From Candidatus Methanomethylophilaceae archaeon (GTDB taxonomy: Archaea > Thermoplasmatota > Thermoplasmata > Methanomassiliicoccales > Methanomethylophilaceae), in NCBI GenBank assembly GCA_944320495.1, contig CALUHR010000005.1, positions 248,001 through 312,000 of the forward strand: 64,000 nt of DNA. The letters are read 5' to 3'. This document shows, piece after piece, positions 1 to 64,000 of this stretch (position 1 is its first letter; each line of letters starts with the position of its first letter). Under the pieces are notes generated by a model. The model was not told where the DNA came from. It did no database searches and saw nothing but the letters and a program-made list of their open reading frames with translations. The position numbers and the translations under genes are program-made.

Positions 1-2
1 TC

Positions 3-1121
3 GAGGAGGCCGACGAGCGGTACACCCGCGCCCTGGCCTCCATGTACGGCCAGAGATACGAGGAAACGAGGGAGATCCTCACCCGCAAGTCCATGTTCCT
101 CGCATCCCCCAAGCCGAAGGTCCAGAGCTACGAGGAGATGCAGGCCGTCAAGGTGGCCAAGGAGATCTACCGCAAGGCGTCCACCCTCAGGGACCTCAAA
201 CAGCTCCGCAAGGAGGTGGAGGCCTACGGCACGATGGTGGGCACCCAGGAGTACGGCGAGAGGATGCTCGAGAACGGGCTGTCCAACGACGTCTCCCGCA
301 CCGTCTTCAAGAAGAGGGCGGCCAAGGGACTCACGAACAACTACGAGTCCATCAAGGCCATGAGGGAGGGCCGTCTGAACGACGGACTCGACGAGCAGCA
401 GCGTAGGATGGAGAGGATGGCCAGACTCATCCTCATGGCGAACGAGTTCGACGACGCGGAGAGAGGCTACCCCGAGGAACCCGACGTCGGAAGGCTCAGA
501 CGCGCCAGCGGTGCCCCGGCGACGGTACCCGTCGCCAATCCCGAACCCATAAGGGCCGTGGCCAACGACGACTACGAGGAACCCGACGAGGGCATCGACA
601 TGGGCATCCTTGACCTCATCACCACCTACTCGGACGGATTCGAGGAGGAGGAAGAGGAGGAATCTGAGGAGACTCCCGCCGACGTCCCCGAGGGACCCGA
701 GCCGGAGGAACCGCTCCGCATAGCCCCGGTCGCCAGCTCGATGGAGGATGTCCTTAACTCGATCCCGAAGGAGACGCCCAAGGAGTACATCGCACCCGCA
801 GCCAGCTCGATGGAGGACGTTCTGAAATCCATCCCGAGGACCGAGCCCGAGAGGGAGATGATCGGCCCGATCTCCGAGGCCGACCGCACCCGCATCGACG
901 CCCTCCGCGGACAGCGTGTCGAGCGTCTTCCCCCGGTCAGCAGCAGCATCGAGGACATCCTGGACGTCATGGATAGGATAGACGCCCTGGACCGCTCCGA
1001 CGCCGAGGACGACTACATCAAGTGGATGCTCAGGCAGAACCTCGAGAAGGGCCGCACCGAGCAGATCGACAGCGAGGAGGACGGCGGCGTCGTCATCATA
1101 AGGCAGGAGGGATCCGAATGA
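3..1121 (+). CDS. Acidic coiled protein, 5' end outside window
   Basis: The frame is open to the window edge, so the gene probably starts upstream; an internal ATG lies at 42. The visible part (about 372 residues) has a charged helical N-terminal half and a disordered acidic second half with a run of Glu near residues 200-215 (counted from the ATG at 42). A short motif is repeated three times in the second half: SSMEDVLNSIP, SSMEDVLKSIP and SSIEDILDVMD. No family recognised. It overlaps the next gene by four bases (ATGA at 1118), so it heads or continues an operon with the ATPase at 1782. The repeated motif could be a docking peptide; that is inference. Confidence 0.75.
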   Translation, partial: EEADERYTRALASMYGQRYEETREILTRKSMFLASPKPKVQSYEEMQAVKVAKEIYRKASTLRDLKQLRKEVEAYGTMVGTQEYGERMLENGLSNDVSRTVFKKRAAKGLTNNYESIKAMREGRLNDGLDEQQRRMERMARLILMANEFDDAERGYPEEPDVGRLRRASGAPATVPVANPEPIRAVANDDYEEPDEGIDMGILDLITTYSDGFEEEEEEESEETPADVPEGPEPEEPLRIAPVASSMEDVLNSIPKETPKEYIAPAASSMEDVLKSIPRTEPEREMIGPISEADRTRIDALRGQRVERLPPVSSSIEDILDVMDRIDALDRSDAEDDYIKWMLRQNLEKGRTEQIDSEEDGGVVIIRQEGSE

Positions 1122-1552
1122 GCAACCTGTTCATCCAGGTCACCCCGGACGCCCTCAACGCCTACAACGACCTGAGGTACTACTACTCCGTCGGCGACTA
1201 CAACGCCACCTACCTCCGCGTCTTCGAGACCTATCTCAGCCCCCTGTTCAAGGAGGACTTCCTCGTGAAGGACAAGCTCTACGAGGAGGTCTCCCGCCTC
1301 TATCCCCTGCCGGACGAGGACGACGACTGCCAGTACATCTCCGCCAGGGCCTACCTGCTCTACATGAGGGCGTACGAGAAGATCATGCGCCAGAAGGGCA
1401 TCATCGGCGGATGGGACGACGGCGAGGCCGTGGCCGAGCAGACCGACATGAGGGTCATCGACCCGATGGTGGAGTACAGGAGGCGATGCCGATGGACTAC
1501 CACACCAACATGGTCGGATACGTCGGCAGGCTCCGCATCGTCAGCCCCATAA
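1118..1552 (+). CDS. Small hypothetical protein in ATPase operon
   Basis: 144 residues, starting at the ATG that overlaps the preceding stop (ATGA). The first about 122 residues have natural composition, rich in Tyr, Asp and Leu and predicted helical (for example ARAYLLYMRAYEKIM). The last about 20 residues lie in the region where the next gene has already begun in another frame and look like shadow sequence. No family recognised. It probably forms one transcriptional unit with its neighbours at 3 and 1492. Confidence 0.65.
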   Translation: MSNLFIQVTPDALNAYNDLRYYYSVGDYNATYLRVFETYLSPLFKEDFLVKDKLYEEVSRLYPLPDEDDDCQYISARAYLLYMRAYEKIMRQKGIIGGWDDGEAVAEQTDMRVIDPMVEYRRRCRWTTTPTWSDTSAGSASSAP

Positions 1553-2061
1553 GGCTCGACATGTCCGTCGACGGCAACGGCCTCTGCCGTGTCCTCGAAC
1601 CCGACATGCGCCTTGACGGCATCGGCACCTGCCCGGACGAGGCCCTCAACGAGTTCATGGGCGAGGTCCTCTTCGCCTGGGACGCCTTCGTTAAGGATGA
1701 TATCGGCAAGTTGGATGACTCTGCCAAAGAACTCCGCTCGTGGCTTCTCTCCCACTTCGAGGAGATCGGGGGTGAGAGCCGATGGAGGACGTGGAGGCGT
1801 GGGAATGGCACGAGCAGCACCGTCTCGGAAGGAAGATCATCGGCGACATCTACGTCGAGGACGCCTTCGATCCCGATTCCGATGGGCCGGAGGACGACGA
1901 CATCGACTTCGAGGATGACGTCCTCGGATTCGATCCCGAAACAGCCGAGCAGCAGCAGGACGAGGTACCTGTCCCCGAGTGGATCAACTCCGCCATCGAC
2001 GTGGACAAGCTCATGTCGGACATCTTCCGCCCCGGCACCAACCACGTCACCGACGGGATGA
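1492..2061 (+). CDS. Hypothetical protein, 3' end overlaps ATPase gene
   Basis: The ATG at 1492 has AGGAGG eight bases upstream; another in-frame ATG is at 1486. About 97 residues (MDYHTNMVGYVG to LLSHFEEIGG) have normal composition. Beyond 1782, where the ATPase gene begins, this frame stays open for another 280 bases but translates to a Ser/Thr/Pro/Arg-rich string typical of a shadow frame. The functional protein may therefore be only the N-terminal part, or the gene has lost its stop, or a frameshift joins it to the ATPase. No family recognised. Confidence 0.5.
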   Translation: MDYHTNMVGYVGRLRIVSPIRLDMSVDGNGLCRVLEPDMRLDGIGTCPDEALNEFMGEVLFAWDAFVKDDIGKLDDSAKELRSWLLSHFEEIGGESRWRTWRRGNGTSSTVSEGRSSATSTSRTPSIPIPMGRRTTTSTSRMTSSDSIPKQPSSSRTRYLSPSGSTPPSTWTSSCRTSSAPAPTTSPTG

Positions 2062-3506
2062 GGGGCGGAGGCAAGACCCATCAGGCCGTCGCCTACACCG
2101 AATACATGGTGGAGGGCCGCTTCAAGGGGATGCCACGCGTCATCATGCTCACCAACATCATCTTCGTCAAGAGGGTGAGCTTCGAGGGCGACCTCGAGGA
2201 TCAGTTCGTCATGGAGGACCCGCCCGGCGTCCACCACGTCACCAGCATGGAGCAGATGTTCCGCATACAGACGAAGATGATGAGGCGCTACGGCAGGGAG
2301 GGCGTGATGTTCATGCTCGTGCTCGACGAGGCGCAGAACTTCCTGTTGGCGGACGAGTACCAGCAGGACACCTCCATCGCCTTCATCAAGTTCTACGGGA
2401 CCACCAGGAAGTTCAACACCTGCATCTGGCTCCTGACCCCTTCGATCAACAACCTCCCTCCCAGGGCCAGGAACTTCCTCGATGCGGACCCCGCCGGCTA
2501 CGTCTCCTGCCAGTGGAGGAAGAACAAGCAGCTCGCCGCCCAGTACATCGCGGCCAACCACATAGAGAACGCCGATGTCCGCGAGTTCACCACCATGAAG
2601 ATGGGTGCCAACATGGCCCCCGTCTGGTTCAGGATAACCACGACACCGTGGACGCGCCCCCTTGAGGAGTTGGGAATAGGCGAGTACGGCTACGACCATC
2701 TCGCCAACGCCGACTTCAAGGTCAGCATCGACGACAACAACCCCTTCGACTTCAAGGCGTTCATGGAGGCGACCTCGGACATGCCCTCCTACCGCATGGC
2801 GACGGTCATGCAGGAGTTCTTCGACAGGATGGACGGCAAGTCCGCCGACCCGGACGCGCCCCCCGAGGACGACCCCAAGGCCGAGAGGACGGCAGAGATC
2901 CTCAGGATGAGGGAAATCGGCCTGACCTTCGATCAGATAGAGTTCGTCACGGGGGTGGCGGCATCGACCTGCCGCTATTGGATCAACAGATACGGCTCCG
3001 CAAATCCGGCCGCACAAGCGGCCGACAGTCCCAAGGGGGCGGGGGGCGGAGACCCCGCCCAACCCAAGCGCGGGAACCGCTCTAGGAATACTCCTAGAGT
3101 GGGTTCCCGCGCGGGTAAGAAGGGGCTGAAAACACCTCCGAAAAGGCTGAAGAGGGACTCTGCTCTAGAAAAGCTAGAGTTGCTGAAAAATGACACAGCC
3201 AGATCTTTGAGCAGCAGCAACGCAACCACCCCGTTTTCGCGCCCTTATATGTATAATCCTAGAGAGGGGGAGGAGGACGGGGGGTCTCGCGGAAAGTTGC
3301 CGATTGACCCCCAACCGGTTGGCGGACGGTTGGCAGCCGAGACACCCCTAGAGGGGGAGGATTCGGCTGACCTAAACCATGATGAGGATGAATCGTTCGA
3401 CGACGGGGTATGGGGCTACGGCGAAGATGGGGGATCCGATGACGGGGAACCCTACGACGTCGGGGAGGAATACGAAGAGGCGGAGCGATCTCCGCGGGAA
3501 GAGTGA
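1782..3506 (+). CDS. Zot/HerA/FtsK-like P-loop ATPase with C-terminal HTH
   Basis: 574 residues; start chosen at 1782 because GGGGTGAG lies just upstream. Walker A is GMRGGGKT (residues 92-99), followed by MLTNI (122-126), and Walker B is MFMLVLDEAQ (176-185). The order P-loop, 'TNI', 'DEAQ', then WLLTPSINNLPPRAR resembles Zot-type and other HerA/FtsK-superfamily ATPases that drive DNA packaging, transfer or filamentous-phage assembly; this assignment is by pattern only. Residues about 373-406 form a helix-turn-helix (EIGLTFDQIEFVTGVAASTC). After residue 406 the coding DNA turns into three strong hairpins and a low-complexity extension that ends very acidic. Likely the motor of the element; its substrate is unknown. 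Confidence 0.7.
   Translation: MEDVEAWEWHEQHRLGRKIIGDIYVEDAFDPDSDGPEDDDIDFEDDVLGFDPETAEQQQDEVPVPEWINSAIDVDKLMSDIFRPGTNHVTDGMRGGGKTHQAVAYTEYMVEGRFKGMPRVIMLTNIIFVKRVSFEGDLEDQFVMEDPPGVHHVTSMEQMFRIQTKMMRRYGREGVMFMLVLDEAQNFLLADEYQQDTSIAFIKFYGTTRKFNTCIWLLTPSINNLPPRARNFLDADPAGYVSCQWRKNKQLAAQYIAANHIENADVREFTTMKMGANMAPVWFRITTTPWTRPLEELGIGEYGYDHLANADFKVSIDDNNPFDFKAFMEATSDMPSYRMATVMQEFFDRMDGKSADPDAPPEDDPKAERTAEILRMREIGLTFDQIEFVTGVAASTCRYWINRYGSANPAAQAADSPKGAGGGDPAQPKRGNRSRNTPRVGSRAGKKGLKTPPKRLKRDSALEKLELLKNDTARSLSSSNATTPFSRPYMYNPREGEEDGGSRGKLPIDPQPVGGRLAAETPLEGEDSADLNHDEDESFDDGVWGYGEDGGSDDGEPYDVGEEYEEAERSPREE
3007..3112. repeat. Three consecutive inverted repeats inside ATPase gene
   Basis: Three perfect or near-perfect hairpins follow directly after the HTH codons: 3007-3013/3018-3024 (CGGCCGC, 4-nt loop), 3037-3044/3053-3060 (GGGCGGGG, 8-nt loop), and 3068-3087/3092-3112, whose arms of 20 and 21 nt (GCGCGGGAACC...CTCTAGGA) differ at only two positions. 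The third carries the rare tetranucleotide CTAG in both arms. More CTAGAG sites follow at about 3163-3179, 3258 and 3351. Such stacked hairpins are unusual within coding sequence. Confidence 0.85.
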
Positions 3507-3509
3507 AAC

Positions 3510-4658
3510 ATGAGGGATGGGAAGATGAGCAACAGCAAACGGAAGGATGACGACCCGCTCTCCTACGGGAGCGTGATGGCCGTGTGGATGGGGAAGTCCT
3601 ACCGCATCCCCGTCGATGCGGACGGATACGTGCCCATGGAGGCCCTGGTCATGCGCTATCAGCAGATGGGGAACAACGGAAGGGACAAGGGAAGGGACTC
3701 GGACATAGTGTTCCCCTCCCATGTCAGGCCGAAGGAGATCGTCAGATGGTGGGCGGACCCGTCCTCGTGCGACATCGAGGGCATCGACACCCGCGACTCC
3801 AAGGTGTACGACGTCTCCGGCCTGAAGGGAAGGCGCATGAAGGCCGCCCAGAGGAAGATCGGGATAGTCACCCCTTCCGCCGACGAACAGAGACGCATAC
3901 GCAGGATCCTCTCGGAGGCGTTCACCGCCGCCGAGCTGGACGCCATGACGAGGGAGGGGTCCTTCGTCATCCGCACCCGCCCGAACTGCGGGAGCGTGAT
4001 GGGATACTACCTCAGGAAGGCCGACGGCCAGGAGATCCCCCTCATAACCTTGGAGGAGGGCGTGTCCCCGGACACCGTCGTCCACGAGACCGTCCACCAC
4101 GCAAGGACGTGCAGGAGGTCGGGCAAGTACACCAGGACGGCGTTCCCCATGAAGGGCGGAAGGCTGGACGAGGCGTACTACGGACTGAGCCAGCAGCAGC
4201 GCGACATGATCAACGACGCCGAGGAGACGGAGACGACAGCCGAGGCGACAGCGAGGACCAAGAGGGACCCCTGCCCCACCGGGTATTGGGACAATGTCGG
4301 CGGAAGGGAGGCGTACATCCGCGACAAGACCGCCCTCGCAAGGTCGTGCGGCGGAGGGGACTGCACCCTGAAGGGGGCCAAGGCCGTCAGGACCGTGGAG
4401 AAGCAGTACGACAAGCTGGACATCGCGATGGCGTCTATCATGGCTGACGTCCCCGCGAAGGAGTCCGCCGCGAGGATCGCCAAGGGTTCCGCGTCCGGTA
4501 GGCCGAAGACGAAGACGGCAGCAACAGCGAAATCCAAGAGCCAGACTCCGAAGAAGACCACGAAGGCAAAGAGCCAGACATCCAAAACCAAGGGGAAAGG
4601 GACGAGGCGACCCCTCTCCCTTTCCAAGGTTCCGTTCCTTAAACCGCTTGGCCCCTGA
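3510..4658 (+). CDS. HExxH metallopeptidase-like protein with shared SDIxGID module
   Basis: 382 residues (an alternative start is the ATG at 3525). N-terminal module: YRIPVDADGYVPMEAL (31-46) then VRWWADPSSCDIEGIDT (78-94), shared with the proteins at 8622, 23401 and 25683. Residues 191-197 read VHETVHH, an HExxH zinc-protease signature, and an acidic stretch EETETTAEAT at 238-249 could give the third ligand. The C-terminal part is a degenerate version of the Lys/Ser/Thr tail of the downstream cluster and reaches KGKGTRR, but instead of a stop continues for 15 more residues. Role is inference: a protease processing element proteins or acting on the host. The gene sits 3 nt behind the ATPase gene. 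Confidence 0.65.
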   Translation: MRDGKMSNSKRKDDDPLSYGSVMAVWMGKSYRIPVDADGYVPMEALVMRYQQMGNNGRDKGRDSDIVFPSHVRPKEIVRWWADPSSCDIEGIDTRDSKVYDVSGLKGRRMKAAQRKIGIVTPSADEQRRIRRILSEAFTAAELDAMTREGSFVIRTRPNCGSVMGYYLRKADGQEIPLITLEEGVSPDTVVHETVHHARTCRRSGKYTRTAFPMKGGRLDEAYYGLSQQQRDMINDAEETETTAEATARTKRDPCPTGYWDNVGGREAYIRDKTALARSCGGGDCTLKGAKAVRTVEKQYDKLDIAMASIMADVPAKESAARIAKGSASGRPKTKTAATAKSKSQTPKKTTKAKSQTSKTKGKGTRRPLSLSKVPFLKPLGP

Positions 4659-4959
4659 AGCGACCTTATACTCCCGATCCGATGTTCTTCCGCCTACGAC
4701 GTCGCTCACCTCGGACGTCTCCCCGCGGGCACCATCGGTCTGTCATTCCTCTTATGGTCTCCTTGCCCCGCGGGGCGGGCTTTCTGACGATTCTTCGGAC
4801 ATCCCACGCGGTTCCTCCCATTCGGTTCATAAACGGTTCGCATCCCATCGTCCCGTTGCACCTCACCCCCGATAACATCCCCTTCCGATGTCAGCACATG
4901 TCTCACCTCGGACCGACTGCCAGGCTCACCGTTTCTTTGACCACCCCGGAGGCCGGCGC
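4659..4959. other. 301-bp intergenic region with promoter
   Basis: No convincing gene. A GCCCCGCGGGGC palindrome followed by a short T-containing stretch near 4765-4785 may end the upstream operon. The shared promoter-like motif CGGTTCATAAACGGTTC lies at 4823. Confidence 0.5.
4823..4843 (+). promoter_or_regulatory. CGGTTC-ATAAA-CGGTTC promoter/operator, copy 1
   Basis: CGGTTCATAAACGGTTCGCAT. A TATA-like core sits between two direct CGGTTC repeats spaced 11 bp, one helical turn. Near-identical copies occur at 6848 and 27171. It precedes the gene at 4960. Confidence 0.5.
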
Positions 4960-5640
4960 ATGAGATCCATGAGGGTGACACTCCCCCAGGCGCTCCGCAG
5001 GCAGCGCCCCTGGGGTTTCTCCGATCCCTCCGTGGTCATGGTGGACCTCACCGGCCACGTGTCCCTCGAATCCCCCGTCGGCTCCCCCTACGGGGTCGGC
5101 GACGAGCTCTCCGACGGGAGGTTCGACTGCGGGATGTTCTCCAAGATGGGTTCCCTCCACGAGAGGGTCGCCTACCTCCACGGCTGTGGGTACTCCGCCG
5201 TCCCCGCGGGCGACGGGTTCGCCGTCCGCTTCGAGGACGACGCCCCGTCCGTCGATTCCGAGGATGAAGTCCGCACCGTAGTCTACGAGTGGGAGACCCG
5301 CAGGCAGAGGCTGCCCACGGAGTCGATCTCCGGATGCCCGTTCAAACTCTGCCCAGATGCCAGGGTCGCCTACGCCATCGTGGAGTACGAGGGGGACCAT
5401 CCGCACATGTCCCTGGCCGCAGAGTACGTCGCGTCGATGGACGCGGTGGACGGGAGGAACTCCTACTCCCCGTCCGAGATGTCCGACGCGATAGATTCCG
5501 TCAGGGCGGTGTCCGATGCCGACTCCCATTTCATGGCCACCGCCGCGATGGACGTGGCCGACGCGTCCGAGAGGATCCTCGACGAGACCAAGGGCGACTA
5601 CCTCGCGAAGCTCTCCGAGAAGATGCGCAGATTCGTGTGA
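4960..5640 (+). CDS. Hypothetical protein
   Basis: 226 residues; start at ATG 4960 with GGAGG ten bases upstream (an upstream in-frame ATG at 4888 has no such site). Mixed alpha/beta composition; ends in a helical segment (ATAAMDVADASERILDETKGDYLAKLSEKM). Two cysteines lie in SISGCPFKLCPDAR at about residue 130, too few for a zinc site. No family recognised and no tail of the 8.6-22 kb type. Likely transcribed from the CGGTTC promoter at 4823. Confidence 0.65.
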   Translation: MRSMRVTLPQALRRQRPWGFSDPSVVMVDLTGHVSLESPVGSPYGVGDELSDGRFDCGMFSKMGSLHERVAYLHGCGYSAVPAGDGFAVRFEDDAPSVDSEDEVRTVVYEWETRRQRLPTESISGCPFKLCPDARVAYAIVEYEGDHPHMSLAAEYVASMDAVDGRNSYSPSEMSDAIDSVRAVSDADSHFMATAAMDVADASERILDETKGDYLAKLSEKMRRFV

Positions 5641-5851
5641 GTCTGGCACATCGCCCTTCCCAAAACCTCTTGACCTTCTCCAAACGCTTGAACGGTTATC
5701 CCGCCCCCGTATCCCGAACTTCTCTAGAAGGCATGCCTCCTGCCCTTCGGCGATTGCGGATCAGTTGACCGAACACGTTAAAGACCCGTTCGGAGGCAGA
5801 TGCGGCGATCTCCGGATCGGAACTCTCCGAACCTGAGATCGGAGTGATAGA

Positions 5852-6313
5852 ATGCTCGGATGGAGAGGTAAGAGAAAGCCCACCCCGGAAAACGGAAGGA
5901 CAGACGCCCAATCAAACAACATACGTCCACCCTTCCCCAAAGCATCCAGGGACGGCAGATTCTCGAAAGCCGCATGGGGACTTAATGATTCCGTTCACAG
6001 GTTTATCATGGGGTCTTCGCTTAGTGACGTAATCCAGAATGATGACGTCCTATGCAAGGAGCTGGAAAACATGATCTATGGGTGGAGAACTCTTGATGAA
6101 CTGGTCATCCAGCTCATTTTCTTCCTCAGAGGGCTGGGACCCAGCAACATGTGTCGCGATGTCACATTGAACGCACTCCGCATCATGGCCGATCAGAGTT
6201 TTATCGAATTGGACGAGAGTGGATTGTATGAAACCCTCACCCAACTGGACCATCATCTCATAACCGAATCGGAGGCCTTGGATCTCATCCCGAGGTTCAT
6301 CAGGATCCTCTGA
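5852..6313 (+). CDS. Small helical protein, unknown
   Basis: 153 residues, with GGAGTGAT directly before ATG 5852. The first 50 residues are basic and unstructured; the rest is helical and hydrophobic-patterned (NMIYGWRTLDELVIQLIFFLRGLG; LIPRFIRIL at the end). Base composition is lower in GC than neighbours. An internal ATG at 6008 is an alternative start. A TATA-like TTAAAG near 5774 could drive it. No family recognised. Confidence 0.55.
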   Translation: MLGWRGKRKPTPENGRTDAQSNNIRPPFPKASRDGRFSKAAWGLNDSVHRFIMGSSLSDVIQNDDVLCKELENMIYGWRTLDELVIQLIFFLRGLGPSNMCRDVTLNALRIMADQSFIELDESGLYETLTQLDHHLITESEALDLIPRFIRIL

Positions 6314-6357
6314 AACACTTGACGACGGGACGACCCCACCCGTCCCGTCACCAGAGT

Positions 6358-6711
6358 TCAGAGTTCGTTCCCGTGAAGAACCCAATCTACATGTCTGCGG
6401 ATTTCGTCGATGCGTGCGAACACGCGATGTCTCTCGCGGAACCGTCTCTGGCGTTCCACCCTTCTGGAATACTCTATCCAGTCACACGGACTGAAAGGGC
6501 TGTAACTGCGTCTGCCCTCTTCGAAGTCGCGGATTTCGTACTGGTACACCGCCGCCTCCCTGGCCGAATCCCTGTACCATTTCGGGACTTCCCAGACATA
6601 GGGGGTCCACATCATGTACCCACGTTTCTGGTAGAATCTCATCCTCGGACAGGAACAGCGATGGCTGCATAGCCTATGCAGTATCGCCCCGATGGAATTG
6701 CCATCCTCCAT
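6358..6711 (-). CDS. Small basic, aromatic-rich protein
   Basis: 117 residues on the minus strand. The start at 6711 was chosen because a TATA box (TTATATAGG) lies about 27 bp upstream, which fits a leaderless transcript. Rich in Arg, Tyr and Trp (YMMWTPYVWEVPKWYRDSA; FRERHRVFARIDEIRRHVDW), with three Cys near the N-terminus (LCSHRCSCP). The only minus-strand gene before 28 kb in this element. No family recognised; nucleic-acid binding is possible from the charge. Confidence 0.55.
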   Translation of the reverse strand: MEDGNSIGAILHRLCSHRCSCPRMRFYQKRGYMMWTPYVWEVPKWYRDSAREAAVYQYEIRDFEEGRRSYSPFSPCDWIEYSRRVERQRRFRERHRVFARIDEIRRHVDWVLHGNEL

Positions 6712-6732
6712 GATTGAATCAGCCGACGGCAT

Positions 6733-6742
6733 CCTATATAAC
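6733..6742 (-). promoter_or_regulatory. TATA box for gene at 6358-6711
   Basis: Minus-strand TTATATAGG about 27 bp before the start codon, in a GC-rich context. Confidence 0.55.
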
Positions 6743-6847
6743 GGTCCGCCGCGGCCGGCGGACACCTCCGATCTTCGACGTCTGGCTATGTCTCCCGGAG
6801 CGGCCTTCGGGACCCCTATCGGACGGGTTCCGACGCCCTTTCGGGGA

Positions 6848-6868
6848 CGGTTCATAAACGGTTCCCAT
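6848..6868 (+). promoter_or_regulatory. CGGTTC-ATAAA-CGGTTC promoter/operator, copy 2
   Basis: CGGTTCATAAACGGTTCCCAT, matching 4823 and 27171 except for one or two bases. The 6712-7160 interval also holds TATA-like sites at 6973 (CGTATAAGA) and 7064 (GTTATAAGG). No convincing gene lies between this copy and the Fic/Doc gene; only a 34-codon ORF (6876-6980) follows it. Confidence 0.45.
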
Positions 6869-7063
6869 GACATCATGTACGCAGGCCCCGCCCCCGTCTT
6901 CAATGGGTCCGCCGCTCCGCCGCTTCCGGATCGGCGGTTCGGCGGGATCCCGCGGGAATCCAGCGCGTACGCCGTATAAGAAGGTCTTCGGAAGACGGCA
7001 GAAGCGGGACGGCGAGCAAATGTATCGAAATCTCTCCGCCCCGATGCGATGATAGGACGTCCG

Positions 7064-7072
7064 GTTATAAGG
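7064..7072 (+). promoter_or_regulatory. TATA box for Fic/Doc gene
   Basis: GGTTATAAGG about 70-95 bp before the possible starts of the Fic/Doc gene. A six-codon ORF (MTQELF) begins at 7111 between promoter and gene. Confidence 0.4.
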
Positions 7073-7160
7073 ATTGGGACATCCCAAGTTCCAGAGTTGA
7101 CGCATCTCGCCATGACCCAAGAGTTGTTTTAGGACGTTGTCAATCCAACTCGGGGATTGG

Positions 7161-7640
7161 ATGCGCAGAATATCGTTGATTCGCAGAAGGAAGGCGGTGT
7201 CGGAATCCAGACGCTATGATGCCACCACGAGGAGCTGCGTGAACAGGATCATCAGGGACAACATGGTCATCAACGGGTTCCCAGAGGGTGACCCGGAGGT
7301 GGACGGCCCGAGATTCGTTCGCTACGAGGGTGCCATACAGGGGCTGTGCGATGCCCTGATGATGGACTCCGATCCGGTGGCCAGGGCGGCGGTATGCCTG
7401 GATTACATCCTGAACATGCATCCGTTCGTCGATGGGAACAAGCGCACCGGGCTGGCAGTCGCCTCCAGATTCATAACGTCGGCGCACCGCAGACTTCCGC
7501 TCGATGATGAGGACACCTATCTCTTCGTCAGGCGGATAGCGGCCGAAGGGCTGACGAGATACGAGATCGAGGCTTGGCTGCGCGAGAACACGGTCGGCAA
7601 TCCTTCAGCTTCGAGAAGACGTACTGGAAATGGTCCATGA
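7161..7640 (+). CDS. Fic/Doc-family protein
   Basis: 159 residues from ATG 7161; a TTG at 7137 with AGGA upstream would add eight. The signature HPFVDGNKRTG begins at 7419 and matches the Fic motif HPFx(D/E)GN(K/G)R, which transfers AMP or, in Doc, phosphate onto a target such as EF-Tu. Size and all-helical layout fit Doc ('death on curing') rather than the larger Fic proteins with a wHTH. No S/TxxxE(G/N) inhibitory motif and no antitoxin gene is evident next to it. The 3' end runs towards a minus-strand ORF judged to be a shadow. Likely an element-borne toxin or host-modifying enzyme. Confidence 0.8.
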   Translation: MRRISLIRRRKAVSESRRYDATTRSCVNRIIRDNMVINGFPEGDPEVDGPRFVRYEGAIQGLCDALMMDSDPVARAAVCLDYILNMHPFVDGNKRTGLAVASRFITSAHRRLPLDDEDTYLFVRRIAAEGLTRYEIEAWLRENTVGNPSASRRRTGNGP

Positions 7641-7777
7641 TCTCATAGAGCCTTCCGTCTCCCCCTTCGAGGAGAGGGTCCAGTCTGGAAGCGTCCACCG
7701 ACATGTCCCTTCTGCGGATGCTGCGACTCTCTCCGTTCATCGCATTTCGATAGACGGGATCCGTATTTCTCTTTGAC

Positions 7778-7802
7778 GGGACCGCACCGCTTGTGCGGTC
7801 CC
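7778..7802. terminator. Hairpin GGGACCGCAC/GTGCGGTCCC
   Basis: Perfect 10-bp stem with a 5-nt loop, downstream of the Fic/Doc gene. No T-run follows, so it could be a processing or operator site instead. It shares CCGCACAAGCGG (minus strand) with the hairpin at 3007. Confidence 0.45.
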
Positions 7803-7824
7803 AATCCAAAACACTAGAGCGAGC

Positions 7825-7835
7825 GGAATAAATAC
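7825..7835 (+). promoter_or_regulatory. TATA box AATAAATACC
   Basis: GGAATAAATACC followed 13 bp later by CCCAATTACC. The same pair (ATAAATAC then CCAATTACCG) occurs at 26270, just before the MNT gene, suggesting a common promoter type. It would transcribe the genes from 8130 onward. Confidence 0.5.
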
Positions 7836-7980
7836 CATGACCTCCCAATTACCACCGAGGCCCTCGGCGGCACCGGGACCCGACTAAACGCCCCCCACCT
7901 ACCGGATACGTGGAGAGGGGTGCGGGTCTGCCATCGGACCGGAGATCAAAACCGGAGCATCCGGATGAACAGCAACGACC

Positions 7981-8018
7981 AGCAGCCGTGTATGACGCTG
8001 GGATAGGAACAGTGCGGC
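7981..8018 (+). repeat. Direct repeat A1 (partner 8559-8596)
   Basis: Contains TATGACGCTGGGATAGGAAC followed by AGTGCGGC. The partner reads AATGACGCGGGGACAGGAAC followed by AGTGCGGC. Both precede genes on the plus strand; they may be shared leader elements. Confidence 0.5.
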
Positions 8019-8037
8019 AACAGGAGTTGAACCCAGG

Positions 8038-8133
8038 ATGACAGCCGGGAGCTGCATCATGGGCAGCCCAGGCTTCAGCCGCGCTGTTCATGATTCTGAC
8101 ACCGCCGTCCCCTACGAGGGGGCGGTTGCATGA
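8038..8133 (+). CDS. Possible 31-residue leader peptide
   Basis: ATG 8038 to TGA 8131-8133, overlapping the start of the next gene by ATGA. AGGAG lies 14 bases upstream, longer spacing than ideal. The peptide (start MTAGSCIMGSPG, end GAVA) has no recognisable domain. It could couple translation of the gene at 8130, or be chance. Confidence 0.3.
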   Translation: MTAGSCIMGSPGFSRAVHDSDTAVPYEGAVA

Positions 8134-8405
8134 CGGAGCCCTATCAGGGCCAGCTCTTGGACCATGAGGTCTACCGCGTCGCGCTCTCCGACCGCTCCAA
8201 GGTGGCGGCCAGGGTGCGCGACTTCATCGCCGCCGATTCCGTCACGATAGAATCCGACGGCCATGAGTGGTGGTTCGAACCGGTCCGCGGCGCGGGGCGC
8301 ATCCGTCCCTCCAAGGAGGTGTACGCGTGGATCGCACGCTACCTCTCGCGGACGTACGGGCTGCGCCACAGGGGTCCGAAGCCCGAGATGGCTTCGGACG
8401 AGTGA
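8130..8405 (+). CDS. Small hypothetical protein
   Basis: 91 residues, ATG in an ATGA overlap with the small ORF upstream. Mixed alpha/beta with a Trp-rich centre (DGHEWWFEPVRGAGR) and a helix (EVYAWIARYLSRTYGL). No tail, though its C-terminus is basic then acidic (HRGPKPEMASDE). No family recognised. It precedes the tail-protein cluster and may be cotranscribed with it. Confidence 0.55.
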   Translation: MTEPYQGQLLDHEVYRVALSDRSKVAARVRDFIAADSVTIESDGHEWWFEPVRGAGRIRPSKEVYAWIARYLSRTYGLRHRGPKPEMASDE

Positions 8406-8558
8406 TTTCTTGGGCATCTTCTCCAGCGGCGGAACGATCGGTCCGGACTAACGGATACTCGACGGGACCGCCCGCCGCGGGGCCCTACCCGGGTGCGCTC
8501 GACCCTCCCTTCTCGGGGTCACGGGGCGCGAAAGGGCGAATCCGTACGAAGCAGACCC

Positions 8559-8596
8559 GCAGGCCGCGAATGACGCGGGGACAGGAACAGTGCGGC
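8559..8596 (+). repeat. Direct repeat A2 (partner 7981-8018)
   Basis: Second copy of the ~38-bp repeat, ending 26 bp before the start of the first tail-protein gene at 8622. Confidence 0.5.
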
Positions 8597-8621
8597 CGGA
8601 CGAATTGGGAGAGAAGGAAAG

Positions 8622-9485
8622 ATGCCCAAAAGCAACGATGCGATCCTGGCAGGGCAGTATAGGAAGCTCGACAGGACCAAGAACCGCGCCGTCCGCGACA
8701 AGCAGGCGTACGCGAGATACAACAGCAAGGCCGACAAGTACCGCTCCGGCACCGGGCACGGCATCGCCGTGTTCAGCCCCGTGTCGAAATCGGATACGTG
8801 GACCTACTCCGAGACCGGCGGCGAGACGAACGCCAACCGCAACCAGTACGGGGAGAAGGCCCCCGACAGGTCCTCCGGCATGGGCTTCGACGAGCACACC
8901 AAGATGCTCGCGAAGCAGATCGAGGCGGCCGAGAAGGACGCCAAGGACGCGAAGAAGAAGAGGAAGACGGCCAGGAGCGAGATGCTCGAGGCCCGCAACC
9001 AGCACATCGCGTACAGGATGGCCCAGGGCAAGGCCCACGGCGTCGTCGTGTACAGCACCAGGGCCAAGCCCGTCGTGGGCGAGGTCGAGGTGCCCAGCAG
9101 GCACGGTTCCTACAACCGCTACCCCGTCGACGAGGACGGGAGGATCCCCGCGAGGGAGGTCAGGAGGATCGTGGACGAGCGCGTCGGATACTCCGGCGTG
9201 GACGACGGAAGGACCGCCAGGAGGGTTTACCCGTCCAGGCCGACCCCCCAGATGATGGACGACTACCTCGCGAGGCCGAACAGGTCCGACATCGTCGGCA
9301 TCGATGCGCCGAAGGGAACCAGGCCGACGGTGGACGCGAGGACGTACAAGAAACCGAAGACCGCGTCCGCCAGCGGATCCTGCAAGGCGAAGGCCAAGGC
9401 GCCCGCGAAGTCCGCTTCTAAGAAAGCACCCGTGAAGAAGACTCCGGCCAAGTCCACCAAGGCCAAGACCTCCGGGAGGCGCTGA
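8622..9485 (+). CDS. First tail protein; carries SDIxGID module
   Basis: 287 residues; ATG with AGAGAAGGA upstream. Residues 1-150 are charged and helical, including a coiled-coil-like EAAEKDAKDAKKKRKTARSE. The module shared with 3510, 23401 and 25683 follows: RYPVDEDGRIPAREV near 167-181 and YLARPNRSDIVGIDAPKG near 213-230, with the usual WW replaced by DY. The last about 40 residues are the basic tail (KAKAKAPAKSASKKAPVKK, ending KTSGRR). It is the only protein bearing both the module and an intact tail, which ties the two systems together. It opens the cluster; the next gene starts 2 nt after its stop. Confidence 0.7.
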   Translation: MPKSNDAILAGQYRKLDRTKNRAVRDKQAYARYNSKADKYRSGTGHGIAVFSPVSKSDTWTYSETGGETNANRNQYGEKAPDRSSGMGFDEHTKMLAKQIEAAEKDAKDAKKKRKTARSEMLEARNQHIAYRMAQGKAHGVVVYSTRAKPVVGEVEVPSRHGSYNRYPVDEDGRIPAREVRRIVDERVGYSGVDDGRTARRVYPSRPTPQMMDDYLARPNRSDIVGIDAPKGTRPTVDARTYKKPKTASASGSCKAKAKAPAKSASKKAPVKKTPAKSTKAKTSGRR

Positions 9486-9487
9486 CC

Positions 9488-9928
9488 ATGGTCGACTACT
9501 CCGACATCGTCGGGAACAGCATCGTGGCCAGCGTCATCCAGTCTGACCCCGACACCTTCGAGGAAGTCGTGGCCAAGGCCGTGAGGACGACATCCAGCCG
9601 CAGCCAGGCCGCATCCAAGGTCGAGGACTACGTCAACGACGTCCTCTGGGACGTCATCAACGGTATGGAGGAGTACGAGCCCATCGCCTACTCCCTCGCA
9701 TACTACGGGATGCAGTCGATGGAGTACGACGGCATCGGCGACGACATGACCCTGATCGTGGACACCTACATCAGGGAGAACGGCCCCAAGGCCGCATCCG
9801 TCAGGCGTTCCCCGAACGGCAGGTCCGCACCCAAGCCCAAGTCCGCAGCCTGCAAGCCCAAGGCCAAGGCACCCGCGAAGAGGACGCCCGCCAAGTCCGC
9901 CAAGGCCAAGACTTCCGGGAGGCGCTGA
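9488..9928 (+). CDS. Tail protein, helical family I
   Basis: 146 residues. The acidic helical domain (1-105) ends MEYDGIGDDMTLIVDTYIREN. It resembles, in length and in a C-terminal 'ID(Y)xx(V)' helix, the proteins at 9931, 11211, 12537 and 14122. Tail from about 107: SAACKPKAKAPAKRTPAK then SAKAKTSGRR. Starts 2 nt after the previous stop and ends 2 nt before the next start. The tail's last codons match those of 8622 almost base for base (KAKTSGRR). Confidence 0.7.
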   Translation: MVDYSDIVGNSIVASVIQSDPDTFEEVVAKAVRTTSSRSQAASKVEDYVNDVLWDVINGMEEYEPIAYSLAYYGMQSMEYDGIGDDMTLIVDTYIRENGPKAASVRRSPNGRSAPKPKSAACKPKAKAPAKRTPAKSAKAKTSGRR

Positions 9929-9930
9929 CA

Positions 9931-10368
9931 ATGTCCTACAACGGATACAGGAACAGCGCCACCTGGGGCGTCGCGCTGATCTTCGGCAACGACTACGGCT
10001 ACTACCAGCTGTCCAGGGAGTGGGTCGAGGCATGCGCCCGCAAGGGGATGACCAAGGCCCAGGCCAAGGGGAGGATCGCCGAGCTCATCGAGAACGAGGT
10101 CGACCACGAGTGGGACGGGGCCTACGACGCCGTCGCCCGCGTCGGGCCGATCGCGTCCCAGCTGCTCCCGTCCCTCGGGAGCATGGAGATCGACTACGGC
10201 GAGGTGGCCGACGGCATGCTCGAGGACTACTCCGACCTCAGGAAGGAGTGCGCGTCGTCCTCCGCCAGGCCGAAGGCCGGGAGCGCTGCGTGCAAGTCCA
10301 AGGCACCCGCGAGGAAGTCCCCGGCGAAGTCCTCCAAGCCGAAGTCCAAGACCGCAGGGAGGCGCTGA
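9931..10368 (+). CDS. Tail protein with YNGYxNxxTW motif
   Basis: 145 residues. It begins SYNGYRNSATWGVALIFGND, matching the 'YNGWxNxxTWxxALWxxND' start seen in a family of small phage and plasmid proteins of unknown function (I recall it as DUF7249-like; not verified). The helical middle (KGMTKAQAKGRIAELIE) is followed by MEIDYGEVADGMLEDY. Tail from about 112: CKSKAPARKSPAKSSKPKSK then TAGRR. Closest in-window relatives are 11211, 12537 and 14122. Confidence 0.75.
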   Translation: MSYNGYRNSATWGVALIFGNDYGYYQLSREWVEACARKGMTKAQAKGRIAELIENEVDHEWDGAYDAVARVGPIASQLLPSLGSMEIDYGEVADGMLEDYSDLRKECASSSARPKAGSAACKSKAPARKSPAKSSKPKSKTAGRR

Positions 10369-10369
10369 C

Positions 10370-10750
10370 ATGCTCCCTCAGACGTTCGAAGGGGAGGACG
10401 GCTTCGTCTCCGAGGTCGTCTACTACACCCTCTGCAAGAGGATCGACAGGCTCATGGACTCCCTGTACCGCAAGGGCGTGAAACCCCGCGACATGCGCAG
10501 TGACATCAGCGGGCTGATCGATTCGGAGATCGGAAAGGTGAACGCCGCCGGCATGAGGCCGGACGCCACCCTCACGGAAGCCCTGGCATACGCGATCGCC
10601 GACTGGTACTACGAGGAGAGGAACGATGTCGTCCAGTTCTGCATCGACAACTATGTCCCTCCCAGCGGTTCCAAGGCATCCAGGCCCAAGGCACCCGCCA
10701 AGAAGTCCCCGGCGAAGTCCTCCAGGCCGAAATCCAAGGGGAGGCGCTGA
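10370..10750 (+). CDS. Tail protein, short helical domain
   Basis: 126 residues. Domain 1-92 (VVYYTLCKRIDRLMDSLYRK ... EALAYAIADWYYEERNDVVQ) is helical and acidic; it may be a diverged member of the YNGW family without its first motif. Tail from about 95: SKASRPKAPAKKSPAKSSRP then KSKGRR. Its ATG begins one base after the previous stop. Confidence 0.7.
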   Translation: MLPQTFEGEDGFVSEVVYYTLCKRIDRLMDSLYRKGVKPRDMRSDISGLIDSEIGKVNAAGMRPDATLTEALAYAIADWYYEERNDVVQFCIDNYVPPSGSKASRPKAPAKKSPAKSSRPKSKGRR

Positions 10751-10752
10751 CC

Positions 10753-11214
10753 GTGGCCCGGAGTCCCATCCGCATAGACTACGGTCATGTGAGCGGGATG
10801 GCACTGGACATCGTCGTGGTGTACGAGCCGAAGTTCTCCGACACCCTCTGGGAGTGCGTCTCCGAGGGCATGGGCAAGGCCGACTGCATCGAGGAGCTCC
10901 GCTACTACCTCTACCACGGTGCCGAGCTCGCCGTCGGCAACACTAGGTTCGCCCCCGATCCCGACACCCCGCAGGACGAGCTCGACCTTTGCAGGAACAT
11001 CGCCCTCAGGGGCGTCGACGACTACCAGGCGAGCGGGGAGGCCGACAGGGCCGCCAGTATCCTCGTGAACGACAACTACGAGAGGTTCAGGGCAGCCGTC
11101 AGGGACCACGGGAGCGGATCCCGCAGGACCGCTCCGAGGGGCGGTGCCAGCAGGCCGAAGGCCAAGGCACCCGCCAGATCTTCCAAGCCCAAATCCAAGG
11201 GGGTGAGGAGATGA
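10753..11214 (+). CDS. Tail protein, GTG start
   Basis: 153 residues, starting at GTG 10753 two bases after the previous stop (no in-frame ATG is better placed). Domain 1-120: IRIDYGHVSGMALDIVVVYE then alternating acidic helices (LWECVSEGMGKADCIEELRYYL; VDDYQASGEADRAASILVND). Tail from about 122: GGASRPKAKAPARSSKPKSK then GVRR. From this gene on, the tail codons GGGGGTGAGGAG run into the next ATGA. No family recognised. Confidence 0.7.
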   Translation: MARSPIRIDYGHVSGMALDIVVVYEPKFSDTLWECVSEGMGKADCIEELRYYLYHGAELAVGNTRFAPDPDTPQDELDLCRNIALRGVDDYQASGEADRAASILVNDNYERFRAAVRDHGSGSRRTAPRGGASRPKAKAPARSSKPKSKGVRR

Positions 11215-11645
11215 CCTACAACGGTTGGGCCAACCGCCCCACCTGGGCGATAGCCCTCTGGTTCGACAACGACGAGGGCCTGAGTTCCATGAAGGACGAA
11301 TGGATCCAGGATGCCGCCGATCAGGGGATGTCCTATGAGGAGGCCGAGGACTACGTCTGGGACCGTCTCGAGGAGTACGTTGAGGAGGAGTACGCCGAGG
11401 CATGCGACTCCGTCAACCCCATGATCGCCGACGCGCTGCTGATGTCCCCCGGAATGGCCAACATCGTCTTCTCCGAGATCGTCAGAGGGTTCCTCCGTGA
11501 CGCGGACTACAGGCCCGCGGCGTCCGGTTCCAAGAAGCGGAAGGTCGGGGGCGTTCCCAAGAGCGGTTCCAAGGCTGTCAAGCCCAAGGCGAAGACGCCC
11601 GTGAAGAAGGCGTCCAAGCCGAAGTCGAAGAGGGTCCACAGATGA
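11211..11645 (+). CDS. Tail protein with YNGWANRPTW motif
   Basis: 144 residues; ATGA overlap with the previous gene. The best match in the window to the 'YNGWxNxxTWxxALWxxNDEGL' family (residues 2-22), then a helical acidic body (SYEEAEDYVWDRLEEYVEEE) and NPMIADALLMSPG, which is echoed in 12537 (NPMIADFIGSFPG). Tail from about 108: SKAVKPKAKTPVKKASKPKS then KRVHR, the only member ending in VHR. Function unknown; the family is typical of phage and plasmid accessory regions. Confidence 0.75.
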   Translation: MTYNGWANRPTWAIALWFDNDEGLSSMKDEWIQDAADQGMSYEEAEDYVWDRLEEYVEEEYAEACDSVNPMIADALLMSPGMANIVFSEIVRGFLRDADYRPAASGSKKRKVGGVPKSGSKAVKPKAKTPVKKASKPKSKRVHR

Positions 11646-11998
11646 CCCGCTATCGCACGCCCGACGGCGACGTCATCGACGAGGGCGACCTCGAGGACGC
11701 AATCTACGCCGCATTCACCGAGGACGACTTCAGACGCTGGCTGGACTCGAACTACTCTGGGTTCGACTATGACAGGTACCACATCCCCGCGTCCGAGGTC
11801 CTGGACGTCATGGGAGAGTTCGACTACAAGTACCGCGAGACGGTGGACTCCATCGTCTCCGACTACGGGTCCGACTATCCGTCACTGGAGGACCTTGGAT
11901 TCGAGGAGCTCGACGACGATGACGATGAGTCCCACTCCAAGAGGCCGAAGGCCCGTCCCAAGACCTCCAAGCCCAAGTCCAAGGGGGTGAGGAGATGA
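11642..11998 (+). CDS. Tail protein, 'PDGDVI' family
   Basis: 118 residues; ATGA overlap. It starts TRYRTPDGDVIDEGDLEDAI, is very acidic, and contains YHIPASEVLDVMGEF. It pairs with the next protein (11995), which keeps the same order of a 'YxxxDG' start, an AF..YLDNEF helix and a 'Y(E/I)PSEV' motif, and more weakly with 16602. Tail from about 98: RPKARPKTSKPKSKGVRR, one of the shortest. Confidence 0.7.
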   Translation: MTRYRTPDGDVIDEGDLEDAIYAAFTEDDFRRWLDSNYSGFDYDRYHIPASEVLDVMGEFDYKYRETVDSIVSDYGSDYPSLEDLGFEELDDDDDESHSKRPKARPKTSKPKSKGVRR

Positions 11999-12540
11999 TG
12001 TGGACCTATGAGGATAGGGACGGCGTCATCCGCGTCGCCGACGAGCAGGAGATCCTCTACAAGGTGACGCCCGACGCGGCCTTCGCCAAGTACCTGGACA
12101 ACGAGTTCTCCGAGATCGACATCCTAGACCGCACCTACGAGCCGTCGGAGGTGTTCATCGAATGGTCCGAGGATGACTTCGCCAGGGCTGCCTCCGAGTG
12201 GTTCAACGACGCCATCTTCCACCCGACCGAGAGGGACCTCTCCTACTTCGAGGAAATCGGAGTCTTCCCCGCGACCGAGGAGGACATCCGCAACGAGAAG
12301 GTGGACAGGGGCATCGACAGGGTCGGCAAGAGGTCCGCGGGACTACAGAACGCCCTCGGAAAGAGGGGTTCCGGCACCGCCAGGCCGAAAGCCGGCGGCA
12401 GGATGACCATCAGGCCGAGGGCGAAGCCGAAGACTCCCGTGAAGAAAGCGTCCAAGGCGAAGTCCGCGTCCAAGACCGCCAAACCGAAGACTCCCGTGAA
12501 GAAGACGTCCAAGCCCAGATCCAAGGGGGCCCGCAGATGA
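11995..12540 (+). CDS. Tail protein, paralogue of 11642, long tail
   Basis: 181 residues; ATG at 11995 (a second ATG follows at 11998). Domain 1-110 is a diverged copy of the 11642 protein (YEDRDGVIRVADEQEILY; YEPSEVFIEWSEDDFA). The tail is unusually long (about 125-181) with an internal duplication: KTPVKKASKAKSASKTAKP and KTPVKKTSKPRSKGARR. Tail-length variation inside a near-repeat DNA sequence is what slippage or recombination would give. Confidence 0.7.
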   Translation: MMWTYEDRDGVIRVADEQEILYKVTPDAAFAKYLDNEFSEIDILDRTYEPSEVFIEWSEDDFARAASEWFNDAIFHPTERDLSYFEEIGVFPATEEDIRNEKVDRGIDRVGKRSAGLQNALGKRGSGTARPKAGGRMTIRPRAKPKTPVKKASKAKSASKTAKPKTPVKKTSKPRSKGARR

Positions 12541-12989
12541 CCGGCTCCGACTGGGCCAACTACGAGACGTGGCTCGTCCACGTCCACATGTTCAACGAAG
12601 AGTCCGTGCGGAAGGAGTTCCGCTCCGCCCTCGAGAAGAGGGCCAAGGAGGGGCTGGACCGCCGCACGGTCCGTGACATCGTCACGCATGATGTCCAGGC
12701 TTTCGTGGAGGAGACCGCCGAGGAGGCGTCCCGGCGCGTCCGCAACCCCATGATAGCCGATTTCATCGGATCCTTCCCGGGACGCATAGACTGCTCCCAG
12801 ATTGCCGACTCGTGGATGGAGGTCTACGACGGCATCGCCGCGGAGCAGGTGACATCCAGGTCCCCTTCCAAAGGGACCGCTCGCAACACACCGACGAGGA
12901 AGGGACAGAGGTCCCGCGCCCAGAGGTCGAGACGATCGAGGGGAGGTGTTTCTGAATGGTTTACAACGGAAGATCGAAAGGAAAGATGA
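12537..12989 (+). CDS. Tail protein, NYETW family, diverged tail
   Basis: 150 residues; ATGA overlap. WANYETWLVHVHMFNEES (residues 5-22) is close to the NYETW signature of the phage/plasmid family; the body shares NPMIADFIGSFPG with 11211. The C-terminus is basic but no longer the standard tail: PSKGTARNTPTRKGQRSRAQ, then RSRRSRGG, and it runs past the start of the next gene (12956) to finish WFTTEDRKER. The tail has apparently decayed or been replaced. Confidence 0.65.
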   Translation: MTGSDWANYETWLVHVHMFNEESVRKEFRSALEKRAKEGLDRRTVRDIVTHDVQAFVEETAEEASRRVRNPMIADFIGSFPGRIDCSQIADSWMEVYDGIAAEQVTSRSPSKGTARNTPTRKGQRSRAQRSRRSRGGVSEWFTTEDRKER

Positions 12990-14125
12990 AATCGAGAGGA
13001 ATGGGAACGAAAGCCGGGAGGAGGCCTCCCGCATCCCGGTCGCTGAAGGCGGTCGTCACGCCCGACGTGTCGCCGGAGAGCCCCTTCGACGGCATGTCGA
13101 TGTTCGGTTCCCTTCTGATATGCGATCCGAGCGTCGGCAATACCCGCAACTACGTGTCCTTCGAGGATCTGGACGAGTTCTGCAACGCGAAGTTCGACAT
13201 AGACAGGTTCTACGATGAGGTCTACACCAGGAGCGAGAGGGACGTCGCCACATACATCCGTATGTACGGCGCACTGGCCGTGGAGGTCCGCGGCGCACTC
13301 ATCATCGCGGGCCACGAGCAGATCGTCCGCGAGTACGGCTACGACAACGCCGATTCGAGGGCGAAGGCCCTGGACCTCCTGAGAAACGAGGCCGAGATCT
13401 ACATGCAGTGGGCCGACGGGGACGTCTGGCAGGCCATCGTCTATGACGACCACACCGACGACGAGTCCGTCCCGGACAGAGTCGTCATCAGGTACGATCC
13501 CTGGGACGACGACGAGGACGGCGATATCGTGGACTCCCTGGGCGAACTGTACGGACAGGAGTACGCCGAGCAGGAAGCTAAGCGCATGATCGTCGACGAG
13601 AGGGAATCCCGCGGGCAGACCCCGAACTTCGCCAAGGGTTCGGCGTCGAGGAAGGCTCCAAAGAGCCGTTCCGCGTACAGTGCGAAGGGACGCCCTTCCG
13701 TCGGCCAGTATGACAGGGCGAGATACGCCAGGGCCACGAGCGGCGGACACTCGATTCTCAGGGTCTACTACGATCCGGGCGAGTCCGAGATGATGGGACG
13801 CCCCGTCTACGACGTGGTTGCCCGCAAGGCCGGCATCCCCGGGCTTATCTGGGGCAAGGACTACGACCCCGCCTCCGGCCTCTGGAGCGGAGGGGACTAC
13901 GACATCACGAGGGAGAAGCTCGAGAGACACGCGATGGGACATGACCTCATCCGCGAGTACGGGCAGATTCCCGCGGACGCGTTCGGGAGGTCCAAGGGCA
14001 TGAGCCAGACGTCCAGACCGAAGTCTAAGCCGAAGGTTCCCGCATCCAAGGCTGCCAAGCCGAAGTCCAAGGCGCCAGCGAAGAAGCCCGTCGCCAAACC
14101 CAAGGCGGAGGGGGGACGCAGATGA
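12956..14125 (+). CDS. Large two-part tail protein
   Basis: 389 residues; ATG with GGAGGTG eight bases upstream, within the end of the previous gene. A basic N-terminal 30 residues, an acidic alpha/beta domain (SLLICDPSVGNTRNYVSFED ... GHEQIVREYGYDNADSRAKA), a middle basic linker (GSASRKAPKSRSAYSAKGRP, about 218-237), a second domain (ILRVYYDPGESEMMGRPVYD ... HAMGHDLIREYGQIPADAFG), then a terminal tail (from about 341, ending KPKAEGGRR). The internal basic linker suggests fusion of two formerly separate cassettes. No family recognised. Confidence 0.65.
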   Translation: MVYNGRSKGKMKSRGMGTKAGRRPPASRSLKAVVTPDVSPESPFDGMSMFGSLLICDPSVGNTRNYVSFEDLDEFCNAKFDIDRFYDEVYTRSERDVATYIRMYGALAVEVRGALIIAGHEQIVREYGYDNADSRAKALDLLRNEAEIYMQWADGDVWQAIVYDDHTDDESVPDRVVIRYDPWDDDEDGDIVDSLGELYGQEYAEQEAKRMIVDERESRGQTPNFAKGSASRKAPKSRSAYSAKGRPSVGQYDRARYARATSGGHSILRVYYDPGESEMMGRPVYDVVARKAGIPGLIWGKDYDPASGLWSGGDYDITREKLERHAMGHDLIREYGQIPADAFGRSKGMSQTSRPKSKPKVPASKAAKPKSKAPAKKPVAKPKAEGGRR

Positions 14126-14562
14126 CCCTCCGCGACGAAGCCCCGCTGACCTTCGAGTTCGGCAACAACACCTGGCTCACCTGGGAGTACTACCGCGACA
14201 ACGAAGCCCTCTCCGAGTCCTGGACGGAGGAATGCGCCCGGGAGGGACTGACCCGCACCCAGGCCGTCGAGAGGATCGTCGGGAACATCAGGGACGATCT
14301 CGCCGACGCCTTCAGGGACGGCGTGTTCAGTACGCAGAACCCGGCGACTTCCGCGGTCCTGCTCCAGGACCCCGATCTCATGGACATCGACTACAGGCAG
14401 GTCGCCGTACGCATCGTCCATGCGTTCTGGCCCGAGGGGTCCGCATCCCCGAGAAGGGCGTCCAAGCCGAAGGCACCCGCGTCCAAGGCGAACAAGCCGA
14501 AGGCCAAGGCACCCTCCAAGAGGCCCACAACCAAACCCAAGTCCAAGGGGGGACGCAGATGA
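14122..14562 (+). CDS. Tail protein, helical family I
   Basis: 146 residues; ATGA overlap. EFGNNTWLTWEYYRDNEALS is a diverged 'NYETW..ND.AL' start, followed by EECAREGLTRTQAVERIVGN (compare EACARKGMTKAQAKGRIAEL in 9931) and LMDIDYRQVAVRIVHAFW. The similarity to 9931 across the whole domain makes them clear paralogues separated by about 4 kb. Tail from about 108: RRASKPKAPASKANKPKAKA, ending KPKSKGGRR. Confidence 0.75.
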   Translation: MTLRDEAPLTFEFGNNTWLTWEYYRDNEALSESWTEECAREGLTRTQAVERIVGNIRDDLADAFRDGVFSTQNPATSAVLLQDPDLMDIDYRQVAVRIVHAFWPEGSASPRRASKPKAPASKANKPKAKAPSKRPTTKPKSKGGRR

Positions 14563-15368
14563 AGGGCAGGACCGCAACCAGGTCCCCGTCCAAGCGCTCC
14601 GTCATCTACCCGGTCAGGGACGCGCCCTGCCCGGTCAGGACGACAGCGGGTTCCGACATCACGGACGACGTGATCCTGTTCCGCCGCAAGGGCAGGCAGG
14701 GGGACCCCGCCGCGTATCTCACGGACGACGGACGCTCCCTCATCGACCTCGTGGCCGCCAAGGCCGGCCCCGATGCCGCGGGAGGGTTCGCATCCCACAG
14801 GTTCCGCTCCGACGACACCATGACGAGGGCGCTCAGGGAGCTCGGCATATCCAACGAGGTCGTGGACGAAGGCATCCTGGCATCGGCTAGGGGCATCTAC
14901 GGCTACGAGTCCTACGACTACAGGATGTGGTCCAACGGCCACACCGGATACCGCGTCGCCCATGTGGAGGACCCCTCCGACGACACGGGCAGGAACCTCA
15001 TCGTGGACGACGAGTCGAAGATCCCTGGCAGGGTCATCTCGAAGGGGAACCGCATCTACTACAACGAGAGCAAGGCGGAGCTCCACGGTGCCGAGTTCGG
15101 CAGGGACAACGCCCCGAAGAGGGACTGGAGGTTCAGCCTGGCGTTCCGCGGGGATACCAGCGGGCTCACGGTCGAGGAAGTCTCCAGGCTCGGCTACGAC
15201 GGGCGCGACATGGAGGTCGGCGACGAGATGTCCGTCGGCCCCCTCGTGATCAGGAGAGTCAAGGGCGACGCCATGGACTACGTCTCGAGGTCTGGCTCGC
15301 CGAGATCGAAGGCCAAGGCGCCCGCCAAGAAGGCATCCAAACCCAAGTCCAAGGGGGTGAGGAGATGA
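14559..15368 (+). CDS. Tail protein, SKRSVIYP family, copy 1
   Basis: 269 residues; ATGA overlap. Begins RSPSKRSVIYPVRDAPCPVR and contains DDTGRNLIVDDESKIPGRVI, EFGRDNAPKRDWRFS, and LGYDGRDMEVGDEMSVGPLV. The next gene (15365) preserves every one of these blocks in order, so the pair is a tandem duplication. The last block resembles a small beta module. Tail from about 244: RSKAKAPAKKASKPKSKGVR then R. No family recognised. Confidence 0.75.
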   Translation: MKGRTATRSPSKRSVIYPVRDAPCPVRTTAGSDITDDVILFRRKGRQGDPAAYLTDDGRSLIDLVAAKAGPDAAGGFASHRFRSDDTMTRALRELGISNEVVDEGILASARGIYGYESYDYRMWSNGHTGYRVAHVEDPSDDTGRNLIVDDESKIPGRVISKGNRIYYNESKAELHGAEFGRDNAPKRDWRFSLAFRGDTSGLTVEEVSRLGYDGRDMEVGDEMSVGPLVIRRVKGDAMDYVSRSGSPRSKAKAPAKKASKPKSKGVRR

Positions 15369-16222
15369 ACGGCAAGGCACCGAGATCCCCATCCAAGCGT
15401 TCCGTCATATATCCGGCGAAGAACGCGACCTGCCCCGTAAGGACCAAGGCGGGAAAGGACCCCGCGGCCAACTCGACACTCTACCGCTTCAGGGGCGACG
15501 TCGTCGGGGACCCGAACGCATACGTCACCGACGACGGGAAGACTCTCGTGGATCTCGTCGGAGCTGTGGCGGGTCAGAAGGATGCCGAGGAGTTCTCCGG
15601 ACACAGGTATCGCACCATCGACGCGCTTCTGGACCGTCTCGGGGGATTCGACATCTATGCGACTCGCTGCTCGGACCTCTCGATAGTCGCCGGGAGATAC
15701 AGCATAGTGTACGACGAGGCCAAGGATTATGACCGCTGGCTCGACGGCGACGTGTTCCGTGTCGCCGAGGTCGACGACCCGTCCGACGATACCGGCAGAA
15801 CCCTCTACGTCGATGATGTGTCTCAGATCCCCGGGCGTATAATCCGCAAGAGGCACGGTGTGTACTCTTACGAGGACGCACAGCACACGGCGGCGGAATT
15901 CGGCATGGAGAATGCCCCGAAGAGGGACTGGAGATTCTATGTCGGTCAGAGGCCTGGTGACAACTCCATCGGCTACGATGATGCGGTCAGACTCGGCTAC
16001 GACGGTCGTGACATGAAGGTCGGCGATTATATGGAGGTCGGGCCTCTCATAATCCAGAGGGTCGATGGCCATCTGTCGGGCTATTTCGCCCCGGACTCCG
16101 ACGGCTCCAAACCGATAACCAGGAGGACGGTCGGGCCGAAGGCTGGGACATCCGGCAAGGTACCAACCAAGACTCTCGCATCCAAAGCCACCAAGCCCAA
16201 GTCCAAGGGGGTGAGGAGATGA
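15365..16222 (+). CDS. Tail protein, SKRSVIYP family, copy 2
   Basis: 285 residues; ATGA overlap. Tandem paralogue of 14559: RSPSKRSVIYPAKNATCPVR, DDTGRTLYVDDVSQIPGRII, EFGMENAPKRDWRFY, LGYDGRDMKVGDYMEVGPLI. The N-terminal half has diverged most. The tail is shorter (KTLASKATKPKSKGVRR). DNA encoding the last eight codons is nearly identical to that of 14559 and 16219. Confidence 0.75.
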   Translation: MNGKAPRSPSKRSVIYPAKNATCPVRTKAGKDPAANSTLYRFRGDVVGDPNAYVTDDGKTLVDLVGAVAGQKDAEEFSGHRYRTIDALLDRLGGFDIYATRCSDLSIVAGRYSIVYDEAKDYDRWLDGDVFRVAEVDDPSDDTGRTLYVDDVSQIPGRIIRKRHGVYSYEDAQHTAAEFGMENAPKRDWRFYVGQRPGDNSIGYDDAVRLGYDGRDMKVGDYMEVGPLIIQRVDGHLSGYFAPDSDGSKPITRRTVGPKAGTSGKVPTKTLASKATKPKSKGVRR

Positions 16223-16605
16223 GCGTCAGCGCGTTCGTCCACACGTACTTCATCAGATACCTGGAAGAGAAGGGCGTGGACATCTACGACTACGCCATGG
16301 AGCTGGCGGAGAGCGGCAGGGACTACTGGGACTGCGAGGAGGTGTTCGCGGACTACATCGAGCGTCTCGCCATCGAGTTCCAGTACGATGCGGCGGACTA
16401 CGCCGAGTCGGACATCACCACGATGCTCGTCGAGGACTGCCTCCTCAGGGAGGTCGTGGACTTCGACCTGTTCTTCGACAGGGACGGCAGCCCGCTGAAG
16501 GGCAGGTCCGGTTCCCGCAGGCCCGCGTCCAAGGCAACCGGGCCCAAGGCCAAGGCATCTGCCAAGAAACCCTCCAAGCCCAAGTCCAAGGGGGTGAGGA
16601 GATGA
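16219..16605 (+). CDS. Tail protein, HTYFIRYLEE family, copy 1
   Basis: 128 residues; ATGA overlap. SAFVHTYFIRYLEEKGVDIY, YAMELAESGRDYWDCEEVFA and DYIERLAIEFQYDAADY are matched by 17204 (VFVARAFLKYLDG..., YALKLADSGRTERECEDAYA, DYIGRLAVEFQRSAVND). All-helical and strongly acidic, then tail from about 94: ASKATGPKAKASAKKPSKPK then SKGVRR. No outside family recognised. Confidence 0.75.
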   Translation: MSVSAFVHTYFIRYLEEKGVDIYDYAMELAESGRDYWDCEEVFADYIERLAIEFQYDAADYAESDITTMLVEDCLLREVVDFDLFFDRDGSPLKGRSGSRRPASKATGPKAKASAKKPSKPKSKGVRR

Positions 16606-17207
16606 CCGGGTACGGCTGGGAGTTCCCGGACGGAACCGTCATCCCCGTCGAGGACGGTTCCGCCGTCGAGGACAAACTCCTCTCGATGGACTCCTTCTGG
16701 GACAGGAACAGGAAGGACTGCCTCCGCCAGGGGCTGTTCTACCAGTGGTACTGCGACGAGATCGGGCGCGACATCGAGAACATGTCCGAGAGGGAGCTCT
16801 ACGACCACTTCGGCGTCAGATGCTCCGAGGACAGGGACGGGAAGGTCGTCTACGTCCTGCCCGAGGGTGACAGGACCGATGCGAGGGGACTCTTCGAGTG
16901 GATCGAGGAAGAGGGCTACCGCTACGACGAGTGGCTGGAGTTCAACTCCGACTGCTACGACTTCAAGGAGCTGGTGAAGAACGAGGCCGAGTATCTGACC
17001 TCCGACTACGGCAACGAGGAGTCCATGGGGTACTACGGCGTCAGGCTGGTACCGATGTCCTCCGGATCCAAGAGGCCGTCCAAGCCGAAGGCGAGGACTC
17101 AGGCGAGGAAACCCGTCTCGAAGTCCGCGTCCAAGGCATCCAAGCCCAAGGCCAAGGCTCCCGCGAGGAAAGCATCCAAGCCCAAGGCGAAGGGGGTGAG
17201 GAGATGA
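16602..17207 (+). CDS. Tail protein inserted between a paralogue pair
   Basis: 201 residues; ATGA overlap. It starts YGWEFPDGTVIPVEDGSAVE, related in style to the 'PDGDVI' starts at 11642 and 11995, followed by a Trp/Tyr-rich acidic domain. It lies between the two copies of the HTYFIRYLEE family (16219 and 17204), as if a cassette had been inserted between them. The tail from about 152 is long, with a repeated unit: SKASKPKAKAPARKASKPKA then KGVRR. Confidence 0.7.
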   Translation: MTGYGWEFPDGTVIPVEDGSAVEDKLLSMDSFWDRNRKDCLRQGLFYQWYCDEIGRDIENMSERELYDHFGVRCSEDRDGKVVYVLPEGDRTDARGLFEWIEEEGYRYDEWLEFNSDCYDFKELVKNEAEYLTSDYGNEESMGYYGVRLVPMSSGSKRPSKPKARTQARKPVSKSASKASKPKAKAPARKASKPKAKGVRR

Positions 17208-17596
17208 CCGCCGACGTGTTCGTCGCCCGCGCCTTCCTCAAGTACCTGGATGGGAGACGGGAGAGACACGATCTCTACGCCCTGAAGCTGGCCGACAGCG
17301 GCAGGACCGAACGGGAATGCGAGGACGCGTACGCCGACTATATCGGACGTCTCGCCGTCGAGTTCCAGCGGAGTGCGGTGAATGACGTCGATCCGGACGT
17401 CACGGAGCAGCTCGTCGAGGACTTCGACTTCCATGAGTTCGTGGACACGGGCTACTACTTCGAGTTCGACGGGACCCCGCGCGACAGGTTCGGCACCCGC
17501 AGGGCCGGGTCCGCGTCCAAGGCATCCAGGCCGAAGGCCAAGGCTCCCGCGAAGAAGCCCGCATCCAAGCCCAGGTCCAAGGGGGCGAGGAGATGA
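17204..17596 (+). CDS. Tail protein, HTYFIRYLEE family, copy 2
   Basis: 130 residues; ATGA overlap. Paralogue of 16219 along its whole acidic helical domain; ends VDTGYYFEFDGTPRDRFG where the copy has VVDFDLFFDRDGSPLKGR. Tail from about 97: SKASRPKAKAPAKKPASKPR then SKGARR. Confidence 0.75.
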   Translation: MTADVFVARAFLKYLDGRRERHDLYALKLADSGRTERECEDAYADYIGRLAVEFQRSAVNDVDPDVTEQLVEDFDFHEFVDTGYYFEFDGTPRDRFGTRRAGSASKASRPKAKAPAKKPASKPRSKGARR

Positions 17597-19023
17597 CCGC
17601 ACCCAGGCGCAGAGCATCCTCGAGGTCCGCCCGCTACGCGGGGGACCTCCCCAAGAGGATCCGCGACCACCCGTACCTGTCCGTCCCGGGAGGCGTCCTC
17701 CGCCTCCCCGACGGGACAAGGGTGTACGCCGAGTCGGACATCGAGCTCCTCGATGGCCAGGACGAGGGTCTCGTCTACTTCTGGACGGACGCGGTCGACG
17801 AGGAGGGCGGATACTACGGCATCGCGTTCTCCTTCGAACTCGACGAGCTCATGAGGACCCCCTGGAACAAGGTGGACTGGCAGGGACACATCGACGACGT
17901 GACCTACGAGCCGCCCGAGAGCGGTTCCAAAAAGCCCAGATCCAAGACCAAAGTCTCAAAGAGGCCCGTCTCCAAGTCCTCCAAGCCCCGCGTCTTCACC
18001 GTGGCCGATTGGGACGCGGGGAGGATCGGGGAGATGAGGCCCGGCGACGGGCTCGACAGGGAGCTGTACGACGGACTCCGCTGGAACGGCTACCCCTACC
18101 CCGCCGACCCCCGCGTCCTGGCGGCCAACGGTTGCATCCGCGGGTACTGTCTGGGGAAGGTCAGCGATAGGGGCAACTACACCTACGGCGAGACCCCCGA
18201 CGGGAGATACGTCTACCTCGGTCTCTCGATCCCGCTGGACGAGACGCCCTACACCATGGCCCTGTCCAACCCGAACAGCCTCGATTCCCGCTACGACGCC
18301 CGCGTCGCCGCGAAGGAGGTCGAGGCCGAGGAGAGACGCCAGAGGGAGTGGGCCAAGGATCCCCGCTCCAAGTACGTCGATGTGGACGAGTGCAGGATCT
18401 ACGGGGCCGTCGAGACGTTCGACGACCTCGTGGAATACTACACGCTCTTCAACCCGGAGTATGCGGAGCGTCTCCGCGACCCCGAGGTCGTTGGGTATCT
18501 GAGGGACTACTACGCCCACATGGACTGGGTGAGCCACGGGAACGGACCCAGCTACGACGAGGACGTGGACGGGGAGACGATGCTCAGCCATCTGTACGAC
18601 CTCACCGAGGAGGCCGAGTCGTTCCAGACGGAGTTCATGGAGGACGAGTACGAGAACGGCGACACCGACATGCTGGACTTCCTCAGACGCCGTGCGGCGA
18701 TCCAGAGGAGGTACGGAGTCGAACCAGACTGGAAGGATTCTTCCAGTGGTTCCAGGAAGGGCAAGACACCCTCCAAGGCGTCCAAGCCCAAGGCACCTGT
18801 CAGGAAGGCCGCCCCCAAGGCGGCCTCCAAGACCACCAAGCCGAAAGCGAAGACTCCCGCCAAGAGGCCCGCCGCCAAGCCCAAGACAAAGGGGGCGAGG
18901 CGATGGGCACGTCCAACTACGCCCACGACACCAGCTTCCTCGTATGGGCCTTCGAGTACGAGCCCGACGAGGACTGGTACCGCGAGGAGTTCCCCGACGA
19001 GTCCGACGACTCGATCCACCTGA
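17593..19023 (+). CDS. Fused two-domain tail protein, stop after tail lost
   Basis: 476 residues as an open frame; ATGA overlap at the start. Domain 1 (1-105), an internal tail (about 106-135: SGSKKPRSKTKVSKRPVSKS then SKPR), domain 2 (about 136-385, beginning VFTVADWDAGRIGEMRPGDG) and a terminal tail ending KPKTKGARR at about residue 437. The internal tail is direct evidence that two cassettes fused by losing a stop. After the terminal KGARR there is again no stop (CGATGGGC instead of ...GATGA), so the frame runs 40 codons into the next gene; those residues are low-complexity shadow sequence. Confidence 0.65.
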   Translation: MTAPRRRASSRSARYAGDLPKRIRDHPYLSVPGGVLRLPDGTRVYAESDIELLDGQDEGLVYFWTDAVDEEGGYYGIAFSFELDELMRTPWNKVDWQGHIDDVTYEPPESGSKKPRSKTKVSKRPVSKSSKPRVFTVADWDAGRIGEMRPGDGLDRELYDGLRWNGYPYPADPRVLAANGCIRGYCLGKVSDRGNYTYGETPDGRYVYLGLSIPLDETPYTMALSNPNSLDSRYDARVAAKEVEAEERRQREWAKDPRSKYVDVDECRIYGAVETFDDLVEYYTLFNPEYAERLRDPEVVGYLRDYYAHMDWVSHGNGPSYDEDVDGETMLSHLYDLTEEAESFQTEFMEDEYENGDTDMLDFLRRRAAIQRRYGVEPDWKDSSSGSRKGKTPSKASKPKAPVRKAAPKAASKTTKPKAKTPAKRPAAKPKTKGARRWARPTTPTTPASSYGPSSTSPTRTGTARSSPTSPTTRST

Positions 19024-19568
19024 TGATGGCCGAGGACCGCGACATGGAGTACAGGCAGGTCGAGAAGGCCGTCCAGCCCATGCTGGACCGCCTCAACTCC
19101 GATCTCCTGTTCCACAGACTGGGTATCCGCTCCGGGTACTACGACGGCATCCAGGTCTATGTCGACGAGCCGTCCCAGGACAGGTGGCTGGTGCCGGAGC
19201 TCCGCGATGCCTGGGAGGAGATGTACGGCGAGGACTCCGTCCCCGACGACACCAGACTCCTCGGCGTCTACGCCGACGAGCGCACCCGCATCAGGAAGTG
19301 GCTGAGGGACAACCTGCCCCGGCTCGGGTTCCATGCCCTGAGGTACACCTCTCCGTGGACGATCGAGCGCGTGGAGAATCCCAGCAGGAGGGCGTCCAAG
19401 CCGAAGGCGAAGAACCCCGCAAAGAGGTCCAGGCCGAAGGAATCGTCCAAGACGGTCAAACCGAAGACTAAGCCCAAGAACCAAGAGAAGAACTCTGGAA
19501 CTAAGTCCAGAAAGAGGTTCCGACATGTCCAAACGCGAGCGTGGCGGTGTCGGAAAGAGACCTGGTAG
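18903..19568 (+). CDS. Tail protein with altered C-terminus
   Basis: 221 residues; ATG 18903, inside the read-through end of the previous frame. GTSNYAHDTSFLVWAFEYEP may be a remote NYETW relative. The body is acidic and ends FHALRYTSPWTIERVENPSR. Tail from about 160 (RRASKPKAKNPAKRSRPKES; KTVKPKTKPKNQEKNSGTKS) continues into a Trp/Cys-containing end (VQTRAWRCRKETW) that overlaps the next gene (19525), so the original KG-RR stop is lost here too. Confidence 0.65.
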   Translation: MGTSNYAHDTSFLVWAFEYEPDEDWYREEFPDESDDSIHLMMAEDRDMEYRQVEKAVQPMLDRLNSDLLFHRLGIRSGYYDGIQVYVDEPSQDRWLVPELRDAWEEMYGEDSVPDDTRLLGVYADERTRIRKWLRDNLPRLGFHALRYTSPWTIERVENPSRRASKPKAKNPAKRSRPKESSKTVKPKTKPKNQEKNSGTKSRKRFRHVQTRAWRCRKETW

Positions 19569-20466
19569 AAGGTCGTATCATCAACCAGGACAGCCCAGAT
19601 ACCCCGTCAGGAGGTCCCCAGAAGAATTCAAAGAGATGGGTTCCAAAGTCTCCAAGATTGGCAGAATCGAAAAAAGAAGATCGATCTGGGCCATAGACGA
19701 TTCAGGAACTGCTGATTTTACCGAAGGTGCGAGTGAATACCTGACGTTGACGGCAGTGACGATGCTGAACGAATCGGATTTCAGGAAGATGTTCTCTAAC
19801 ATCACACTGTATGATGGGGAGATAAAATTCAATCTCCTGAGATTGGAACATCCCGACGAATGTCTCACTGCCATGAAGCGCATCGGCAGCAGTACGGCCT
19901 TCATCGCTTGCTACCCTCGCTTCAAGGATTTTTCCAATCCCCAGGATCGTCGTCTGTTCTTCTTGGAATCCCTACAGAAACTCATCGATTCTATCATGCG
20001 GATCGATCGTTCGAGTCTTGTCCTGATAGGTGTGGATGAGAACAACTACCTGTTGTCCTCTGACTACTACGAACTATGCAGTCCCAGATGCCTGGTATTC
20101 CCTATCGACTCGAAGGATTCTCTCCTTTTGCAGACAGCGGACATGGCCACGAGTAGCTTGGGCCATGCCCTGCTTCCCGCGAATAGGGGGACATCCGCAT
20201 ATTTCGATGAAATCAGAGACAGAACGATGAATGTACACGGGAAGCCCGGCGTAAGCACACAGCAAACACCAAGGGGCTTCAACCGTGACGATATAGAATC
20301 GACCACAGAAGTTAAAAAGGTTGGTGGGTCCAAATCATCCAAATCCCGTTCTACGAAGGTTGTTCGTGGAAAGGATGGAAGATTCGTATCCTCTAACCCC
20401 TCCAAGCAGAAATCAACCCAGAAAAATGAGTCGAAGGCATCCAAGCCCAAGGGGGTCCGCAGATGA
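19525..20466 (+). CDS. DUF3800-like protein carrying the shared tail
   Basis: 313 residues with clearly lower GC than neighbours. WAIDDSGTADFTEG (about 52-65) followed by LTLTAVTM, LVLIGVDENN, and DSKDSLLLQTADMATSSLG match the pattern of DUF3800 proteins (Asp at the end of strand 1, D..S..LQ.AD near the end), a group thought to have an RNase H-like fold and often found on phages and mobile elements. The C-terminus has a Ser/Lys-rich linker and the standard ending ESKASKPKGVRR. Low GC and a foreign domain joined to the local tail suggest a newly captured gene. A second DUF3800-like gene lies at 24425. Confidence 0.7.
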   Translation: MSKRERGGVGKRPGRRSYHQPGQPRYPVRRSPEEFKEMGSKVSKIGRIEKRRSIWAIDDSGTADFTEGASEYLTLTAVTMLNESDFRKMFSNITLYDGEIKFNLLRLEHPDECLTAMKRIGSSTAFIACYPRFKDFSNPQDRRLFFLESLQKLIDSIMRIDRSSLVLIGVDENNYLLSSDYYELCSPRCLVFPIDSKDSLLLQTADMATSSLGHALLPANRGTSAYFDEIRDRTMNVHGKPGVSTQQTPRGFNRDDIESTTEVKKVGGSKSSKSRSTKVVRGKDGRFVSSNPSKQKSTQKNESKASKPKGVRR

Positions 20467-20863
20467 CCCTTATATCCCCAGCCACTGATGTTGGCGATGC
20501 GGTCGCGGAAACACCTCGCAGTAGGGAACGTGGCGGCTCCCACGCGACTGCACCTCTTGTTTCAGATTGTGAAGATAGAAACGGACGCCCGCTCCCGGTT
20601 GTGGGCACAGTTCTCCCACAGTGTCGGGTGCGTCGTCCCCAGTGGTCCCAAGGTGTCACCCCCAGGTTGCCGCCTGCAAGGATCGATGCGGCTGAAGGTA
20701 TTTCAACCCATTCCCGCACCATCAACCGTACGTCCGTCCTCCGTGGACTGGCGCTGAACATTCTCTCGCACATCGCGGGGACCTCTGGGTCCCCCACAAA
20801 CCCCAACAAGGATGGGAATCCGATGAAAATGTACAGCGCAATCAGTGGAACGGGGGTCTCCGC
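20467..20863 (+). other. About 400-bp gap in the cluster with promoter signals
   Basis: An ORF from the tail ATGA (20463-20867, 134 codons) spans it, but composition is unlike its neighbours and I do not call it. Visible: TATA-like CTTATATC at 20467 and GGTATTTCAACC near 20696, a GGGGACC/GGGTCCCC hairpin near 20778-20795, and a 14-codon ORF (20823-20867, MKMYSAISGTGVSA) ending in an ATGA overlap with the next gene. Probably a decayed cassette plus an internal promoter. Confidence 0.4.
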
Positions 20864-21526
20864 ATGACCCTCTGGAACGTCTATCTGCCCCACGGCAACT
20901 TCGCCGAGAGGATGGCCGTCGAGGCCCCGAACGAGAGGGAGGCATTGGAGGCCGTCGCGGAGAAGCTCCGCGGGACCGTCTTCGTCATCGACTATGACGA
21001 GTGGGACGCCAGATTCCAGGACTACATCGCGGACGGGTACTCCGCCGACGAGGCGGAGAACATACTGGACGAGATGTACCTGCCGGTGGACGGCGGGTAC
21101 TACCTGGACATCACGGGCGTCACCATCGAGGAGGCCCGCGACACCGGCTCCGACGGCAGGGTCGACGCCGTCAAGCTGGCCTACGATCTCGCCGACTTCG
21201 GCGAGGAGACGGACCACTACGAGTTCTGGGACAACTACAACACCATGGAGGACGCCGTCACCCAGCTCACCCAGTCCCTGGGAACCCTCGCGGGCTCCAG
21301 GGCGATCCGCGACGACATCGCGGAGAGGATGGCCGAAGGATTCGCCACCTATGGCGAGGACGAGAAGGCCAGGGGCCTCATATCCAGGCTCGACAGGCAC
21401 ATCAGATCCTTCGGCAGCGGTTCCGGGAGGCCGAAGGCCGGGAGGCCCGTCTCCAAGGCGTCCAAACCGAAGGCCAAGGCACCCGCCAGATCCTCCAAGC
21501 CGAAAGCCAAGGGAGGACGCAGATGA
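20864..21526 (+). CDS. Tail protein
   Basis: 220 residues; ATG 20864 with GGGGGTC a few bases upstream. It starts MTLWNVYLPHGNFAERMAVE, then acidic alpha/beta and helical parts (FVIDYDEWDARFQDYIADGY; DEAENILDEMYLPVDGGYYL; DAVTQLTQSLGTLAGSRAIR). Tail from about 184: SGSGRPKAGRPVSKASKPKA then KAPARSSKPKAKGGRR. First gene after the 400-bp gap, so possibly the head of a second operon. Confidence 0.7.
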   Translation: MTLWNVYLPHGNFAERMAVEAPNEREALEAVAEKLRGTVFVIDYDEWDARFQDYIADGYSADEAENILDEMYLPVDGGYYLDITGVTIEEARDTGSDGRVDAVKLAYDLADFGEETDHYEFWDNYNTMEDAVTQLTQSLGTLAGSRAIRDDIAERMAEGFATYGEDEKARGLISRLDRHIRSFGSGSGRPKAGRPVSKASKPKAKAPARSSKPKAKGGRR

Positions 21527-21954
21527 ACTCGTACATCGACGCGGGGCAGATCGCCGAACACCTGAGGTACGAGCGCGACAGGGGGAGGCTCGAAGCCTTC
21601 CTCGATAGATCCGTGGATCTCGACGGCATCCTCATCAAGACGAGGGAGACGTCGAGGGGTGGCAGGGTCGTGTCCGAGCGCGTCATCGAGATGACGCTGC
21701 CGATCCGCTGGGCCGATCTCGGGGCCACCTTCGTCCTCAGGCCCCTCGCGCCCAACCACGTCGCCATGTACCCCGAGTCGGACCCCGAAGACCCTGTGTA
21801 TTCGACGGTGGCGAATGACGTCTGGAGATGGCTCCTGGACAGATACCGCGAATCCGCCGCCGGACACGGCGTGGACATCGATGCCTACGGGACCGTCATC
21901 ACGGCTTCCCTGAGGCCGGCATCCAAACCCAAGTTCAAGGGGGCGAGGAGATGA
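21523..21954 (+). CDS. Tail protein, minimal tail
   Basis: 143 residues; ATGA overlap. Domain 1-127 has beta character (VIEMTLPIRWADLGATFVLR) and a C-terminal helix (VWRWLLDRYRESAAGHGVDI). The tail is reduced to SLRPASKPKFKGARR, the shortest in the array, yet still ends in KG-RR with the ribosome-binding sequence for the next gene. That the end is kept while the length is not fits selection on the end. Confidence 0.7.
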   Translation: MNSYIDAGQIAEHLRYERDRGRLEAFLDRSVDLDGILIKTRETSRGGRVVSERVIEMTLPIRWADLGATFVLRPLAPNHVAMYPESDPEDPVYSTVANDVWRWLLDRYRESAAGHGVDIDAYGTVITASLRPASKPKFKGARR

Positions 21955-22286
21955 GCGCGCGCATCAACGACCCGCTCGGGTTCGCCAACGGCGTGATGCC
22001 CAGGAACCCTCCCCAGGCTTACCGTGCGGTGATCATGCGTCCCGACGGCAGCGTCAGCATCACCCATGAGTTCCCCCGCGGATTCCTCGAGCAGGTAGTC
22101 ATCCCGGACGCCCTTGCCCAGGTTCCGGGCGGAAGGCTCTTGGAGATAATCCGCGACGAGGATAAGGAGGCCTGGATAAGGGCGCACACCAAGCCCAGGT
22201 CCGCGTCCAAGGCGTCCAGGCCGAAGGCCAAACCTCCGGCGAAGAAACCCGCGTCCAAACCCCGTTCCAAGGGGGCGGTACGCTGA
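21951..22286 (+). CDS. Last tail protein of the array
   Basis: 111 residues; ATGA overlap. Small domain (1-78) with AYRAVIMRPDGSVSITHEFP and RGFLEQVVIPDALAQVPGGR; tail from about 80: SASKASRPKAKPPAKKPASK then PRSKGAVR, ending VR rather than RR. The following junction reads GGTACGCTGAAC, so the usual ATGA has become CTGA. Confidence 0.7.
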   Translation: MSARINDPLGFANGVMPRNPPQAYRAVIMRPDGSVSITHEFPRGFLEQVVIPDALAQVPGGRLLEIIRDEDKEAWIRAHTKPRSASKASRPKAKPPAKKPASKPRSKGAVR

Positions 22287-22864
22287 ACACCAAGCCGGAG
22301 AGGAAGGTCTGGACATCCCCCGACGGGGTGTGGACCGTCACCGCGACGTCCGACGACCCGGCCGACCCCTCCGGCCCCCTCGGGGCCAGGGTGGTGGTGG
22401 AGAACCCCGCCTCCGCCTGGACCCGCTACCGGGAGGTGTCGGAGTTCAGGCCCCGCGGCGCGAGGGACGAGTGGGTCGGCGTCCCCGCCTACGTCAGCGA
22501 GAGGGCGGAGGAGATGCTCGAGGACGAGCGCGACGACCTGGAGAACAGGATTCGCTGGATCCTGAACAGGCACGACGGGCGCGGGAAGATCCTCTACGAC
22601 AGGATCAAGGGTTCCGCCGTCGGCCCCTGCCCCAGGTGCGGCTCCCGCTCGGTGACCGTCGATTCCTGCGTGAAGAGGGGGAAGGGCAACTCGCTGGTGG
22701 ACGGCCCCTATTCCATAGCGTGCTGCGACTGCTGGCTCCGCACCTCGTACCACGTCGACAGGTCGCTGATGCTGGCTGAGTGGAACGAGGGGCATCCGTG
22801 GCTCGAGTACAGGCCGGGCAGGCCGGTGCCGATCCGCGGGGACTATGAGAGGTGCGGGGCATGA
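22283..22864 (+). CDS. Lar-like zinc-ribbon protein
   Basis: The frame runs from CTG 22283 (193 residues); GTG 22328 (178 residues) is the first conventional start. The CTG sits exactly where every cluster neighbour has ATG, so a CTG start or a recently mutated start is possible. Near residues 100-160 (from GTG): CPRCGSRSVTVDSC, then IACCDCWLRTSYHV and LAEWNEGHPW. The order 'PCPxCG ... CxxC ... A..WN' is that of Lar-family restriction-alleviation and related phage zinc-ribbon proteins; if true it would protect element DNA from host restriction. No tail. Confidence 0.55.
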   Translation: MNTKPERKVWTSPDGVWTVTATSDDPADPSGPLGARVVVENPASAWTRYREVSEFRPRGARDEWVGVPAYVSERAEEMLEDERDDLENRIRWILNRHDGRGKILYDRIKGSAVGPCPRCGSRSVTVDSCVKRGKGNSLVDGPYSIACCDCWLRTSYHVDRSLMLAEWNEGHPWLEYRPGRPVPIRGDYERCGA

Positions 22865-22891
22865 AACCGATCCGCGTCCGCACGGGATCGG

Positions 22892-23023
22892 ATGATAAGG
22901 ATGGGCAGAGAGGTGACTTCACATCACATCACGACGTGGCCTCTTTGCCCGGTGTGCGGGTCGCTCATGCCCTACGGCAGGAGACGGGACGGCCGCAACA
23001 CGGATACAACGTCCGCGCCGTAG
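22892..23023 (+). CDS. Possible 43-residue CPVCG protein
   Basis: Short frame beginning MIRMGREVTS with WPLCPVCGSLMPYGRRRDGR in the middle. The single CxxC knuckle next to a Lar-like gene suggests either a small zinc protein or a fragment of one. No clear ribosome-binding site; the competing long frame (22852-23403) looks non-coding. Confidence 0.3.
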   Translation: MIRMGREVTSHHITTWPLCPVCGSLMPYGRRRDGRNTDTTSAP

Positions 23024-23400
23024 TTGATACTTCCGCCGGAACGGACATCGTCGGAGAGAAAGGCGGGAATGGCGAGACTTGCACGCAGCAGAATCGCTAC
23101 TTCATCCCCGTATCTCCGATTCATCCGCTGGCTAAGAATCTTTCTGGAAGAATGGAGGCGGATAACATAATATCCTCCACAAGAGGTATGCCGTACTGCA
23201 ATTCGGCGGAAAATATATCGCTACCAGGGGAAGCGGCGAGACCCCCCGCTGGATTGCGTTCTGTTGTGTTCTCCAAAATCCAAATTCAGGAGATCGAAGT
23301 ACAGGGATGCGCCGAAATCGACCTCGCAGAAGTCGGGATACGCATCCCCGCACCCTCCATCCCCTCCCCGACCAAGAACCTTTGCACGGAGGTGTCCGCA
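23024..23400. other. Intergenic region with promoter for 23401
   Basis: AT-richer stretch with TATA-like AAATATATCG at 23211-23219, which would leave a leader of about 155 nt before the GGAGGTG site of the next gene. Nothing else recognised. Confidence 0.4.
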
Positions 23401-24368
23401 TGACCGCCGATCCGCCGGCGACCATCGACATCCCCGGCCACAGGGTCCCCTTCGAGGGCGGAATCTATCTCACCCTCTGGCCGGCGGAGTTCGTCTCCGC
23501 CGAGAAGGGACACTACCACTACGTCGTGGGTGCCAAGGATCCCCGCGCCTCGGGGTATGCCACGCTGCACTTCGAGCTGACGCCCCGCCAGCTCTCCGCG
23601 GCCGCCGAGGGACGGAACGTCTGGCCCCGCGCCTACTTCCAAGCGTTCCCCGAATCCGATCGCCCCAGGCCTCTCCGCGGAGACACCGTCCAGTACGAGC
23701 GGAGGAAATCCTCCAAACCCGCGAAGAAGCCGAGGAAGGGCGTCTCCGAGAGGCAGAGGAAACGCGAAAGCTTCCAGAGGATCGCTCTCGCCCCCCGCAA
23801 GTCCGAGATAACCGTCGTGGAGGAGGGCAGGGCCAAGGGCATCCCGATGACGGAGAGCGGATTCGTCCCCGCATCCGCCCTCCAGGAGAGGAACTCCAAG
23901 CGCTCCGCCCGCTCCCGCGCCATGGACTCCAGACGCCGTTCCAAGAAGGTCATCCGCCTGCCGGCCACGCCCCTCCAGGTCGCCTCCTGGTGGCATCACC
24001 CCGAGAGGTCCGACATCGAGGGGATAGACACACCGGCGGGGAGCGACGCGGGCGACTACATCCGCGAGCCCGTGGACATGGCCGCCATCGACAGGAACCG
24101 CGTGTCCAACATCGACGCCGAGGGCAACCGCCGTCTGTTCATCGACTACCGCAACGACGAGTTCCCCTGGCTGACGGACCCCGAGAGGGCGTTCGCCATG
24201 GCAAGGGAGGCCAGGAAGAGTTCCGGGTGGGCGGAGCAGAAGTACCGCGAGGCCTGGGACCAGTTCTACAGGAGGAACGGGATGGAGATGGATCCCGACG
24301 ACTACTCGGTGTCCGACAGCAGGAGGCCGAAGAGACATGCCAGGCGGAGGCTGGGCAGAAAACACTGA
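23401..24368 (+). CDS. SDIxGID-module protein
   Basis: 322 residues; ATG 23401 five bases after GGAGGTG. N-terminal domain (1-100) of beta character (RVPFEGGIYLTLWPAEFVSA; HYHYVVGAKD), a basic linker (KSSKPAKKPRKGVSERQRKR), then the module: GIPMTESGFVPASALQERNS (about 143-162) and VASWWHHPERSDIEGIDTPA (about 194-213). The C-terminal part holds DNEFPWLTDPERAFAMAREA, matched in 25683 by NLPWLSDPQEAQAKAREMG. It ends basic (RRPKRHARRRLGRKH). So 23401 and 25683 share both the module and a C-terminal domain. Confidence 0.65.
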
Positions 24369-24424
24369 ATGGGAGTGGACGGCGAAGGAGACCGTCCGCC
24401 CCCCGTTTTTCAGAAGATGATTCT

Positions 24425-25354
24425 ATGTTTGGAAGGAAATGTAACTCCAGGTATTCAAGGTCGGCGTCCCGCAGGGTCGCCGGACGTCATGTCGTCAGCA
24501 GATCCCCGAGGAACCAGGTGCCGTCTCTGCCGAGGGGTTCGGCTCTCTACAGGGGCGAACAGGCGACGGACAAGGAACTCGCCAATCGTGATGAGGGACG
24601 TCCGCTCATCCTACTCGATGATGCGATGTCCAAGGCGACCGGCGAGAAGTTCCTCATCGCGGCATGGATTCCGACCGAGGGGAGAAAGGATTTCAGGATG
24701 ATCTCCGAGAGACATCCCCGCACCACAAAGGATGGGCATGAGGCCAAATATCGTAACACGGGTGCAAAAGAGAGGGAGAATCTCTTCGTCGATCTGAACA
24801 AGGCCGTATTCGAGATTTCCGATACGTACGACTATCGGAACCCCTCTGATTTTGAGAAGAAGATGCCCTTCGCACACAGGAAGAACCTCGACCGCCGTGC
24901 TTTGGGATACATCTACCAGACCGATTTGATCATCCGCGAGATTCTGTCCCGTCATCCAGGCAGAATCGACATCGCCATGGACAATCCTCCGTACGACATC
25001 TGGGATGAACTGATGCAGCTATGCGGGGCACTGATCGCCGAGGGCTATCAGATCACATGGTACATCGTCACACCCAGCGGAATCATGCAGGAGCTTTGGA
25101 TCCACGACTATATGGCGGGATTGGATCGCGACATTCTGGAAGATGAGATCGAGGACAATCCGCAGATGCACGCACAAGACAAGAACGGCAACCAGAAGCC
25201 GATGACGGATGCCCTTCGCAATTCGATTGACGGGATAGCCAAGAGAAGGGTGACGAATCCCGATTATAAGGGGGTTGAACGCAAACAGACACCGAAGACG
25301 GAAGATGACAAGCGTCCGAAGAACGCGAACAAAGGAAAGAAGGCGAAAAAATGA
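24425..25354 (+). CDS. DUF3800-like protein, second copy
   Basis: 309 residues from ATG 24425 (GAAGATGAT upstream). After a basic N-terminus, LILLDDAMSKATGEKFLIAA resembles the 'yiDESG...f.iaa' start of DUF3800 proteins, followed by RIDIAMDNPPYDIWDELMQL and WIHDYMAGLDRDILEDE near the position of the late Asp. Lower GC than neighbours, as for 19525. The C-terminus is Lys-rich (KRPKNANKGKKAKK) but is not the GVRR tail. Confidence 0.55.
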   Translation: MFGRKCNSRYSRSASRRVAGRHVVSRSPRNQVPSLPRGSALYRGEQATDKELANRDEGRPLILLDDAMSKATGEKFLIAAWIPTEGRKDFRMISERHPRTTKDGHEAKYRNTGAKERENLFVDLNKAVFEISDTYDYRNPSDFEKKMPFAHRKNLDRRALGYIYQTDLIIREILSRHPGRIDIAMDNPPYDIWDELMQLCGALIAEGYQITWYIVTPSGIMQELWIHDYMAGLDRDILEDEIEDNPQMHAQDKNGNQKPMTDALRNSIDGIAKRRVTNPDYKGVERKQTPKTEDDKRPKNANKGKKAKK

Positions 25355-25682
25355 GGATTCCCGTGGTATGTAAGCTGCACGGTCACCCGTACCACGGTAT
25401 TTGTCAGAAAGTCCCCGCCTATTTTTGTATGCCTCCGCGTGCTCTAGGTCATCAGCATACCGGCCCTATCAGACCCTATGGTAGTCCTGACGTAATAGAC
25501 AGCAGATCGGTGCAATATAAGGTCTCTGTTACGAAAATCGAAGCGGATGATATCATGGGAAGGAGATGCAAAACGAATGGGAACGCCCGGTTGCCGATCT
25601 CGGCAGTCAGATACCAAGCAGGGGCGTTCGGGCAAGGACACATGAGGGCCGAAGTCCTTGAAACCTTCGCCAGGAGGTGCGG
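25355..25682 (+). other. Leader region of gene 25683
   Basis: About 330 bp without a convincing gene. TATA box CAATATAAGG at 25512-25521; between it and the GGAGGTG site lies a sequence (25611-25673) repeated at 26684-26747 near the CRISPR array. Confidence 0.45.
25611..25673 (+). repeat. Leader repeat B1 (partner 26684-26747)
   Basis: Both copies contain GCGTTCGGGCAA(A/G)GACACATG, then 12-15 variable bases, then TCCTTGAAACCTTCGCC. Roughly 75 percent identical by eye over about 60 bp. Here it ends 3 bp before the AGGAGGTG site of gene 25683. Confidence 0.6.
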
Positions 25683-26192
25683 ATGTACCGCATCGTGAAG
25701 CGCAGGGACGGCACCACCGTCCGCATACCCGTCGGAGAGGACGGCTACGTCCCCTTCGACGCCTACGTCGAAAGGAACAACAAGCGCTCCAGGCGTGCAA
25801 GGACGATGGACTCCAAGAGGGTGTCCAGAAGGCTCCTGAACCCTCTGATGACGCCCGAGGACGCCGCCGACTGGTGGGTACACCCCGAGAGGTCCGACAT
25901 CAAGGGCGTGGACGCACCGGCGAGAAAGAAGGAAGTCATCGCTCCGAAGAAGAGGAACCCTAAGGCATTCTTCGGGGAGAACAGGCGCAGATCGAGCGTC
26001 GCCAACCTGCCCTGGCTGTCCGATCCGCAGGAGGCCCAGGCGAAGGCGAGGGAGATGGGCGTCAGCGAGGACATGATCCGCGCGTACCAGCAGGCGGCCT
26101 GGGACGATCTGGACGTCCAGCTCGGCGTCCCGCGCCACACCGAGATGTTCGACTCGAACTCGAAGCGTCCGAGGAACAGGAGACGCGGATGA
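25683..26192 (+). CDS. SDIxGID-module protein, short form
   Basis: 169 residues; ATG 25683 right after AGGAGGTG. The clearest copy of the shared module: VKRRDGTTVRIPVGEDGYVP (4-23), then a basic helix with ARTMDSKRVSRR, and AADWWVHPERSDIKGVDAPA. The second half (NLPWLSDPQEAQAKAREMGV; AYQQAAWDDLDVQLGV) matches the end of 23401. Terminus basic (KRPRNRRRG). The module occupies the first about 80 residues, so this may be its minimal form. Function unknown. Confidence 0.65.
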   Translation: MYRIVKRRDGTTVRIPVGEDGYVPFDAYVERNNKRSRRARTMDSKRVSRRLLNPLMTPEDAADWWVHPERSDIKGVDAPARKKEVIAPKKRNPKAFFGENRRRSSVANLPWLSDPQEAQAKAREMGVSEDMIRAYQQAAWDDLDVQLGVPRHTEMFDSNSKRPRNRRRG

Positions 26193-26269
26193 AAACACGG
26201 TGGGGCACCGCCCCGCCTTTTCCTTGATTCTGACACAGCCAGACATCCCATCGCGTAGGTGAGACCGAC

Positions 26270-26279
26270 CGATAAATAC
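26270..26279 (+). promoter_or_regulatory. TATA box of MNT gene
   Basis: CGATAAATACG, with CCAATTACCGACGATG following; spacing fits a leaderless or nearly leaderless transcript. Same promoter type as at 7825. Confidence 0.55.
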
Positions 26280-26301
26280 GGAACCCGTCCAATTACCGAC
26301 G

Positions 26302-26637
26302 ATGAAGGGCAGATTCAGTCTTCGGAGACGTCGTATCTACACGATCGGAGAGATTGCGGAGATAATCGCTCCCATCGCCAGGAGATACGGGGCAAGAGAG
26401 GTTTGGCTCTTCGGTTCCTACGCTCGCGGCGAAGCCGACGCGGACAGCGACGTGGACATCGCCGTGATGCCCGGGGAAGGTTGGGGCATACGCATCGGCA
26501 CGTTCTGGCGCGAGATCAGCGATGCCCTGGACAAGGATGTGGACCTGACTACGTTTGACGACGAGGCGTTCATCGATTTCGTCAAGAAGGACATGGTGCG
26601 GATTTACGTCTCGGAATCCAAGCGGATGATGCCGTGA
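26302..26637 (+). CDS. MNT-type minimal nucleotidyltransferase
   Basis: 111 residues. LFGSYARGEADADSDVDIAV (about 36-55) is the GS...DxD signature of minimal nucleotidyltransferases; the third carboxylate is likely in DVDLTTF. In toxin-antitoxin pairs such proteins (MntA) AMPylate and silence a HEPN ribonuclease. No HEPN gene with an RxxxxH motif lies beside it, so it is either an orphan antitoxin or acts on a partner elsewhere. Start supported by the TATA box at 26270. Confidence 0.8.
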   Translation: MKGRFSLRRRRIYTIGEIAEIIAPIARRYGAREVWLFGSYARGEADADSDVDIAVMPGEGWGIRIGTFWREISDALDKDVDLTTFDDEAFIDFVKKDMVRIYVSESKRMMP

Positions 26638-26683
26638 AGGGAGCAATTATGAAGGAAACACCCGGGTGCAAATCTTAGCCAAG

Positions 26684-26747
26684 GACCAAGTAGATGCGTT
26701 CGGGCAAAGACACATGGGATGTGTCATCCTTGAAACCTTCGCCGTGA
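26684..26747 (+). repeat. Leader repeat B2 (partner 25611-25673)
   Basis: Second copy, ending about 38 bp before the first CRISPR repeat. No gene with a ribosome-binding site follows it. Confidence 0.6.
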
Positions 26748-26784
26748 TGCACCCAGACACAAAGCGACAAGGGGTTGCCCCCCG

Positions 26785-26996
26785 TCGGAAACCCCGCGAC
26801 TGCGGGGAACACCGCATCATCTCCAAGAGTTGGATGAATGTCTTGGAATCACCCCCGCTTACGCGGGAAACACGGCCTGATGCTGATGGTCGCGTTCGCC
26901 CAGTTCGGATCACCCCCGCTTACGCGGGGAACACTCAATCCCGGTACATCCCATAGAATGTACTCTACGGATCACCCCCGCCGGAGCGGGGAAGGC
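26785..26996 (-). CRISPR. Mini-CRISPR array, 4 repeats and 3 spacers, no cas genes
   Basis: Consensus starts GGATCACCCCCGC and ends GCGGGGAACAC (28 nt), with the palindromic core of type I-E-like repeats. Repeats: 26785-26812 (degenerate), 26846-26873, 26907-26934 (best), 26969-26996 (degenerate end). Spacers: 26813-26845, 26874-26906 and 26935-26968 (33, 33 and 34 nt). By analogy with I-E repeats (transcript GTGTTCCCCGCG...), transcription would be on the minus strand; that orientation is inference. No cas gene lies in the window, so it would rely on host Cas proteins. Confidence 0.85.
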
Positions 26997-27170
26997 ATCC
27001 CGGCCCGGGGAGTCGCGTTCCAATCCCCGGGCCGGGCCTCCGTCGCCACGTGCAGGGACGACGGCGGACCGCAATTGGAGGTTTAAGGTCCATCACGGTC
27101 AAGGACGAGCATATAGAAACGGTCTTCCCTGGAATCCGCCGCGACCTTGACCGTCCGACAACCGTCGGAA

Positions 27171-27191
27171 CGGTTCATAAACGGTTCCCAT
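27171..27191 (+). promoter_or_regulatory. CGGTTC-ATAAA-CGGTTC promoter/operator, copy 3
   Basis: CGGTTCATAAACGGTTCCCAT followed by CCCATCG, as at 4823. It lies 65-85 bp before the gene at 27256. Confidence 0.5.
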
Positions 27192-27255
27192 CCCATCGCC
27201 CCCGTGTCCGTGACCACCGAATCAACCCCCGAGACGGACCCCTCACGGGGATCCC

Positions 27256-27624
27256 ATGTACATTAGCGAGGAGGAGGAGGCCCGTCGCCTCGCGGAGATC
27301 AAGCGGTTCTGCGATGCGAACGGGATCCACGCGTCGAAGACGTTCGATTCGTACTACTTCACGATGCGCGGCCATCGGTACCGCGTGTCCAACCACACGG
27401 TGGAGGCATCCAACCGCCACGCCTACGACAGGGCCGGGCGGAAGCGCAGGGAGCTGTACCATCCCGACGGGAGGGAGGACGGCGTCACATACATCCACGC
27501 CAGCAGGTACCGCATCATCAGGATCTACCTGGACCTCAAGCTCGGCGCGAAGCTGGACGGACGCGGGCGCGTCGTGGGGTACACCTACCGCGGGAACGGA
27601 GGGGGCAGACGATGGCCGTCATAG
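27256..27624 (+). CDS. Small basic protein
   Basis: 122 residues. Helical start (EEEEARRLAEIKRFCDANGI) then a beta-rich basic part (HRYRVSNHTVEASN; TYIHASRYRIIRIYLDLKLG). No family recognised. The first of three overlapping genes (27256, 27612, 28078) driven by the promoter at 27171; the overlap with the next is 13 bp. Confidence 0.6.
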   Translation: MYISEEEEARRLAEIKRFCDANGIHASKTFDSYYFTMRGHRYRVSNHTVEASNRHAYDRAGRKRRELYHPDGREDGVTYIHASRYRIIRIYLDLKLGAKLDGRGRVVGYTYRGNGGGRRWPS

Positions 27625-28094
27625 TCCGCGCCCCCGCAGACTCCGCTCCCACGTCAGTGCGCTGCTGGAACTGCCGGAGGAGGGGGCTGTCCAAGCCCCG
27701 CTCCCGTACGCTGTCCCCCGGGAGGGAGGACGGCGTGTACGCCTGCTCCGAGTGCGGCGCGCTCACGTCCATCCGCTCCACCCGCGGGGACCTGATCTGG
27801 GCGAGCGACGACGGGATGTGGGCCATCAGCACCGACGTGGACTGGAGTCGTCTCTTGGCCAGGAGGCCGGGGGCGAGGTTCGCCCTCGAGATCCAGTCCG
27901 CCGACGGACGGCGCATCCCCGCGTTCTCCGAGGGGCGCGGGATCCTCACGCTCTCCCCGATCCCTTCCGACGCACCGTCCGAGCTCCTCCAGGCCGTCAC
28001 GTTCTACATGCGCTCCCAGCAGAGGTCCTCCCCGCCCGAGGGGAAGTCCGTACGCGGGATCCTCAGGAGGCACCGAGTTGACAACGTCCGATGA
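27612..28094 (+). CDS. Zinc-ribbon protein
   Basis: 160 residues. VRCWNCRRRGL (about 16-26) and YACSECGALTS (about 43-53) give a two-knuckle zinc ribbon, followed by an alpha/beta domain ending in a basic helix. Overlaps both neighbours. No closer family recognised; DNA/RNA binding or an adaptor role is likely from the ribbon. Confidence 0.6.
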   Translation: MAVIVRAPADSAPTSVRCWNCRRRGLSKPRSRTLSPGREDGVYACSECGALTSIRSTRGDLIWASDDGMWAISTDVDWSRLLARRPGARFALEIQSADGRRIPAFSEGRGILTLSPIPSDAPSELLQAVTFYMRSQQRSSPPEGKSVRGILRRHRVDNVR

Positions 28095-28464
28095 CATCAG
28101 GGCCGAACTGGTCCGCCACCCGGCAGGGAAGAAAAAGAAGAAACTCACTCTGAACCAGAAGCGCGACATCCGCGACGGGATTGCCTTGGCGATGTCGTCG
28201 ATAGGTACGGCGATCTCCGTCGCCGCCTTCGCCATGACGCTCAGCCCCAAGAACGACTCCGAGGGCGTGGCCCTCGCGGACGATCTGGCCGGCTACTTCG
28301 GGGAGTTCGCCCCGTCACTGGGTGCGGATCGCCGCACCATGCTCCGCGCGATCTCCACCGCCGACGGGTGCAGACACATGATAACCGCGGTGAACGCGGT
28401 GGGTTCCGGGCGCGAGGCGTGGAGGCTCGTCCGCGAGCTGAACAAGAGGATGAGGGTCCTCTGA
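28078..28464 (+). CDS. Small protein with one hydrophobic segment, TTG start
   Basis: 128 residues beginning at TTG 28078 within the end of the previous gene (no in-frame ATG nearby). Lys-rich patch GKKKKKLTLNQKRDIRDG then hydrophobic ALAMSSIGTAISVAAFAMTL (about 38-57), which could be a membrane helix, then a helical C-terminus. No family recognised. Confidence 0.5.
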   Translation: MTTSDDIRAELVRHPAGKKKKKLTLNQKRDIRDGIALAMSSIGTAISVAAFAMTLSPKNDSEGVALADDLAGYFGEFAPSLGADRRTMLRAISTADGCRHMITAVNAVGSGREAWRLVRELNKRMRVL

Positions 28465-28468
28465 ACCG

Positions 28469-28477
28469 CTTATAAAC
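28469..28477 (+). promoter_or_regulatory. TATA box in 28465-28619 gap
   Basis: GCTTATAAACCCC. Only short ORFs follow (17 codons from 28498; 39 codons from 28541), which run into the 3' end of the convergent repressor gene. A small transcript is possible. Confidence 0.35.
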
Positions 28478-28619
28478 CCCTTCGGACCCATCGTCTGATG
28501 CGGTCTGGGACGGGAAAGACATTCTTACGCATCACCCAGAACCATGAATGATGTGCTGCGGCCCCAACCGTTAACTACGGAGGCATGGTTTCACCGCTCA
28601 TGCTGGGCGTCGACGTGGA

Positions 28620-29006
28620 TCACGAGGAACTCATTGTCATCCCAGACGTTTCGGGATTCCGCGTAGAGGCGAATCCGAAGGATTCGGATCGCTGAATCCC
28701 CCTCCGGTACTCGTTCAGGTAGTAGTCCAGCGCGTAGTCGCAGATGTCCGATCTCGCCATCAGCCCCATCGCGACGATCCCGTCTACGACGGCCTCGTCC
28801 AGACGCACCTGTATGGACTTCCCCTCACCGCGCCTCACCAGCTCCACGGACGTCGGCCGCTCCCTCCTGAGGCGGTCGTAGTAGGCCCTCATGGCGAAGC
28901 GGAGCAACTCGGAGATGTTCTCGAACTCGCCCGTCTCGATCAGGTGTTGGCACTGCGTGTATCTCTCTAGCCGTACCGTCACGGTCATCGGCACCTTGCA
29001 TCCCAT
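28620..29006 (-). CDS. Double ribbon-helix-helix repressor
   Basis: 128 residues. Two RHH units in one chain: MTVTVRLERYTQCQHLIETG ... ISELLRFAMRAYYDRL (about 7-46) and KSIQVRLDEAVVDGIVAMGL ... ARSDICDYALDYYLNEY (about 63-98). RHH proteins normally dimerise to make the DNA-contacting beta ribbon; a tandem pair could do so within one polypeptide. Divergent from the integrase, with a dyad operator between them, so it likely represses both genes, as CopG-type or excisionase-like regulators do. Confidence 0.75.
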   Translation of the reverse strand: MGCKVPMTVTVRLERYTQCQHLIETGEFENISELLRFAMRAYYDRLRRERPTSVELVRRGEGKSIQVRLDEAVVDGIVAMGLMARSDICDYALDYYLNEYRRGIQRSESFGFASTRNPETSGMTMSSS

Positions 29007-29011
29007 GATTA

Positions 29012-29100
29012 CCTACATTTGTTATTATATTAAATACATTTGTAATTAGAATCTGCCGAAGTATAAGCACAAATGTCATTAAAATAATGACAAATGTAAC
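29012..29100. promoter_or_regulatory. Symmetric four-site operator between repressor and integrase
   Basis: ACATTTGT at 29015 and 29036, and its reverse complement ACAAATGT at 29069 and 29090. Spacing within each pair is 21 bp, and the whole array is symmetric about 29056; the arms (29012-29047 and 29065-29100) form an imperfect 36-bp inverted repeat. It overlaps the minus-strand TATA (about 29024-29034) and abuts the integrase TATA at 29101-29110 (TATTAAATAT). Confidence 0.8.
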
Positions 29101-29132
29101 TATTAAATATGGCACAGCCGAATCCGTAGGGC

Positions 29133-30176
29133 ATGGAAGCAAGAACATTCCTCAAGCAGTATGAATGTCAAATGAGCGTTGCGTGGAACGAGAAGCGCCG
29201 CAATTGGCCCGCCATCGGATCCGTCCCCCGTGGAGAGTATCTCTTTCCCGACACCGTCGAGGAGGACCTCCAGGCATGGTGGAGGCACCTGATTGATAGC
29301 AACATCAACTGGCATACGGTCAAGGCCAACTGGGCCGCCACCCGCAGATGCATCAAGCTCCTCATGGACGCAGGATTGAACTACGAGGCTTACGCCGTCG
29401 ATAGAGATGACATCATCTTTCTCAGAGAGGACGGTTTCGCTGGCCTCTCCCCCGACACCGTCAAGTGGTACATCATGCTCTTCGGGCGCTACCTGAAGTT
29501 CAACGGGAACTCGGTGATTGACGGCATGGATCTCCATTGGCAGAACTCGGACGTCCATCCCGGCAAGGACTGGCTGGAGAGGGAACAGGCCGCCGTTCTC
29601 ATGGCCTGCGACGGCTATACCGTCCACGAACGCACGGCACTCGTTCTGATGTTGACTATGGGACTCCGTAGGATCGAGGTCCTCAGGCTGAGGGTGGATG
29701 GCATCACCGACGACGGTGTCATAGTGTGCGGTAAGGGGCACGGCGGCGGGAAGTACCGCTTCGTGCCGTACTCCAAGGGCGCAAGGCTCCAGATCCAGGA
29801 GATGCTCCGCTGGAGGGAGATGCAGATCTCCGACGAGAGGGATCTCGACCCCGACTACGAACCTGATCCGGAGTTGTTCCTCACCCAGACGAGGCACCCG
29901 CATCACTACAATGAGGCGGGTACGGGGTTTGACAAGAGTATCCTGAGAGGCATACGCGATAAGTCGGGGGTGGAGTTCTCCAACCACACGTTGAGGAGGA
30001 CGTTTGCCAGGCTGACCTACTTCGAGAACCCCACAGAGAGGACGCTGGAGATACTGGCCAGCATCCTGGGCCACGAGGACACGAAGGTCACGCTCCGCTA
30101 CATTGGGGTGTCCGAGGACGAGAAGTCCGACGTCATGCTCAGCCAGAGCTGGTTCCGATCCCCTCAACGGAGTTGA
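29133..30176 (+). CDS. Tyrosine recombinase (integrase)
   Basis: 347 residues. Catalytic residues can be placed: Arg179 in TMGLRRIEVLRL, His285-x-x-Arg288 in SNHTLRRTFARL, His314 in ASILGHEDTKVTL, and the nucleophile Tyr323 in LRYIGVSED. An N-terminal SAM-like core-binding domain precedes (about 40-125). It lies at the right end of the element, about 300 bp from the tRNA fragment, as expected for a site-specific integrase. ATG 29133 is about 25-30 bp after the TATA box, so probably leaderless. Likely controlled by the RHH repressor. Confidence 0.9.
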   Translation: MEARTFLKQYECQMSVAWNEKRRNWPAIGSVPRGEYLFPDTVEEDLQAWWRHLIDSNINWHTVKANWAATRRCIKLLMDAGLNYEAYAVDRDDIIFLREDGFAGLSPDTVKWYIMLFGRYLKFNGNSVIDGMDLHWQNSDVHPGKDWLEREQAAVLMACDGYTVHERTALVLMLTMGLRRIEVLRLRVDGITDDGVIVCGKGHGGGKYRFVPYSKGARLQIQEMLRWREMQISDERDLDPDYEPDPELFLTQTRHPHHYNEAGTGFDKSILRGIRDKSGVEFSNHTLRRTFARLTYFENPTERTLEILASILGHEDTKVTLRYIGVSEDEKSDVMLSQSWFRSPQRS

Positions 30177-30478
30177 GGGAAACCTCTTCCAAACATCGGA
30201 TCGGGCGAGACCGTTATATCGCACCCGATCCATCCCTTCATCACAACCGGGTGCGTCTCCGTGACCGTACGCCATGGCGAGCGAGAGTGTGAGTGCCGCA
30301 CCCATACCATGTTCTCATTTTTCGGTAGAGGAAACACCTCCGTTTCCACTGCAGACCATAAATACTGACCATCCCCATGTGGTGAGTGCGTGTTGGGATG
30401 CACGCAAGAGGAATCAAAATGGGAACGCAAGAGATTGCGTTCTCAGAGACTTTCGGAACCGAGACTGTGTCTGCGATG
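30177..30478. other. Region between integrase and att site
   Basis: No convincing gene. TATA-like sites at 30212 (GTTATATCG) and 30357 (CATAAATAC), and a strong hairpin at 30421-30444 (GGGAACGCAA/TTGCGTTCTC, GAGA loop) just before the tRNA fragment. It may contain integrase binding arms or a small RNA. Confidence 0.4.
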
Positions 30479-30506
30479 GCGAGTTCAAATCTCGTCCCTT
30501 GCACCA
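30479..30506 (+). other. tRNA 3'-end fragment, probable attachment site
   Basis: GCGAG-TTCAAAT-CTCGT forms a T-arm with the conserved TTCAAAT loop, followed by the 3' acceptor strand CCCTTGC, discriminator A and an encoded CCA. No 5' tRNA half with D-arm can be found upstream, so it is a displaced tRNA end rather than a gene. Tyrosine recombinases commonly use tRNA 3' ends, and one sits 300 bp away. The intact tRNA would lie at the other end, outside the window. Confidence 0.6.
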
Positions 30507-30617
30507 CTCTTCTTCAACATTTCTCCGTTCAGAGGATGGTCCATCTCGTTCGTTTCGTAGAAAAAGGGGGCCGATCATGGGCCCTGACGACGCATGAGAT
30601 TGGAAGAAGGGAAGGAT

Positions 30618-30645
30618 GGGGCGGACCCGTCCAATCGTCCGCCCC
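30618..30645 (-). terminator. Hairpin GGGGCGGAC/GTCCGCCCC
   Basis: 9-bp perfect stem just downstream of the minus-strand gene at 30658. Confidence 0.5.
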
Positions 30646-30657
30646 GGATTGTTCGTC

Positions 30658-31203
30658 TCAGGACCTCTTGGCGAGGGACGTGCACGGACATATCGTCTCC
30701 CCGGTCCTGACGTAGGAGTAGGTGGGCCCGTCGAACAGGACCGCACCCACCTTGGAGGAATCGATCTTGCCGTCCGTCAGCAGATCGTCCTGGACCCAGG
30801 TCGCCTTGATATCCAGGATGAAGTTGTCGAATCCTTCCGTTTCCACATTCTGGTATACCTCGCACTCCATCACGACCGGCGCCTTGTCGGGAATGGGCAC
30901 ACCACTGGTGCCGGGATGCCACAGCATGATTACCGACTTGTCGTCCTTGTTGCCGGTGAGGACCCCTGCGATGTCCGCCTCCCTCAGCATCCCCTCGTCC
31001 ACAAGGCAGACGGAGACCTTGCCGGTCTCCCTGATCCCCTTGTTGGTGTGATGGGCCTTCACCATGCTGACCATGATCCGGTCCATCCCGACGATGCCCG
31101 AATGGGCGACCTCGGTCCAGTTCGGCTTTCCGTCCACCATGGCGCCGACCACTACGATCGGCATCGGATTCAGCGCCATGACCGCACCTATGTTGCTCTG
31201 CAT
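30658..31203 (-). CDS. Flavin reductase-like FMN-binding protein
   Basis: 181 residues. MPIVVVGAMVDGKPNWTEVA, then a typical split-barrel flavoprotein core (GMDRIMVSMVKAHHTNKGIR; TGKVSVCLVD), and a late FDNFILDIKATWVQDD. Such proteins bind FMN and act as flavin reductases or flavoredoxin-like electron carriers; they are common in methanogens. First chromosomal gene right of the element. The AT-rich gap 31204-31276 probably holds its promoter. Confidence 0.75.
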   Translation of the reverse strand: MQSNIGAVMALNPMPIVVVGAMVDGKPNWTEVAHSGIVGMDRIMVSMVKAHHTNKGIRETGKVSVCLVDEGMLREADIAGVLTGNKDDKSVIMLWHPGTSGVPIPDKAPVVMECEVYQNVETEGFDNFILDIKATWVQDDLLTDGKIDSSKVGAVLFDGPTYSYVRTGETICPCTSLAKRS

Positions 31204-31276
31204 CCTTACATACCTCCTGTATCGAAGAGCTTCCTTCTTCGATAGGATGCATAATGTATTGTAATTCTAATTTAAA

Positions 31277-33169
31277 TTACAATTCGTTACTACGGTGTAA
31301 CTTCTCGGAGCGTCTGACGGCAGGAGGATCCGATCGGACCCTTCCCGCCACGGCGAGATCCGCGAGCCTGTCACGGCTGGCGCGATAGGAGTCCACCACC
31401 CCTGCCACGCCGTCCAGGAAGTCGGAGTCCGCAGAGGACAGCCCCAACCCATCCTGTGGGTCGGCCCCGTCCAGGAGCCTGACGGCGGCCTCCCTGGCCT
31501 CCGGGCCCGCGTCACGAGCGGAGCGGTACGCGGCGGCGCATCTGGCCGCCAGGTCGTCCAACGAGTCCGCGAGGGCCTCCAGCTCGGGGGACGGCTCCCT
31601 CTCGGCGTTCATGGCGATCTTCCTGGACACCGCCGCGGACTTCACGACGCAGTTGGCCTCCGCCTCGTCGTCGGGATTCCCGCGGAGCGAGGACATCAGG
31701 CAGGAGACGTGCTCCCTCGCGAGCGCCAGATGCCTGGCCGCCAGGTCCAGCGTCTCCTGCCCGAGACGGTACGGCAGGACGACGAAGTTGGCCAGCGTTG
31801 CGACGGCCACGCCCGCGAGTATGTACAGGACCCTCTCGGTCACGACGGTGTCCGTCGGGACGGCCATGCTCGCCGCTATCAGCGCGGAGACGGTGACGAA
31901 AGCCATCTGGACATCGTACCTCTTGGGATCGAGGACGGTGTAGACGTAGTTGATCAGCATCAGCGCGGCCGACATCAGGGCCACGTCCGAACCGGTGAGC
32001 GCGGCCAGCGCCATGAACGCCACGGCCCCGACCAGGGTCCCCGCGACCCTGCGAACGGACTTCTGCATCGATCCGTCCACGTAGGGCTGCACTATGGCCA
32101 CGGTGGTGAACAGCAGCCACTTCGCGTTCTCCAGGTCCCAGTGCCGCCAGACGAACGCCCACATCGCGAAGAGCAGGGTCATGCGGACGGCGAAGGTGAA
32201 CCTGACGGAGTCGACCCTCAGGTCCTCCCTGAGGCGGACGCCCATGGCGCGCACGGGCGGCCTCCCTCCGGGGAAGGACGCACTCGCCCCGGAGAGCCTC
32301 GACAGGGCGTCGTCCACGGCCGCGACGGCGGACATCATCAACGGGTCCGCCCCGCGGTTGGAGGACCGGACATCCGCGTATGTGGCGCGGAAGTCCTCCA
32401 GGGACGCTTTCCCGGCCTCATGGTCGGCCAGGATGTCCATCAGCGACGCCACGCCCTCCAGGAGCCTCGGATCCGCTTCCGGTGAGCACACCCTGCGGCC
32501 GAGTCCCCTGACAGCGACCATCAGATCCAGCAGGGAGCGGTCCGCCGGCGTCGTGAAGAAGTTGGACTTCAGGCGGTCGCCAAGAGCGGCGCCCAGGCCC
32601 TTGCAGGATGCGTCGAAGGCGGAGGCGTCGGGATGCCCTCCGGAGGCCGCGTCCCTCGCCGCGGATGCGACGGCGCGGCACAGGGCCTCCATGCCCCTGT
32701 GGGACGTCATCTCGAAGCGCCTACGGTTCACGACCCAGTTCATCCCCACCACGAGCACGGATCCGACGGCCAGCGCCAGCAACCTCACGGGCAGCTGCTC
32801 CGCCGTGACCGGCACGGCGAGCATGAATGCGTAGCCGAGCATGAACGGGAAGTGCATGGGGGACGCCAGGTCCTGCAGGGTGAGGAACACAACTGCGAAC
32901 ACCAGGACCAGGTTCAGCACCAGACCGAGGTACTCGTCCGTGAGGGATGCGTATGCGCACAGCCCCATCGCGAGGTTCAGCCCGAGTATCCCTCCGAGGT
33001 TGACCAGCGGACGGGCCGAGAGGTCCCTCTGGAGCAGCATCAGGGCCATCACAACGATGACCACCCCCACCAGCGAGTTCTCCTGACCGAAAACGGACGA
33101 GAACCCCGCTATGAAGATGACCATCACCGCGAAGAACACGGTCTTGCCTGCTATCGTCTTGGCGTCCAT
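31277..33169 (-). CDS. FUSC / aromatic-acid-exporter type membrane protein
   Basis: 630 residues from ATG 33169 (a TATA-like GTTAAATAC lies about 25 bp upstream; a TTG further out is less likely). Six hydrophobic helices at 10-160, a soluble middle (about 165-330), and a second set of helices (about 340-480) with VRFTFAVRMTLLFAMWAFVW and QPYVDGSMQKSVRRVAGTLV, the FUSC-like pattern, then a helical cytosolic end. This duplicated layout is that of YccS/AaeB-type putative exporters. Substrate unknown. Confidence 0.7.
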   Translation of the reverse strand: MDAKTIAGKTVFFAVMVIFIAGFSSVFGQENSLVGVVIVVMALMLLQRDLSARPLVNLGGILGLNLAMGLCAYASLTDEYLGLVLNLVLVFAVVFLTLQDLASPMHFPFMLGYAFMLAVPVTAEQLPVRLLALAVGSVLVVGMNWVVNRRRFEMTSHRGMEALCRAVASAARDAASGGHPDASAFDASCKGLGAALGDRLKSNFFTTPADRSLLDLMVAVRGLGRRVCSPEADPRLLEGVASLMDILADHEAGKASLEDFRATYADVRSSNRGADPLMMSAVAAVDDALSRLSGASASFPGGRPPVRAMGVRLREDLRVDSVRFTFAVRMTLLFAMWAFVWRHWDLENAKWLLFTTVAIVQPYVDGSMQKSVRRVAGTLVGAVAFMALAALTGSDVALMSAALMLINYVYTVLDPKRYDVQMAFVTVSALIAASMAVPTDTVVTERVLYILAGVAVATLANFVVLPYRLGQETLDLAARHLALAREHVSCLMSSLRGNPDDEAEANCVVKSAAVSRKIAMNAEREPSPELEALADSLDDLAARCAAAYRSARDAGPEAREAAVRLLDGADPQDGLGLSSADSDFLDGVAGVVDSYRASRDRLADLAVAGRVRSDPPAVRRSEKLHRSNEL

Positions 33170-33238
33170 AGTGATTTTGAGCGCAATCAAATCCTGTATT
33201 TAACAGGAGACGATGACAGGAACGACGGAATCGGCGGA

Positions 33239-34243
33239 TCAGACGAACCTGTACGACAGCTCGCAGGCGCCGTCCCTCACATCGAACTCCGCCATGGCGC
33301 CGTTGACGAACGTCATCCTCGGCGCCTTGTGGCCGACGTCCGCATCAAACACCGCCGGCACGCCCAAGTCCCCTATCTCGGCCATGACCGCATCGTTGTA
33401 AGGGGATCCCCCGTGGTAGAACAGCGGCCTGCCGAACACGAACCCGGTGCAGTCCCGCAGCCAGCCCTTGTCGCACATCAGCCTCAGGAGCGTCCTGATG
33501 CGGTCCTCGGCCATGTCGTACGTCTCCAGGTACCAGACGACGCCGTCAGGCCCGTACCTGTCGACGAACCCCGACGCGTCGGCAGTATCGTACCTGACGA
33601 ACCAGTCGATCACGTCCATGCACCCGCCGATGAGCCTCCCCTCGAACCTGACGTCACCGGACGGCGAGACCCAGACTGTGTCGGCGTCCTCCCTGAAGGG
33701 CTCCAGACCGGTGACCCTGTCGGCGAAGCCCTCGGCGTGCCTGGCGAAGGACCTCTGCGACGTCCTGCGGCCCTCCAGGAACTCCAGGGACTGCTCCACG
33801 CTGGGGTGCCAGGGCTCCATGCCGAAGTCACCGTAGTTGCCCCCGTAGACGGTGGCCACGTCGTGCTCGGCCGTGATCTTGAACAGGAGGGTCGTGTTGT
33901 CCGAGTATCCCTGGAACCACTTCGGGTTAGATTCTATCAGATCCCAGTCCATCAGGGGGAGCATCTCGAACTCGTAGTCCCCTCCGGAGGCGGCGTAGAC
34001 GGCCGCGACCGACGGGTCCTCCATGAGGGAGTTGAACTCCTCGACGCGCTGCTCCGCCGGGGCGCTCCGCCCCTGCTCGTCGCACATGAAGGTGTCCGGG
34101 GTCTCGACGACCCTGTACCCCCTCTCCTCCAGCCTGCGCCTGGCGTTGGCGAACCTTGCGCGGTCGGTGGCCTCCGTGACCCCGGCCGAGGGGCCGGTGA
34201 CTCCGATGACGTCGCCTTTCGAGAGGAATCCGGGATACTTCAT
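33239..34243 (-). CDS. S66-family peptidase (LD-carboxypeptidase/MccF-like)
   Basis: 334 residues. GDVIGVTGPSAGV at the N-terminus, AAVYAASGGDYEFEMLPLMD with the conserved GG, and WFQGYSDNTTLL with the nucleophilic Ser of the S66 family. Bacterial members cleave murein tetrapeptides; MccF cleaves microcin C. Archaea lacking murein more likely use it for detoxification or for bacterial peptides. Divergent from dcd with a 52-bp gap. Confidence 0.8.
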   Translation of the reverse strand: MKYPGFLSKGDVIGVTGPSAGVTEATDRARFANARRRLEERGYRVVETPDTFMCDEQGRSAPAEQRVEEFNSLMEDPSVAAVYAASGGDYEFEMLPLMDWDLIESNPKWFQGYSDNTTLLFKITAEHDVATVYGGNYGDFGMEPWHPSVEQSLEFLEGRRTSQRSFARHAEGFADRVTGLEPFREDADTVWVSPSGDVRFEGRLIGGCMDVIDWFVRYDTADASGFVDRYGPDGVVWYLETYDMAEDRIRTLLRLMCDKGWLRDCTGFVFGRPLFYHGGSPYNDAVMAEIGDLGVPAVFDADVGHKAPRMTFVNGAMAEFDVRDGACELSYRFV

Positions 34244-34295
34244 GCACCGTCAACGAATCGACCCTGTTATAAGCGATGCGCCCATCTGGACCCTC

Positions 34296-34787
34296 ATGGG
34301 AATCCTATCTGACAGGGACATCATGGAGAGTCTGATGACCGGGTACCTGGGCATCTCCGACTTCTCCGAGAGGGGCCTCACCCCCAACGGCTACGACCTC
34401 AGGATCGCCGAGATATCGGTGCGCGGGGACCCGGAGGTCAAGAGGGAGGGCACCGTCGCGATCCCACCCAGAACCATGTTCTACGTCTCCACCATCGAGC
34501 GCGTCAGGATGCCGAAGGACGTCTGCGCCCAGCTCTGGATGAGGACCACCTGGATCAGGAAGGGGTGCATCGGCGCGTTCGGGAAGATCGACGCCGGGTT
34601 CGAGGGGACGCTCACCCTCGGCGCCTACAACGCCACCGACGACGTCGTCGAAATCCCCGTCGGCGAGAGGTTCTGCCAGATGGTGTTCGAGACCCTGAAC
34701 TCCGAGACCGTGAAGGACTACGCGGCCAGGAGCGGGCACTACCAGGGCCAGACCGGCATCACCCTCGATCCCCTGAAGAGGGATTGA
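34296..34787 (+). CDS. dcd: dCTP deaminase
   Basis: 163 residues. NGYDLRI near the N-terminus, LWMRTTWIRKGCI, and KIDAGFEGTLTL with the trimer-forming beta core identify the Dcd/dUTPase fold; Dcd makes dUTP from dCTP for thymidylate synthesis. The start ATG 34296 is about 25 bp after TATA box GTTATAAGC, fitting a leaderless message. The 3' end is overlapped by the minus-strand ORF at 34739. Confidence 0.85.
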   Translation: MGILSDRDIMESLMTGYLGISDFSERGLTPNGYDLRIAEISVRGDPEVKREGTVAIPPRTMFYVSTIERVRMPKDVCAQLWMRTTWIRKGCIGAFGKIDAGFEGTLTLGAYNATDDVVEIPVGERFCQMVFETLNSETVKDYAARSGHYQGQTGITLDPLKRD

Positions 34788-35071
34788 TTTTTCAGAGGGC
34801 CTCGGCCCTCCGTCCTGTACCTTCTCAGGGGGAGGTAGCACGCCGGGATCCTCGGCAGCGCCTTCGGCACGAAGCTGCCGTCGAGGATGTCCTCGATCAT
34901 CGCCTCCTCCCTGACCTCATACCTCTTCGGTATGAACCGGCGGGTCTCGTTGTCGACCCTGCCCACGTATATCCTGTCCGACACCGGGCTCCTCTTCTCC
35001 GGGACCCTGCAGGAGCGGCACTCGTAGATGTACGTGTAGCGGCCCTTCACGATGCGGACGATGTAGACCAT
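34739..35071 (-). pseudogene. Possible transposase N-terminal fragment
   Basis: 110 residues. MVYIVRIVKGRYTYIYECRS ... DRIYVGRVDNETRRFIPKRY resembles the start of IS4/IS1634-type transposases ('YvyeV.sy.d...r...yLGRiDpeTGe.ipKR'), but the chain ends about 50 residues later and runs antisense into the dcd 3' end. So a decayed insertion-sequence remnant is more likely than a functional gene; a small free-standing protein is the alternative. Confidence 0.45.
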
Positions 35072-35244
35072 GGCATGGTGTCATCGATGGCTGTATATCA
35101 GCCTTGTCCGCGGGATTGTAGTTACCACCAGGATGCATCCAGCCTCATTATCCGTCCATATGGGCCCGCGGATGCGCACCTCTTCAAATACCGTGCACGA
35201 TTGGAGCAGTTCCGCGGCCATCAGAGGCCGAGGAGTGAACAGAG

Positions 35245-36210
35245 ATGGTGTTCATCAGATACCAGCACGTGGAGCGCCTCGACGCCGACGAGGCGGAGGG
35301 GCTCCTCGAGGGGAGATGCCACGTCTTCCCGAAGATGGACGGCTCGAACATGTGCGCCTACCTGGAGGACGGGGAGGTCCGCACCATGAGCAGGAACAAG
35401 GTGATCGGCCCTCCGGAGCCGTTCGCAGTGTTCGTTGCATCCCACGAGAACATAGCCAGGTTCCTGAGGGACTTCCCGGGGCTGCGCCTCTACGGGGAGT
35501 GGATGGTCCCGCACACCGTGAAGTCCTACGTCCCGGAGATATGGAACCGCTGGCTCATCTTCGACGTGACCACCGAGGACCCCTCGAGGACGTATCCTCT
35601 GAAGAACGGCGGAGCCCTCGACTGCGCCGGCAGGACGTACATCCCATACGAGGAGTACGCTCCGATACTCGGGATGTACGGCATCGAGTGCATCCCGCCC
35701 CTGGCGGTGATCGAGAACCCGGACCCGAAGGAGCTCGGGCGCATAGCCGACGAGGACAACACGTGGATGGTGGCCGAGGGCGCCGGATGCGGCGAGGGCG
35801 TTGTCGTGAAGAGGTACGACTTCACCAACAGGTACGGCAGGGCCGTGTGGGCCAAGGTGCTGAACTCCAGGTTCTGCGTGTTCAAGATCGCCGGCAGGGC
35901 GAGCAGGAACGAGGAGAAGCGCGACGGCACCAGCGTGGAGCACGAGATCGCCCTCAGGTACGTGACCCAGGACCTGGTGGACAAGGAGTACTCCAGGATC
36001 CTCGCGGAATCGGAGTCCAGGAACGTTCAGGGGCAGCTGCTCGGGACCGTCTGGCACTGCCTGGTCACGGAGTGCCTCTGGGACGCGGTCAAACGCTTCG
36101 GCTCGCCGACCGTGGACTTCAAGCTGCTGCGCAGGGAGTGCGATGTCCGCACCAAGATGATCCGTCCGGAGGCCTTCGGCCTCAGGGTCATGGAGGTAGC
36201 GGACGAGTGA
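35245..36210 (+). CDS. RNA ligase (Rnl2-like)
   Basis: 321 residues. Nucleotidyltransferase motifs are visible: motif I KMDGSN with the adenylated Lys30, motif IIIa YGEWM (83-87), motif IV GEGVVVKRYDF (183-193), motif V WAKVLNSRF with Lys204. This is an ATP-dependent polynucleotide ligase fold of the RNA-ligase type rather than DNA ligase, with no OB domain evident. The C-terminal about 115 residues are helical. It would seal RNA nicks, for example in tRNA repair; no partner kinase or phosphatase gene is adjacent. Confidence 0.8.
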   Translation: MVFIRYQHVERLDADEAEGLLEGRCHVFPKMDGSNMCAYLEDGEVRTMSRNKVIGPPEPFAVFVASHENIARFLRDFPGLRLYGEWMVPHTVKSYVPEIWNRWLIFDVTTEDPSRTYPLKNGGALDCAGRTYIPYEEYAPILGMYGIECIPPLAVIENPDPKELGRIADEDNTWMVAEGAGCGEGVVVKRYDFTNRYGRAVWAKVLNSRFCVFKIAGRASRNEEKRDGTSVEHEIALRYVTQDLVDKEYSRILAESESRNVQGQLLGTVWHCLVTECLWDAVKRFGSPTVDFKLLRRECDVRTKMIRPEAFGLRVMEVADE

Positions 36211-36302
36211 ATCACCAGCGGGGGCGGGGAGGGGTGTAAGGAACGCCGCCCCTCCCCGGATTACCCATGATTTGACAAAAACGAGAAACCCATTCACTGT
36301 CG

Positions 36303-37331
36303 TCAGAGGAGCGGATGCTCCGATCGGAGCTTGTGGACGTCGATCGAGTACACGCTCATCGTCGGGGAGTAGGTCTTCAGCTCCGAGGTCTCGAGGGAGA
36401 TGGAATGCCCGTCCTCGGCGGCCATGGCCGCCATCTCCTCGCACAGCTTCGGGAAGTCGTCCCTCTCGATGATCTTGTACATGTGGACGGTGCCTCCCCT
36501 TTTGAGATGTGACAGAGCCAGCGGGAGGAACCTGTCCGCGATCTGCGGGAGGTTCATGATGATGCGGTCGGCCATCGGCAGGGTCGGGACGACGAGCGTG
36601 GCGTCGCCAGTGATCGGCTCCAGCACGTCGCAGCGGTTGTCCTTCCTGTTCATCAGCGCGAAGCGCTCCGTATCGGGATTCAGGTCGATCGAGTACACGG
36701 CGGAAGGCTTCGCGGCCCTGCAGATCTGGACCCCGAAGGGCGCCACACCGGCGAACATGTCGATAACAATCTCCCCTTCCTTGACCTGGGAGGCTATCCT
36801 GTGCCTCTCGCCGGCCAGCCTCGGGTTGAAGTAGACAACCGCTGGGTCGGTGTGCATCCTGGCTCCGAACTCCCTGTGGACCGTCTCAGACGGACCCTCG
36901 CCGGCGATGAGCTCCAGGTCCCTGACCCTCAGCTCGCCCTTGACGCCGGAATCCAGGAAGACGCAGCGGAGGCTGTGGTTGGCGCGCATCATGGCGGCGC
37001 CGATGTCGGATCTGAAGGGCATCAGCTCGTCCGGGAGCTTGATCATGCCCACGTCGCCCACGACATCGAAGGACGACGGCAGCATGTCGGACAGCCCCTC
37101 GGGCAGCGTCAGGAGCTCCCTGTAGTCGCCGACGGGACGCTCCTGCGGGCGTAGCTCCGCCTCGCACATCTCCATGCCCTCCACATCGGAGGTCACCGGG
37201 ATCAGCAGGAAGCCGTCCTCGGAGCCGATCCTGTGTGCCGTGTCCAGCAGACCGGCCTCGAGGATCCTGGCCCTCGCCGACTCGCCCTCGGCCTTCGGTA
37301 CCCTGACGCATCTGACCATGCGACGCCCCAT
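36303..37331 (-). CDS. trm5: tRNA (guanine37-N1)-methyltransferase Trm5
   Basis: 342 residues from ATG 37331 (an ATG at 37319 is also possible). The AdoMet-binding core VIDMFAGVAPFGVQICRAAK and the downstream NLPQIADRFL (NPP(R)-like motif) with an N-terminal D1/D2 region fit class I Trm5 of archaea and eukaryotes, which methylates G37 next to the anticodon. It lies 11 bp after the ABC ATPase gene on the same strand, possibly cotranscribed. Confidence 0.85.
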   Translation of the reverse strand: MGRRMVRCVRVPKAEGESARARILEAGLLDTAHRIGSEDGFLLIPVTSDVEGMEMCEAELRPQERPVGDYRELLTLPEGLSDMLPSSFDVVGDVGMIKLPDELMPFRSDIGAAMMRANHSLRCVFLDSGVKGELRVRDLELIAGEGPSETVHREFGARMHTDPAVVYFNPRLAGERHRIASQVKEGEIVIDMFAGVAPFGVQICRAAKPSAVYSIDLNPDTERFALMNRKDNRCDVLEPITGDATLVVPTLPMADRIIMNLPQIADRFLPLALSHLKRGGTVHMYKIIERDDFPKLCEEMAAMAAEDGHSISLETSELKTYSPTMSVYSIDVHKLRSEHPLL

Positions 37332-37342
37332 GCGCTCCACGT

Positions 37343-38149
37343 TTAAAGCGTGCCGTGGTCGCTGTGGTACCTCTTGGGCAGGACGAACAGCTCGCCCTCG
37401 TCGTCGAACCCGACCGAGGCGTCCACCTCGTACACCTTGCGTATCAGCTCGGGGGTGATGACCTTCTTCGGGTCGCCGATGTCGACGATCTCGCCCTTGC
37501 GCATGATGATGCACCTGTCGCAGTACCTCGCCATGAGCGAGATGTCATGCTCCGCGACGAGCACGGTCATGTCCTTCTTCACCATGGCGTTGAGGTACTC
37601 CATCACATCCAGCTTGTACTTCATGTCCAGATGCGACGTCGGCTCGTCCACCAGCATCAGGCGGGGGTTCTGGACGTAGGCCTTGGCGATGAGCACGCGC
37701 TGGCGCTCTCCGGACGATAGCGCGCCCACGGCGCGGTCCTTCAGATGGTCGACGCCGAACTTGCGCAGGGCGTCCATCACCATCTCCTCGTCCTCCTCCG
37801 GCTCCCACCAGACGTTCTTGAGATACGGGTACCTCCCGAGCATCACGGTCTCGAACACCGTCAGCCCGAAGCTCCCGCGGAGCTCCGCCGGGACGGTGGC
37901 GACCTTCTTGGCCACCTCGCCCGGCTTCTTGTCCAGGACCGACTCCCCGTCGATCAGGATCTCGCCGGCCGTGGGGTCGTGGAGCCTGTTGATGCACTTC
38001 ATCATGGTGGACTTCCCGCAGCCATTCGGTCCGATCAGACCGACCAGCATACCAGGCTCCAGCGTGAAGGACACGCCGCGCACGGCGCGGTAGCCGTCCT
38101 CATAGGTCTTCTCGAGATTGCGGATCTCGAGGAGCGGAACATCATCCAT
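37343..38149 (-). CDS. ABC importer ATPase (BtuD/FecE type)
   Basis: 268 residues. Walker A GPNGCGKST (about 40-48), signature LSSGERQR, Walker B LMLVDEPT, H-loop AEHD. The type is that of ATPases serving corrinoid, haem and siderophore importers. It overlaps the permease gene upstream by eight bases. The longer open frame upstream of ATG 38149 is antisense to the permease and not coding. Confidence 0.85.
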   Translation of the reverse strand: MDDVPLLEIRNLEKTYEDGYRAVRGVSFTLEPGMLVGLIGPNGCGKSTMMKCINRLHDPTAGEILIDGESVLDKKPGEVAKKVATVPAELRGSFGLTVFETVMLGRYPYLKNVWWEPEEDEEMVMDALRKFGVDHLKDRAVGALSSGERQRVLIAKAYVQNPRLMLVDEPTSHLDMKYKLDVMEYLNAMVKKDMTVLVAEHDISLMARYCDRCIIMRKGEIVDIGDPKKVITPELIRKVYEVDASVGFDDEGELFVLPKRYHSDHGTL

Positions 38150-41072
38150 CGTAGATCCTCCCCTTCTTGATGAGCAGATACGCGAACACCGGGATGCCGA
38201 TGATCGTGGTGATGGCGCCGACCGGCAGCTCCAGACCGTAGTACCCGGTCCTGGACAGCAGGTCGGCCAGCATGAGCATGACCGCGCCGAAGCACAGCGA
38301 TGCGGGCAGCACCATCCTGTGGTCGCTGCCCAGGAGCATCCTGCACAGGTGAGGGATGACCAGTCCGACGAAACCGATGACCCCGCAGAACGCGACACAC
38401 ACCGAGGTGAGCACGGACGCGAGCACCAGCATGCACCTGTTGAACTGCTTGACGTTGAGACCCATCTCGCGGGCCTGGTCCTCGCCCAGCAGCACCAGGT
38501 TGAACTCCTTCGCCCAGAGCATCGGCACCAGCGACAGGAACAGGGACAGGAACAGGACGACGCCCACCTGCGCCCAGGTGACCTCCGCGAAGGAGCCGTA
38601 GAGCCAGGAGAGGGCGTTGCTGAGCTTCTGCCCGGCCATCGTGAGCATGAGGGTCTGCACGGCGGAGAACGCCAGTCCGACGACCACTCCCGCCAGGACG
38701 TAGTTGATGGAGCTGCCGCCGGCCTTCTCCGCGATGAGCATGGTGCATCCGAATGCCACGAGACCACCGACGATGGCTGAGATCGCGGTGAGGAATATCG
38801 AGTGGTCGGAGAACAGGCCGAAGAACGTGAAGTCGAACGCTATCACGGCGATGGCGGCCACGCCCGCTCCGGAGGACACGCCCATGATGTACGGGTCCAC
38901 CAGGGGGTTCCTGATGATCGCCTGGTAGATCGAGCCGGCCACTGCCAGGCCCATGCCCACCGCCAGCGCGGCGATGGTCCTCGGGAGGCGGAAGACGAAG
39001 ACCGTCGTCTCGGTCGCATCCAGCCCCACCCCGCCCTTGGCTATGGCGGAGAACAGCATGGAGTACGCCTCCACTGGATTGAGGATCTGCGTGGATCCTA
39101 TGCAGAGGCACAGGGTGAACGACACGAACAGCAGGACCGCGGCCACGATCAGCACGAACTTGAGCCTGTGCCTGTTCCTGGTGTTGTGCGAGAGGTTGTC
39201 CCCGTACAGATAGTGGAGGAACCTCTCCTTGAGGTATCTGAAGGGCCTCTCCTCCCCCTTCCCGAACCTGATCGCCGCCCATATCGCGGCGAGGACGAGT
39301 ATTATGACGGCGGCGATGACCGCGAGGTAGACGATGACGGGCGCACCCTGGACATCCTCGGCGACGACGTACTCCGCGAAGACCCCGTCCAGGACGAACA
39401 GCCCCGAGTCGGTGCATCCGATGAACAGATCCCCAAGGATCAGCGGGGACGACATGTTGAAGTTCCTGACCTCGGGCGCGCAGTAGGCCACGCCGTCGAT
39501 CGAGCCGTCCGCGAGCGATATGCGGTAGATGGGGTCGGCCGACGAGTAGCTCGTCAGATACAGCCACTCCCCGTTGACGACGACACCAGCGGAATGGATC
39601 TCCTTCAGACCCTCAGTGACCCTCTCGACCACCCCGTCCGTGCTTATCCTGAGCAGGACGGAGTCCAGCCCCTCGGACACTGTGACGTAGGCCCCGGTGA
39701 AGCCGGCGTTGGACACCGGCGACACATAGCGACCGAAGGTGCCCATGTCCGTGTTCATGTACCTCTGGACGACGATGTCGGAGGACGGATCGTACTCGTA
39801 GACCGCCAGTCCGGAGTTGGACTGGCTCATCCCGAGGCCGTCCGTGACCGTGAAGATGAGCGTGTACGTTGAACCAGTGTCGAAGACGGCGATCTGCCCC
39901 AGCCCGCCGTACATCCTGTCCCTGATCTGGACCTGGTAGACCTCCTCGTCCACCTTGGCGGATCCGTCCGCCGCGTCGAGGATGTAGAGATGTCCGTTGA
40001 ACGCGCTTGTGAACACGAGGCCGTCGACGACCGTGGGCGCGATGAAGTACGCGCCGGCGTCCATCTGGTACGACCAGACGAGGTTCAGGTCGAGATCGAA
40101 GCAGTACACCATCCCGTTGGAGTGGGTGGCGTAGATCGCCCCCGCACTGTACACGAGGGACGAGAACCCGGCGTCGTAGGTCGTGCCGGTGTCGAACTCC
40201 CTAATGAAGGACGGGGCAGGCTCGGCATCTGCGAAGGATGCGCCGGAGATGGACGTGACGTTGGCGTTGTCCTCGCCGGGGCCCTCCCACAGAGGGATCT
40301 TGTACAGGTATCCGGTCATCGTCCCGACGTAGACGTAGTCACCGACGATGAGCGGCGTGGAGGACTCGTAGTTCATGCCCGACAGGAACCTGAAGTCCCA
40401 GGCGTGCTCCCCGGTGGACAGGTCGATGCAGGACACGACAGCATACCCCTTGTTCTCCCCGGTCGTGTACGTGCTGAACTTCTGGATGATGTGCCCGTCC
40501 ACGTACAGCGGGTTCGAGAACGGAGCACCGCGCTCGTACCAGTCCACCTCGTATCCGGCGGAGGATGAGAACGCCGCCTCCTGGTTGCCGCTGTTCAGGG
40601 CGTCCCCCCTGAACATGGTCCTGACGTTCGGGTCGTCCGGCGTCGCGGAGGGCATGACGCCATCGGGATACAGCCCAAGGGCGAGCGCCCCGTAATCGGA
40701 TGCTGGGGCATCCGGATCGGCCTCGGCCCATGAGTCCCCGGTCCATCCGTAGAGCTTCCAGGAGGCCTCTGCTGTAATACCCGTCGAACCGGTCTGGCTC
40801 AATGTCCCCCCGGTGTCCTCGGAGCCCGTGGTGACCGTCGAGACGCCGTCGACCGTGAGCGCCCCGTCGTATTCCGCATCCATCCCCTCGGACGATGCAG
40901 CGTCGGCCACCGCGTCCATCACCGTCGAACCGGATCCCGATGCCCACGAGGTCCTCCCGTCGCCCATGTCTATGAGGGCATCCGTCCCCGATGCGGCGTC
41001 GGCCTGGATGACCGGTGCGAACGATATCGCGACGAGTATCGCCGCCAGGATTATCGCTGTCCTTCCGCGCAA
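38142..41072 (-). CDS. FecCD/BtuC permease fused to extracellular beta-propeller
   Basis: 976 residues, almost three times a normal BtuC (about 330). Signal peptide (1-25), a small domain (about 30-140, STVMDAVADAASSEG ... SWKLYGWTGDSW) of transcobalamin/DUF4430-like pattern, a PQQ-type beta-propeller (about 150-560, blades such as GDYVYVGTMTGYLYKI and NGMVYCFDLDLNLVWSYQMD), an anchor helix (about 575-598), then FecCD from about 636: FRLPRTIAALAVGMGLAVAG, RNPLVDPYIMGVSSGAGVAA, CGVIGFVGLVIPHLCRMLLG. The extracellular half probably captures or relays the ligand to the permease in one chain. The fusion is unusual and uninterrupted in the sequence. Confidence 0.8.
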   Translation of the reverse strand: MRGRTAIILAAILVAISFAPVIQADAASGTDALIDMGDGRTSWASGSGSTVMDAVADAASSEGMDAEYDGALTVDGVSTVTTGSEDTGGTLSQTGSTGITAEASWKLYGWTGDSWAEADPDAPASDYGALALGLYPDGVMPSATPDDPNVRTMFRGDALNSGNQEAAFSSSAGYEVDWYERGAPFSNPLYVDGHIIQKFSTYTTGENKGYAVVSCIDLSTGEHAWDFRFLSGMNYESSTPLIVGDYVYVGTMTGYLYKIPLWEGPGEDNANVTSISGASFADAEPAPSFIREFDTGTTYDAGFSSLVYSAGAIYATHSNGMVYCFDLDLNLVWSYQMDAGAYFIAPTVVDGLVFTSAFNGHLYILDAADGSAKVDEEVYQVQIRDRMYGGLGQIAVFDTGSTYTLIFTVTDGLGMSQSNSGLAVYEYDPSSDIVVQRYMNTDMGTFGRYVSPVSNAGFTGAYVTVSEGLDSVLLRISTDGVVERVTEGLKEIHSAGVVVNGEWLYLTSYSSADPIYRISLADGSIDGVAYCAPEVRNFNMSSPLILGDLFIGCTDSGLFVLDGVFAEYVVAEDVQGAPVIVYLAVIAAVIILVLAAIWAAIRFGKGEERPFRYLKERFLHYLYGDNLSHNTRNRHRLKFVLIVAAVLLFVSFTLCLCIGSTQILNPVEAYSMLFSAIAKGGVGLDATETTVFVFRLPRTIAALAVGMGLAVAGSIYQAIIRNPLVDPYIMGVSSGAGVAAIAVIAFDFTFFGLFSDHSIFLTAISAIVGGLVAFGCTMLIAEKAGGSSINYVLAGVVVGLAFSAVQTLMLTMAGQKLSNALSWLYGSFAEVTWAQVGVVLFLSLFLSLVPMLWAKEFNLVLLGEDQAREMGLNVKQFNRCMLVLASVLTSVCVAFCGVIGFVGLVIPHLCRMLLGSDHRMVLPASLCFGAVMLMLADLLSRTGYYGLELPVGAITTIIGIPVFAYLLIKKGRIYDG

Positions 41073-41082
41073 ATTCTCAACC

Positions 41083-42417
41083 TCAGTCGTTGTAGGACAT
41101 ATCAGCGCTGAACGTCAGATAGTCCATGTACTCGCTCCCGATGATCTTCGGGACCTCGATGTCGGAGCTTCCCGGGTACAGTATCGTCGAGATGAGCTCC
41201 GCGGTCTGCGCGATCCTCGGACCCGCGCGCTGCACCATGGCGGCCGCGTCCTCGCATATCACGTAGACCTCGCCGTTCCTCCAGGCATCTGTGAGCTGCC
41301 ACTGGGGGGACAGGCTGTTGTATAGATGGTCGTACTCCTCCTGCGTCGCGGAGTACTCCGTTGTGACTATGATGATCTTCTGGGGGTTCGCGTACGGGAT
41401 CCTGTCCGAAGTTATGTGGACCCAGCCGAACCATTCCGAGAAGACGTTGTTGCCGCCCATGGACGTGACGACGCTGTCGAGATAGGTCCCCGTGCCGGAG
41501 ATCCATGGACTTATGTCCGGCTCGAGCGAGATCATCGTATCGATCGGCTCGGAATGATCGGCCCCGGTGGCCGCCCTGATCTCGTCCATGACGTAGCCGG
41601 TGTCCTCTATCACGCCCTTGGCGGCGAGCTGGTATCCGATCGACGTGCCGACGATGTAGATGTTGTCCATGATGCTCTCCAGACTCTCCCCGGGGTAGGT
41701 GACGACCGCATCGATCCCCACGTCCCTGAGCCTGTCGGCCATCTTCACCTGGGATGTCTGGGACCCGTCGCATATGACGATGTCCGGGTTGGTGTCCGTG
41801 ATGAGCTCGAAGCTCGGGCTGGTGTACGACCCGACGACGGCGATGGATCCGTCCGCCTTGCCCTGGACGATGCTCTCCGGGTAGTCGGAGTAGTAATCCA
41901 CTCCGACGATGACGTTGGACGCCTTCACGGAGGCGAGGATCTCCGTCACCGCAGGTGAGAGTGAGACGACCCTGTACTTCTGGGAGTACCCGTTGACGGG
42001 GGTGCCGCTGTAGTCGACGGCGACCGTGGGCTCGTCCGAGAGGGACCAGGCCATGACGGTGAACTCCGATGGCTTCTGATCGTACGGCTCGGGCAGGGCG
42101 ACCCATTCGGTCTCTCCTGGATAGACGGCGAATAGCCTCCACTCGCCCTCGTTCCCGTCGATGGATCCGACGGATGCGCCGTCGGATACGAGCTCGAATC
42201 CGTTCTCCTCGCAGGCGAATTCCAGGAGCTCCAGCGGATCGTCGAACCCGGACACGTCCGCCTCGGTCCACACGGTCTCGTAGTCTCCGAAGTCGATCAC
42301 GACCCCGTTAGCCTGAACTGGGTCCTCGGCATATGCCAGCACCCCGGCCGTCACACCCAGGATCACACCTGCGACGACCAGAACGACGCTGACTGCGAGA
42401 CGGGACCTGTCATCCAT
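41083..42417 (-). CDS. Membrane-anchored BtuF/FepB-type substrate-binding protein
   Basis: 444 residues. N-terminal anchor (LAVSVVLVVAGVILGVTAGV), a small domain (about 35-125, PLELLEFACEENGFELVSDG ... GEWRLFAVYPGETEWVALPE) of the same style as in the permease and in 42464, then a type III binding protein: YRVVSLSPAVTEILASVKAS, VGVDYYSDYP, DIVICDGSQTSQ, and a late TAELISTILYP. Binding proteins of this type carry corrinoids, haem or Fe-siderophores. It ends 11 bp before the permease gene. Confidence 0.8.
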   Translation of the reverse strand: MDDRSRLAVSVVLVVAGVILGVTAGVLAYAEDPVQANGVVIDFGDYETVWTEADVSGFDDPLELLEFACEENGFELVSDGASVGSIDGNEGEWRLFAVYPGETEWVALPEPYDQKPSEFTVMAWSLSDEPTVAVDYSGTPVNGYSQKYRVVSLSPAVTEILASVKASNVIVGVDYYSDYPESIVQGKADGSIAVVGSYTSPSFELITDTNPDIVICDGSQTSQVKMADRLRDVGIDAVVTYPGESLESIMDNIYIVGTSIGYQLAAKGVIEDTGYVMDEIRAATGADHSEPIDTMISLEPDISPWISGTGTYLDSVVTSMGGNNVFSEWFGWVHITSDRIPYANPQKIIIVTTEYSATQEEYDHLYNSLSPQWQLTDAWRNGEVYVICEDAAAMVQRAGPRIAQTAELISTILYPGSSDIEVPKIIGSEYMDYLTFSADMSYND

Positions 42418-42463
42418 CGGAACACCATGAGAAGGGTGGAGGGGTCAACCCCTCCTTGAGGTT

Positions 42464-43405
42464 TCAGGCCGCGAAGGGGCCAGTGGTCATCCAGTCGGTC
42501 GTGTATGCGGGACCGCTGAGATAGTTGGTCGCCCAGGTCTCGGGATCCATAGTGTACTCGCTATAGGTGATGTACATGATGCATCCCTCGACGGTGTTGA
42601 GAGTGGGGCCCGTGCCGAAATAGCTGGCATTCGGCTGGGAGACGTCAGTCGAGGTATAGACGTATGTACCGACGCCGGAGCCAGAGTTCGTGGCTGCATC
42701 GAATGTCCCCTCGTATCCCTCGAAGGAAATCCATCCGCCGTCGACGGTGAATGTCAGTCCGGAATCGGCCAGAGCGACCTTGATGGCCTCCTCTGCAGTG
42801 GCACCGCTTGCGGTGTACCATCCATCGGCGTCGCCGAACCCATTGAGGTAGAAGGAGTAGTCCTGATAATCGATGGGCTGGTAGTCAGAATCGACCGCAA
42901 AGGGACCAGTGGTGCTCCAGTCGCTATTGCTGGCAGGGCCGTTCTCGTAGTAGTCGGTCGCCCATGTGACGGGATCCATCGTGTACGCACTGTAGGTGAT
43001 GTAGAGGATGTTCCCGGTGACGGTGTTGAGGGTGGGGCCAGCTGCGAAGTATGCTGCGCTGGGCTGAGCCACATCGGTCGAGGTGTAGACATAGATGCCA
43101 GTTCCGACGCCAGAGTTCGTGGCTGCATCATAGGATCCGTTGTATCCCTCGAAGGCGATCCATCCGCCGTCAATGGTGAAGGTCAGACCGGAATCGGCCA
43201 GAGCATCCATGGCTGCATCCGCCCCGTTCTCTCCCGGAGCCTCGTACCAGCCATCGGCTTCGCCGAATCCTTTGAGATAGAAGTAGTAGCTGTCCTCGGT
43301 CTGGGTATCGTCCCCACCATCCTGGATCATATAGTATGCTCCGACAGCTGCGATGACGACTATGACCGCGACGACAACCGCAATGATCGCGTTCTTGTTT
43401 TCCAT
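42464..43405 (-). CDS. Anchored surface protein with two tandem ligand-domain copies
   Basis: 313 residues. N-terminal membrane helix (IIAVVVAVIVVIAAVGAYYM), then two copies of a 120-residue domain: YYFYLKGFGEADGWYEA ... FTIDGGWIAFEGYNGSYDAA ... YTSTDVAQPSAAYF and YSFYLNGFGDADGWYTA ... FTVDGGWISFEGYEGTFDAA ... YTSTDVSQPNASYF. The copies are very similar, so the duplication is recent or homogenised. The 'A.DAL..SGL.F...GGWI....G' pattern recalls DUF4430/transcobalamin-like domains, which bind cobalamin; unverified. First gene of the importer operon, so probably the outermost ligand receptor. Confidence 0.75.
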   Translation of the reverse strand: MENKNAIIAVVVAVIVVIAAVGAYYMIQDGGDDTQTEDSYYFYLKGFGEADGWYEAPGENGADAAMDALADSGLTFTIDGGWIAFEGYNGSYDAATNSGVGTGIYVYTSTDVAQPSAAYFAAGPTLNTVTGNILYITYSAYTMDPVTWATDYYENGPASNSDWSTTGPFAVDSDYQPIDYQDYSFYLNGFGDADGWYTASGATAEEAIKVALADSGLTFTVDGGWISFEGYEGTFDAATNSGSGVGTYVYTSTDVSQPNASYFGTGPTLNTVEGCIMYITYSEYTMDPETWATNYLSGPAYTTDWMTTGPFAA

Positions 43406-43544
43406 GTTACCACTCAGGTAGGACCTGTTGGATGGATACGTCATCCTGGCAATAAAAAAGTGCTGGATGTATATGACCAATGCACGTCGCGACATCCGGC
43501 CATATCCCGATGGATGCCCGATGGAGGGGCAGACCCCTCCCGGA

Positions 43545-44342
43545 TCACTCGTCCTCGATGATCTCCTCGGGGGCGCCTGCGAACTTCACCAGCGCAAAGG
43601 CCTCCATGAAGTGCAGCTTGCCGGGGAGCACGAGGGAGTGGAGTGGCTCGCCCAGGTCCATCTTCAGGAGGTCCTGCGGGTACCCGGCGAACACCTTCTC
43701 GTCGGGGCATCCCACATGGGTGGCCACGCAGAGGATGGTCTTGTCGTCGATGAGCCCCTCGCCCCACTCGGACTCGGCCGTCATCAGCCACTCGATGGCC
43801 TGGTGGGCGGTCATGTACCTTAGCTCGTCGGCGCGGATGTCCAGGAGGATGAGCGTGTGCAGGCCGCGCTTCTTGTTCTCCATGATGTGGTCGTAGGGGG
43901 ACTTGGGGTGGTAGTTCTCCTCCATGAACGGCAGCGTGACCGTCCTTCCGAACTTGTAGTGCTGGAGGCCCAGGGACGTGGGGCACGCGGAGAAGATGGA
44001 GATGCCGTGGAAGACCCTGACCGGGATGCCCTCCTCGGCCGCCTGTATCCTCAGATCCACATGGGTGGTGGCGGACATGGTGTCCCCGGCGGTTATGAAG
44101 CCGACCCTCATGGTCTTCGCATCGGAGATGATGTCGTTGCACTCCTCCACCTGCGCGCGGTAGAGGATGTGGATCTTCTTGCCGATGGCCGCCTCCAGAT
44201 CCTCCGGCTTCGTGCCGATGAGGACGGAGGTGTAGAACTCCGCGTAGATCTTGTCGCACTCCTTCAGTGCGTTGAACGCCTTGACGGTCATTCCGTCGGT
44301 GCCGCTGAGGCCGAGTCCCACGAAGACGAGTTCGGATGTCAT
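43545..44342 (-). CDS. dphB: Diphthine synthase
   Basis: 265 residues. LVFVGLGLSGTDGMTVKAFN at the start and GFITAGDTMSATTHVDLRIQ identify the tetrapyrrole-methylase-fold enzyme that methylates the modified His of elongation factor 2 in the diphthamide pathway, found in archaea and eukaryotes. Later GLHTLILLDIRADELRYMTA also fits. This is a strong domain-level marker for an archaeal host. Confidence 0.92.
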   Translation of the reverse strand: MTSELVFVGLGLSGTDGMTVKAFNALKECDKIYAEFYTSVLIGTKPEDLEAAIGKKIHILYRAQVEECNDIISDAKTMRVGFITAGDTMSATTHVDLRIQAAEEGIPVRVFHGISIFSACPTSLGLQHYKFGRTVTLPFMEENYHPKSPYDHIMENKKRGLHTLILLDIRADELRYMTAHQAIEWLMTAESEWGEGLIDDKTILCVATHVGCPDEKVFAGYPQDLLKMDLGEPLHSLVLPGKLHFMEAFALVKFAGAPEEIIEDE

Positions 44343-44412
44343 CGGGCGCTGAATGGATGGGGGATATAAAAGGGGGAAGGGGGCCCGGTTTCGTCTTCAT
44401 CTTTATCGCGCC

Positions 44413-44442
44413 AAGGATAAGGATAAGGATAAGGATAAGGAT
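44413..44442 (+). repeat. (GGATAA)n microsatellite
   Basis: Five copies of AAGGAT in tandem, ending AAGGATCCTTTTTG, whose self-complementary end plus T-run could act as a terminator. It lies between dphB and the acyl-CoA synthetase gene; the rest of 44343-44604 shows nothing further. Confidence 0.8.
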
Positions 44443-44604
44443 CCTTTTTGTCCATTATCTAGACTTTTGTGCTTAGGATGCTCACATCCAGATGTGCGAA
44501 TCACCCGGATCGGTGCGCATTGTCCCGGATCTGCGACGAATCAGAAAAGTAGGAAGCTGTTTCTTAGAATGGGAGGGGTCTCCCCCTCCCTGAAGCGTTT
44601 GCGA

Positions 44605-46728
44605 TCACTCCTTGACCAGGGTGACCAGGGCGTCGACTGCCCAGCAGCCCTTGCCCTTGAGCCCGACGATGACCGGGTTGATCTCCAGCTCGCGGATCTC
44701 GGGGTTCTCCTCGGCGATGAGGACGATCCTCTTGATGGCGTCCTTGAGGGCGTCGATGTCCGCCTCGGGCAGTCCCCTGGCTCCGGACATGAGCTTGTAG
44801 GCCTTGGTGGACTTGATCATCTTGTCGAGCTGCTCCTCGGACATGGGCACGTGGGCCTGGGAGATCTCCCCCAGGATCTCGACGTAGATTCCTCCGAGAC
44901 CGAAGGACACAACCGGTCCGAACTGCTCGTCGCGGATCATGGACAGGATGACCTCCTGTCCGGAGACCATCTGCTGGATGGACACTCCGACGATGTTCGC
45001 TCCGGGGACGGCCTTGGTGCAGGAGTCCATGATCTTAGTGTAGGCGTCCTTGGCCTCCGCGGCGCTCTTGACGCCGACGACGACCCCTCCGACATCGGTC
45101 TTGTGCTTGATGTCGGGGGAGACGATCTTCATGACCACGGGGTAGCCGATCTTGTCGCACGCGGAGGCGGCCTCGTCGACGCTCTTGACCAGGGCCTCTC
45201 CGGGGGTGGGGACGCCGTAGGCGGCGAAGATCTCCTTGCCCTCGCTCTCGGACAGAGAATCCCTTCCCTCGGCCTTGGCCCTGTCGAGGACGGCCTTGGC
45301 GGCCTCCCTGCCGGCGACCTTCGGGGTCTGCAGAGGGGTCTCCTTCTGCTCGGCGTTGATGGTGTAGCGCCTGAGGATGGACAGCGCGCGGACCGCCCTG
45401 TCGGGGGTGGGGAAGCACGGGACCCTGCCCTCCTTGAGGATGGCGTTGGCCTTGTCGCACTTGTATCCGCCGGCGAAGCAGACGGTGGTGGGCACGGGGA
45501 TGTCGTCCCTCATCTCGACGATGATCCTGGCGACGGCCTCGAGGTCGGCGGTGTCCAGCGGGGATCCCATGATGACGAGTCCGCCCACGTTGGGGTCCTT
45601 GGTGACCACGTTGATGGCGTTCTTGAAGTACTCGGCCTTGGCGTCTCCGCGGACGTCGATGGGGTTGGTGAGTCCCGCGACGGTGGGGACGCCCTCCCTG
45701 ATCTGGTCGAGGATCTCGTCGGAGAACTTGACGGCGTAGACGTTGGGCGCGTCGTAGGTCGCGTCGGCGGACATGACCCCGAGGCCTCCGGCGTTGGTGA
45801 TGATGGCGATGCCGTCCTTCTTCATGGGGCTGCAGGTGCTGAACACGCTGAGCGCGTCGAACATCTCGTCCAGGTTCAGGGCCCTGAAGATGTTGAGCTT
45901 GTCGAAGATGACGTTGTTCACCGCGTCGGATCCGGCGAGGGACCCTGTGTGGGAGGACGCGGCGGCGGATCCTGCCTGGGTCCTTCCGGACTTGAAGACC
46001 ACGATGGGCTTCTTCACGGGCATGTTCTCGACGGCCTCGACGAACTTCTCGCCGTTGTTGATGCCCTCGAGGTACATTCCCAGGACCTTGGTGTTGGGGT
46101 CCTCGGAGATGGACTTGATCAGGTCGGCCTCGTCGATGTCGGCCTTGTTGCCGAAGGTGACGAAGTTGGCCAGGCCCATGCCGTTGTGGTAGGCCCAGTC
46201 GATGATGGAGGAGCCGACGGCCCCGGACTGGGAGAAGATGGATATGTTCCCGCTCTTGGGCAGAAGGTGGGCGAAGGTGGCGTTGACGCCGGCCCCGGGG
46301 TTCATGAGCCCGAAGCAGTTCGGTCCGAGGAACCTGACGCCGCACTCCTTGGCGACGGCCACGAGCTCCTTCTCCATCTCGGCCCCGGCGGGGGAGTCCT
46401 CCTTGAATCCGGCGGTGAGGATGGTGGCGTACTTGATGCCGGCCTCCTTCATCTTGCGGATCTCTCCGGCGACGAGGTTGTTCTTGACCGCGACGACGGC
46501 CAGGTCGATGGGCTCGCCCACATCGGTGACGGAGGCGTAGGCCTTGAGGCCCATGATCTCCCCGCCCTTGGGGTTGATCGGGTAGAGTTTGCCCTTGAAC
46601 CCGGCGTTGATCATGTTCTTGAGGAGCATGCCGCCCAGCTTGGCCTCATCGTTCGACGCTCCGATGATGGCAACGGAGTTGGGACTGAGGATTTCCTTCA
46701 TGAGGTCGCGTATCTGGTCCGCTCTCAT
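44605..46728 (-). CDS. acd: ADP-forming acyl-CoA (acetyl-CoA) synthetase, fused alpha-beta
   Basis: 707 residues. CoA-binding N-terminal domain (SPNSVAIIGASNDEAKLGGM), ligase-CoA domain with the phosphorylated-His region SSHTGSLAGSD, and a C-terminal ATP-grasp part (EIFAAYGVPTPGEALVKSVD; PVVMKIVSPDIKHKTDVGGV). Alpha and beta subunits are in one chain, as in many archaea. It conserves energy as ATP while releasing acetate or other acids from CoA esters, or works in reverse. The promoter would be in the AT-rich 46729-46827 gap, which contains several TTTCGTA/TTTCGAA repeats. Confidence 0.9.
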   Translation of the reverse strand: MRADQIRDLMKEILSPNSVAIIGASNDEAKLGGMLLKNMINAGFKGKLYPINPKGGEIMGLKAYASVTDVGEPIDLAVVAVKNNLVAGEIRKMKEAGIKYATILTAGFKEDSPAGAEMEKELVAVAKECGVRFLGPNCFGLMNPGAGVNATFAHLLPKSGNISIFSQSGAVGSSIIDWAYHNGMGLANFVTFGNKADIDEADLIKSISEDPNTKVLGMYLEGINNGEKFVEAVENMPVKKPIVVFKSGRTQAGSAAASSHTGSLAGSDAVNNVIFDKLNIFRALNLDEMFDALSVFSTCSPMKKDGIAIITNAGGLGVMSADATYDAPNVYAVKFSDEILDQIREGVPTVAGLTNPIDVRGDAKAEYFKNAINVVTKDPNVGGLVIMGSPLDTADLEAVARIIVEMRDDIPVPTTVCFAGGYKCDKANAILKEGRVPCFPTPDRAVRALSILRRYTINAEQKETPLQTPKVAGREAAKAVLDRAKAEGRDSLSESEGKEIFAAYGVPTPGEALVKSVDEAASACDKIGYPVVMKIVSPDIKHKTDVGGVVVGVKSAAEAKDAYTKIMDSCTKAVPGANIVGVSIQQMVSGQEVILSMIRDEQFGPVVSFGLGGIYVEILGEISQAHVPMSEEQLDKMIKSTKAYKLMSGARGLPEADIDALKDAIKRIVLIAEENPEIRELEINPVIVGLKGKGCWAVDALVTLVKE

Positions 46729-46827
46729 AAAAAGGTTTCTTCTGATTTCGTAGAATCGTGGTAAATTTCGTAGGTGTTTTCACGAATTTCGAAAAATTGC
46801 GTTTCGAATTTCACGGAATCAGTAGAA

Positions 46828-48717
46828 TTACGTCAAATGTACGATTATTTTTCGTACACATGGACCCGAGGGGCATCTCCTACGGCGAATGACGTAGTGC
46901 CGCGATCGCGATCGCTCCGCGGACTCGTCCATGAAGGACTTGTCGACCTTCTTGCGCTGGCGTCCGCCGGTCTTCTTGAGCTTGCCCTGGTTGATCGCCC
47001 ACTCGTAGCTCTTCTGCTCCGGGGGCGTGATCAGCACCCTCTCGCCCTTGCCGTACTTCCTGCCGGTCACCCAGTTGGTGAACGGGGCTACCACGCGGTA
47101 CTCGTCCGCGTCGAGCACGATCTCGCGCACGGTGGGCCTGCCCTTCATCTGCGAGTACGTGCCCGCGAACTCGGTGGCGTGGCCGTCCTTGACCTCGATG
47201 ACCTTGGTGCACACGGTGTCCAGGAAGTACCTGTCGTGGGTGACCGTGATCACGGTGCCGTCGTACTCGTTCAGCGCCTCCTCGACGGCGTGCTTCGCGG
47301 GGATGTCGAGGTAGTTCGTGGGCTCGTCCAGGACCAGGAGGTTCGTGGCATCGAGGAGCAGCGTGCACAGCGCCACCCTCGCCCTCTGACCTCCGGACAG
47401 GGTGGAGATGGGCCTCTCGACGTCGTTCCCGAACATGAGGAAGCGTGCGAGCATGTGCCTGGCCTCCGCCCTGCGCTCCTTGCCCACGATGAGCAGGAGC
47501 TGCTCCTCGGCGGTGAGCTTGGGATCGAGCATCTCATGGTGCTGCGAGTAGTACCCGATCCTCGCGCCGGGGGCGACCCACAGGTCCCCCTTGGAGGGTA
47601 TCTCGCCGAGCAGCGCCTTCACCAGGGTGGACTTGCCCTCGCCGTTGGCGCCGAATATGCCGACCTTCTCCCCCTTCTGGATGTCGAGGTCGACGTCGGA
47701 GAGGATCCTCCTCCCGCCGAGGTCCACGCAGAGGCCCTTGGCGATCATGACGTTCTTGCCGGACTTGGGGGCGGACTGGATGCGGACGGTGATCTCCTGC
47801 ATCTTCTCCGGCTTCTCCTTGACCTCCATCTTCTCTATCATCTTCTGGCGGGTCTTGTGGGTGGTCATGTACCACTGGTCCTGATGGAGCTCGGCGGCGA
47901 TCTGCTCCTGGCGCTTCTTCTGGGAGGCGTACTTGCGATACTCCTTCTCCATGCGGTCCAGCTCCAGCATCTTCTTCATGATGAAGTCGGAGTAGTTCCC
48001 CTTGTACTCGCGTGACTTCCCGCGGTCGATCTCCAGCATGCGGGTGGCGATCTTGTCCAGGAAGTACCTGTCGTGGCTCACGACGAGCACGGCGCAGTGC
48101 GATTTGATGAGGTAGTCCTCCAGCCACTCGACTGTGGTGATGTCCAGGTGCGAGGTGGGCTCGTCCATGACGAGCAGGTCGCAGTCGTCCGCCTGGATGA
48201 CGATCCTGGAGAGCATGACCTTGGTGCGCTCCCCTCCCGAGAGGGTGGACATGAGACGCTCCATGATGTCGGGGTCGAGGCCGACCTTCCTCAGCGCCTC
48301 GACCTTCTGGGCCTCGTCGTCCTCGTCCACCTTGGCGAGCCTCGCCTCCAGGGCGGAGTTCTCCTCCGCCAGGGCGTTCCAGTCGATGTCCCCTCCGGAC
48401 ATCATCTCCGCCTCGATCTCGGCCAGCCTCCTCCTGATGGCCTCGATGTGGCCGTACGGGCGTCCGAGGACCTCGCGCACGGTGACGTCGCCGGACTCTG
48501 CGAACTGCTCCAGATATCCTATCCTCTCCGTCTGCTGTATGAGCTCGCCGGTGTCCGGTTTGATCTCGCCCATGAGGATGCTCAGGAAGGTGGTCTTCCC
48601 GGCGCCGTTGACCCCTATGAGTCCGATGCTGTCGCCCTCGTTGATCTGGAGGCTGACGTCCTTGAGGACCTTGACGGGGCCGAAGGCCTTGGCTATCGAC
48701 TGGGCTTTGAGGAGCAT
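46828..48717 (-). CDS. ABC-F family ATPase
   Basis: 629 residues from ATG 48717 (a start 27 bases upstream is possible). Two ABC domains without membrane helices: GVNGAGKTTF, LSGGERTKVM, LLVMDEPTSHLD and then GANGEGKSTL, LSGGQRARVA, LLVLDEPTNYLD, joined by a charged linker (EKEYRKYASQKKRQEQIAAE). This is the ABC-F layout of ribosome-associated translation factors and antibiotic-protection proteins. The last about 25 residues are Arg/Ser-rich and may be a run-on. Confidence 0.85.
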   Translation of the reverse strand: MLLKAQSIAKAFGPVKVLKDVSLQINEGDSIGLIGVNGAGKTTFLSILMGEIKPDTGELIQQTERIGYLEQFAESGDVTVREVLGRPYGHIEAIRRRLAEIEAEMMSGGDIDWNALAEENSALEARLAKVDEDDEAQKVEALRKVGLDPDIMERLMSTLSGGERTKVMLSRIVIQADDCDLLVMDEPTSHLDITTVEWLEDYLIKSHCAVLVVSHDRYFLDKIATRMLEIDRGKSREYKGNYSDFIMKKMLELDRMEKEYRKYASQKKRQEQIAAELHQDQWYMTTHKTRQKMIEKMEVKEKPEKMQEITVRIQSAPKSGKNVMIAKGLCVDLGGRRILSDVDLDIQKGEKVGIFGANGEGKSTLVKALLGEIPSKGDLWVAPGARIGYYSQHHEMLDPKLTAEEQLLLIVGKERRAEARHMLARFLMFGNDVERPISTLSGGQRARVALCTLLLDATNLLVLDEPTNYLDIPAKHAVEEALNEYDGTVITVTHDRYFLDTVCTKVIEVKDGHATEFAGTYSQMKGRPTVREIVLDADEYRVVAPFTNWVTGRKYGKGERVLITPPEQKSYEWAINQGKLKKTGGRQRKKVDKSFMDESAERSRSRHYVIRRRRCPSGPCVRKIIVHLT

Positions 48718-48848
48718 GATGGACCCCAATCTCTCAAGATACAAATGTTCGCGGTCGCCAGCGGGGGACGGAGTATCGTTCCGACCGCTGTCGTCAGATG
48801 CTGATTACATGGGTCGGGACCAGACTTTCGGAATCGGATCGCGGGACC

Positions 48849-50330
48849 TCATGGGGACGTCGAACCAGCTCCGTCGGACCTCTCGCCCGCACCGGGATCG
48901 CCACCGTAGATGCGCTTCAGCCGGTCCAGGCTGTCGAAGTCGAACTCTGGCATCTCCCGGTGGTCGATGGAGTCCATGAACGATGCGGCAAAGAGCGGAT
49001 AGTGCCTCACACCCTTGTCGTCCACGAAGCAGTTCCTGGTCTCGAACATGATCCCCCCGAGATGCATGTCACGTATCGCCTTGTTGAGGGACGAGCAGTC
49101 CCTCTTGCCTCCGGACTTGACCTCCACCGCACAGACCTTCCCATCGACCACCAGGACGAAATCGAGCTCCATCCGCATCTTCTGATTCCTGAAGTAGTAC
49201 AGCGGGCGTCCCTGTACGGACAGCGCCTCTGCGATGGCGTTCTCGGCGATCGCCCCGGAGTTCACGTCCAGGTTGCCCGCGACCACCTCGGCTATGAGCT
49301 CGGGCTCGTACAGATGCATGAGCAATCCGGTGTCCAGCATGTACAACTTGAACATGCTCTCTTTGGTCCGTTCCTCCAGCGGCATGTGCATCTCGGAGAC
49401 CCTGTGGCAGGAAAGCGTCATACCGGCCATCGCCAGCCAGTCCAGCGCGCGGGCGTACCTGGAGTACCCGTCGTTGTATGCCCGGTCGTCATCCGCGTCC
49501 GGAACATCCCCGCAGTCCTCGCCGGATGGACTCACCCCGTTGAACATGAACCTCTTGTTCTCCGTCGCCAGCATTCTCGGTATGGCATCGAAGCACGCCT
49601 CCACCTTGGACCTCAGAGCGACCGTGTCCCCTGTGTGCTTCTCCATGTCCTCCCTGTATCCGCCGAGGATCTTCCCATGGACCCTTCTCACGGGTGCGAA
49701 CTGCCGGGATCCTACGAACTCCCGGACCGCCTCCGGCATGCCGCCCACCACGAGATACCAGCTGTAGTACTTGCTCAGGGATTCGAATACCGTCCCGTCG
49801 ATGGCCTCGCACCGAGTCAGCGATGAGCGCACGCTGTCCATGACGGCTTCTGGCACCCCGAGCGCCCACAGGAACTCCTCGAAGTCCATCGGCCCGAGTC
49901 CGACCTCCTCCACATACCCTGTAGGAGGCAGCGGAACATCTCTCATGTGCAGCCCCAGCAGCGAGCCAGATGCCACCACCCTGTATCTCCTGCCATTGTC
50001 CTCCGCGAAGGATTTCAGAGCGGTGCGGGCCCTTGGACACTCCTGGATCTCATCCAGGAAGATCAGCGTCCTCCCTGGTATGAAATCGAAATCAGGATAC
50101 TCGGCAGAAAGACGCAGGACAATCTCATCGACCGTCAGGTTCCCGTCGAACGCCCTGCGCGATTCCTCGTCCTTGGCGAGGTCCACCCTTATGGAATGTA
50201 TTCCGTTGATCTCACAGAACCGCTCCACGGCATACGTCTTCCCGCATTGGCGCGCCCCGCGGATCATCAGTGCGGACCGCCTGTCCGACCCGTACCACTC
50301 ACCTATGGCATCCAAGACCTTCCGACGCAT
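48849..50330 (-). CDS. AAA+ ATPase with DUF4143 domain
   Basis: 493 residues. Walker A GARQCGKTYAVERF (about 25-38), Walker B TLIFLDEIQECPRA, sensor VVASGSLLG, then MDFEEFLWALG and a nuclease-like C-terminal region (PLYYFRNQKMRMELDFVLVV, VCAVEVKSG) with the E..D..(E/V)K pattern. This AAA_14 + DUF4143 architecture is widespread in gut archaea and bacteria, with unproven function. Its upstream region carries four 33-bp repeats, which suggests tight regulation. Confidence 0.8.
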   Translation of the reverse strand: MRRKVLDAIGEWYGSDRRSALMIRGARQCGKTYAVERFCEINGIHSIRVDLAKDEESRRAFDGNLTVDEIVLRLSAEYPDFDFIPGRTLIFLDEIQECPRARTALKSFAEDNGRRYRVVASGSLLGLHMRDVPLPPTGYVEEVGLGPMDFEEFLWALGVPEAVMDSVRSSLTRCEAIDGTVFESLSKYYSWYLVVGGMPEAVREFVGSRQFAPVRRVHGKILGGYREDMEKHTGDTVALRSKVEACFDAIPRMLATENKRFMFNGVSPSGEDCGDVPDADDDRAYNDGYSRYARALDWLAMAGMTLSCHRVSEMHMPLEERTKESMFKLYMLDTGLLMHLYEPELIAEVVAGNLDVNSGAIAENAIAEALSVQGRPLYYFRNQKMRMELDFVLVVDGKVCAVEVKSGGKRDCSSLNKAIRDMHLGGIMFETRNCFVDDKGVRHYPLFAASFMDSIDHREMPEFDFDSLDRLKRIYGGDPGAGERSDGAGSTSP

Positions 50331-50355
50331 GCAATACGATGGGCATCAAGGTAAA

Positions 50356-50469
50356 TCAACTTTTTTACAATAAAATTAGATTGTATTTTCAATTTTTATA
50401 CAAAATTATTGAGAATCATTTTCAACTTTTATACAGTATTCTGAGAATCAAGATTCTACTTTTTCACAG
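50356..50469. repeat. Four degenerate 33-bp tandem repeats upstream of ATPase gene
   Basis: The core T(C)(A/T)A(C/T)TTTTT.ACA starts at 50356, 50389, 50422 and 50455, exactly 33 bp apart. Copies 2 and 3 also share TGAGAATCA. Very AT-rich. They lie just upstream of the minus-strand ATPase start at 50330, so probably in its promoter; an operator array is likely. Confidence 0.75.
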
Positions 50470-50490
50470 TACTATCGACTTCCTCAACAG

Positions 50491-51159
50491 TCAGGAAAGG
50501 CTCTGAAACACGGAGAACCGACGGACGTCGCATCGGACGTACTCGTCCGGCAGCTCCGTGGGGACGACCCTGCGTTCCGTCAGGTCGGAGAGCCTCCTCA
50601 GGAACTCGTCCCTCCTGGCTATTGGTATACTCGCCCTCACGTCGACGCGCTCGGAGTACTCGCACTGGGGGCGTACGGCCATGAGGTCGGCCATCTTCGA
50701 CTCGAAGGCGCTGTAGTCCGCGTAGCCCATGTGGAACGAATAGACACAGCACGCCCTGCGGGTCACCCTGGTTACATCGGCGACCGCAATCTTGGCCCCC
50801 TCGGTGTACGCATGCACGAGGCCGCCCGTCCCGAGCAGGGTCCCGCCGAAGTACCTGACCACGACGACCATCGCATCCGTCAGGCCGGTCCCCTTCAGGA
50901 CCGCCAGGATCGGCTTCCCCGCCGTTCCGGAGGGCTCCCCGTTGTCGCTGGACCTCTCCTTCCTCGAGGATCCGCCGTACACCGCCGCCCAGCAGTAGTG
51001 GGTGGCGTCCCTCCATCTGGAGGAGACGGACTCCAGGTTGGACTGGATGGAGCCCTCGTCGGGACACGGCATGCATATCCCGATGAAGCGGGATCCCTTG
51101 AGCGTCAGCTCGCCGGTGGTCTCGCCGGTGATCGTCTCGAAGTCGGATATGCTGCCCAT
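50491..51159 (-). CDS. IMPACT/YigZ family protein
   Basis: 222 residues from ATG 51159. KGSRFIGICMPCPDEGSIQS, ATHYCWAAVYGGSSRKERSS, DNGEPSGTAGKPILAVL and VVVVRYFGGTLLGTGGLVHA are the signature blocks of the UPF0029/IMPACT family. Eukaryotic IMPACT modulates the Gcn2 translation-stress kinase; the prokaryotic role is unknown. The C-terminal half is the usual DUF1949-like domain. Confidence 0.85.
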   Translation of the reverse strand: MGSISDFETITGETTGELTLKGSRFIGICMPCPDEGSIQSNLESVSSRWRDATHYCWAAVYGGSSRKERSSDNGEPSGTAGKPILAVLKGTGLTDAMVVVVRYFGGTLLGTGGLVHAYTEGAKIAVADVTRVTRRACCVYSFHMGYADYSAFESKMADLMAVRPQCEYSERVDVRASIPIARRDEFLRRLSDLTERRVVPTELPDEYVRCDVRRFSVFQSLS

Positions 51160-51434
51160 GTGCGGGTAATTGAGGGGGCCGTTGTTGAAGGTTTTGAGAG
51201 GCACTGTTTTCTCAGAATTTCAATGCCGGTTGATGGCGAGTGGAAACGGATGATGAGAGAGTTTCCATACCGTGGTGTGACGGCAATCACACGCCCCATC
51301 ATGCCCGATGCTACAGATGACTCCGATCCCGCGGTCCGCGGGGACCATCGGGCACCTCGTGGATTCGATGCACGGACGGATTGATGGGCAGGGACGATGG
51401 GGTCCTGAAGGAACCGTTAGAAGGAAAGGGTGGC

Positions 51435-51456
51435 CCCCTCCCCGGTAGGGGAGGGG
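51435..51456 (-). terminator. Hairpin CCCCTCCCC-GGTA-GGGGAGGGG
   Basis: Perfect stem just downstream of the putP gene. The remaining 51160-51434 gap shows nothing recognisable. Confidence 0.6.
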
Positions 51457-51471
51457 ACCTTGGGATCGTTC

Positions 51472-53001
51472 TCAGGCCTCCTCGGGATCCACGTAGTTCT
51501 GGGCGGCCTCGAACTCGTCCAGGACCTCCTGGGAGGGGGCGGGCGTGAGCTTGGCCACGACGACCCCGACGATGAACGCCAGGATGAATCCGGGGAACAG
51601 CGAGTACATTCCGGTGAAGTCCATGAAGGTCTCCCAGAACACGACCACGGCGAATCCGGTGATCATGGCCGCCATGGCTCCCTGCCAGTTCATGCGCTTC
51701 CAGAACAGCGCCAGGATCATGACCGGCGAGAACGCGGATCCGAATCCGGACCAGGCGTAGGACACCAGGCCCATGATGTTGTCGCTGCCGAACAGGGCGA
51801 GGCACATGCCGATGATCGAGATGATCACGACGATGATCCTCGCGAGCCACATGAGGTTCCTCTCGGAGATGTGGACCCTGCTGCTCTTGGCCAGGACGTC
51901 GTTGGTGATGGACGACGCGGAGACCAGGAGCTGGGAGCTCGCGGTGGACATGATGGCCGCGAGGATGGCCGCGAACACCACTCCGAGAAGGAACGGGGCG
52001 GTCTCCTGGAAGAGCTCCTGGGCGGTGTACATGAACACGAACTCCGCCTCGCTGGAGGACATGGACAGGATGTCGATGCCGTTCATCGGCAGGTAGACGC
52101 CAGCGATGATTCCGATCAGGCACACGAAGGACAGGGCGAGGATACCCCAGATCAGGGAGACCCTGCGGGCGACCTTGATCTCGGAGACCTTCCTGATGGA
52201 CATGTACCTGACGACGATGTGGGGCATTCCGTAGTATCCGAGACCCCAGACGAGTCCAGAGATCACGACGGTGAGCGTGATGGGGACACCGGCGTTGTAG
52301 AAGAAGTCGGTGTAGCCGGGCATCTCGGTGGCCATGATCTCGTCCCATCCAGCCGAGATGGTGTCCCATCCCAGGTCCCCGATGATGACCAGCGGGACCA
52401 TGACGATGACGATGACCATCAGGATGGCCTGGAAGAAGTCGGTCCAGCAGAGTGCCTTGTACCCTCCGAGGAACGTGTAGAGGATGATGACGAGACCTCC
52501 GACGAGGATCCCCAGCTGCATTCCGCTGTCCTCCAGGAGCATCTCCATGACGATGCCGCAGCTCTTGAAGCCGGAACCGACGTAGATGGTGAAGAAGAAC
52601 AGGATGACCACGGCGCAGATGATCCTCAGATATCCCTTGTGGTCGGCGAAGCGGTTGGAGAAGAACTCCGGCATGGTAAGGGAGTTCTTGGAGACGACGG
52701 AGTGTTTCCTGAGCCTCTTGGCCACGAAGAGCCAGGAGGTGTACGATCCTATGAGGAGGCCGATTCCGATCCAGGCCTGTCCCAGTCCCATCAGGACGAT
52801 GGATCCGGGAAGCCCCATCAGGAGCCAGCCGCTCATGTCCGATGCCTGTGCGGACATGGCGCTTACGTATGGGCCGAACGACCTACCCCCGAGGATGTAA
52901 TCCTCCATGCTGTCGCGGTCCTTGACCTTCCAGAAGTGGACACCGATCAGGATCAGCGCGATGAAGTAGATGACGAACGCCACCGCTGTCATTGCGTCCA
53001 T
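51472..53001 (-). CDS. putP: Sodium/proline symporter PutP
   Basis: 509 residues, about 13 membrane helices. DYILGGRSFGPYVSAMSAQA SDMSGWLLMG (about 33-62), FTIYVGSGFKS, AILAAIMSTASSQLLVSASS and YAWSGFGSAFSPVM are characteristic of the SSS-family PutP, which imports proline with Na+. ATG 53001; a TATA-like stretch lies in the AT-rich 53010-53050. Confidence 0.88.
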   Translation of the reverse strand: MDAMTAVAFVIYFIALILIGVHFWKVKDRDSMEDYILGGRSFGPYVSAMSAQASDMSGWLLMGLPGSIVLMGLGQAWIGIGLLIGSYTSWLFVAKRLRKHSVVSKNSLTMPEFFSNRFADHKGYLRIICAVVILFFFTIYVGSGFKSCGIVMEMLLEDSGMQLGILVGGLVIILYTFLGGYKALCWTDFFQAILMVIVIVMVPLVIIGDLGWDTISAGWDEIMATEMPGYTDFFYNAGVPITLTVVISGLVWGLGYYGMPHIVVRYMSIRKVSEIKVARRVSLIWGILALSFVCLIGIIAGVYLPMNGIDILSMSSSEAEFVFMYTAQELFQETAPFLLGVVFAAILAAIMSTASSQLLVSASSITNDVLAKSSRVHISERNLMWLARIIVVIISIIGMCLALFGSDNIMGLVSYAWSGFGSAFSPVMILALFWKRMNWQGAMAAMITGFAVVVFWETFMDFTGMYSLFPGFILAFIVGVVVAKLTPAPSQEVLDEFEAAQNYVDPEEA

Positions 53002-53193
53002 TTTGTTACCTTGGAGGGGTTTTAAGAGATGTATAACATAAAAAGAAAACCCCTGCCGAACATTCGGATACGGACGAAACACCCTGCCGTCCGTCTGCCG
53101 TCGGGACAGGGGAGGACGTCGTCGACCGTCCGCATATCGTGCCCCGACACCCTGGGGCCAAAGATAAACTAGATAACATTACATCACCGCATC

Positions 53194-54267
53194 ATGCCCA
53201 GTTTCGATCCAGAGGCTCCCTTCGATGAACTCCCTCCTCTCCCACCGAGAGAGGAGATCGAGACGGAATCCGTCCTGAGAGCCTGCATCGGAGCATCCAG
53301 AGCATTGGGAGAACTCAGAGGACTCGTGGAGACCGTCCCTGAGCAGAGGATCCTCCTCGAACTCCTGCCACTGCAGGAATCCAGGTCCAGCTCCGAGATC
53401 GAGAACATCCTGTCCTCACGGAACAGACTCTTCGTGGCGGCCACGGGCGGTGATGAATCCGACAGATTCACCAGAGAGGTCCTGAGATACAATCAGGCCC
53501 TCATGAGGTACAACCATACGGTCCCCGATCACACAGCATTGTGCGGGATCTGCTCCATCATATGCGATCAACCCATGAACTATCGCAGAACGGACGATGA
53601 CGAGGTCTTCCTCGTGTCATATGCCGGCAGAGGAACGTCATACACCCCTCCGTCCGGAAGCAATGTAGGGCGTCTGATGAACAATCTGATGGAGTACATA
53701 TTCACAGACGACGAGACGGACCCGCTCATCAAGATGGCCGTCATGCACTACCAATTCGAAGCCATACATCCGTTCTTTGACGGGAACTGTCGCACAGGCA
53801 GGATCCTCAACATTCTGTACCTGCAGTACAACAGACTCCTGAATGAACCGATACTCTTCCTGAGCCAGTACATCATCGATCGCAAGAGCGAGTACTACCG
53901 TCTCCTGAGAAACGTAACATCGGGATCCGCATGGGAACCGTGGATCGTATTCATGCTGGAGGGCGTTCGTGAGACGTCTCTCTCCACGATACGCACGATC
54001 AGAGGCATAAGAAGACTGATGAATGAGACCGCTCCCAGATGCGAGGCGCTCAACATACCCATGTCGGCGATGGAATCGATCTTCTCCAATCCTTTCTGCA
54101 CGATATCCCGGATGCAAGCGGAAGTCGGATGCAGCAGGGCAACTGCCGCCAAATATCTGAGGGCGATGGAAGCGGGAGGGATCCTATCGTCGGAGAGGAA
54201 GGGGAGGACCGTCGTGTATCGCAACGACGGCCTCCTGAGTTTGTTCCGGGAGCGACGACGTGACTAA
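53194..54267 (+). CDS. Fic-domain AMPylase with wHTH
   Basis: 357 residues. Inhibitory motif S66-S-E-I-E70-N71 in the N-terminal helix (class II Fic), active-site HPFFDGNCRTGR beginning at His192, and a C-terminal winged helix (TISRMQAEVGCSRATAAKYL). Class II Fic proteins AMPylate or deAMPylate targets and are autoinhibited by the Glu. Start fits the TATA-like AAGATAAACT at 53161. The stop codon lies inside the duplicated terminator at 54251. Confidence 0.88.
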   Translation: MPSFDPEAPFDELPPLPPREEIETESVLRACIGASRALGELRGLVETVPEQRILLELLPLQESRSSSEIENILSSRNRLFVAATGGDESDRFTREVLRYNQALMRYNHTVPDHTALCGICSIICDQPMNYRRTDDDEVFLVSYAGRGTSYTPPSGSNVGRLMNNLMEYIFTDDETDPLIKMAVMHYQFEAIHPFFDGNCRTGRILNILYLQYNRLLNEPILFLSQYIIDRKSEYYRLLRNVTSGSAWEPWIVFMLEGVRETSLSTIRTIRGIRRLMNETAPRCEALNIPMSAMESIFSNPFCTISRMQAEVGCSRATAAKYLRAMEAGGILSSERKGRTVVYRNDGLLSLFRERRRD

Positions 54268-54331
54268 TTTCTTCGGTTTTTTAGTCACGACAGCGACGAC
54301 GTGACTAATTTCTTCGGTTTTTTAGTCACGT
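54251..54331. repeat. 41-bp tandem duplication of a terminator hairpin
   Basis: The unit AGCGACGACGTGACTAATTT followed by CTTCGGTTTTTTAGTCACGA occurs at 54251 and again at 54292, identical over about 40 bp. Each unit folds as GTGACTAA/TTAGTCAC with a T-run in the loop side. It sits between convergent genes and overlaps the Fic stop codon, so it likely terminates both. Confidence 0.85.
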
Positions 54332-54339
54332 CGCCGGAC

Positions 54340-56175
54340 TCACTCCTCCGGGTCGAACTGGCTGTTGTACAGCTCGGCGTAGAAGCCTCCCTGGGCCAGC
54401 AGCCCGTCGTGGGTGCCCTGCTCGATGATGTTGCCGTCCCGCATCACCAGAATCAGGTCGGAGTTCCTGATGGTGGACAGCCTGTGGGCTATCACGAAGG
54501 ACGTGCGGTTCTCCGTCAGGCGGTCCATTGCCTCCTGGATGACTCTCTCCGTGCGGGTGTCAACCGAGCTCGTCGCCTCGTCGAGGATCAGCAGCGGCGC
54601 GTCCTCGATCATGGCCCTGGCTATGGTGACCTGCTGCCTCTGGCCGGCGGACATCTCCGACGCGTCGTTGATGCGCGTGTCGTAGCCGTCCGGCAGTGTC
54701 TGGACGTAATGGTACAGGCCCACGGCCCTGCAGACCTCGTCCAGCCTCTCGTCCGTGACGCCCTCCTTGGAGTACACCAGGTTCTCCCTGAGGGTGCCCT
54801 CGAAGAGCCAGGTGTCCTGGAGGACCATGCAGAACAGGTCGTGGACGTCCTCCCTCCGCATGTCGCGGGTGGACACGCCGTCGATGAGGATGTCCCCGGA
54901 GCTCACCTCGTAGAACCTCATGAGCAGGTTGACCATGGTGGTCTTGCCCGCACCTGTCGGTCCGACGATGGCGACCTTCTGTCCGGGCAGGACCTCGGCC
55001 GAGAAGCCGTGGATGATCTCCCTGTCCGGGGTGTACCCGAAACGGACGTCCCTGAACTCCACGTGGCCCTCCACATGGTCGAGCCTGGCGGACTTGCCGG
55101 ACTCGTCCTCCATCTCGGGCTCGTCGAGGAACCCGAAGACCCTCTCCGCGGCGGCGGCTACGGCCTGCATGGAGACGACGGCCTGGGAGATCTGGGTCAG
55201 CGGTTGGGTGAACAGGCGGACGTAGATCATGAACGCCATGATGACGCCGAAGGAGATGCTGCCGTCGATGCACAGCAGGGCACCGACGATGCAGACCATC
55301 ACGTATCCCAGGTTCCCGATGAAGTTCATGAAGGGCATCATCAGGCCGCCCAGGAACTGGGACATGAACCCGGACCTGTACAGGCTCCTGTTGATGCCGT
55401 CGAACTCCGCCTTGGCGGCGGCCTCGCCGCCGTAGGTCTTCATGACCAGGTGCCCGGAGTACATCTCCTCCACGTGCCCGTTCATGGCCCCGAGGTCCGT
55501 TTGCTGGCGGTCGAAGTACTTCTGCGAGCGGCCCATGACCACGGCCATGAAGGCGAACCCCGCCAGGGAGGAGAGGATCGCCGTGGCGGCCATCGTCATG
55601 TTCGTGTAGAGCATCATGATGACAGAGCCCGCCAGGAGCGTTATGGAGGTGGCCATCGTGCTGATGCTCTGGTTCATCGACTGGCCCAGCGTGTCCACGT
55701 CGTTGGTGACGCGGCTCATCACGTCCCCGGTGGTGCTGGAGTCGAAGTAGCGCAGGGGCAGCCTGTTGATCTTCCTCGAGATGTCGCGGCGGAAGTTGGA
55801 CGCCGTCCTCTGCGATATCGTGGTCATGATGTACTGCTGCACGAAGGTAAGCACCGCGCTCACGGCGTACAGCGCCACCAGGAGCAGGCAGAGCGAGACT
55901 ATCCTGTCGAGGTCCATCTGACCGACGATCCACTCGCCGTTCTCAATGTCGAATACCGAGACGCCCGCCTGGATCAGGTCGGTCACGTCGCTGATGATGT
56001 TCGGTCCGGCGAGCGTGAGGACCGTCCCCACGCAGGCGATGACCATCGCTACGAGGAACGGTATCCTGTAGCTCCCCATGTACTCGAAGAGGCGCCTCCA
56101 GGCCAGCCTGAAATCGTCCGCCTTGGCGCCCCCCATCGGGGGCCCCCTCCTTCCGTGTCCGGGTGCGGGGCTCAT
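54340..56175 (-). CDS. ABC exporter half-transporter, subunit 2
   Basis: 611 residues from ATG 56175 (4-bp overlap with the partner gene). Six membrane helices (about 40-330), then ATPase with GPTGAGKTTMVN, a typical signature region (ASEMSAGQRQQVTIARA), and LLILDEATSSVDTRTE. With the gene at 56172 it forms a heterodimeric type IV (MdlAB/LmrCD-like) exporter. Substrate unknown; multidrug or lipid export is typical. Confidence 0.85.
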   Translation of the reverse strand: MSPAPGHGRRGPPMGGAKADDFRLAWRRLFEYMGSYRIPFLVAMVIACVGTVLTLAGPNIISDVTDLIQAGVSVFDIENGEWIVGQMDLDRIVSLCLLLVALYAVSAVLTFVQQYIMTTISQRTASNFRRDISRKINRLPLRYFDSSTTGDVMSRVTNDVDTLGQSMNQSISTMATSITLLAGSVIMMLYTNMTMAATAILSSLAGFAFMAVVMGRSQKYFDRQQTDLGAMNGHVEEMYSGHLVMKTYGGEAAAKAEFDGINRSLYRSGFMSQFLGGLMMPFMNFIGNLGYVMVCIVGALLCIDGSISFGVIMAFMIYVRLFTQPLTQISQAVVSMQAVAAAAERVFGFLDEPEMEDESGKSARLDHVEGHVEFRDVRFGYTPDREIIHGFSAEVLPGQKVAIVGPTGAGKTTMVNLLMRFYEVSSGDILIDGVSTRDMRREDVHDLFCMVLQDTWLFEGTLRENLVYSKEGVTDERLDEVCRAVGLYHYVQTLPDGYDTRINDASEMSAGQRQQVTIARAMIEDAPLLILDEATSSVDTRTERVIQEAMDRLTENRTSFVIAHRLSTIRNSDLILVMRDGNIIEQGTHDGLLAQGGFYAELYNSQFDPEE

Positions 56176-57917
56176 AGTCCCAGCTCCTCGTCGGACAGCT
56201 GCGACCTTGCGATGTCCAGGTAAACCGGGCATGTGCGGAGCAGCTCCTCGTGCCTTCCCATGCCGACCACCTCGCCGTCGTCGAGGACGACGATCCTGTC
56301 GGCGTCGATTATGGTGCCTATCCTCTGGGCCACGATCAGCATCGTCGCCCCGGAGACCTCCCTCCTCAGGGCCTCCCTCAGGACCCTGTCGGTCCTGTAG
56401 TCCAGCGCGGAGAACGAGTCGTCGAAGATGTAGATCTCCGGATCACGGCAGACCGCCCTGGCTATGGAGAGCCTCTGCCTCTGGCCTCCGGACAGGTTCG
56501 TCCCGCCCTGGGCGACCTCCGATCCGTACCCGCCCTCCTTGGACTCCACGAACTCGGCCGCCTGGGCGATGCCGACGGCCCTCCGGACCTGCTCCTCCGT
56601 GGAGGCTTCCGACCCGTGGCCGTACCTCACGTTGGACTCTATCGTGCCCTTGAACATGAACGCCTTCTGCGGGACGTACCCGATCCTGTCCCTCAGGTCC
56701 TGGAGGCGGTACTCCCTCACGTCGACGCCGTCGACGAGCACCTGGCCCTCCGTGGCGTCGTACAGCCTGGGGATCAGGTCCACCGCGGTGGTCTTCCCGC
56801 TCCCGGTGGCGCCGATGATGGCGACGGTCTCGCCCTTGGAGGCGGTGAAGCTGACGCCGTGCAGCACGTCGCCCGATGTGCCGGGATATCTGAACGACAC
56901 GTTCCTGAACTCCACGGTGCCCTCCCTCGGGGCCTCCGCGCCGGGGCCGTCCCTGATCGATGGCACGGTGTTGATGACCTCCTGCACGCGCTTGGAGGCG
57001 ACCATCGCACGCGGGAGTATCATGAAGATCATCACCAGCATGATGAACGACATCACGACCTGCATCGCGTACGAAGAGAACACGACCATGTCGGAGAACA
57101 GGACCAGCTGGTCCTGCATGGCGGCGGCATCGATCAGCGTCGCGCCGATCCAGTATATCGCCAGCGACAGGCCGTTCATGACAAGCATCATCGCGGGGAA
57201 CATCGTGGCCATGGCGCGGTTGGCCGAGAGGTTGGTGTCCGTGAGCTCCCTGTTGGCCTCCTCGGACTTGGCCTCCTGATAGGACTCGGCGTTGTACGCG
57301 CGGACCACGCGGATGCCCGAGAGGTTCTCCCTGGTGACCCTGTTGACGTTGTCGGTGAGCCCCTGGATCCTCTTGAACCTGGGGATGGCGTACAGCATCA
57401 CGATCGAGATTATCGTGACGATGGCCACGACGCCCACGGCGGTGGCGACGGTCCACTCCCAGTTCTTGTCCAGGATCTTCGTGATCGCCCAGACGGCCAT
57501 GATCGGCGCCCGGATCATGATCATCAGGCCCATGGCCGTAGTCATCTGGATCTGGGTGATGTCATTGGTGGAGCGGGTTATGAGGCTCGACGTGGAGAAC
57601 CTGTTCATCTCCTCCAAAGAGAACGACTGCACCGCGGAGTACTCCAGGTCCCTCAGGCGCATGGAGAAGGACGTGGCGATCCACGCCGCGAGGCACCCCA
57701 CCACGACCGAGACCACGAGGCTGCCGAACGCGCACGCCAGCATCATGCCGCCGTCGCTCAGGACGACGTCCATGTCCGTGTCCATCCCGGTCAGCTGGGC
57801 CGTGATCGAGGTCATGTACCCCGGGATCTCCAGCTCCAGGTAGACCATGATCGCGACGAGCACGACGCAGACCGCGATGGCCGCCCAGTGCTTCGCGTTC
57901 ATGTACTTCAGTATCAT
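56172..57917 (-). CDS. ABC exporter half-transporter, subunit 1
   Basis: 581 residues from ATG 57917. Membrane part about 1-320; ATPase with GATGSGKTTAVD, signature TNLSGGQRQRLSIARA, and IYIFDDSFSALDYRTD, where the usual catalytic Glu after Walker B is Asp. Subunit 2 has Glu (LDEA). One degenerate and one consensus site is the rule in heterodimeric exporters such as LmrCD and TM287/288. Overlaps the regulator upstream by ATGA. Confidence 0.85.
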   Translation of the reverse strand: MILKYMNAKHWAAIAVCVVLVAIMVYLELEIPGYMTSITAQLTGMDTDMDVVLSDGGMMLACAFGSLVVSVVVGCLAAWIATSFSMRLRDLEYSAVQSFSLEEMNRFSTSSLITRSTNDITQIQMTTAMGLMIMIRAPIMAVWAITKILDKNWEWTVATAVGVVAIVTIISIVMLYAIPRFKRIQGLTDNVNRVTRENLSGIRVVRAYNAESYQEAKSEEANRELTDTNLSANRAMATMFPAMMLVMNGLSLAIYWIGATLIDAAAMQDQLVLFSDMVVFSSYAMQVVMSFIMLVMIFMILPRAMVASKRVQEVINTVPSIRDGPGAEAPREGTVEFRNVSFRYPGTSGDVLHGVSFTASKGETVAIIGATGSGKTTAVDLIPRLYDATEGQVLVDGVDVREYRLQDLRDRIGYVPQKAFMFKGTIESNVRYGHGSEASTEEQVRRAVGIAQAAEFVESKEGGYGSEVAQGGTNLSGGQRQRLSIARAVCRDPEIYIFDDSFSALDYRTDRVLREALRREVSGATMLIVAQRIGTIIDADRIVVLDDGEVVGMGRHEELLRTCPVYLDIARSQLSDEELGL

Positions 57918-58513
57918 TCCCCGGCCCCCTCCGGTCCGATCGGTATCGTCCCGATGCGGTTCTCGGCCACACTCTCCCTCCTCTGCGGAGGGGTGAGCAC
58001 GAAGGCCAGGGTGTGCAGCCTCTGGTCCTCCGACGTGCGCGCCAGGTACGGCTCCATCAGGGACACCATGTCCCACGACAGCTTCCTGGCCTGCTCCTCC
58101 GTGAGATACACCCCGGTGGACGCGAAACCCGTGCTGTCCCTGTTGAGGTCCGCATCCGGGTCCTCCGAGTACTCCTCGAAGTCCCTCATGAGCCCGAGCA
58201 TGAACGTCCCGAACATGCTGCAGTAGCCCTTCAGGTCGTTCTCCCTCACCATGTCGACGTCGAAGTGCTCGAAGTCGAACGAGATGTCATAGGTCCGTTC
58301 GATGACGGCGCGGACCTTCGTCTCCGACACCACCCGTATGATGCCGGCCTCCTGCATCCCGCCGAGCGCCCTGTAGACGGTGGTCTGGGATGCGCCGGTC
58401 TCCTGTAGGATGGTCTTGGCCGTCATCGGCCCGTTCCTCGCCAGGAGCATCAGTATCCTGAGCTTCAGCGGATTCCCGATGCACTCGTGGACGTCCGCAA
58501 TGTCCATTCCCAT
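57914..58513 (-). CDS. ArsR-like winged-helix regulator
   Basis: 199 residues from ATG 58513, about 25 bp after the TATA box CTTATATCG, so probably leaderless. The wHTH (ECIGNPLKLRILMLLARNGP; ILQETGASQTTVYRALGGMQ) is at about 8-60, followed by a ligand-binding or dimer domain. It heads the exporter operon and likely senses a drug or metabolite and controls it. Confidence 0.8.
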   Translation of the reverse strand: MGMDIADVHECIGNPLKLRILMLLARNGPMTAKTILQETGASQTTVYRALGGMQEAGIIRVVSETKVRAVIERTYDISFDFEHFDVDMVRENDLKGYCSMFGTFMLGLMRDFEEYSEDPDADLNRDSTGFASTGVYLTEEQARKLSWDMVSLMEPYLARTSEDQRLHTLAFVLTPPQRRESVAENRIGTIPIGPEGAGE

Positions 58514-58704
58514 GGACGAGGGCTCTCGTTTTCGATATAAGAACATTACCGTTTTGGAAACATAACCAACGAAGGAATGTTGTCACGAAGAGAATGATCG
58601 ATGATGGACGGGATGGGAAGAACGGCGCCCGCCCCGTGGAAGGGCGGACGCCTAGAGGCAGCAAATGTACTCGGGACAGCGGATCGTCCCGGCATAGGGG
58701 GAAC

Positions 58705-58929
58705 TCAGGCCAGGTCCCTGGCGAGCAGGGCCTGCTTGACGGTGGGCGACGCGATGATCCTCCCGTGGATCCTGGTGCTGGACACCGTCTGCTCGATGAG
58801 CTCTGGCGTGACGTCCTCGTCCGCGACGACGAGGCCGACGAGCTCGATGTCGGTCTTCTTGCCCGAATCCCTGAGACCCTCCAGATATCTGCGGCTGAGT
58901 CTCAGCGTACGGAACATGGTTTTCGGCAT
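58705..58929 (-). CDS. Small conserved-looking hypothetical protein
   Basis: 74 residues, ATG with GAGGAGG seven bases upstream and a TATA-like TTTATATCTG near 58980. Sequence LRDSGKKTDIELVGLVVADE and IIASPTVKQALLARDLA. No family recognised, but promoter, ribosome site and composition support a real gene. Confidence 0.6.
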   Translation of the reverse strand: MPKTMFRTLRLSRRYLEGLRDSGKKTDIELVGLVVADEDVTPELIEQTVSSTRIHGRIIASPTVKQALLARDLA

Positions 58930-59072
58930 TGATATTCCTCCTCGGTCTGAACCGTTGCATCTGCATTATCACACAGATATAAATGTTTAATGTTTAACGA
59001 TAAACCCGTAATGTTTCGGTTAACTTGGATAGAAACAGATTAATATTGACTTGACCTGGAAGAGCCGATAGC

Positions 59073-59573
59073 ATGGATGAGGAGAGTCTGGTCAGGCTCA
59101 GGAGGATATGCGGGATAGGGTCCTGGATCGCCGTCATCGTCAGCATCTTCATGGCCCTGCTGCTGGTCTCCAGCGCCGTCAACCTGTCGCGGTGCTCCCT
59201 CGACCCGGAGTTCTGCCTCCCCATGATGAACCACGTCCAGTCGTGCCTCTCGTCCATGGAGGACCTCCTGATGGGCGCGTTCGGCATCATCCTCTGCGTG
59301 ATCGCCTATCGCCTCCTCAGGAACAACGGCGATGGGTACACCCCGTTCACCCGCGAAAACGTGACCGGCATGAAGACCATCGCCACCGTCGCCATCATCG
59401 GCTTCGCCATCATACTCTGTGCCCAGATCTTCATGATCGTCGTGATGGATCCCGATGAGTGGTGGATCGACTTCCCCATGAGCCTCGTGATCCTAGCGGT
59501 CATCACCTATGTCTTCGCCCTACTGATGGAATACGGCACCGTCCTCCAGACGGAATCTGACCACTTCCTGTGA
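59073..59573 (+). CDS. DUF2975-like membrane protein
   Basis: 166 residues, four hydrophobic helices (about 12-34, 62-82, 103-125, 133-152). Between helices 2 and 3, GYTPFTRENVTGMKTIATVA matches the 'PF..eNv..lk.ia' signature of DUF2975. Such proteins are usually encoded with a small Cro/C1 regulator, as here at 59578, and may modulate it from the membrane. Confidence 0.75.
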   Translation: MDEESLVRLRRICGIGSWIAVIVSIFMALLLVSSAVNLSRCSLDPEFCLPMMNHVQSCLSSMEDLLMGAFGIILCVIAYRLLRNNGDGYTPFTRENVTGMKTIATVAIIGFAIILCAQIFMIVVMDPDEWWIDFPMSLVILAVITYVFALLMEYGTVLQTESDHFL

Positions 59574-59577
59574 TACC

Positions 59578-60156
59578 ATGCCGATAATCCTCAGACTCGA
59601 CCGGATCATGGTGGACAGGAAGATGTCCCTGAAGGAGCTGGCAGAGAACGTCGGCATCTCCTACGTCAACCTGTCCAAGATCAAGACCGGGAAGGTTCAG
59701 GGGATTAGGTTCTCCACCCTGGAGTCCATTTGCGAGACGTTGGGATGCCAGCCAGGCGACATACTCGAGTTCGTTCCCGGGGAGCACCTCTGTGACGCCT
59801 GCGACGACGGGTTCTCCGGCGAGGCCGCGGAACACGACAGGCATACCCGCCATCGTGGTTCCGGCGAGCATGCGCGACGTCTGCTTCGCTCCATTCGGAG
59901 CCCATGGCCGAGTGGGACCTGGGCGGCACGTCCGACAAGAACGTCCGGACCCTGCCCCCATCCGTTCTCGGTCCCGTGCCGCTGCATCAGCCACGGACGG
60001 CCCATCTGGACGCCCTGTAGCTTCTCCCGATGTCCCTGGGGGGTGAGTCCGGAGCGGCGGGGTGCTCTGAGACCGCGACCTCCGACGGGCTCTCCGACAT
60101 TCTTGCTCCGCGAACGCGGCGTCCATAACGAAGGGCACACAGGGATATGGGGATGA
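59578..60156 (+). CDS. Cro/C1 HTH regulator with unusual C-terminal run-on
   Basis: 192 residues as an open frame, but only the first about 65 (PIILRLDRIMVDRKMSLKEL ... STLESICETLGCQPGDILEF) form the YozG-type HTH that pairs with DUF2975 proteins; these normally end near here. From about residue 72 the frame becomes Arg/Pro/Ser-rich and unlike protein, suggesting a lost stop or a frameshift. Starts 5 nt after the DUF2975 stop. Confidence 0.65.
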   Translation: MPIILRLDRIMVDRKMSLKELAENVGISYVNLSKIKTGKVQGIRFSTLESICETLGCQPGDILEFVPGEHLCDACDDGFSGEAAEHDRHTRHRGSGEHARRLLRSIRSPWPSGTWAARPTRTSGPCPHPFSVPCRCISHGRPIWTPCSFSRCPWGVSPERRGALRPRPPTGSPTFLLRERGVHNEGHTGIWG

Positions 60157-60189
60157 GAACGGCCCGAGGGCCGGCAAACGGTTTAAGAT

Positions 60190-60210
60190 GAGGGGGTTCG
60201 ACGCCCCCTC
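60190..60210 (-). terminator. Hairpin GAGGGGG/CCCCCTC
   Basis: Seven-bp stem six bases beyond the stop of the MMPL gene. Confidence 0.6.
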
Positions 60211-60215
60211 GTTTC

Positions 60216-62984
60216 TCACTCCTCGGACTTCTCCTCGGACCTGGGGGCGGGGTTCCCTCCGAGGAACTTCGGCCCCTTCCAGTTCCAGTCGCCGAGCAGG
60301 TGCATGACGGCCGGGACGATGTACGTGCGCACGATGAGCGCGTCGCAGAGGATGGCGAAGCACAGGGCGAAGCCGAACTGCTGGAGCATGCCCATGGAGG
60401 ACAGCATCAGCGTTCCAAAGGCCCCTCCCATGATCAGTCCGCAGATGGTGATGACCGATCCGGAGTGGACGACCGCATGGTGGATGGCCTCGTCGTTGCT
60501 CATGCCGTTGGCCCTGACGTTCTCCTTGATCCTCGTGGTGAGGAGGATGTCATAGTCCATTCCGAGACCGAGGCAGATGACCAGCAGGATGAGCGGGATC
60601 AGCCAGGTGACCTCGTCCCCGAAGAGGAGGTGCGTGGCGGCCAGGGTCCAGCATATGCTCATCAGGATGGTCGCGACGGACCTCAGCGGGATGGTGTACG
60701 AACGCATCACGAAGAACAGCAGGATGATGATCAGGACGACCACCAGCAGCTCGATCATCGTGAACTCGCCGGAGATGATCTCCGAGATGTCGTACATGAT
60801 GACCGCGGTTCCCGTGACCCAGGAGGCGGTGATGCCCTCGGTGGAGGACACGTAGTCATCGATGACGCCCTGCATGTAGGCGATGGAGTCCATGGAGATG
60901 GGCGCCATGGCGGCCGCGTGGGTGGACGCGGAGATCTTCACGAAGGTGACGTCCAGTTCCGTCTGCCCATCGACCTCGGCGACGGAGGCGTCGAACTGCG
61001 CGTACTCGCCGCCGACGTATCCGAGATTGACGTTGACCAGATAGTCGAGGGTTCCGGCGCCGGAGAGCGCGATGAGCGCGTCGACGACGTTGGCGTTGCC
61101 GAAGACCATCTCGAGCATGCCGCTGTTGTAGAGGTCGGACAGGTTCGCAGGGGTTCCGAGGATCCCCTCCAGAATGGGCGCGAACTGCTCGTCGAAGGCC
61201 CCGGCGGAGATGTACGCGTCGTACTGCGCCTGGATCTGGGGCAGGGCCTGCTGGAGGACGAGCGCGCTGGAGCTGTTGTCACTGATGGCGGCGAGCTCTG
61301 CGGCGTCGAGGATCCTGCTTCCGTTCTGGATGAGCGACATCATGTCGGTCATGGAGACGCCGAGCTCCCCCATGGCCTCAGCGACGTATGTGTCCCACAT
61401 GAAGACGCCGGTCACGGACGCTATGTTGTCGTCGGGGTCATCGTCGATCCTCTCCAGGGTGGACGCGAGAGACGAGCTCAGGCCGCCCTTCCAGGAGTCG
61501 GACCATGCGAGAGACCAGTTCGGCTCACCGGTGACGGGGTTGACGTATTCGCCGGTCAGCGGGTCGGGGACGGCGGTGACGGTGGCGATCGGCTCGTCGT
61601 ACTGGAGGATGGCGTAGTCGGGGTAGATGATTCCCTGGTCGGCGTACTCGCCGAGATAGTCCATCCCGGTCTCGGAGTCGCCGGTCATCAGGGAGCTGGT
61701 CATGTCGTAGGAAGTCTCGGAGGTGACCGTCACGTACGCGGCGGGGAGGGTCACCAGGATGGCCACCAGAGTGATGGCCTTGGCATGCTTCAGGGTGAAC
61801 CTGGAGTTCTTGTCGAAGTACGCGTGGCCGACCCTGGAGCACCAGGCGAACCAGCCGCGGGTGGCCTTGCCGCCCTCCTGGTACTCCTTCATCTTGGTGG
61901 GCCAGAAGATCCTGTCCCCGACCACGTTGATGAGCGCGGGGATGAAGGTGAGCGCCGCGAGCAGCGCGACGATGATTCCCAGGGCGAGGCAGATGCCCAT
62001 GGTGTGGATCATGCTGAAGGAGCAGATCGACATGGCTCCGAAACCTATGATGACGGAGGCGCCGGAGATCGTGATGGACTCGCCGGCCCACTTGATGGCG
62101 CTGTGCAGGGCCTCCTCGTGGGTCCTGCCGTCGCGCCTCTCCTCCCTGTAGCGGGCGAGGATGAAGATGCAGTAGTCGCACCCGGCCCCCATCATGGAGA
62201 CCAGGAGCATGACCTCGGTCACGAAGAAGATGTCCATGACGAACATCAGGCAGTAGATCAGGCCCATGGTGACGGCGAACGCGACGCCCATGGTCACCGG
62301 CGGCATGGCCGAGGTGATGAAGGACCTGAAGAACAGTCCGACGAGGATGAGGATCATCAGCACGGTGAAGACGTCGATGTGACTGATGTCCTCCATGGCG
62401 CCGTCCTCCATGTCGTAGGAGACGGCGGGCATGCCGGTGAGGTACACTCCGACCTCGCCCTCGACGCCCGCATCCGCCAGGACGTGGTGGATCTGGTCCC
62501 TCAGGACGGGCGTGTCGTCGATGGCGTTGCCGTCGAAGTCCTCCGAGTAGGTGAGCATCAGCATGATGATGCCGGACCCGTCCTCCCTCGCATTGGAGTC
62601 GGACGTGTCCATGCCCGTGGCGCTCGTGATCTTTATCGCTTCCTCGCCGTCCGCGTTGACGTACGTGAACAGCCCTTCGTCGACGGCACCGCTGATGATG
62701 CCGTCCACCTCCTGCGCCAGAACGTGCTCGTCATCGTTTCCGTATGCGATGACCAGTATCGGCGACGAAGAGGTGTCAGCCGAGGAGGACGGGAAGTAAG
62801 TCGCTATGATCCCGTAGCCCTCCATGGACTCCGATTCCTCGATGCCCATCTCGTTCATGTCGTAGCTCATGTTACTGAACGCCTTGACGGCGGGGACAGC
62901 GGCGACCAGGAGGATGACGATCCAGATCACCATGATGAGCTTCGAATGCTTGATGATGGCATCCGCCAGCTTGTCATAGGCCAT
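60216..62984 (-). CDS. MMPL/RND-family exporter
   Basis: 922 residues. Helix 1 (LIMVIWIVILLVAAVPAVKA), a large extracellular loop, a helix bundle (about 185-370) containing GAGCDYCIFILARYREERRD, a second loop and a second bundle (about 690-900) with CLGLGMDYDILLTTRIKENV. The paired GxxxDY motifs in helix 4/10 positions are those of proton-coupled MMPL transporters, which export lipids or hydrophobic compounds. Monocistronic by spacing. Confidence 0.85.
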   Translation of the reverse strand: MAYDKLADAIIKHSKLIMVIWIVILLVAAVPAVKAFSNMSYDMNEMGIEESESMEGYGIIATYFPSSSADTSSSPILVIAYGNDDEHVLAQEVDGIISGAVDEGLFTYVNADGEEAIKITSATGMDTSDSNAREDGSGIIMLMLTYSEDFDGNAIDDTPVLRDQIHHVLADAGVEGEVGVYLTGMPAVSYDMEDGAMEDISHIDVFTVLMILILVGLFFRSFITSAMPPVTMGVAFAVTMGLIYCLMFVMDIFFVTEVMLLVSMMGAGCDYCIFILARYREERRDGRTHEEALHSAIKWAGESITISGASVIIGFGAMSICSFSMIHTMGICLALGIIVALLAALTFIPALINVVGDRIFWPTKMKEYQEGGKATRGWFAWCSRVGHAYFDKNSRFTLKHAKAITLVAILVTLPAAYVTVTSETSYDMTSSLMTGDSETGMDYLGEYADQGIIYPDYAILQYDEPIATVTAVPDPLTGEYVNPVTGEPNWSLAWSDSWKGGLSSSLASTLERIDDDPDDNIASVTGVFMWDTYVAEAMGELGVSMTDMMSLIQNGSRILDAAELAAISDNSSSALVLQQALPQIQAQYDAYISAGAFDEQFAPILEGILGTPANLSDLYNSGMLEMVFGNANVVDALIALSGAGTLDYLVNVNLGYVGGEYAQFDASVAEVDGQTELDVTFVKISASTHAAAMAPISMDSIAYMQGVIDDYVSSTEGITASWVTGTAVIMYDISEIISGEFTMIELLVVVLIIILLFFVMRSYTIPLRSVATILMSICWTLAATHLLFGDEVTWLIPLILLVICLGLGMDYDILLTTRIKENVRANGMSNDEAIHHAVVHSGSVITICGLIMGGAFGTLMLSSMGMLQQFGFALCFAILCDALIVRTYIVPAVMHLLGDWNWKGPKFLGGNPAPRSEEKSEE

Positions 62985-63092
62985 GCGGCTCGGAGATGGC
63001 CCCCGTATTTATCGCTTCTTAGAACACGCGCGTGCGCGTCCGTAATAACAGGCTCCCGTCACCGTTAACTCTGACGTCCCGATGACCCGTAC

Positions 63093-63956
63093 ATGCCCGA
63101 GCTTCCGGAGATAGAGACCACCAGGAGGGCGGTGGGGCCGCTCGTCACGGGGAGGACGATAGAGTCCGTCGACGTGAGGCATCCCGGCGTCATCGCTCAT
63201 CCGGACGCGGCGGCGTTCGCCGAACGCCTGACCGACAGGAGGATACTCGGCATGGACAGGCGCGGTAAGTACCTCGTCGCCCGCCTGGACGACGGCTCGC
63301 ACGTCACCATGCACATGCGCATGACCGGGTGCCTGGTGGCCGCGCCGACCGGATACCCTGAGGACAGGCACACCCACGTCGTCCTGCACATGGACGACGG
63401 GACCGAGATGCGCTTCTCCGACATGCGCCGCTTCGGGAGGTTCTGGCTCTTCGGCCCGGAAGAGGAGGACGACAGCGGGATCGGGAGGCTGGGGCCGGAG
63501 CCCGACGACCCGTCACTAGATGCGGCTTACCTAGAGGACAGGATCGGCGGGTCGCACCGCGCAATCAAGGAGTGCCTCCTGGACCAGACCGTCGTCGCCG
63601 GGATCGGGAACATCTACTCCGACGAGATCCTCTTCGAGGTCGGGATCGACCCGGCGAGGCCCGCGGACAGCCTGACCCGTGACGAGTTCGGGAGGCTGGC
63701 ACATGCCATCCCCGAGCTCCTTGGATACTTCACCGAGACCAACCTCGTCACCCCTGAGGAGCACCTCGCCGGCAAGGGCAGGGACTACCGCAACACCCCG
63801 TTCCTGAGGGTCTACGGCCATGCGGGCGAGCCCTGCCCGAGATGCGGGGAGACGATGGTCCGCAGCGTGGTCGGCGGGAGGGGGAGTGTCCGCTGCCCCC
63901 GGTGCCAGAGGCGAGGGTCGGGCCAGGGCCGCCTCCCGGGACCGTCGAAGACCTGA
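63093..63956 (+). CDS. mutM: Formamidopyrimidine-DNA glycosylase (Fpg/MutM)
   Basis: 287 residues. N-terminal PELPEIETTRRAVGPLV with catalytic Pro-Glu, MHMRMTG, the helix-two-turn-helix IKECLLDQTVVAGIGNIYSD, the conserved Lys in LAGKGRDYRNTPFLRVYGH, and the zinc finger CPRCGETMVRS ... RCPRCQR. It excises oxidised purines (8-oxoG, Fapy) and cuts the strand. Fpg is mainly bacterial; its presence in an archaeon suggests horizontal gain. Confidence 0.92.
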   Translation: MPELPEIETTRRAVGPLVTGRTIESVDVRHPGVIAHPDAAAFAERLTDRRILGMDRRGKYLVARLDDGSHVTMHMRMTGCLVAAPTGYPEDRHTHVVLHMDDGTEMRFSDMRRFGRFWLFGPEEEDDSGIGRLGPEPDDPSLDAAYLEDRIGGSHRAIKECLLDQTVVAGIGNIYSDEILFEVGIDPARPADSLTRDEFGRLAHAIPELLGYFTETNLVTPEEHLAGKGRDYRNTPFLRVYGHAGEPCPRCGETMVRSVVGGRGSVRCPRCQRRGSGQGRLPGPSKT

Positions 63957-64000
63957 GGGCCCGGAGCCCTGAAGGCTTCCAACGCCAGACGGGACGGCAT

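Follow-up and report, generated by a model that had tools for sequence, protein, structure and literature searches.

What would make some twenty neighboring genes, encoding different domains, end in one kind of basic tail? This question is raised by a 64,000-nt window (the whole stretch of DNA analyzed here) from Candidatus Methanomethylophilaceae archaeon, covering positions 248,001 to 312,000 of the forward strand of contig CALUHR010000005.1 (GCA_944320495.1). The first-pass annotation had placed about 22 consecutive same-strand genes between positions 8622 and 22286. As seen in Table 1, 22 ORFs, T01 to T22, are present there, all on the plus strand and mostly overlapping or separated by just a few bases. 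Most of the encoded proteins are short (110 to 290 aa in 19 of the 22), and a hydrophobic segment was found in none of the 22.

Table 1. Array genes and other features of the element, in window coordinates; percentages are identities between paralogues.
Feature	Position	Strand	Remarks
Zot-family (PF05707) P-loop ATPase	1782..3506	+	element-family marker; acidic C-terminal extension
HExxH zincin-like peptidase	3525..4658	+	basic tail; adjoins array
T01	8622..9485	+	287 aa, basic tail; SDIxGID module in common with peptidase at 3525
T02	9488..9928	+	tailed; conserved ~95-aa domain
T03	9931..10368	+	DUF7249 domain, tailed
T04	10370..10750	+	tailed
T05	10753..11214	+	tailed; start GTG 10753 or ATG 10798
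T05/T06 overlap	11200..11214	+	codons G-V-R-R-stop of T05 are Shine-Dalgarno and start of T06
T06	11211..11645	+	DUF7249, tailed; AF2: helical domain, low-confidence tail
T07	11642..11998	+	acidic domain, short tail
T08	11995..12540	+	tailed
T09	12537..12989	+	weak DUF7249; degenerate tail running into T10
T10	12956..14125	+	389 aa, tailed; start uncertain
T11	14122..14562	+	tailed
T12	14559..15368	+	tailed; AF2 pLDDT ~90 in domain, <50 in tail (247-269)
T13	15365..16222	+	tailed; T12 paralogue (51%)
T14	16219..16605	+	tailed
T15	16602..17207	+	tailed
T16	17204..17596	+	tailed; T14 paralogue (50%)
T17	17593..19023	+	like two fused tailed genes, stop lost
T18	18903..19568	+	tail, then short extension
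T19	19525..20466	+	DUF3800; end of local tail type
T20	20864..21526	+	very acidic domain, tailed
T21	21523..21954	+	short tail
T22	21951..22286	+	tailed; final array gene
Untailed SDIxGID-module protein	25683..26192	+	kept in related elements
Tyrosine integrase	29133..30176	+	right side of element; start 29133 or 29172

Charge, disorder, and confinement of the tails

In 17 of the 22 array proteins, the last 30 residues carry a net charge of at least +8 (actual values, +9 to +12), as against 12 of 317 called genes used as a control. T18 was scored as tailed although its ORF extends beyond the tail, and the five proteins below the threshold are T07 and T21, with short tails, T09, with a degenerate one, T17, and T19. 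Judging from an internal basic segment near 17920 and a second tail near 18754 to 18903, T17, which has lost its stop, looks like two fused tailed genes. T19, the DUF3800-like protein at 19525 on which a tail had been reported, does end in the local tail type and retains only about its last 11 residues; its GC content is 0.49, versus 0.64 for the array. The N-terminal parts are mostly acidic, as had been claimed, with charges down to -26; exceptions include T01 (+18) and T19 (+6). Opposite charges within one protein, from -26 in the N-terminal part to +12 in the tail, might drive the array proteins into condensates, an explanation that we find barely plausible given that the cargo is not all acidic.

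The shared stretch comprises about 25 to 45 residues and is C-terminal in the 15 tails that were aligned. AF2 confidence in the tail was low for T12 (pLDDT of 37) and T06 (about 50), and a search of PDB sequences with the T15 tail alone found no chain. A tail profile gave 17 matches at E ≤ 10 in its own 1.77-Mb genome, all 17 inside the array, and zero matches at E ≤ 0.001 in 101 other genomes of the family. Therefore, the tail is not a generic host feature, and an origin in host-wide low-complexity C termini was rejected. Overall, sequence comparison and modeling indicate that the tail is a basic stretch, predicted to be disordered, which varies in sequence between elements. The proposal that nearly all array proteins share one tail holds for basicity (17 of 22); a fixed motif finds no support, since other elements use other basic sequences and the invariant ending belongs to a ribosome-binding site.

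Tails across elements, cargo, and ribosome-binding sites

Similar arrays were found in relatives within the Methanomethylophilaceae, namely, G075, G053, and G004 (these, like G077 and G098 below, are labels for genomes carrying related elements), in which basic tails end 14 of 17, 4 of 6, and 4 of 5 array genes, respectively. Tail similarity reached a z of 5.6 within the array of the window, 2.4 between it and G075, and 1.05 between it and G053. Elsewhere, the within-array z was 2.7 in G075, barely above the 2.4 toward our array, 1.4 in G053 (6 pairs), and 2.9 in G004 (6 pairs), versus 1.9 from G004 to our array. Within-array likeness of the tails is strong only in our array and weak in G075 and G053.

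Between our array and G075, the 7 best-match pairs had a tail z of 2.42 and the 40 other pairs 2.14, compared with 4.82 within our array. Because the tails of orthologues are no closer than those of nonorthologues, whereas tails within the array are closer, our tails track the element and not the cargo. In the metagenomic proteins P0022 (T02 family) and P0012 (T12 family), 27 of 29 tail residues agree (z of 15.1) and the domains are unrelated (z of -1.4). Within the T02 family, the mean identity over 36 pairs is 71% in the domain and 37% in the tail; the comparison covered T02 together with 8 metagenomic relatives, each with a basic tail, and left out 4 other matches. The common recognizer or destination proposed earlier is thus supported for our array, because the tails follow the element and unrelated cargo elsewhere has a near-identical tail. 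Gene conversion, tail capture, or one common partner may keep the tails alike.

Lysine-rich tails on H1- or HU-like proteins tether to nucleic acid. The array tails could likewise tether proteins to the host nucleoid, element DNA, or RNA in the producing cell only, without packaging; their strong positive charge and predicted disorder would suffice, and most related elements have no array, which makes it accessory. Nevertheless, a tether alone leaves unexplained why tails differ between elements yet agree within our array, and why P0022 and P0012 have a tail in common, and we consider it unlikely.

At 33 of 36 coupled junctions, the upstream ORF contains the Shine-Dalgarno sequence of the next gene, and the terminal G-x-R-R, which the first-pass annotation had read as a peptide motif (G-V/G/A-R-R-stop), is mainly this overlap. 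At least two K/R occur among the last three residues at 34 of 38 array junctions versus 22 of 135 other coupled junctions; a generic effect of translational coupling, which accounts for the last 3 to 5 residues only, was rejected. Upstream of the binding site, residues -30 to -5 have a charge of at least +7 at 31 of 38 array junctions versus 6 of 135 other coupled ones.

These overlaps, together with a 45-nt run common to the G075 tails and the resemblance of T17 to two fused units, would also fit a tail that is a by-product of DNA, that is, a shared 3' segment holding the next ribosome-binding site and a gene-swapping site, with a functionless peptide. The 45-nt run points to recent DNA exchange: the maximum averaged 21 in simulations and was at least this high in 0.005 of them. 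DNA sharing in our array is only weakly above simulation, with a maximum of 26 nt that was matched or exceeded in 0.10 of the simulations. Where tails of our array share a residue, codon identity is only 1.10 times chance, and a pure DNA repeat was rejected despite the exchange in G075. This near-chance identity, the basic residues upstream of the binding site, and the survival of basicity through differing sequence and GC content (0.49 in G004 and 0.63 in our array) make a by-product of DNA highly doubtful.

Cargo domains and the surrounding element

The array domains are mostly unrelated, as had been described, except for paralogue groups (T03/T06 and, weakly, T09; T12/T13; and T14/T16). Relative to the curated cutoff of PF23907 (DUF7249), 27 bits, T06 (41.2) and T03 (32.8) score above and T09 (20.5) below, and T11 aligns at 30%. 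Among 147 genomes of the order, DUF7249 was matched at E ≤ 0.01 in 5 and over the cutoff in 2, compared with 0 of 14 control genomes; the matches in G056 and G008 fall outside arrays of this type. A tail-less T06 relative of 83 aa was found in a cyanophage (tblastn E of 1e-3), and no T06 domain was found in plasmids. GTDB contigs yielded no member of the T12 family, and P0022 and P0012 were not found together on one contig. The modeled T12 and DUF7249 (T06) domains matched no solved fold convincingly, and six array proteins gave no PADLOC match. In the 20 of 22 proteins scanned with Pfam (all but T18 and T22), there was at most one recognized domain per protein and no linker histone H1 or HU-like domain beside the tail. 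Across 8 pairs, dN/dS lay between 0.19 and about 1.6 (<1 in six; >1 in T15 with its G075 relative and in T14 with T16), suggesting that several domains change fast. Since GC3 is high and dS is often high, these values do not firmly establish either purifying or positive selection for all pairs.

The DNA hosting the array is apparently an integrated element, likely viral, spanning at least about 48 kb. Its ATPase matches the Zot family with an E value of 1.9e-4 (Pfam), and a membrane (hydrophobic) segment was found in 0 of 5 element ATPases checked. The candidate metallopeptidase was read correctly, with a basic tail and an HExxH motif conserved in 16 of 16 homologues compared. Among 19 element proteins, Pfam recognized no capsid or portal gene and no secretion channel or coupling protein, of which distant relatives could escape; the ATPase, the integrase, and surface proteins are the basis for inferring a particle. 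There were no tRNA genes within the 64-kb window and no convincing repeat for an attachment site. Searches for the Zot core in phage records and of PDB sequences with the ATPase profile returned nothing, and no relatives were confirmed in IMG/VR. No description of a comparable array was found in the literature by title and abstract, with subscription papers thinly covered.

In G053, the array comes after the ATPase and the peptidase, the genes being joined by overlaps apart from a single gap of 75 nt, as would be expected if the array were coexpressed with assembly genes. G077 has a close ATPase (54%) followed by only 3 tailed genes, counting the peptidase; the array is therefore dispensable. 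The acidic extension of the neighboring ATPase might itself read the tail as a transport signal, for which positively charged C-terminal type IV secretion signals offer a precedent (PMC3297438). Long acidic extensions occur with the largest arrays (charges of -10 in our element, -14 in G075, and -11 in G004, whose array is on another contig), and in seven elements with 0 or 1 tailed genes the ATPase is short and lacks such an extension. This pattern tracks ATPase relatedness and is therefore not independent evidence, and G053 (4 tailed genes; extension of -3) and G098 (1 tailed gene; 88 residues at -2) break it. With no channel recognized either, a signal read by the ATPase seems quite doubtful.

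Known systems and a possible function of the tail

The T4 internal proteins IPI to IPIII are highly diverse, a targeting tag is their only conserved part, their delivery is coupled to DNA, and IPI* blocks a restriction enzyme (PMC3012670); the T4 packaging signal (capsid targeting sequence) is N-terminal (PMC9024508). The array resembles them in having diverse proteins with one common tag and, by this analogy, would work like them by design, outside their family. The T4 tag is N-terminal and belongs to a tailed-phage capsid, whereas the array tail is C-terminal, polybasic, and element specific, overlaps the next ribosome-binding site, and comes with no recognized capsid gene. T4-type internal proteins are packaged in the virion and cut by a head protease; in the element, an HExxH peptidase lies next to the array. 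In phage P1, the first 30 residues of DarB are enough to send a reporter to the capsid (PMC9024508); this Dar system differs in tag position and in comprising six known proteins, as opposed to about 20 with one tail. Type IV secretion substrates share the C-terminal positive cluster, but here no channel was recognized, and the stretch, about 25 to 45 residues in length, is strongly alike within the array. Polyvalent proteins act in conflicts, are presumed to be delivered when the element enters a cell, and often come with zincin-like peptidases (PMC5512222); they combine several conflict domains in one chain, whereas the array holds many separate short proteins with a common tail. Inoviruses have a Zot/pI-like ATPase as a conserved marker, with one or two transmembrane segments as a criterion (PMC6813254); the element shares the Zot-family marker and differs in its size and in an ATPase without a membrane segment.

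Among the candidates listed in the first-pass annotation, nucleic acid binding or virion packaging appears to be the best fit. We tentatively favor, at a little below even confidence, a portable basic C-terminal tag that likely binds element DNA and serves to copackage and codeliver varied probable effectors. The chained genes would be expressed as a single operon, and the tails, acting through charge as a nucleic acid-binding tag, would load the array proteins on element DNA. The ATPase would then transfer DNA plus cargo into a particle, with the cargo freed in the next cell, where the array domains may counter host defenses early in infection; the neighboring Zot ATPase and HExxH peptidase would serve assembly. 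RNA, the host nucleoid, or an acidic partner would be equally possible targets for a polybasic tail. A fuller version, which we regard as somewhat unlikely, is a new archaeal viral cargo system in which an element-specific address tail, with the next ribosome-binding site embedded, has spread by conversion and capture over about 20 unrelated, fast-evolving counterdefense domains, so that swappable effectors are automatically loaded on DNA and delivered.

The same codons can serve both a peptide tail and a ribosome-binding site, so that capture of a gene would in a single step provide it with a tag and its neighbor with a start signal. If the tag reading is true, it would suggest a compact C-terminal tag with which proteins could be loaded onto DNA or into archaeal particles. 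For methanogens of this order, only single proviruses were reported in a survey of archaea of the human gut from 2021 (PMC8727293); if the tag reading is true, the tail would be a marker with which to find new, probably defense-blocking proteins in their viruses.

An array of genes with an element-specific tail type

The first-pass annotation had described an array of same-strand genes with a common basic C-terminal tail, and such an array is indeed present: 22 plus-strand ORFs lie at the array coordinates, and most neighbours share a 4-base ATGA overlap or stand 1 to 2 bases apart. The window itself covers G000:C5:248001-312000. A charge of at least +8 over the last 30 residues was found in 17 of the 22, versus 12 of 317 controls, which were genes that the same script called in host stretches and in the neighbourhoods of related elements lacking such arrays. 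The tail is not a generic host feature, since a tail profile (45 positions, built from 15 tails) gave 17 matches at E≤10 throughout the 1.77-Mb genome, every one inside the array. Across 101 other family genomes it gave no match at E≤0.001, a result that does not mean tails are absent there, as the profile is blind to the arrays of genomes G075 and G004. It shows instead that the precise form of the tail is confined to this element.

As seen in the table, the array is flanked by a Zot-family ATPase and an HExxH peptidase on one side and a tyrosine integrase on the other. The outermost conserved partners, at least 48 kb apart, are two large membrane proteins some 18 kb upstream of the window and the integrase; HExxH is kept in 16 of 16 peptidase homologues. 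The element can be called a provirus only by inference, because Pfam recognised no capsid or conjugation gene among 19 element proteins; by the membrane-segment criterion in the excerpted text of PMC6813254, it is not an inovirus. Its left end and attachment sites were looked for and not found; an 18-bp direct repeat, with one copy in the integrase gene and the other some 26.0 kb beyond the window's left edge, is a candidate attachment site at most. A second common module, PVxxDGxVP ... WWxxPxRSDIxGIDTP, occurs in four element proteins and also in related elements.

Features of the element, its array and one related element (window coordinates unless another stretch is named)
Feature	Coordinates	Remarks
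Zot-family ATPase	1782-3506	PF05707; acidic C-terminal extension, mainly in elements with larger arrays
HExxH peptidase	3525-4658	second common module
Fic/Doc-family protein	7137-7640	between peptidase and array
Array (T01-T22)	8622-22286	plus strand
Element protein	8622-9485	second common module
T17	17593-19023	resembles a fusion of two tailed genes: internal tail; lost stop, reading into T18
T19	19525-20466	DUF3800
Element protein	23400-24368	second common module
Element protein	25683-26192	second common module
Tyrosine integrase	29133-30176	opposite flank from ATPase
18-bp repeat copy	29208	inside integrase gene
965-aa protein resembling type IIG restriction-methyltransferases	L002 (stretch around the element):6607-9501 (-)	about 10.5-13.4 kb left of window
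98-aa ORF, start T07-like by eye, no basic tail	L093 (stretch around the G075 element), reverse complement 770-1066	left of G075 element core

Related arrays and array proteins

Of 147 genomes of the order, 24 have an ATPase relative, and 13 of 14 loci in GTDB contigs that encode a relative of the ATPase core are labelled as Methanomethylophilaceae, Methanomethylophilus, Methanomassiliicoccaceae or Thermoplasmata, the 14th being a weak bacterial match. Surroundings were compared for 18 ATPase loci, the present one included. G075 and G077 are congeneric with the window's genome. In G075, the same ATPase and peptidase are followed by 17 genes, 14 of them tailed; in G053, four of the six genes directly after the peptidase are tailed. 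G004 carries five genes, four tailed, on one contig and the ATPase on another. At G077 (ATPase 54% identical), 3 of 10 downstream genes, the peptidase among them, are tailed, and the remaining 14 loci have none or one each; therefore, the layout is common to several elements yet dispensable.

AF2 gave a confident domain for T12 (about 90; nine input sequences), with tail residues 247-269 below 50, and a helical domain for T06 (seven sequences), with the tail near 50; the tails are thus predicted, from low model confidence, to be disordered. Neither model had a convincing fold match. A cyanophage relative of T06 (tblastn, E 1e-3) is 83 aa long and tail-less. The dN/dS values (NG86, at high GC3) range from 0.19 (T02) to about 1.6 (T14/T16), so several members are fast-evolving. 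T19, with a GC of 0.49 versus 0.64 for the array, ends in a tail of the local type and looks like a recent arrival that has acquired the tag.

Terminal motif and shared DNA

The invariant G-V/G/A-R-R-stop ending noted in the first pass is there, but it is largely RNA-level, since at 33 of the 36 coupled junctions taken from three elements the upstream gene's last codons contain a Shine-Dalgarno match of 5 nt or more (for example, AAG GGG GTG AGG AGA TGA encodes K-G-V-R-R-stop and supplies the ATG). Three junctions of the array carry no such match in the upstream gene's end, and different frames in G075 and G053 give R-R-C or R-R-H. The basic stretch upstream of the motif is not RNA-level: residues -30 to -5 reach at least +7 at 31 of 38 array junctions versus 6 of 135 coupled junctions elsewhere.

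A main rival holds that the tails have a DNA-only origin. Among the G075 tails, a 45-nt shared DNA run was found (0.005 of simulated runs as high), whereas in the present array codon agreement at shared residues is 1.10 times chance, the longest shared run of 26 nt lies within simulation (0.10 as high), and 8 pairs share at least 18 nt versus 3.8 expected (0.045). Recent DNA exchange therefore occurs, with most of the likeness protein-level or old.

Putative role of the tails

The tails may form a C-terminal tag acting by charge, putatively DNA-binding, that would load array proteins on element DNA for co-delivery; this is our favoured reading, which we regard as possible, somewhat short of probable. 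Plain nucleoid tethering by the tails is a main rival, as is their recognition by the acidic ATPase extension; that extension is suggestive, but it tracks ATPase relatedness. The array is similar by design to T4 internal proteins and P1 DarB, whose targeting depends on the first 30 residues according to the excerpted text of PMC9024508, although packaging here is putative and the tag is C-terminal, polybasic and different between elements.

Mean tail alignment z (versus shuffled tails) was 5.6 within the array, and 2.7, 1.4 (6 pairs) and 2.9 (6 pairs) within those of G075, G053 and G004; tail homogeneity is thus strong here and weak elsewhere, which counts against the tails being such a tag. 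Between elements, z was 2.4 to G075 and 1.05 to G053. Seven best-match pairs with G075, in which two genes have one G075 partner in common, were not closer in their tails (2.42) than 40 other pairs (2.14); tails within the array scored 4.82.

Composition varies by element: K/S/A/P-rich here, K-rich in G004, and R-rich, with N and Q more frequent, in G053. Metagenomic T12-family tails are cysteine-containing or arginine-ending; the repeated CGSC-type motifs in the basic tails of P0006, P0007 and P0009 are perhaps metal-binding or cross-linked. Mean identity was 71% for domains and 37% for tails in the T02 family (36 pairs, without the chimeric, shifted, truncated or marginal P0021, P0023, P0024 and P0025), and 41% and 31% in the T12 family (without P0010). 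The domains of P0022 (T02 family) and P0012 (T12 family) are unrelated (z -1.4), but their tails are nearly identical (27 of 29 core residues, z 15.1). In these data, the tail tracks the element more than the cargo.
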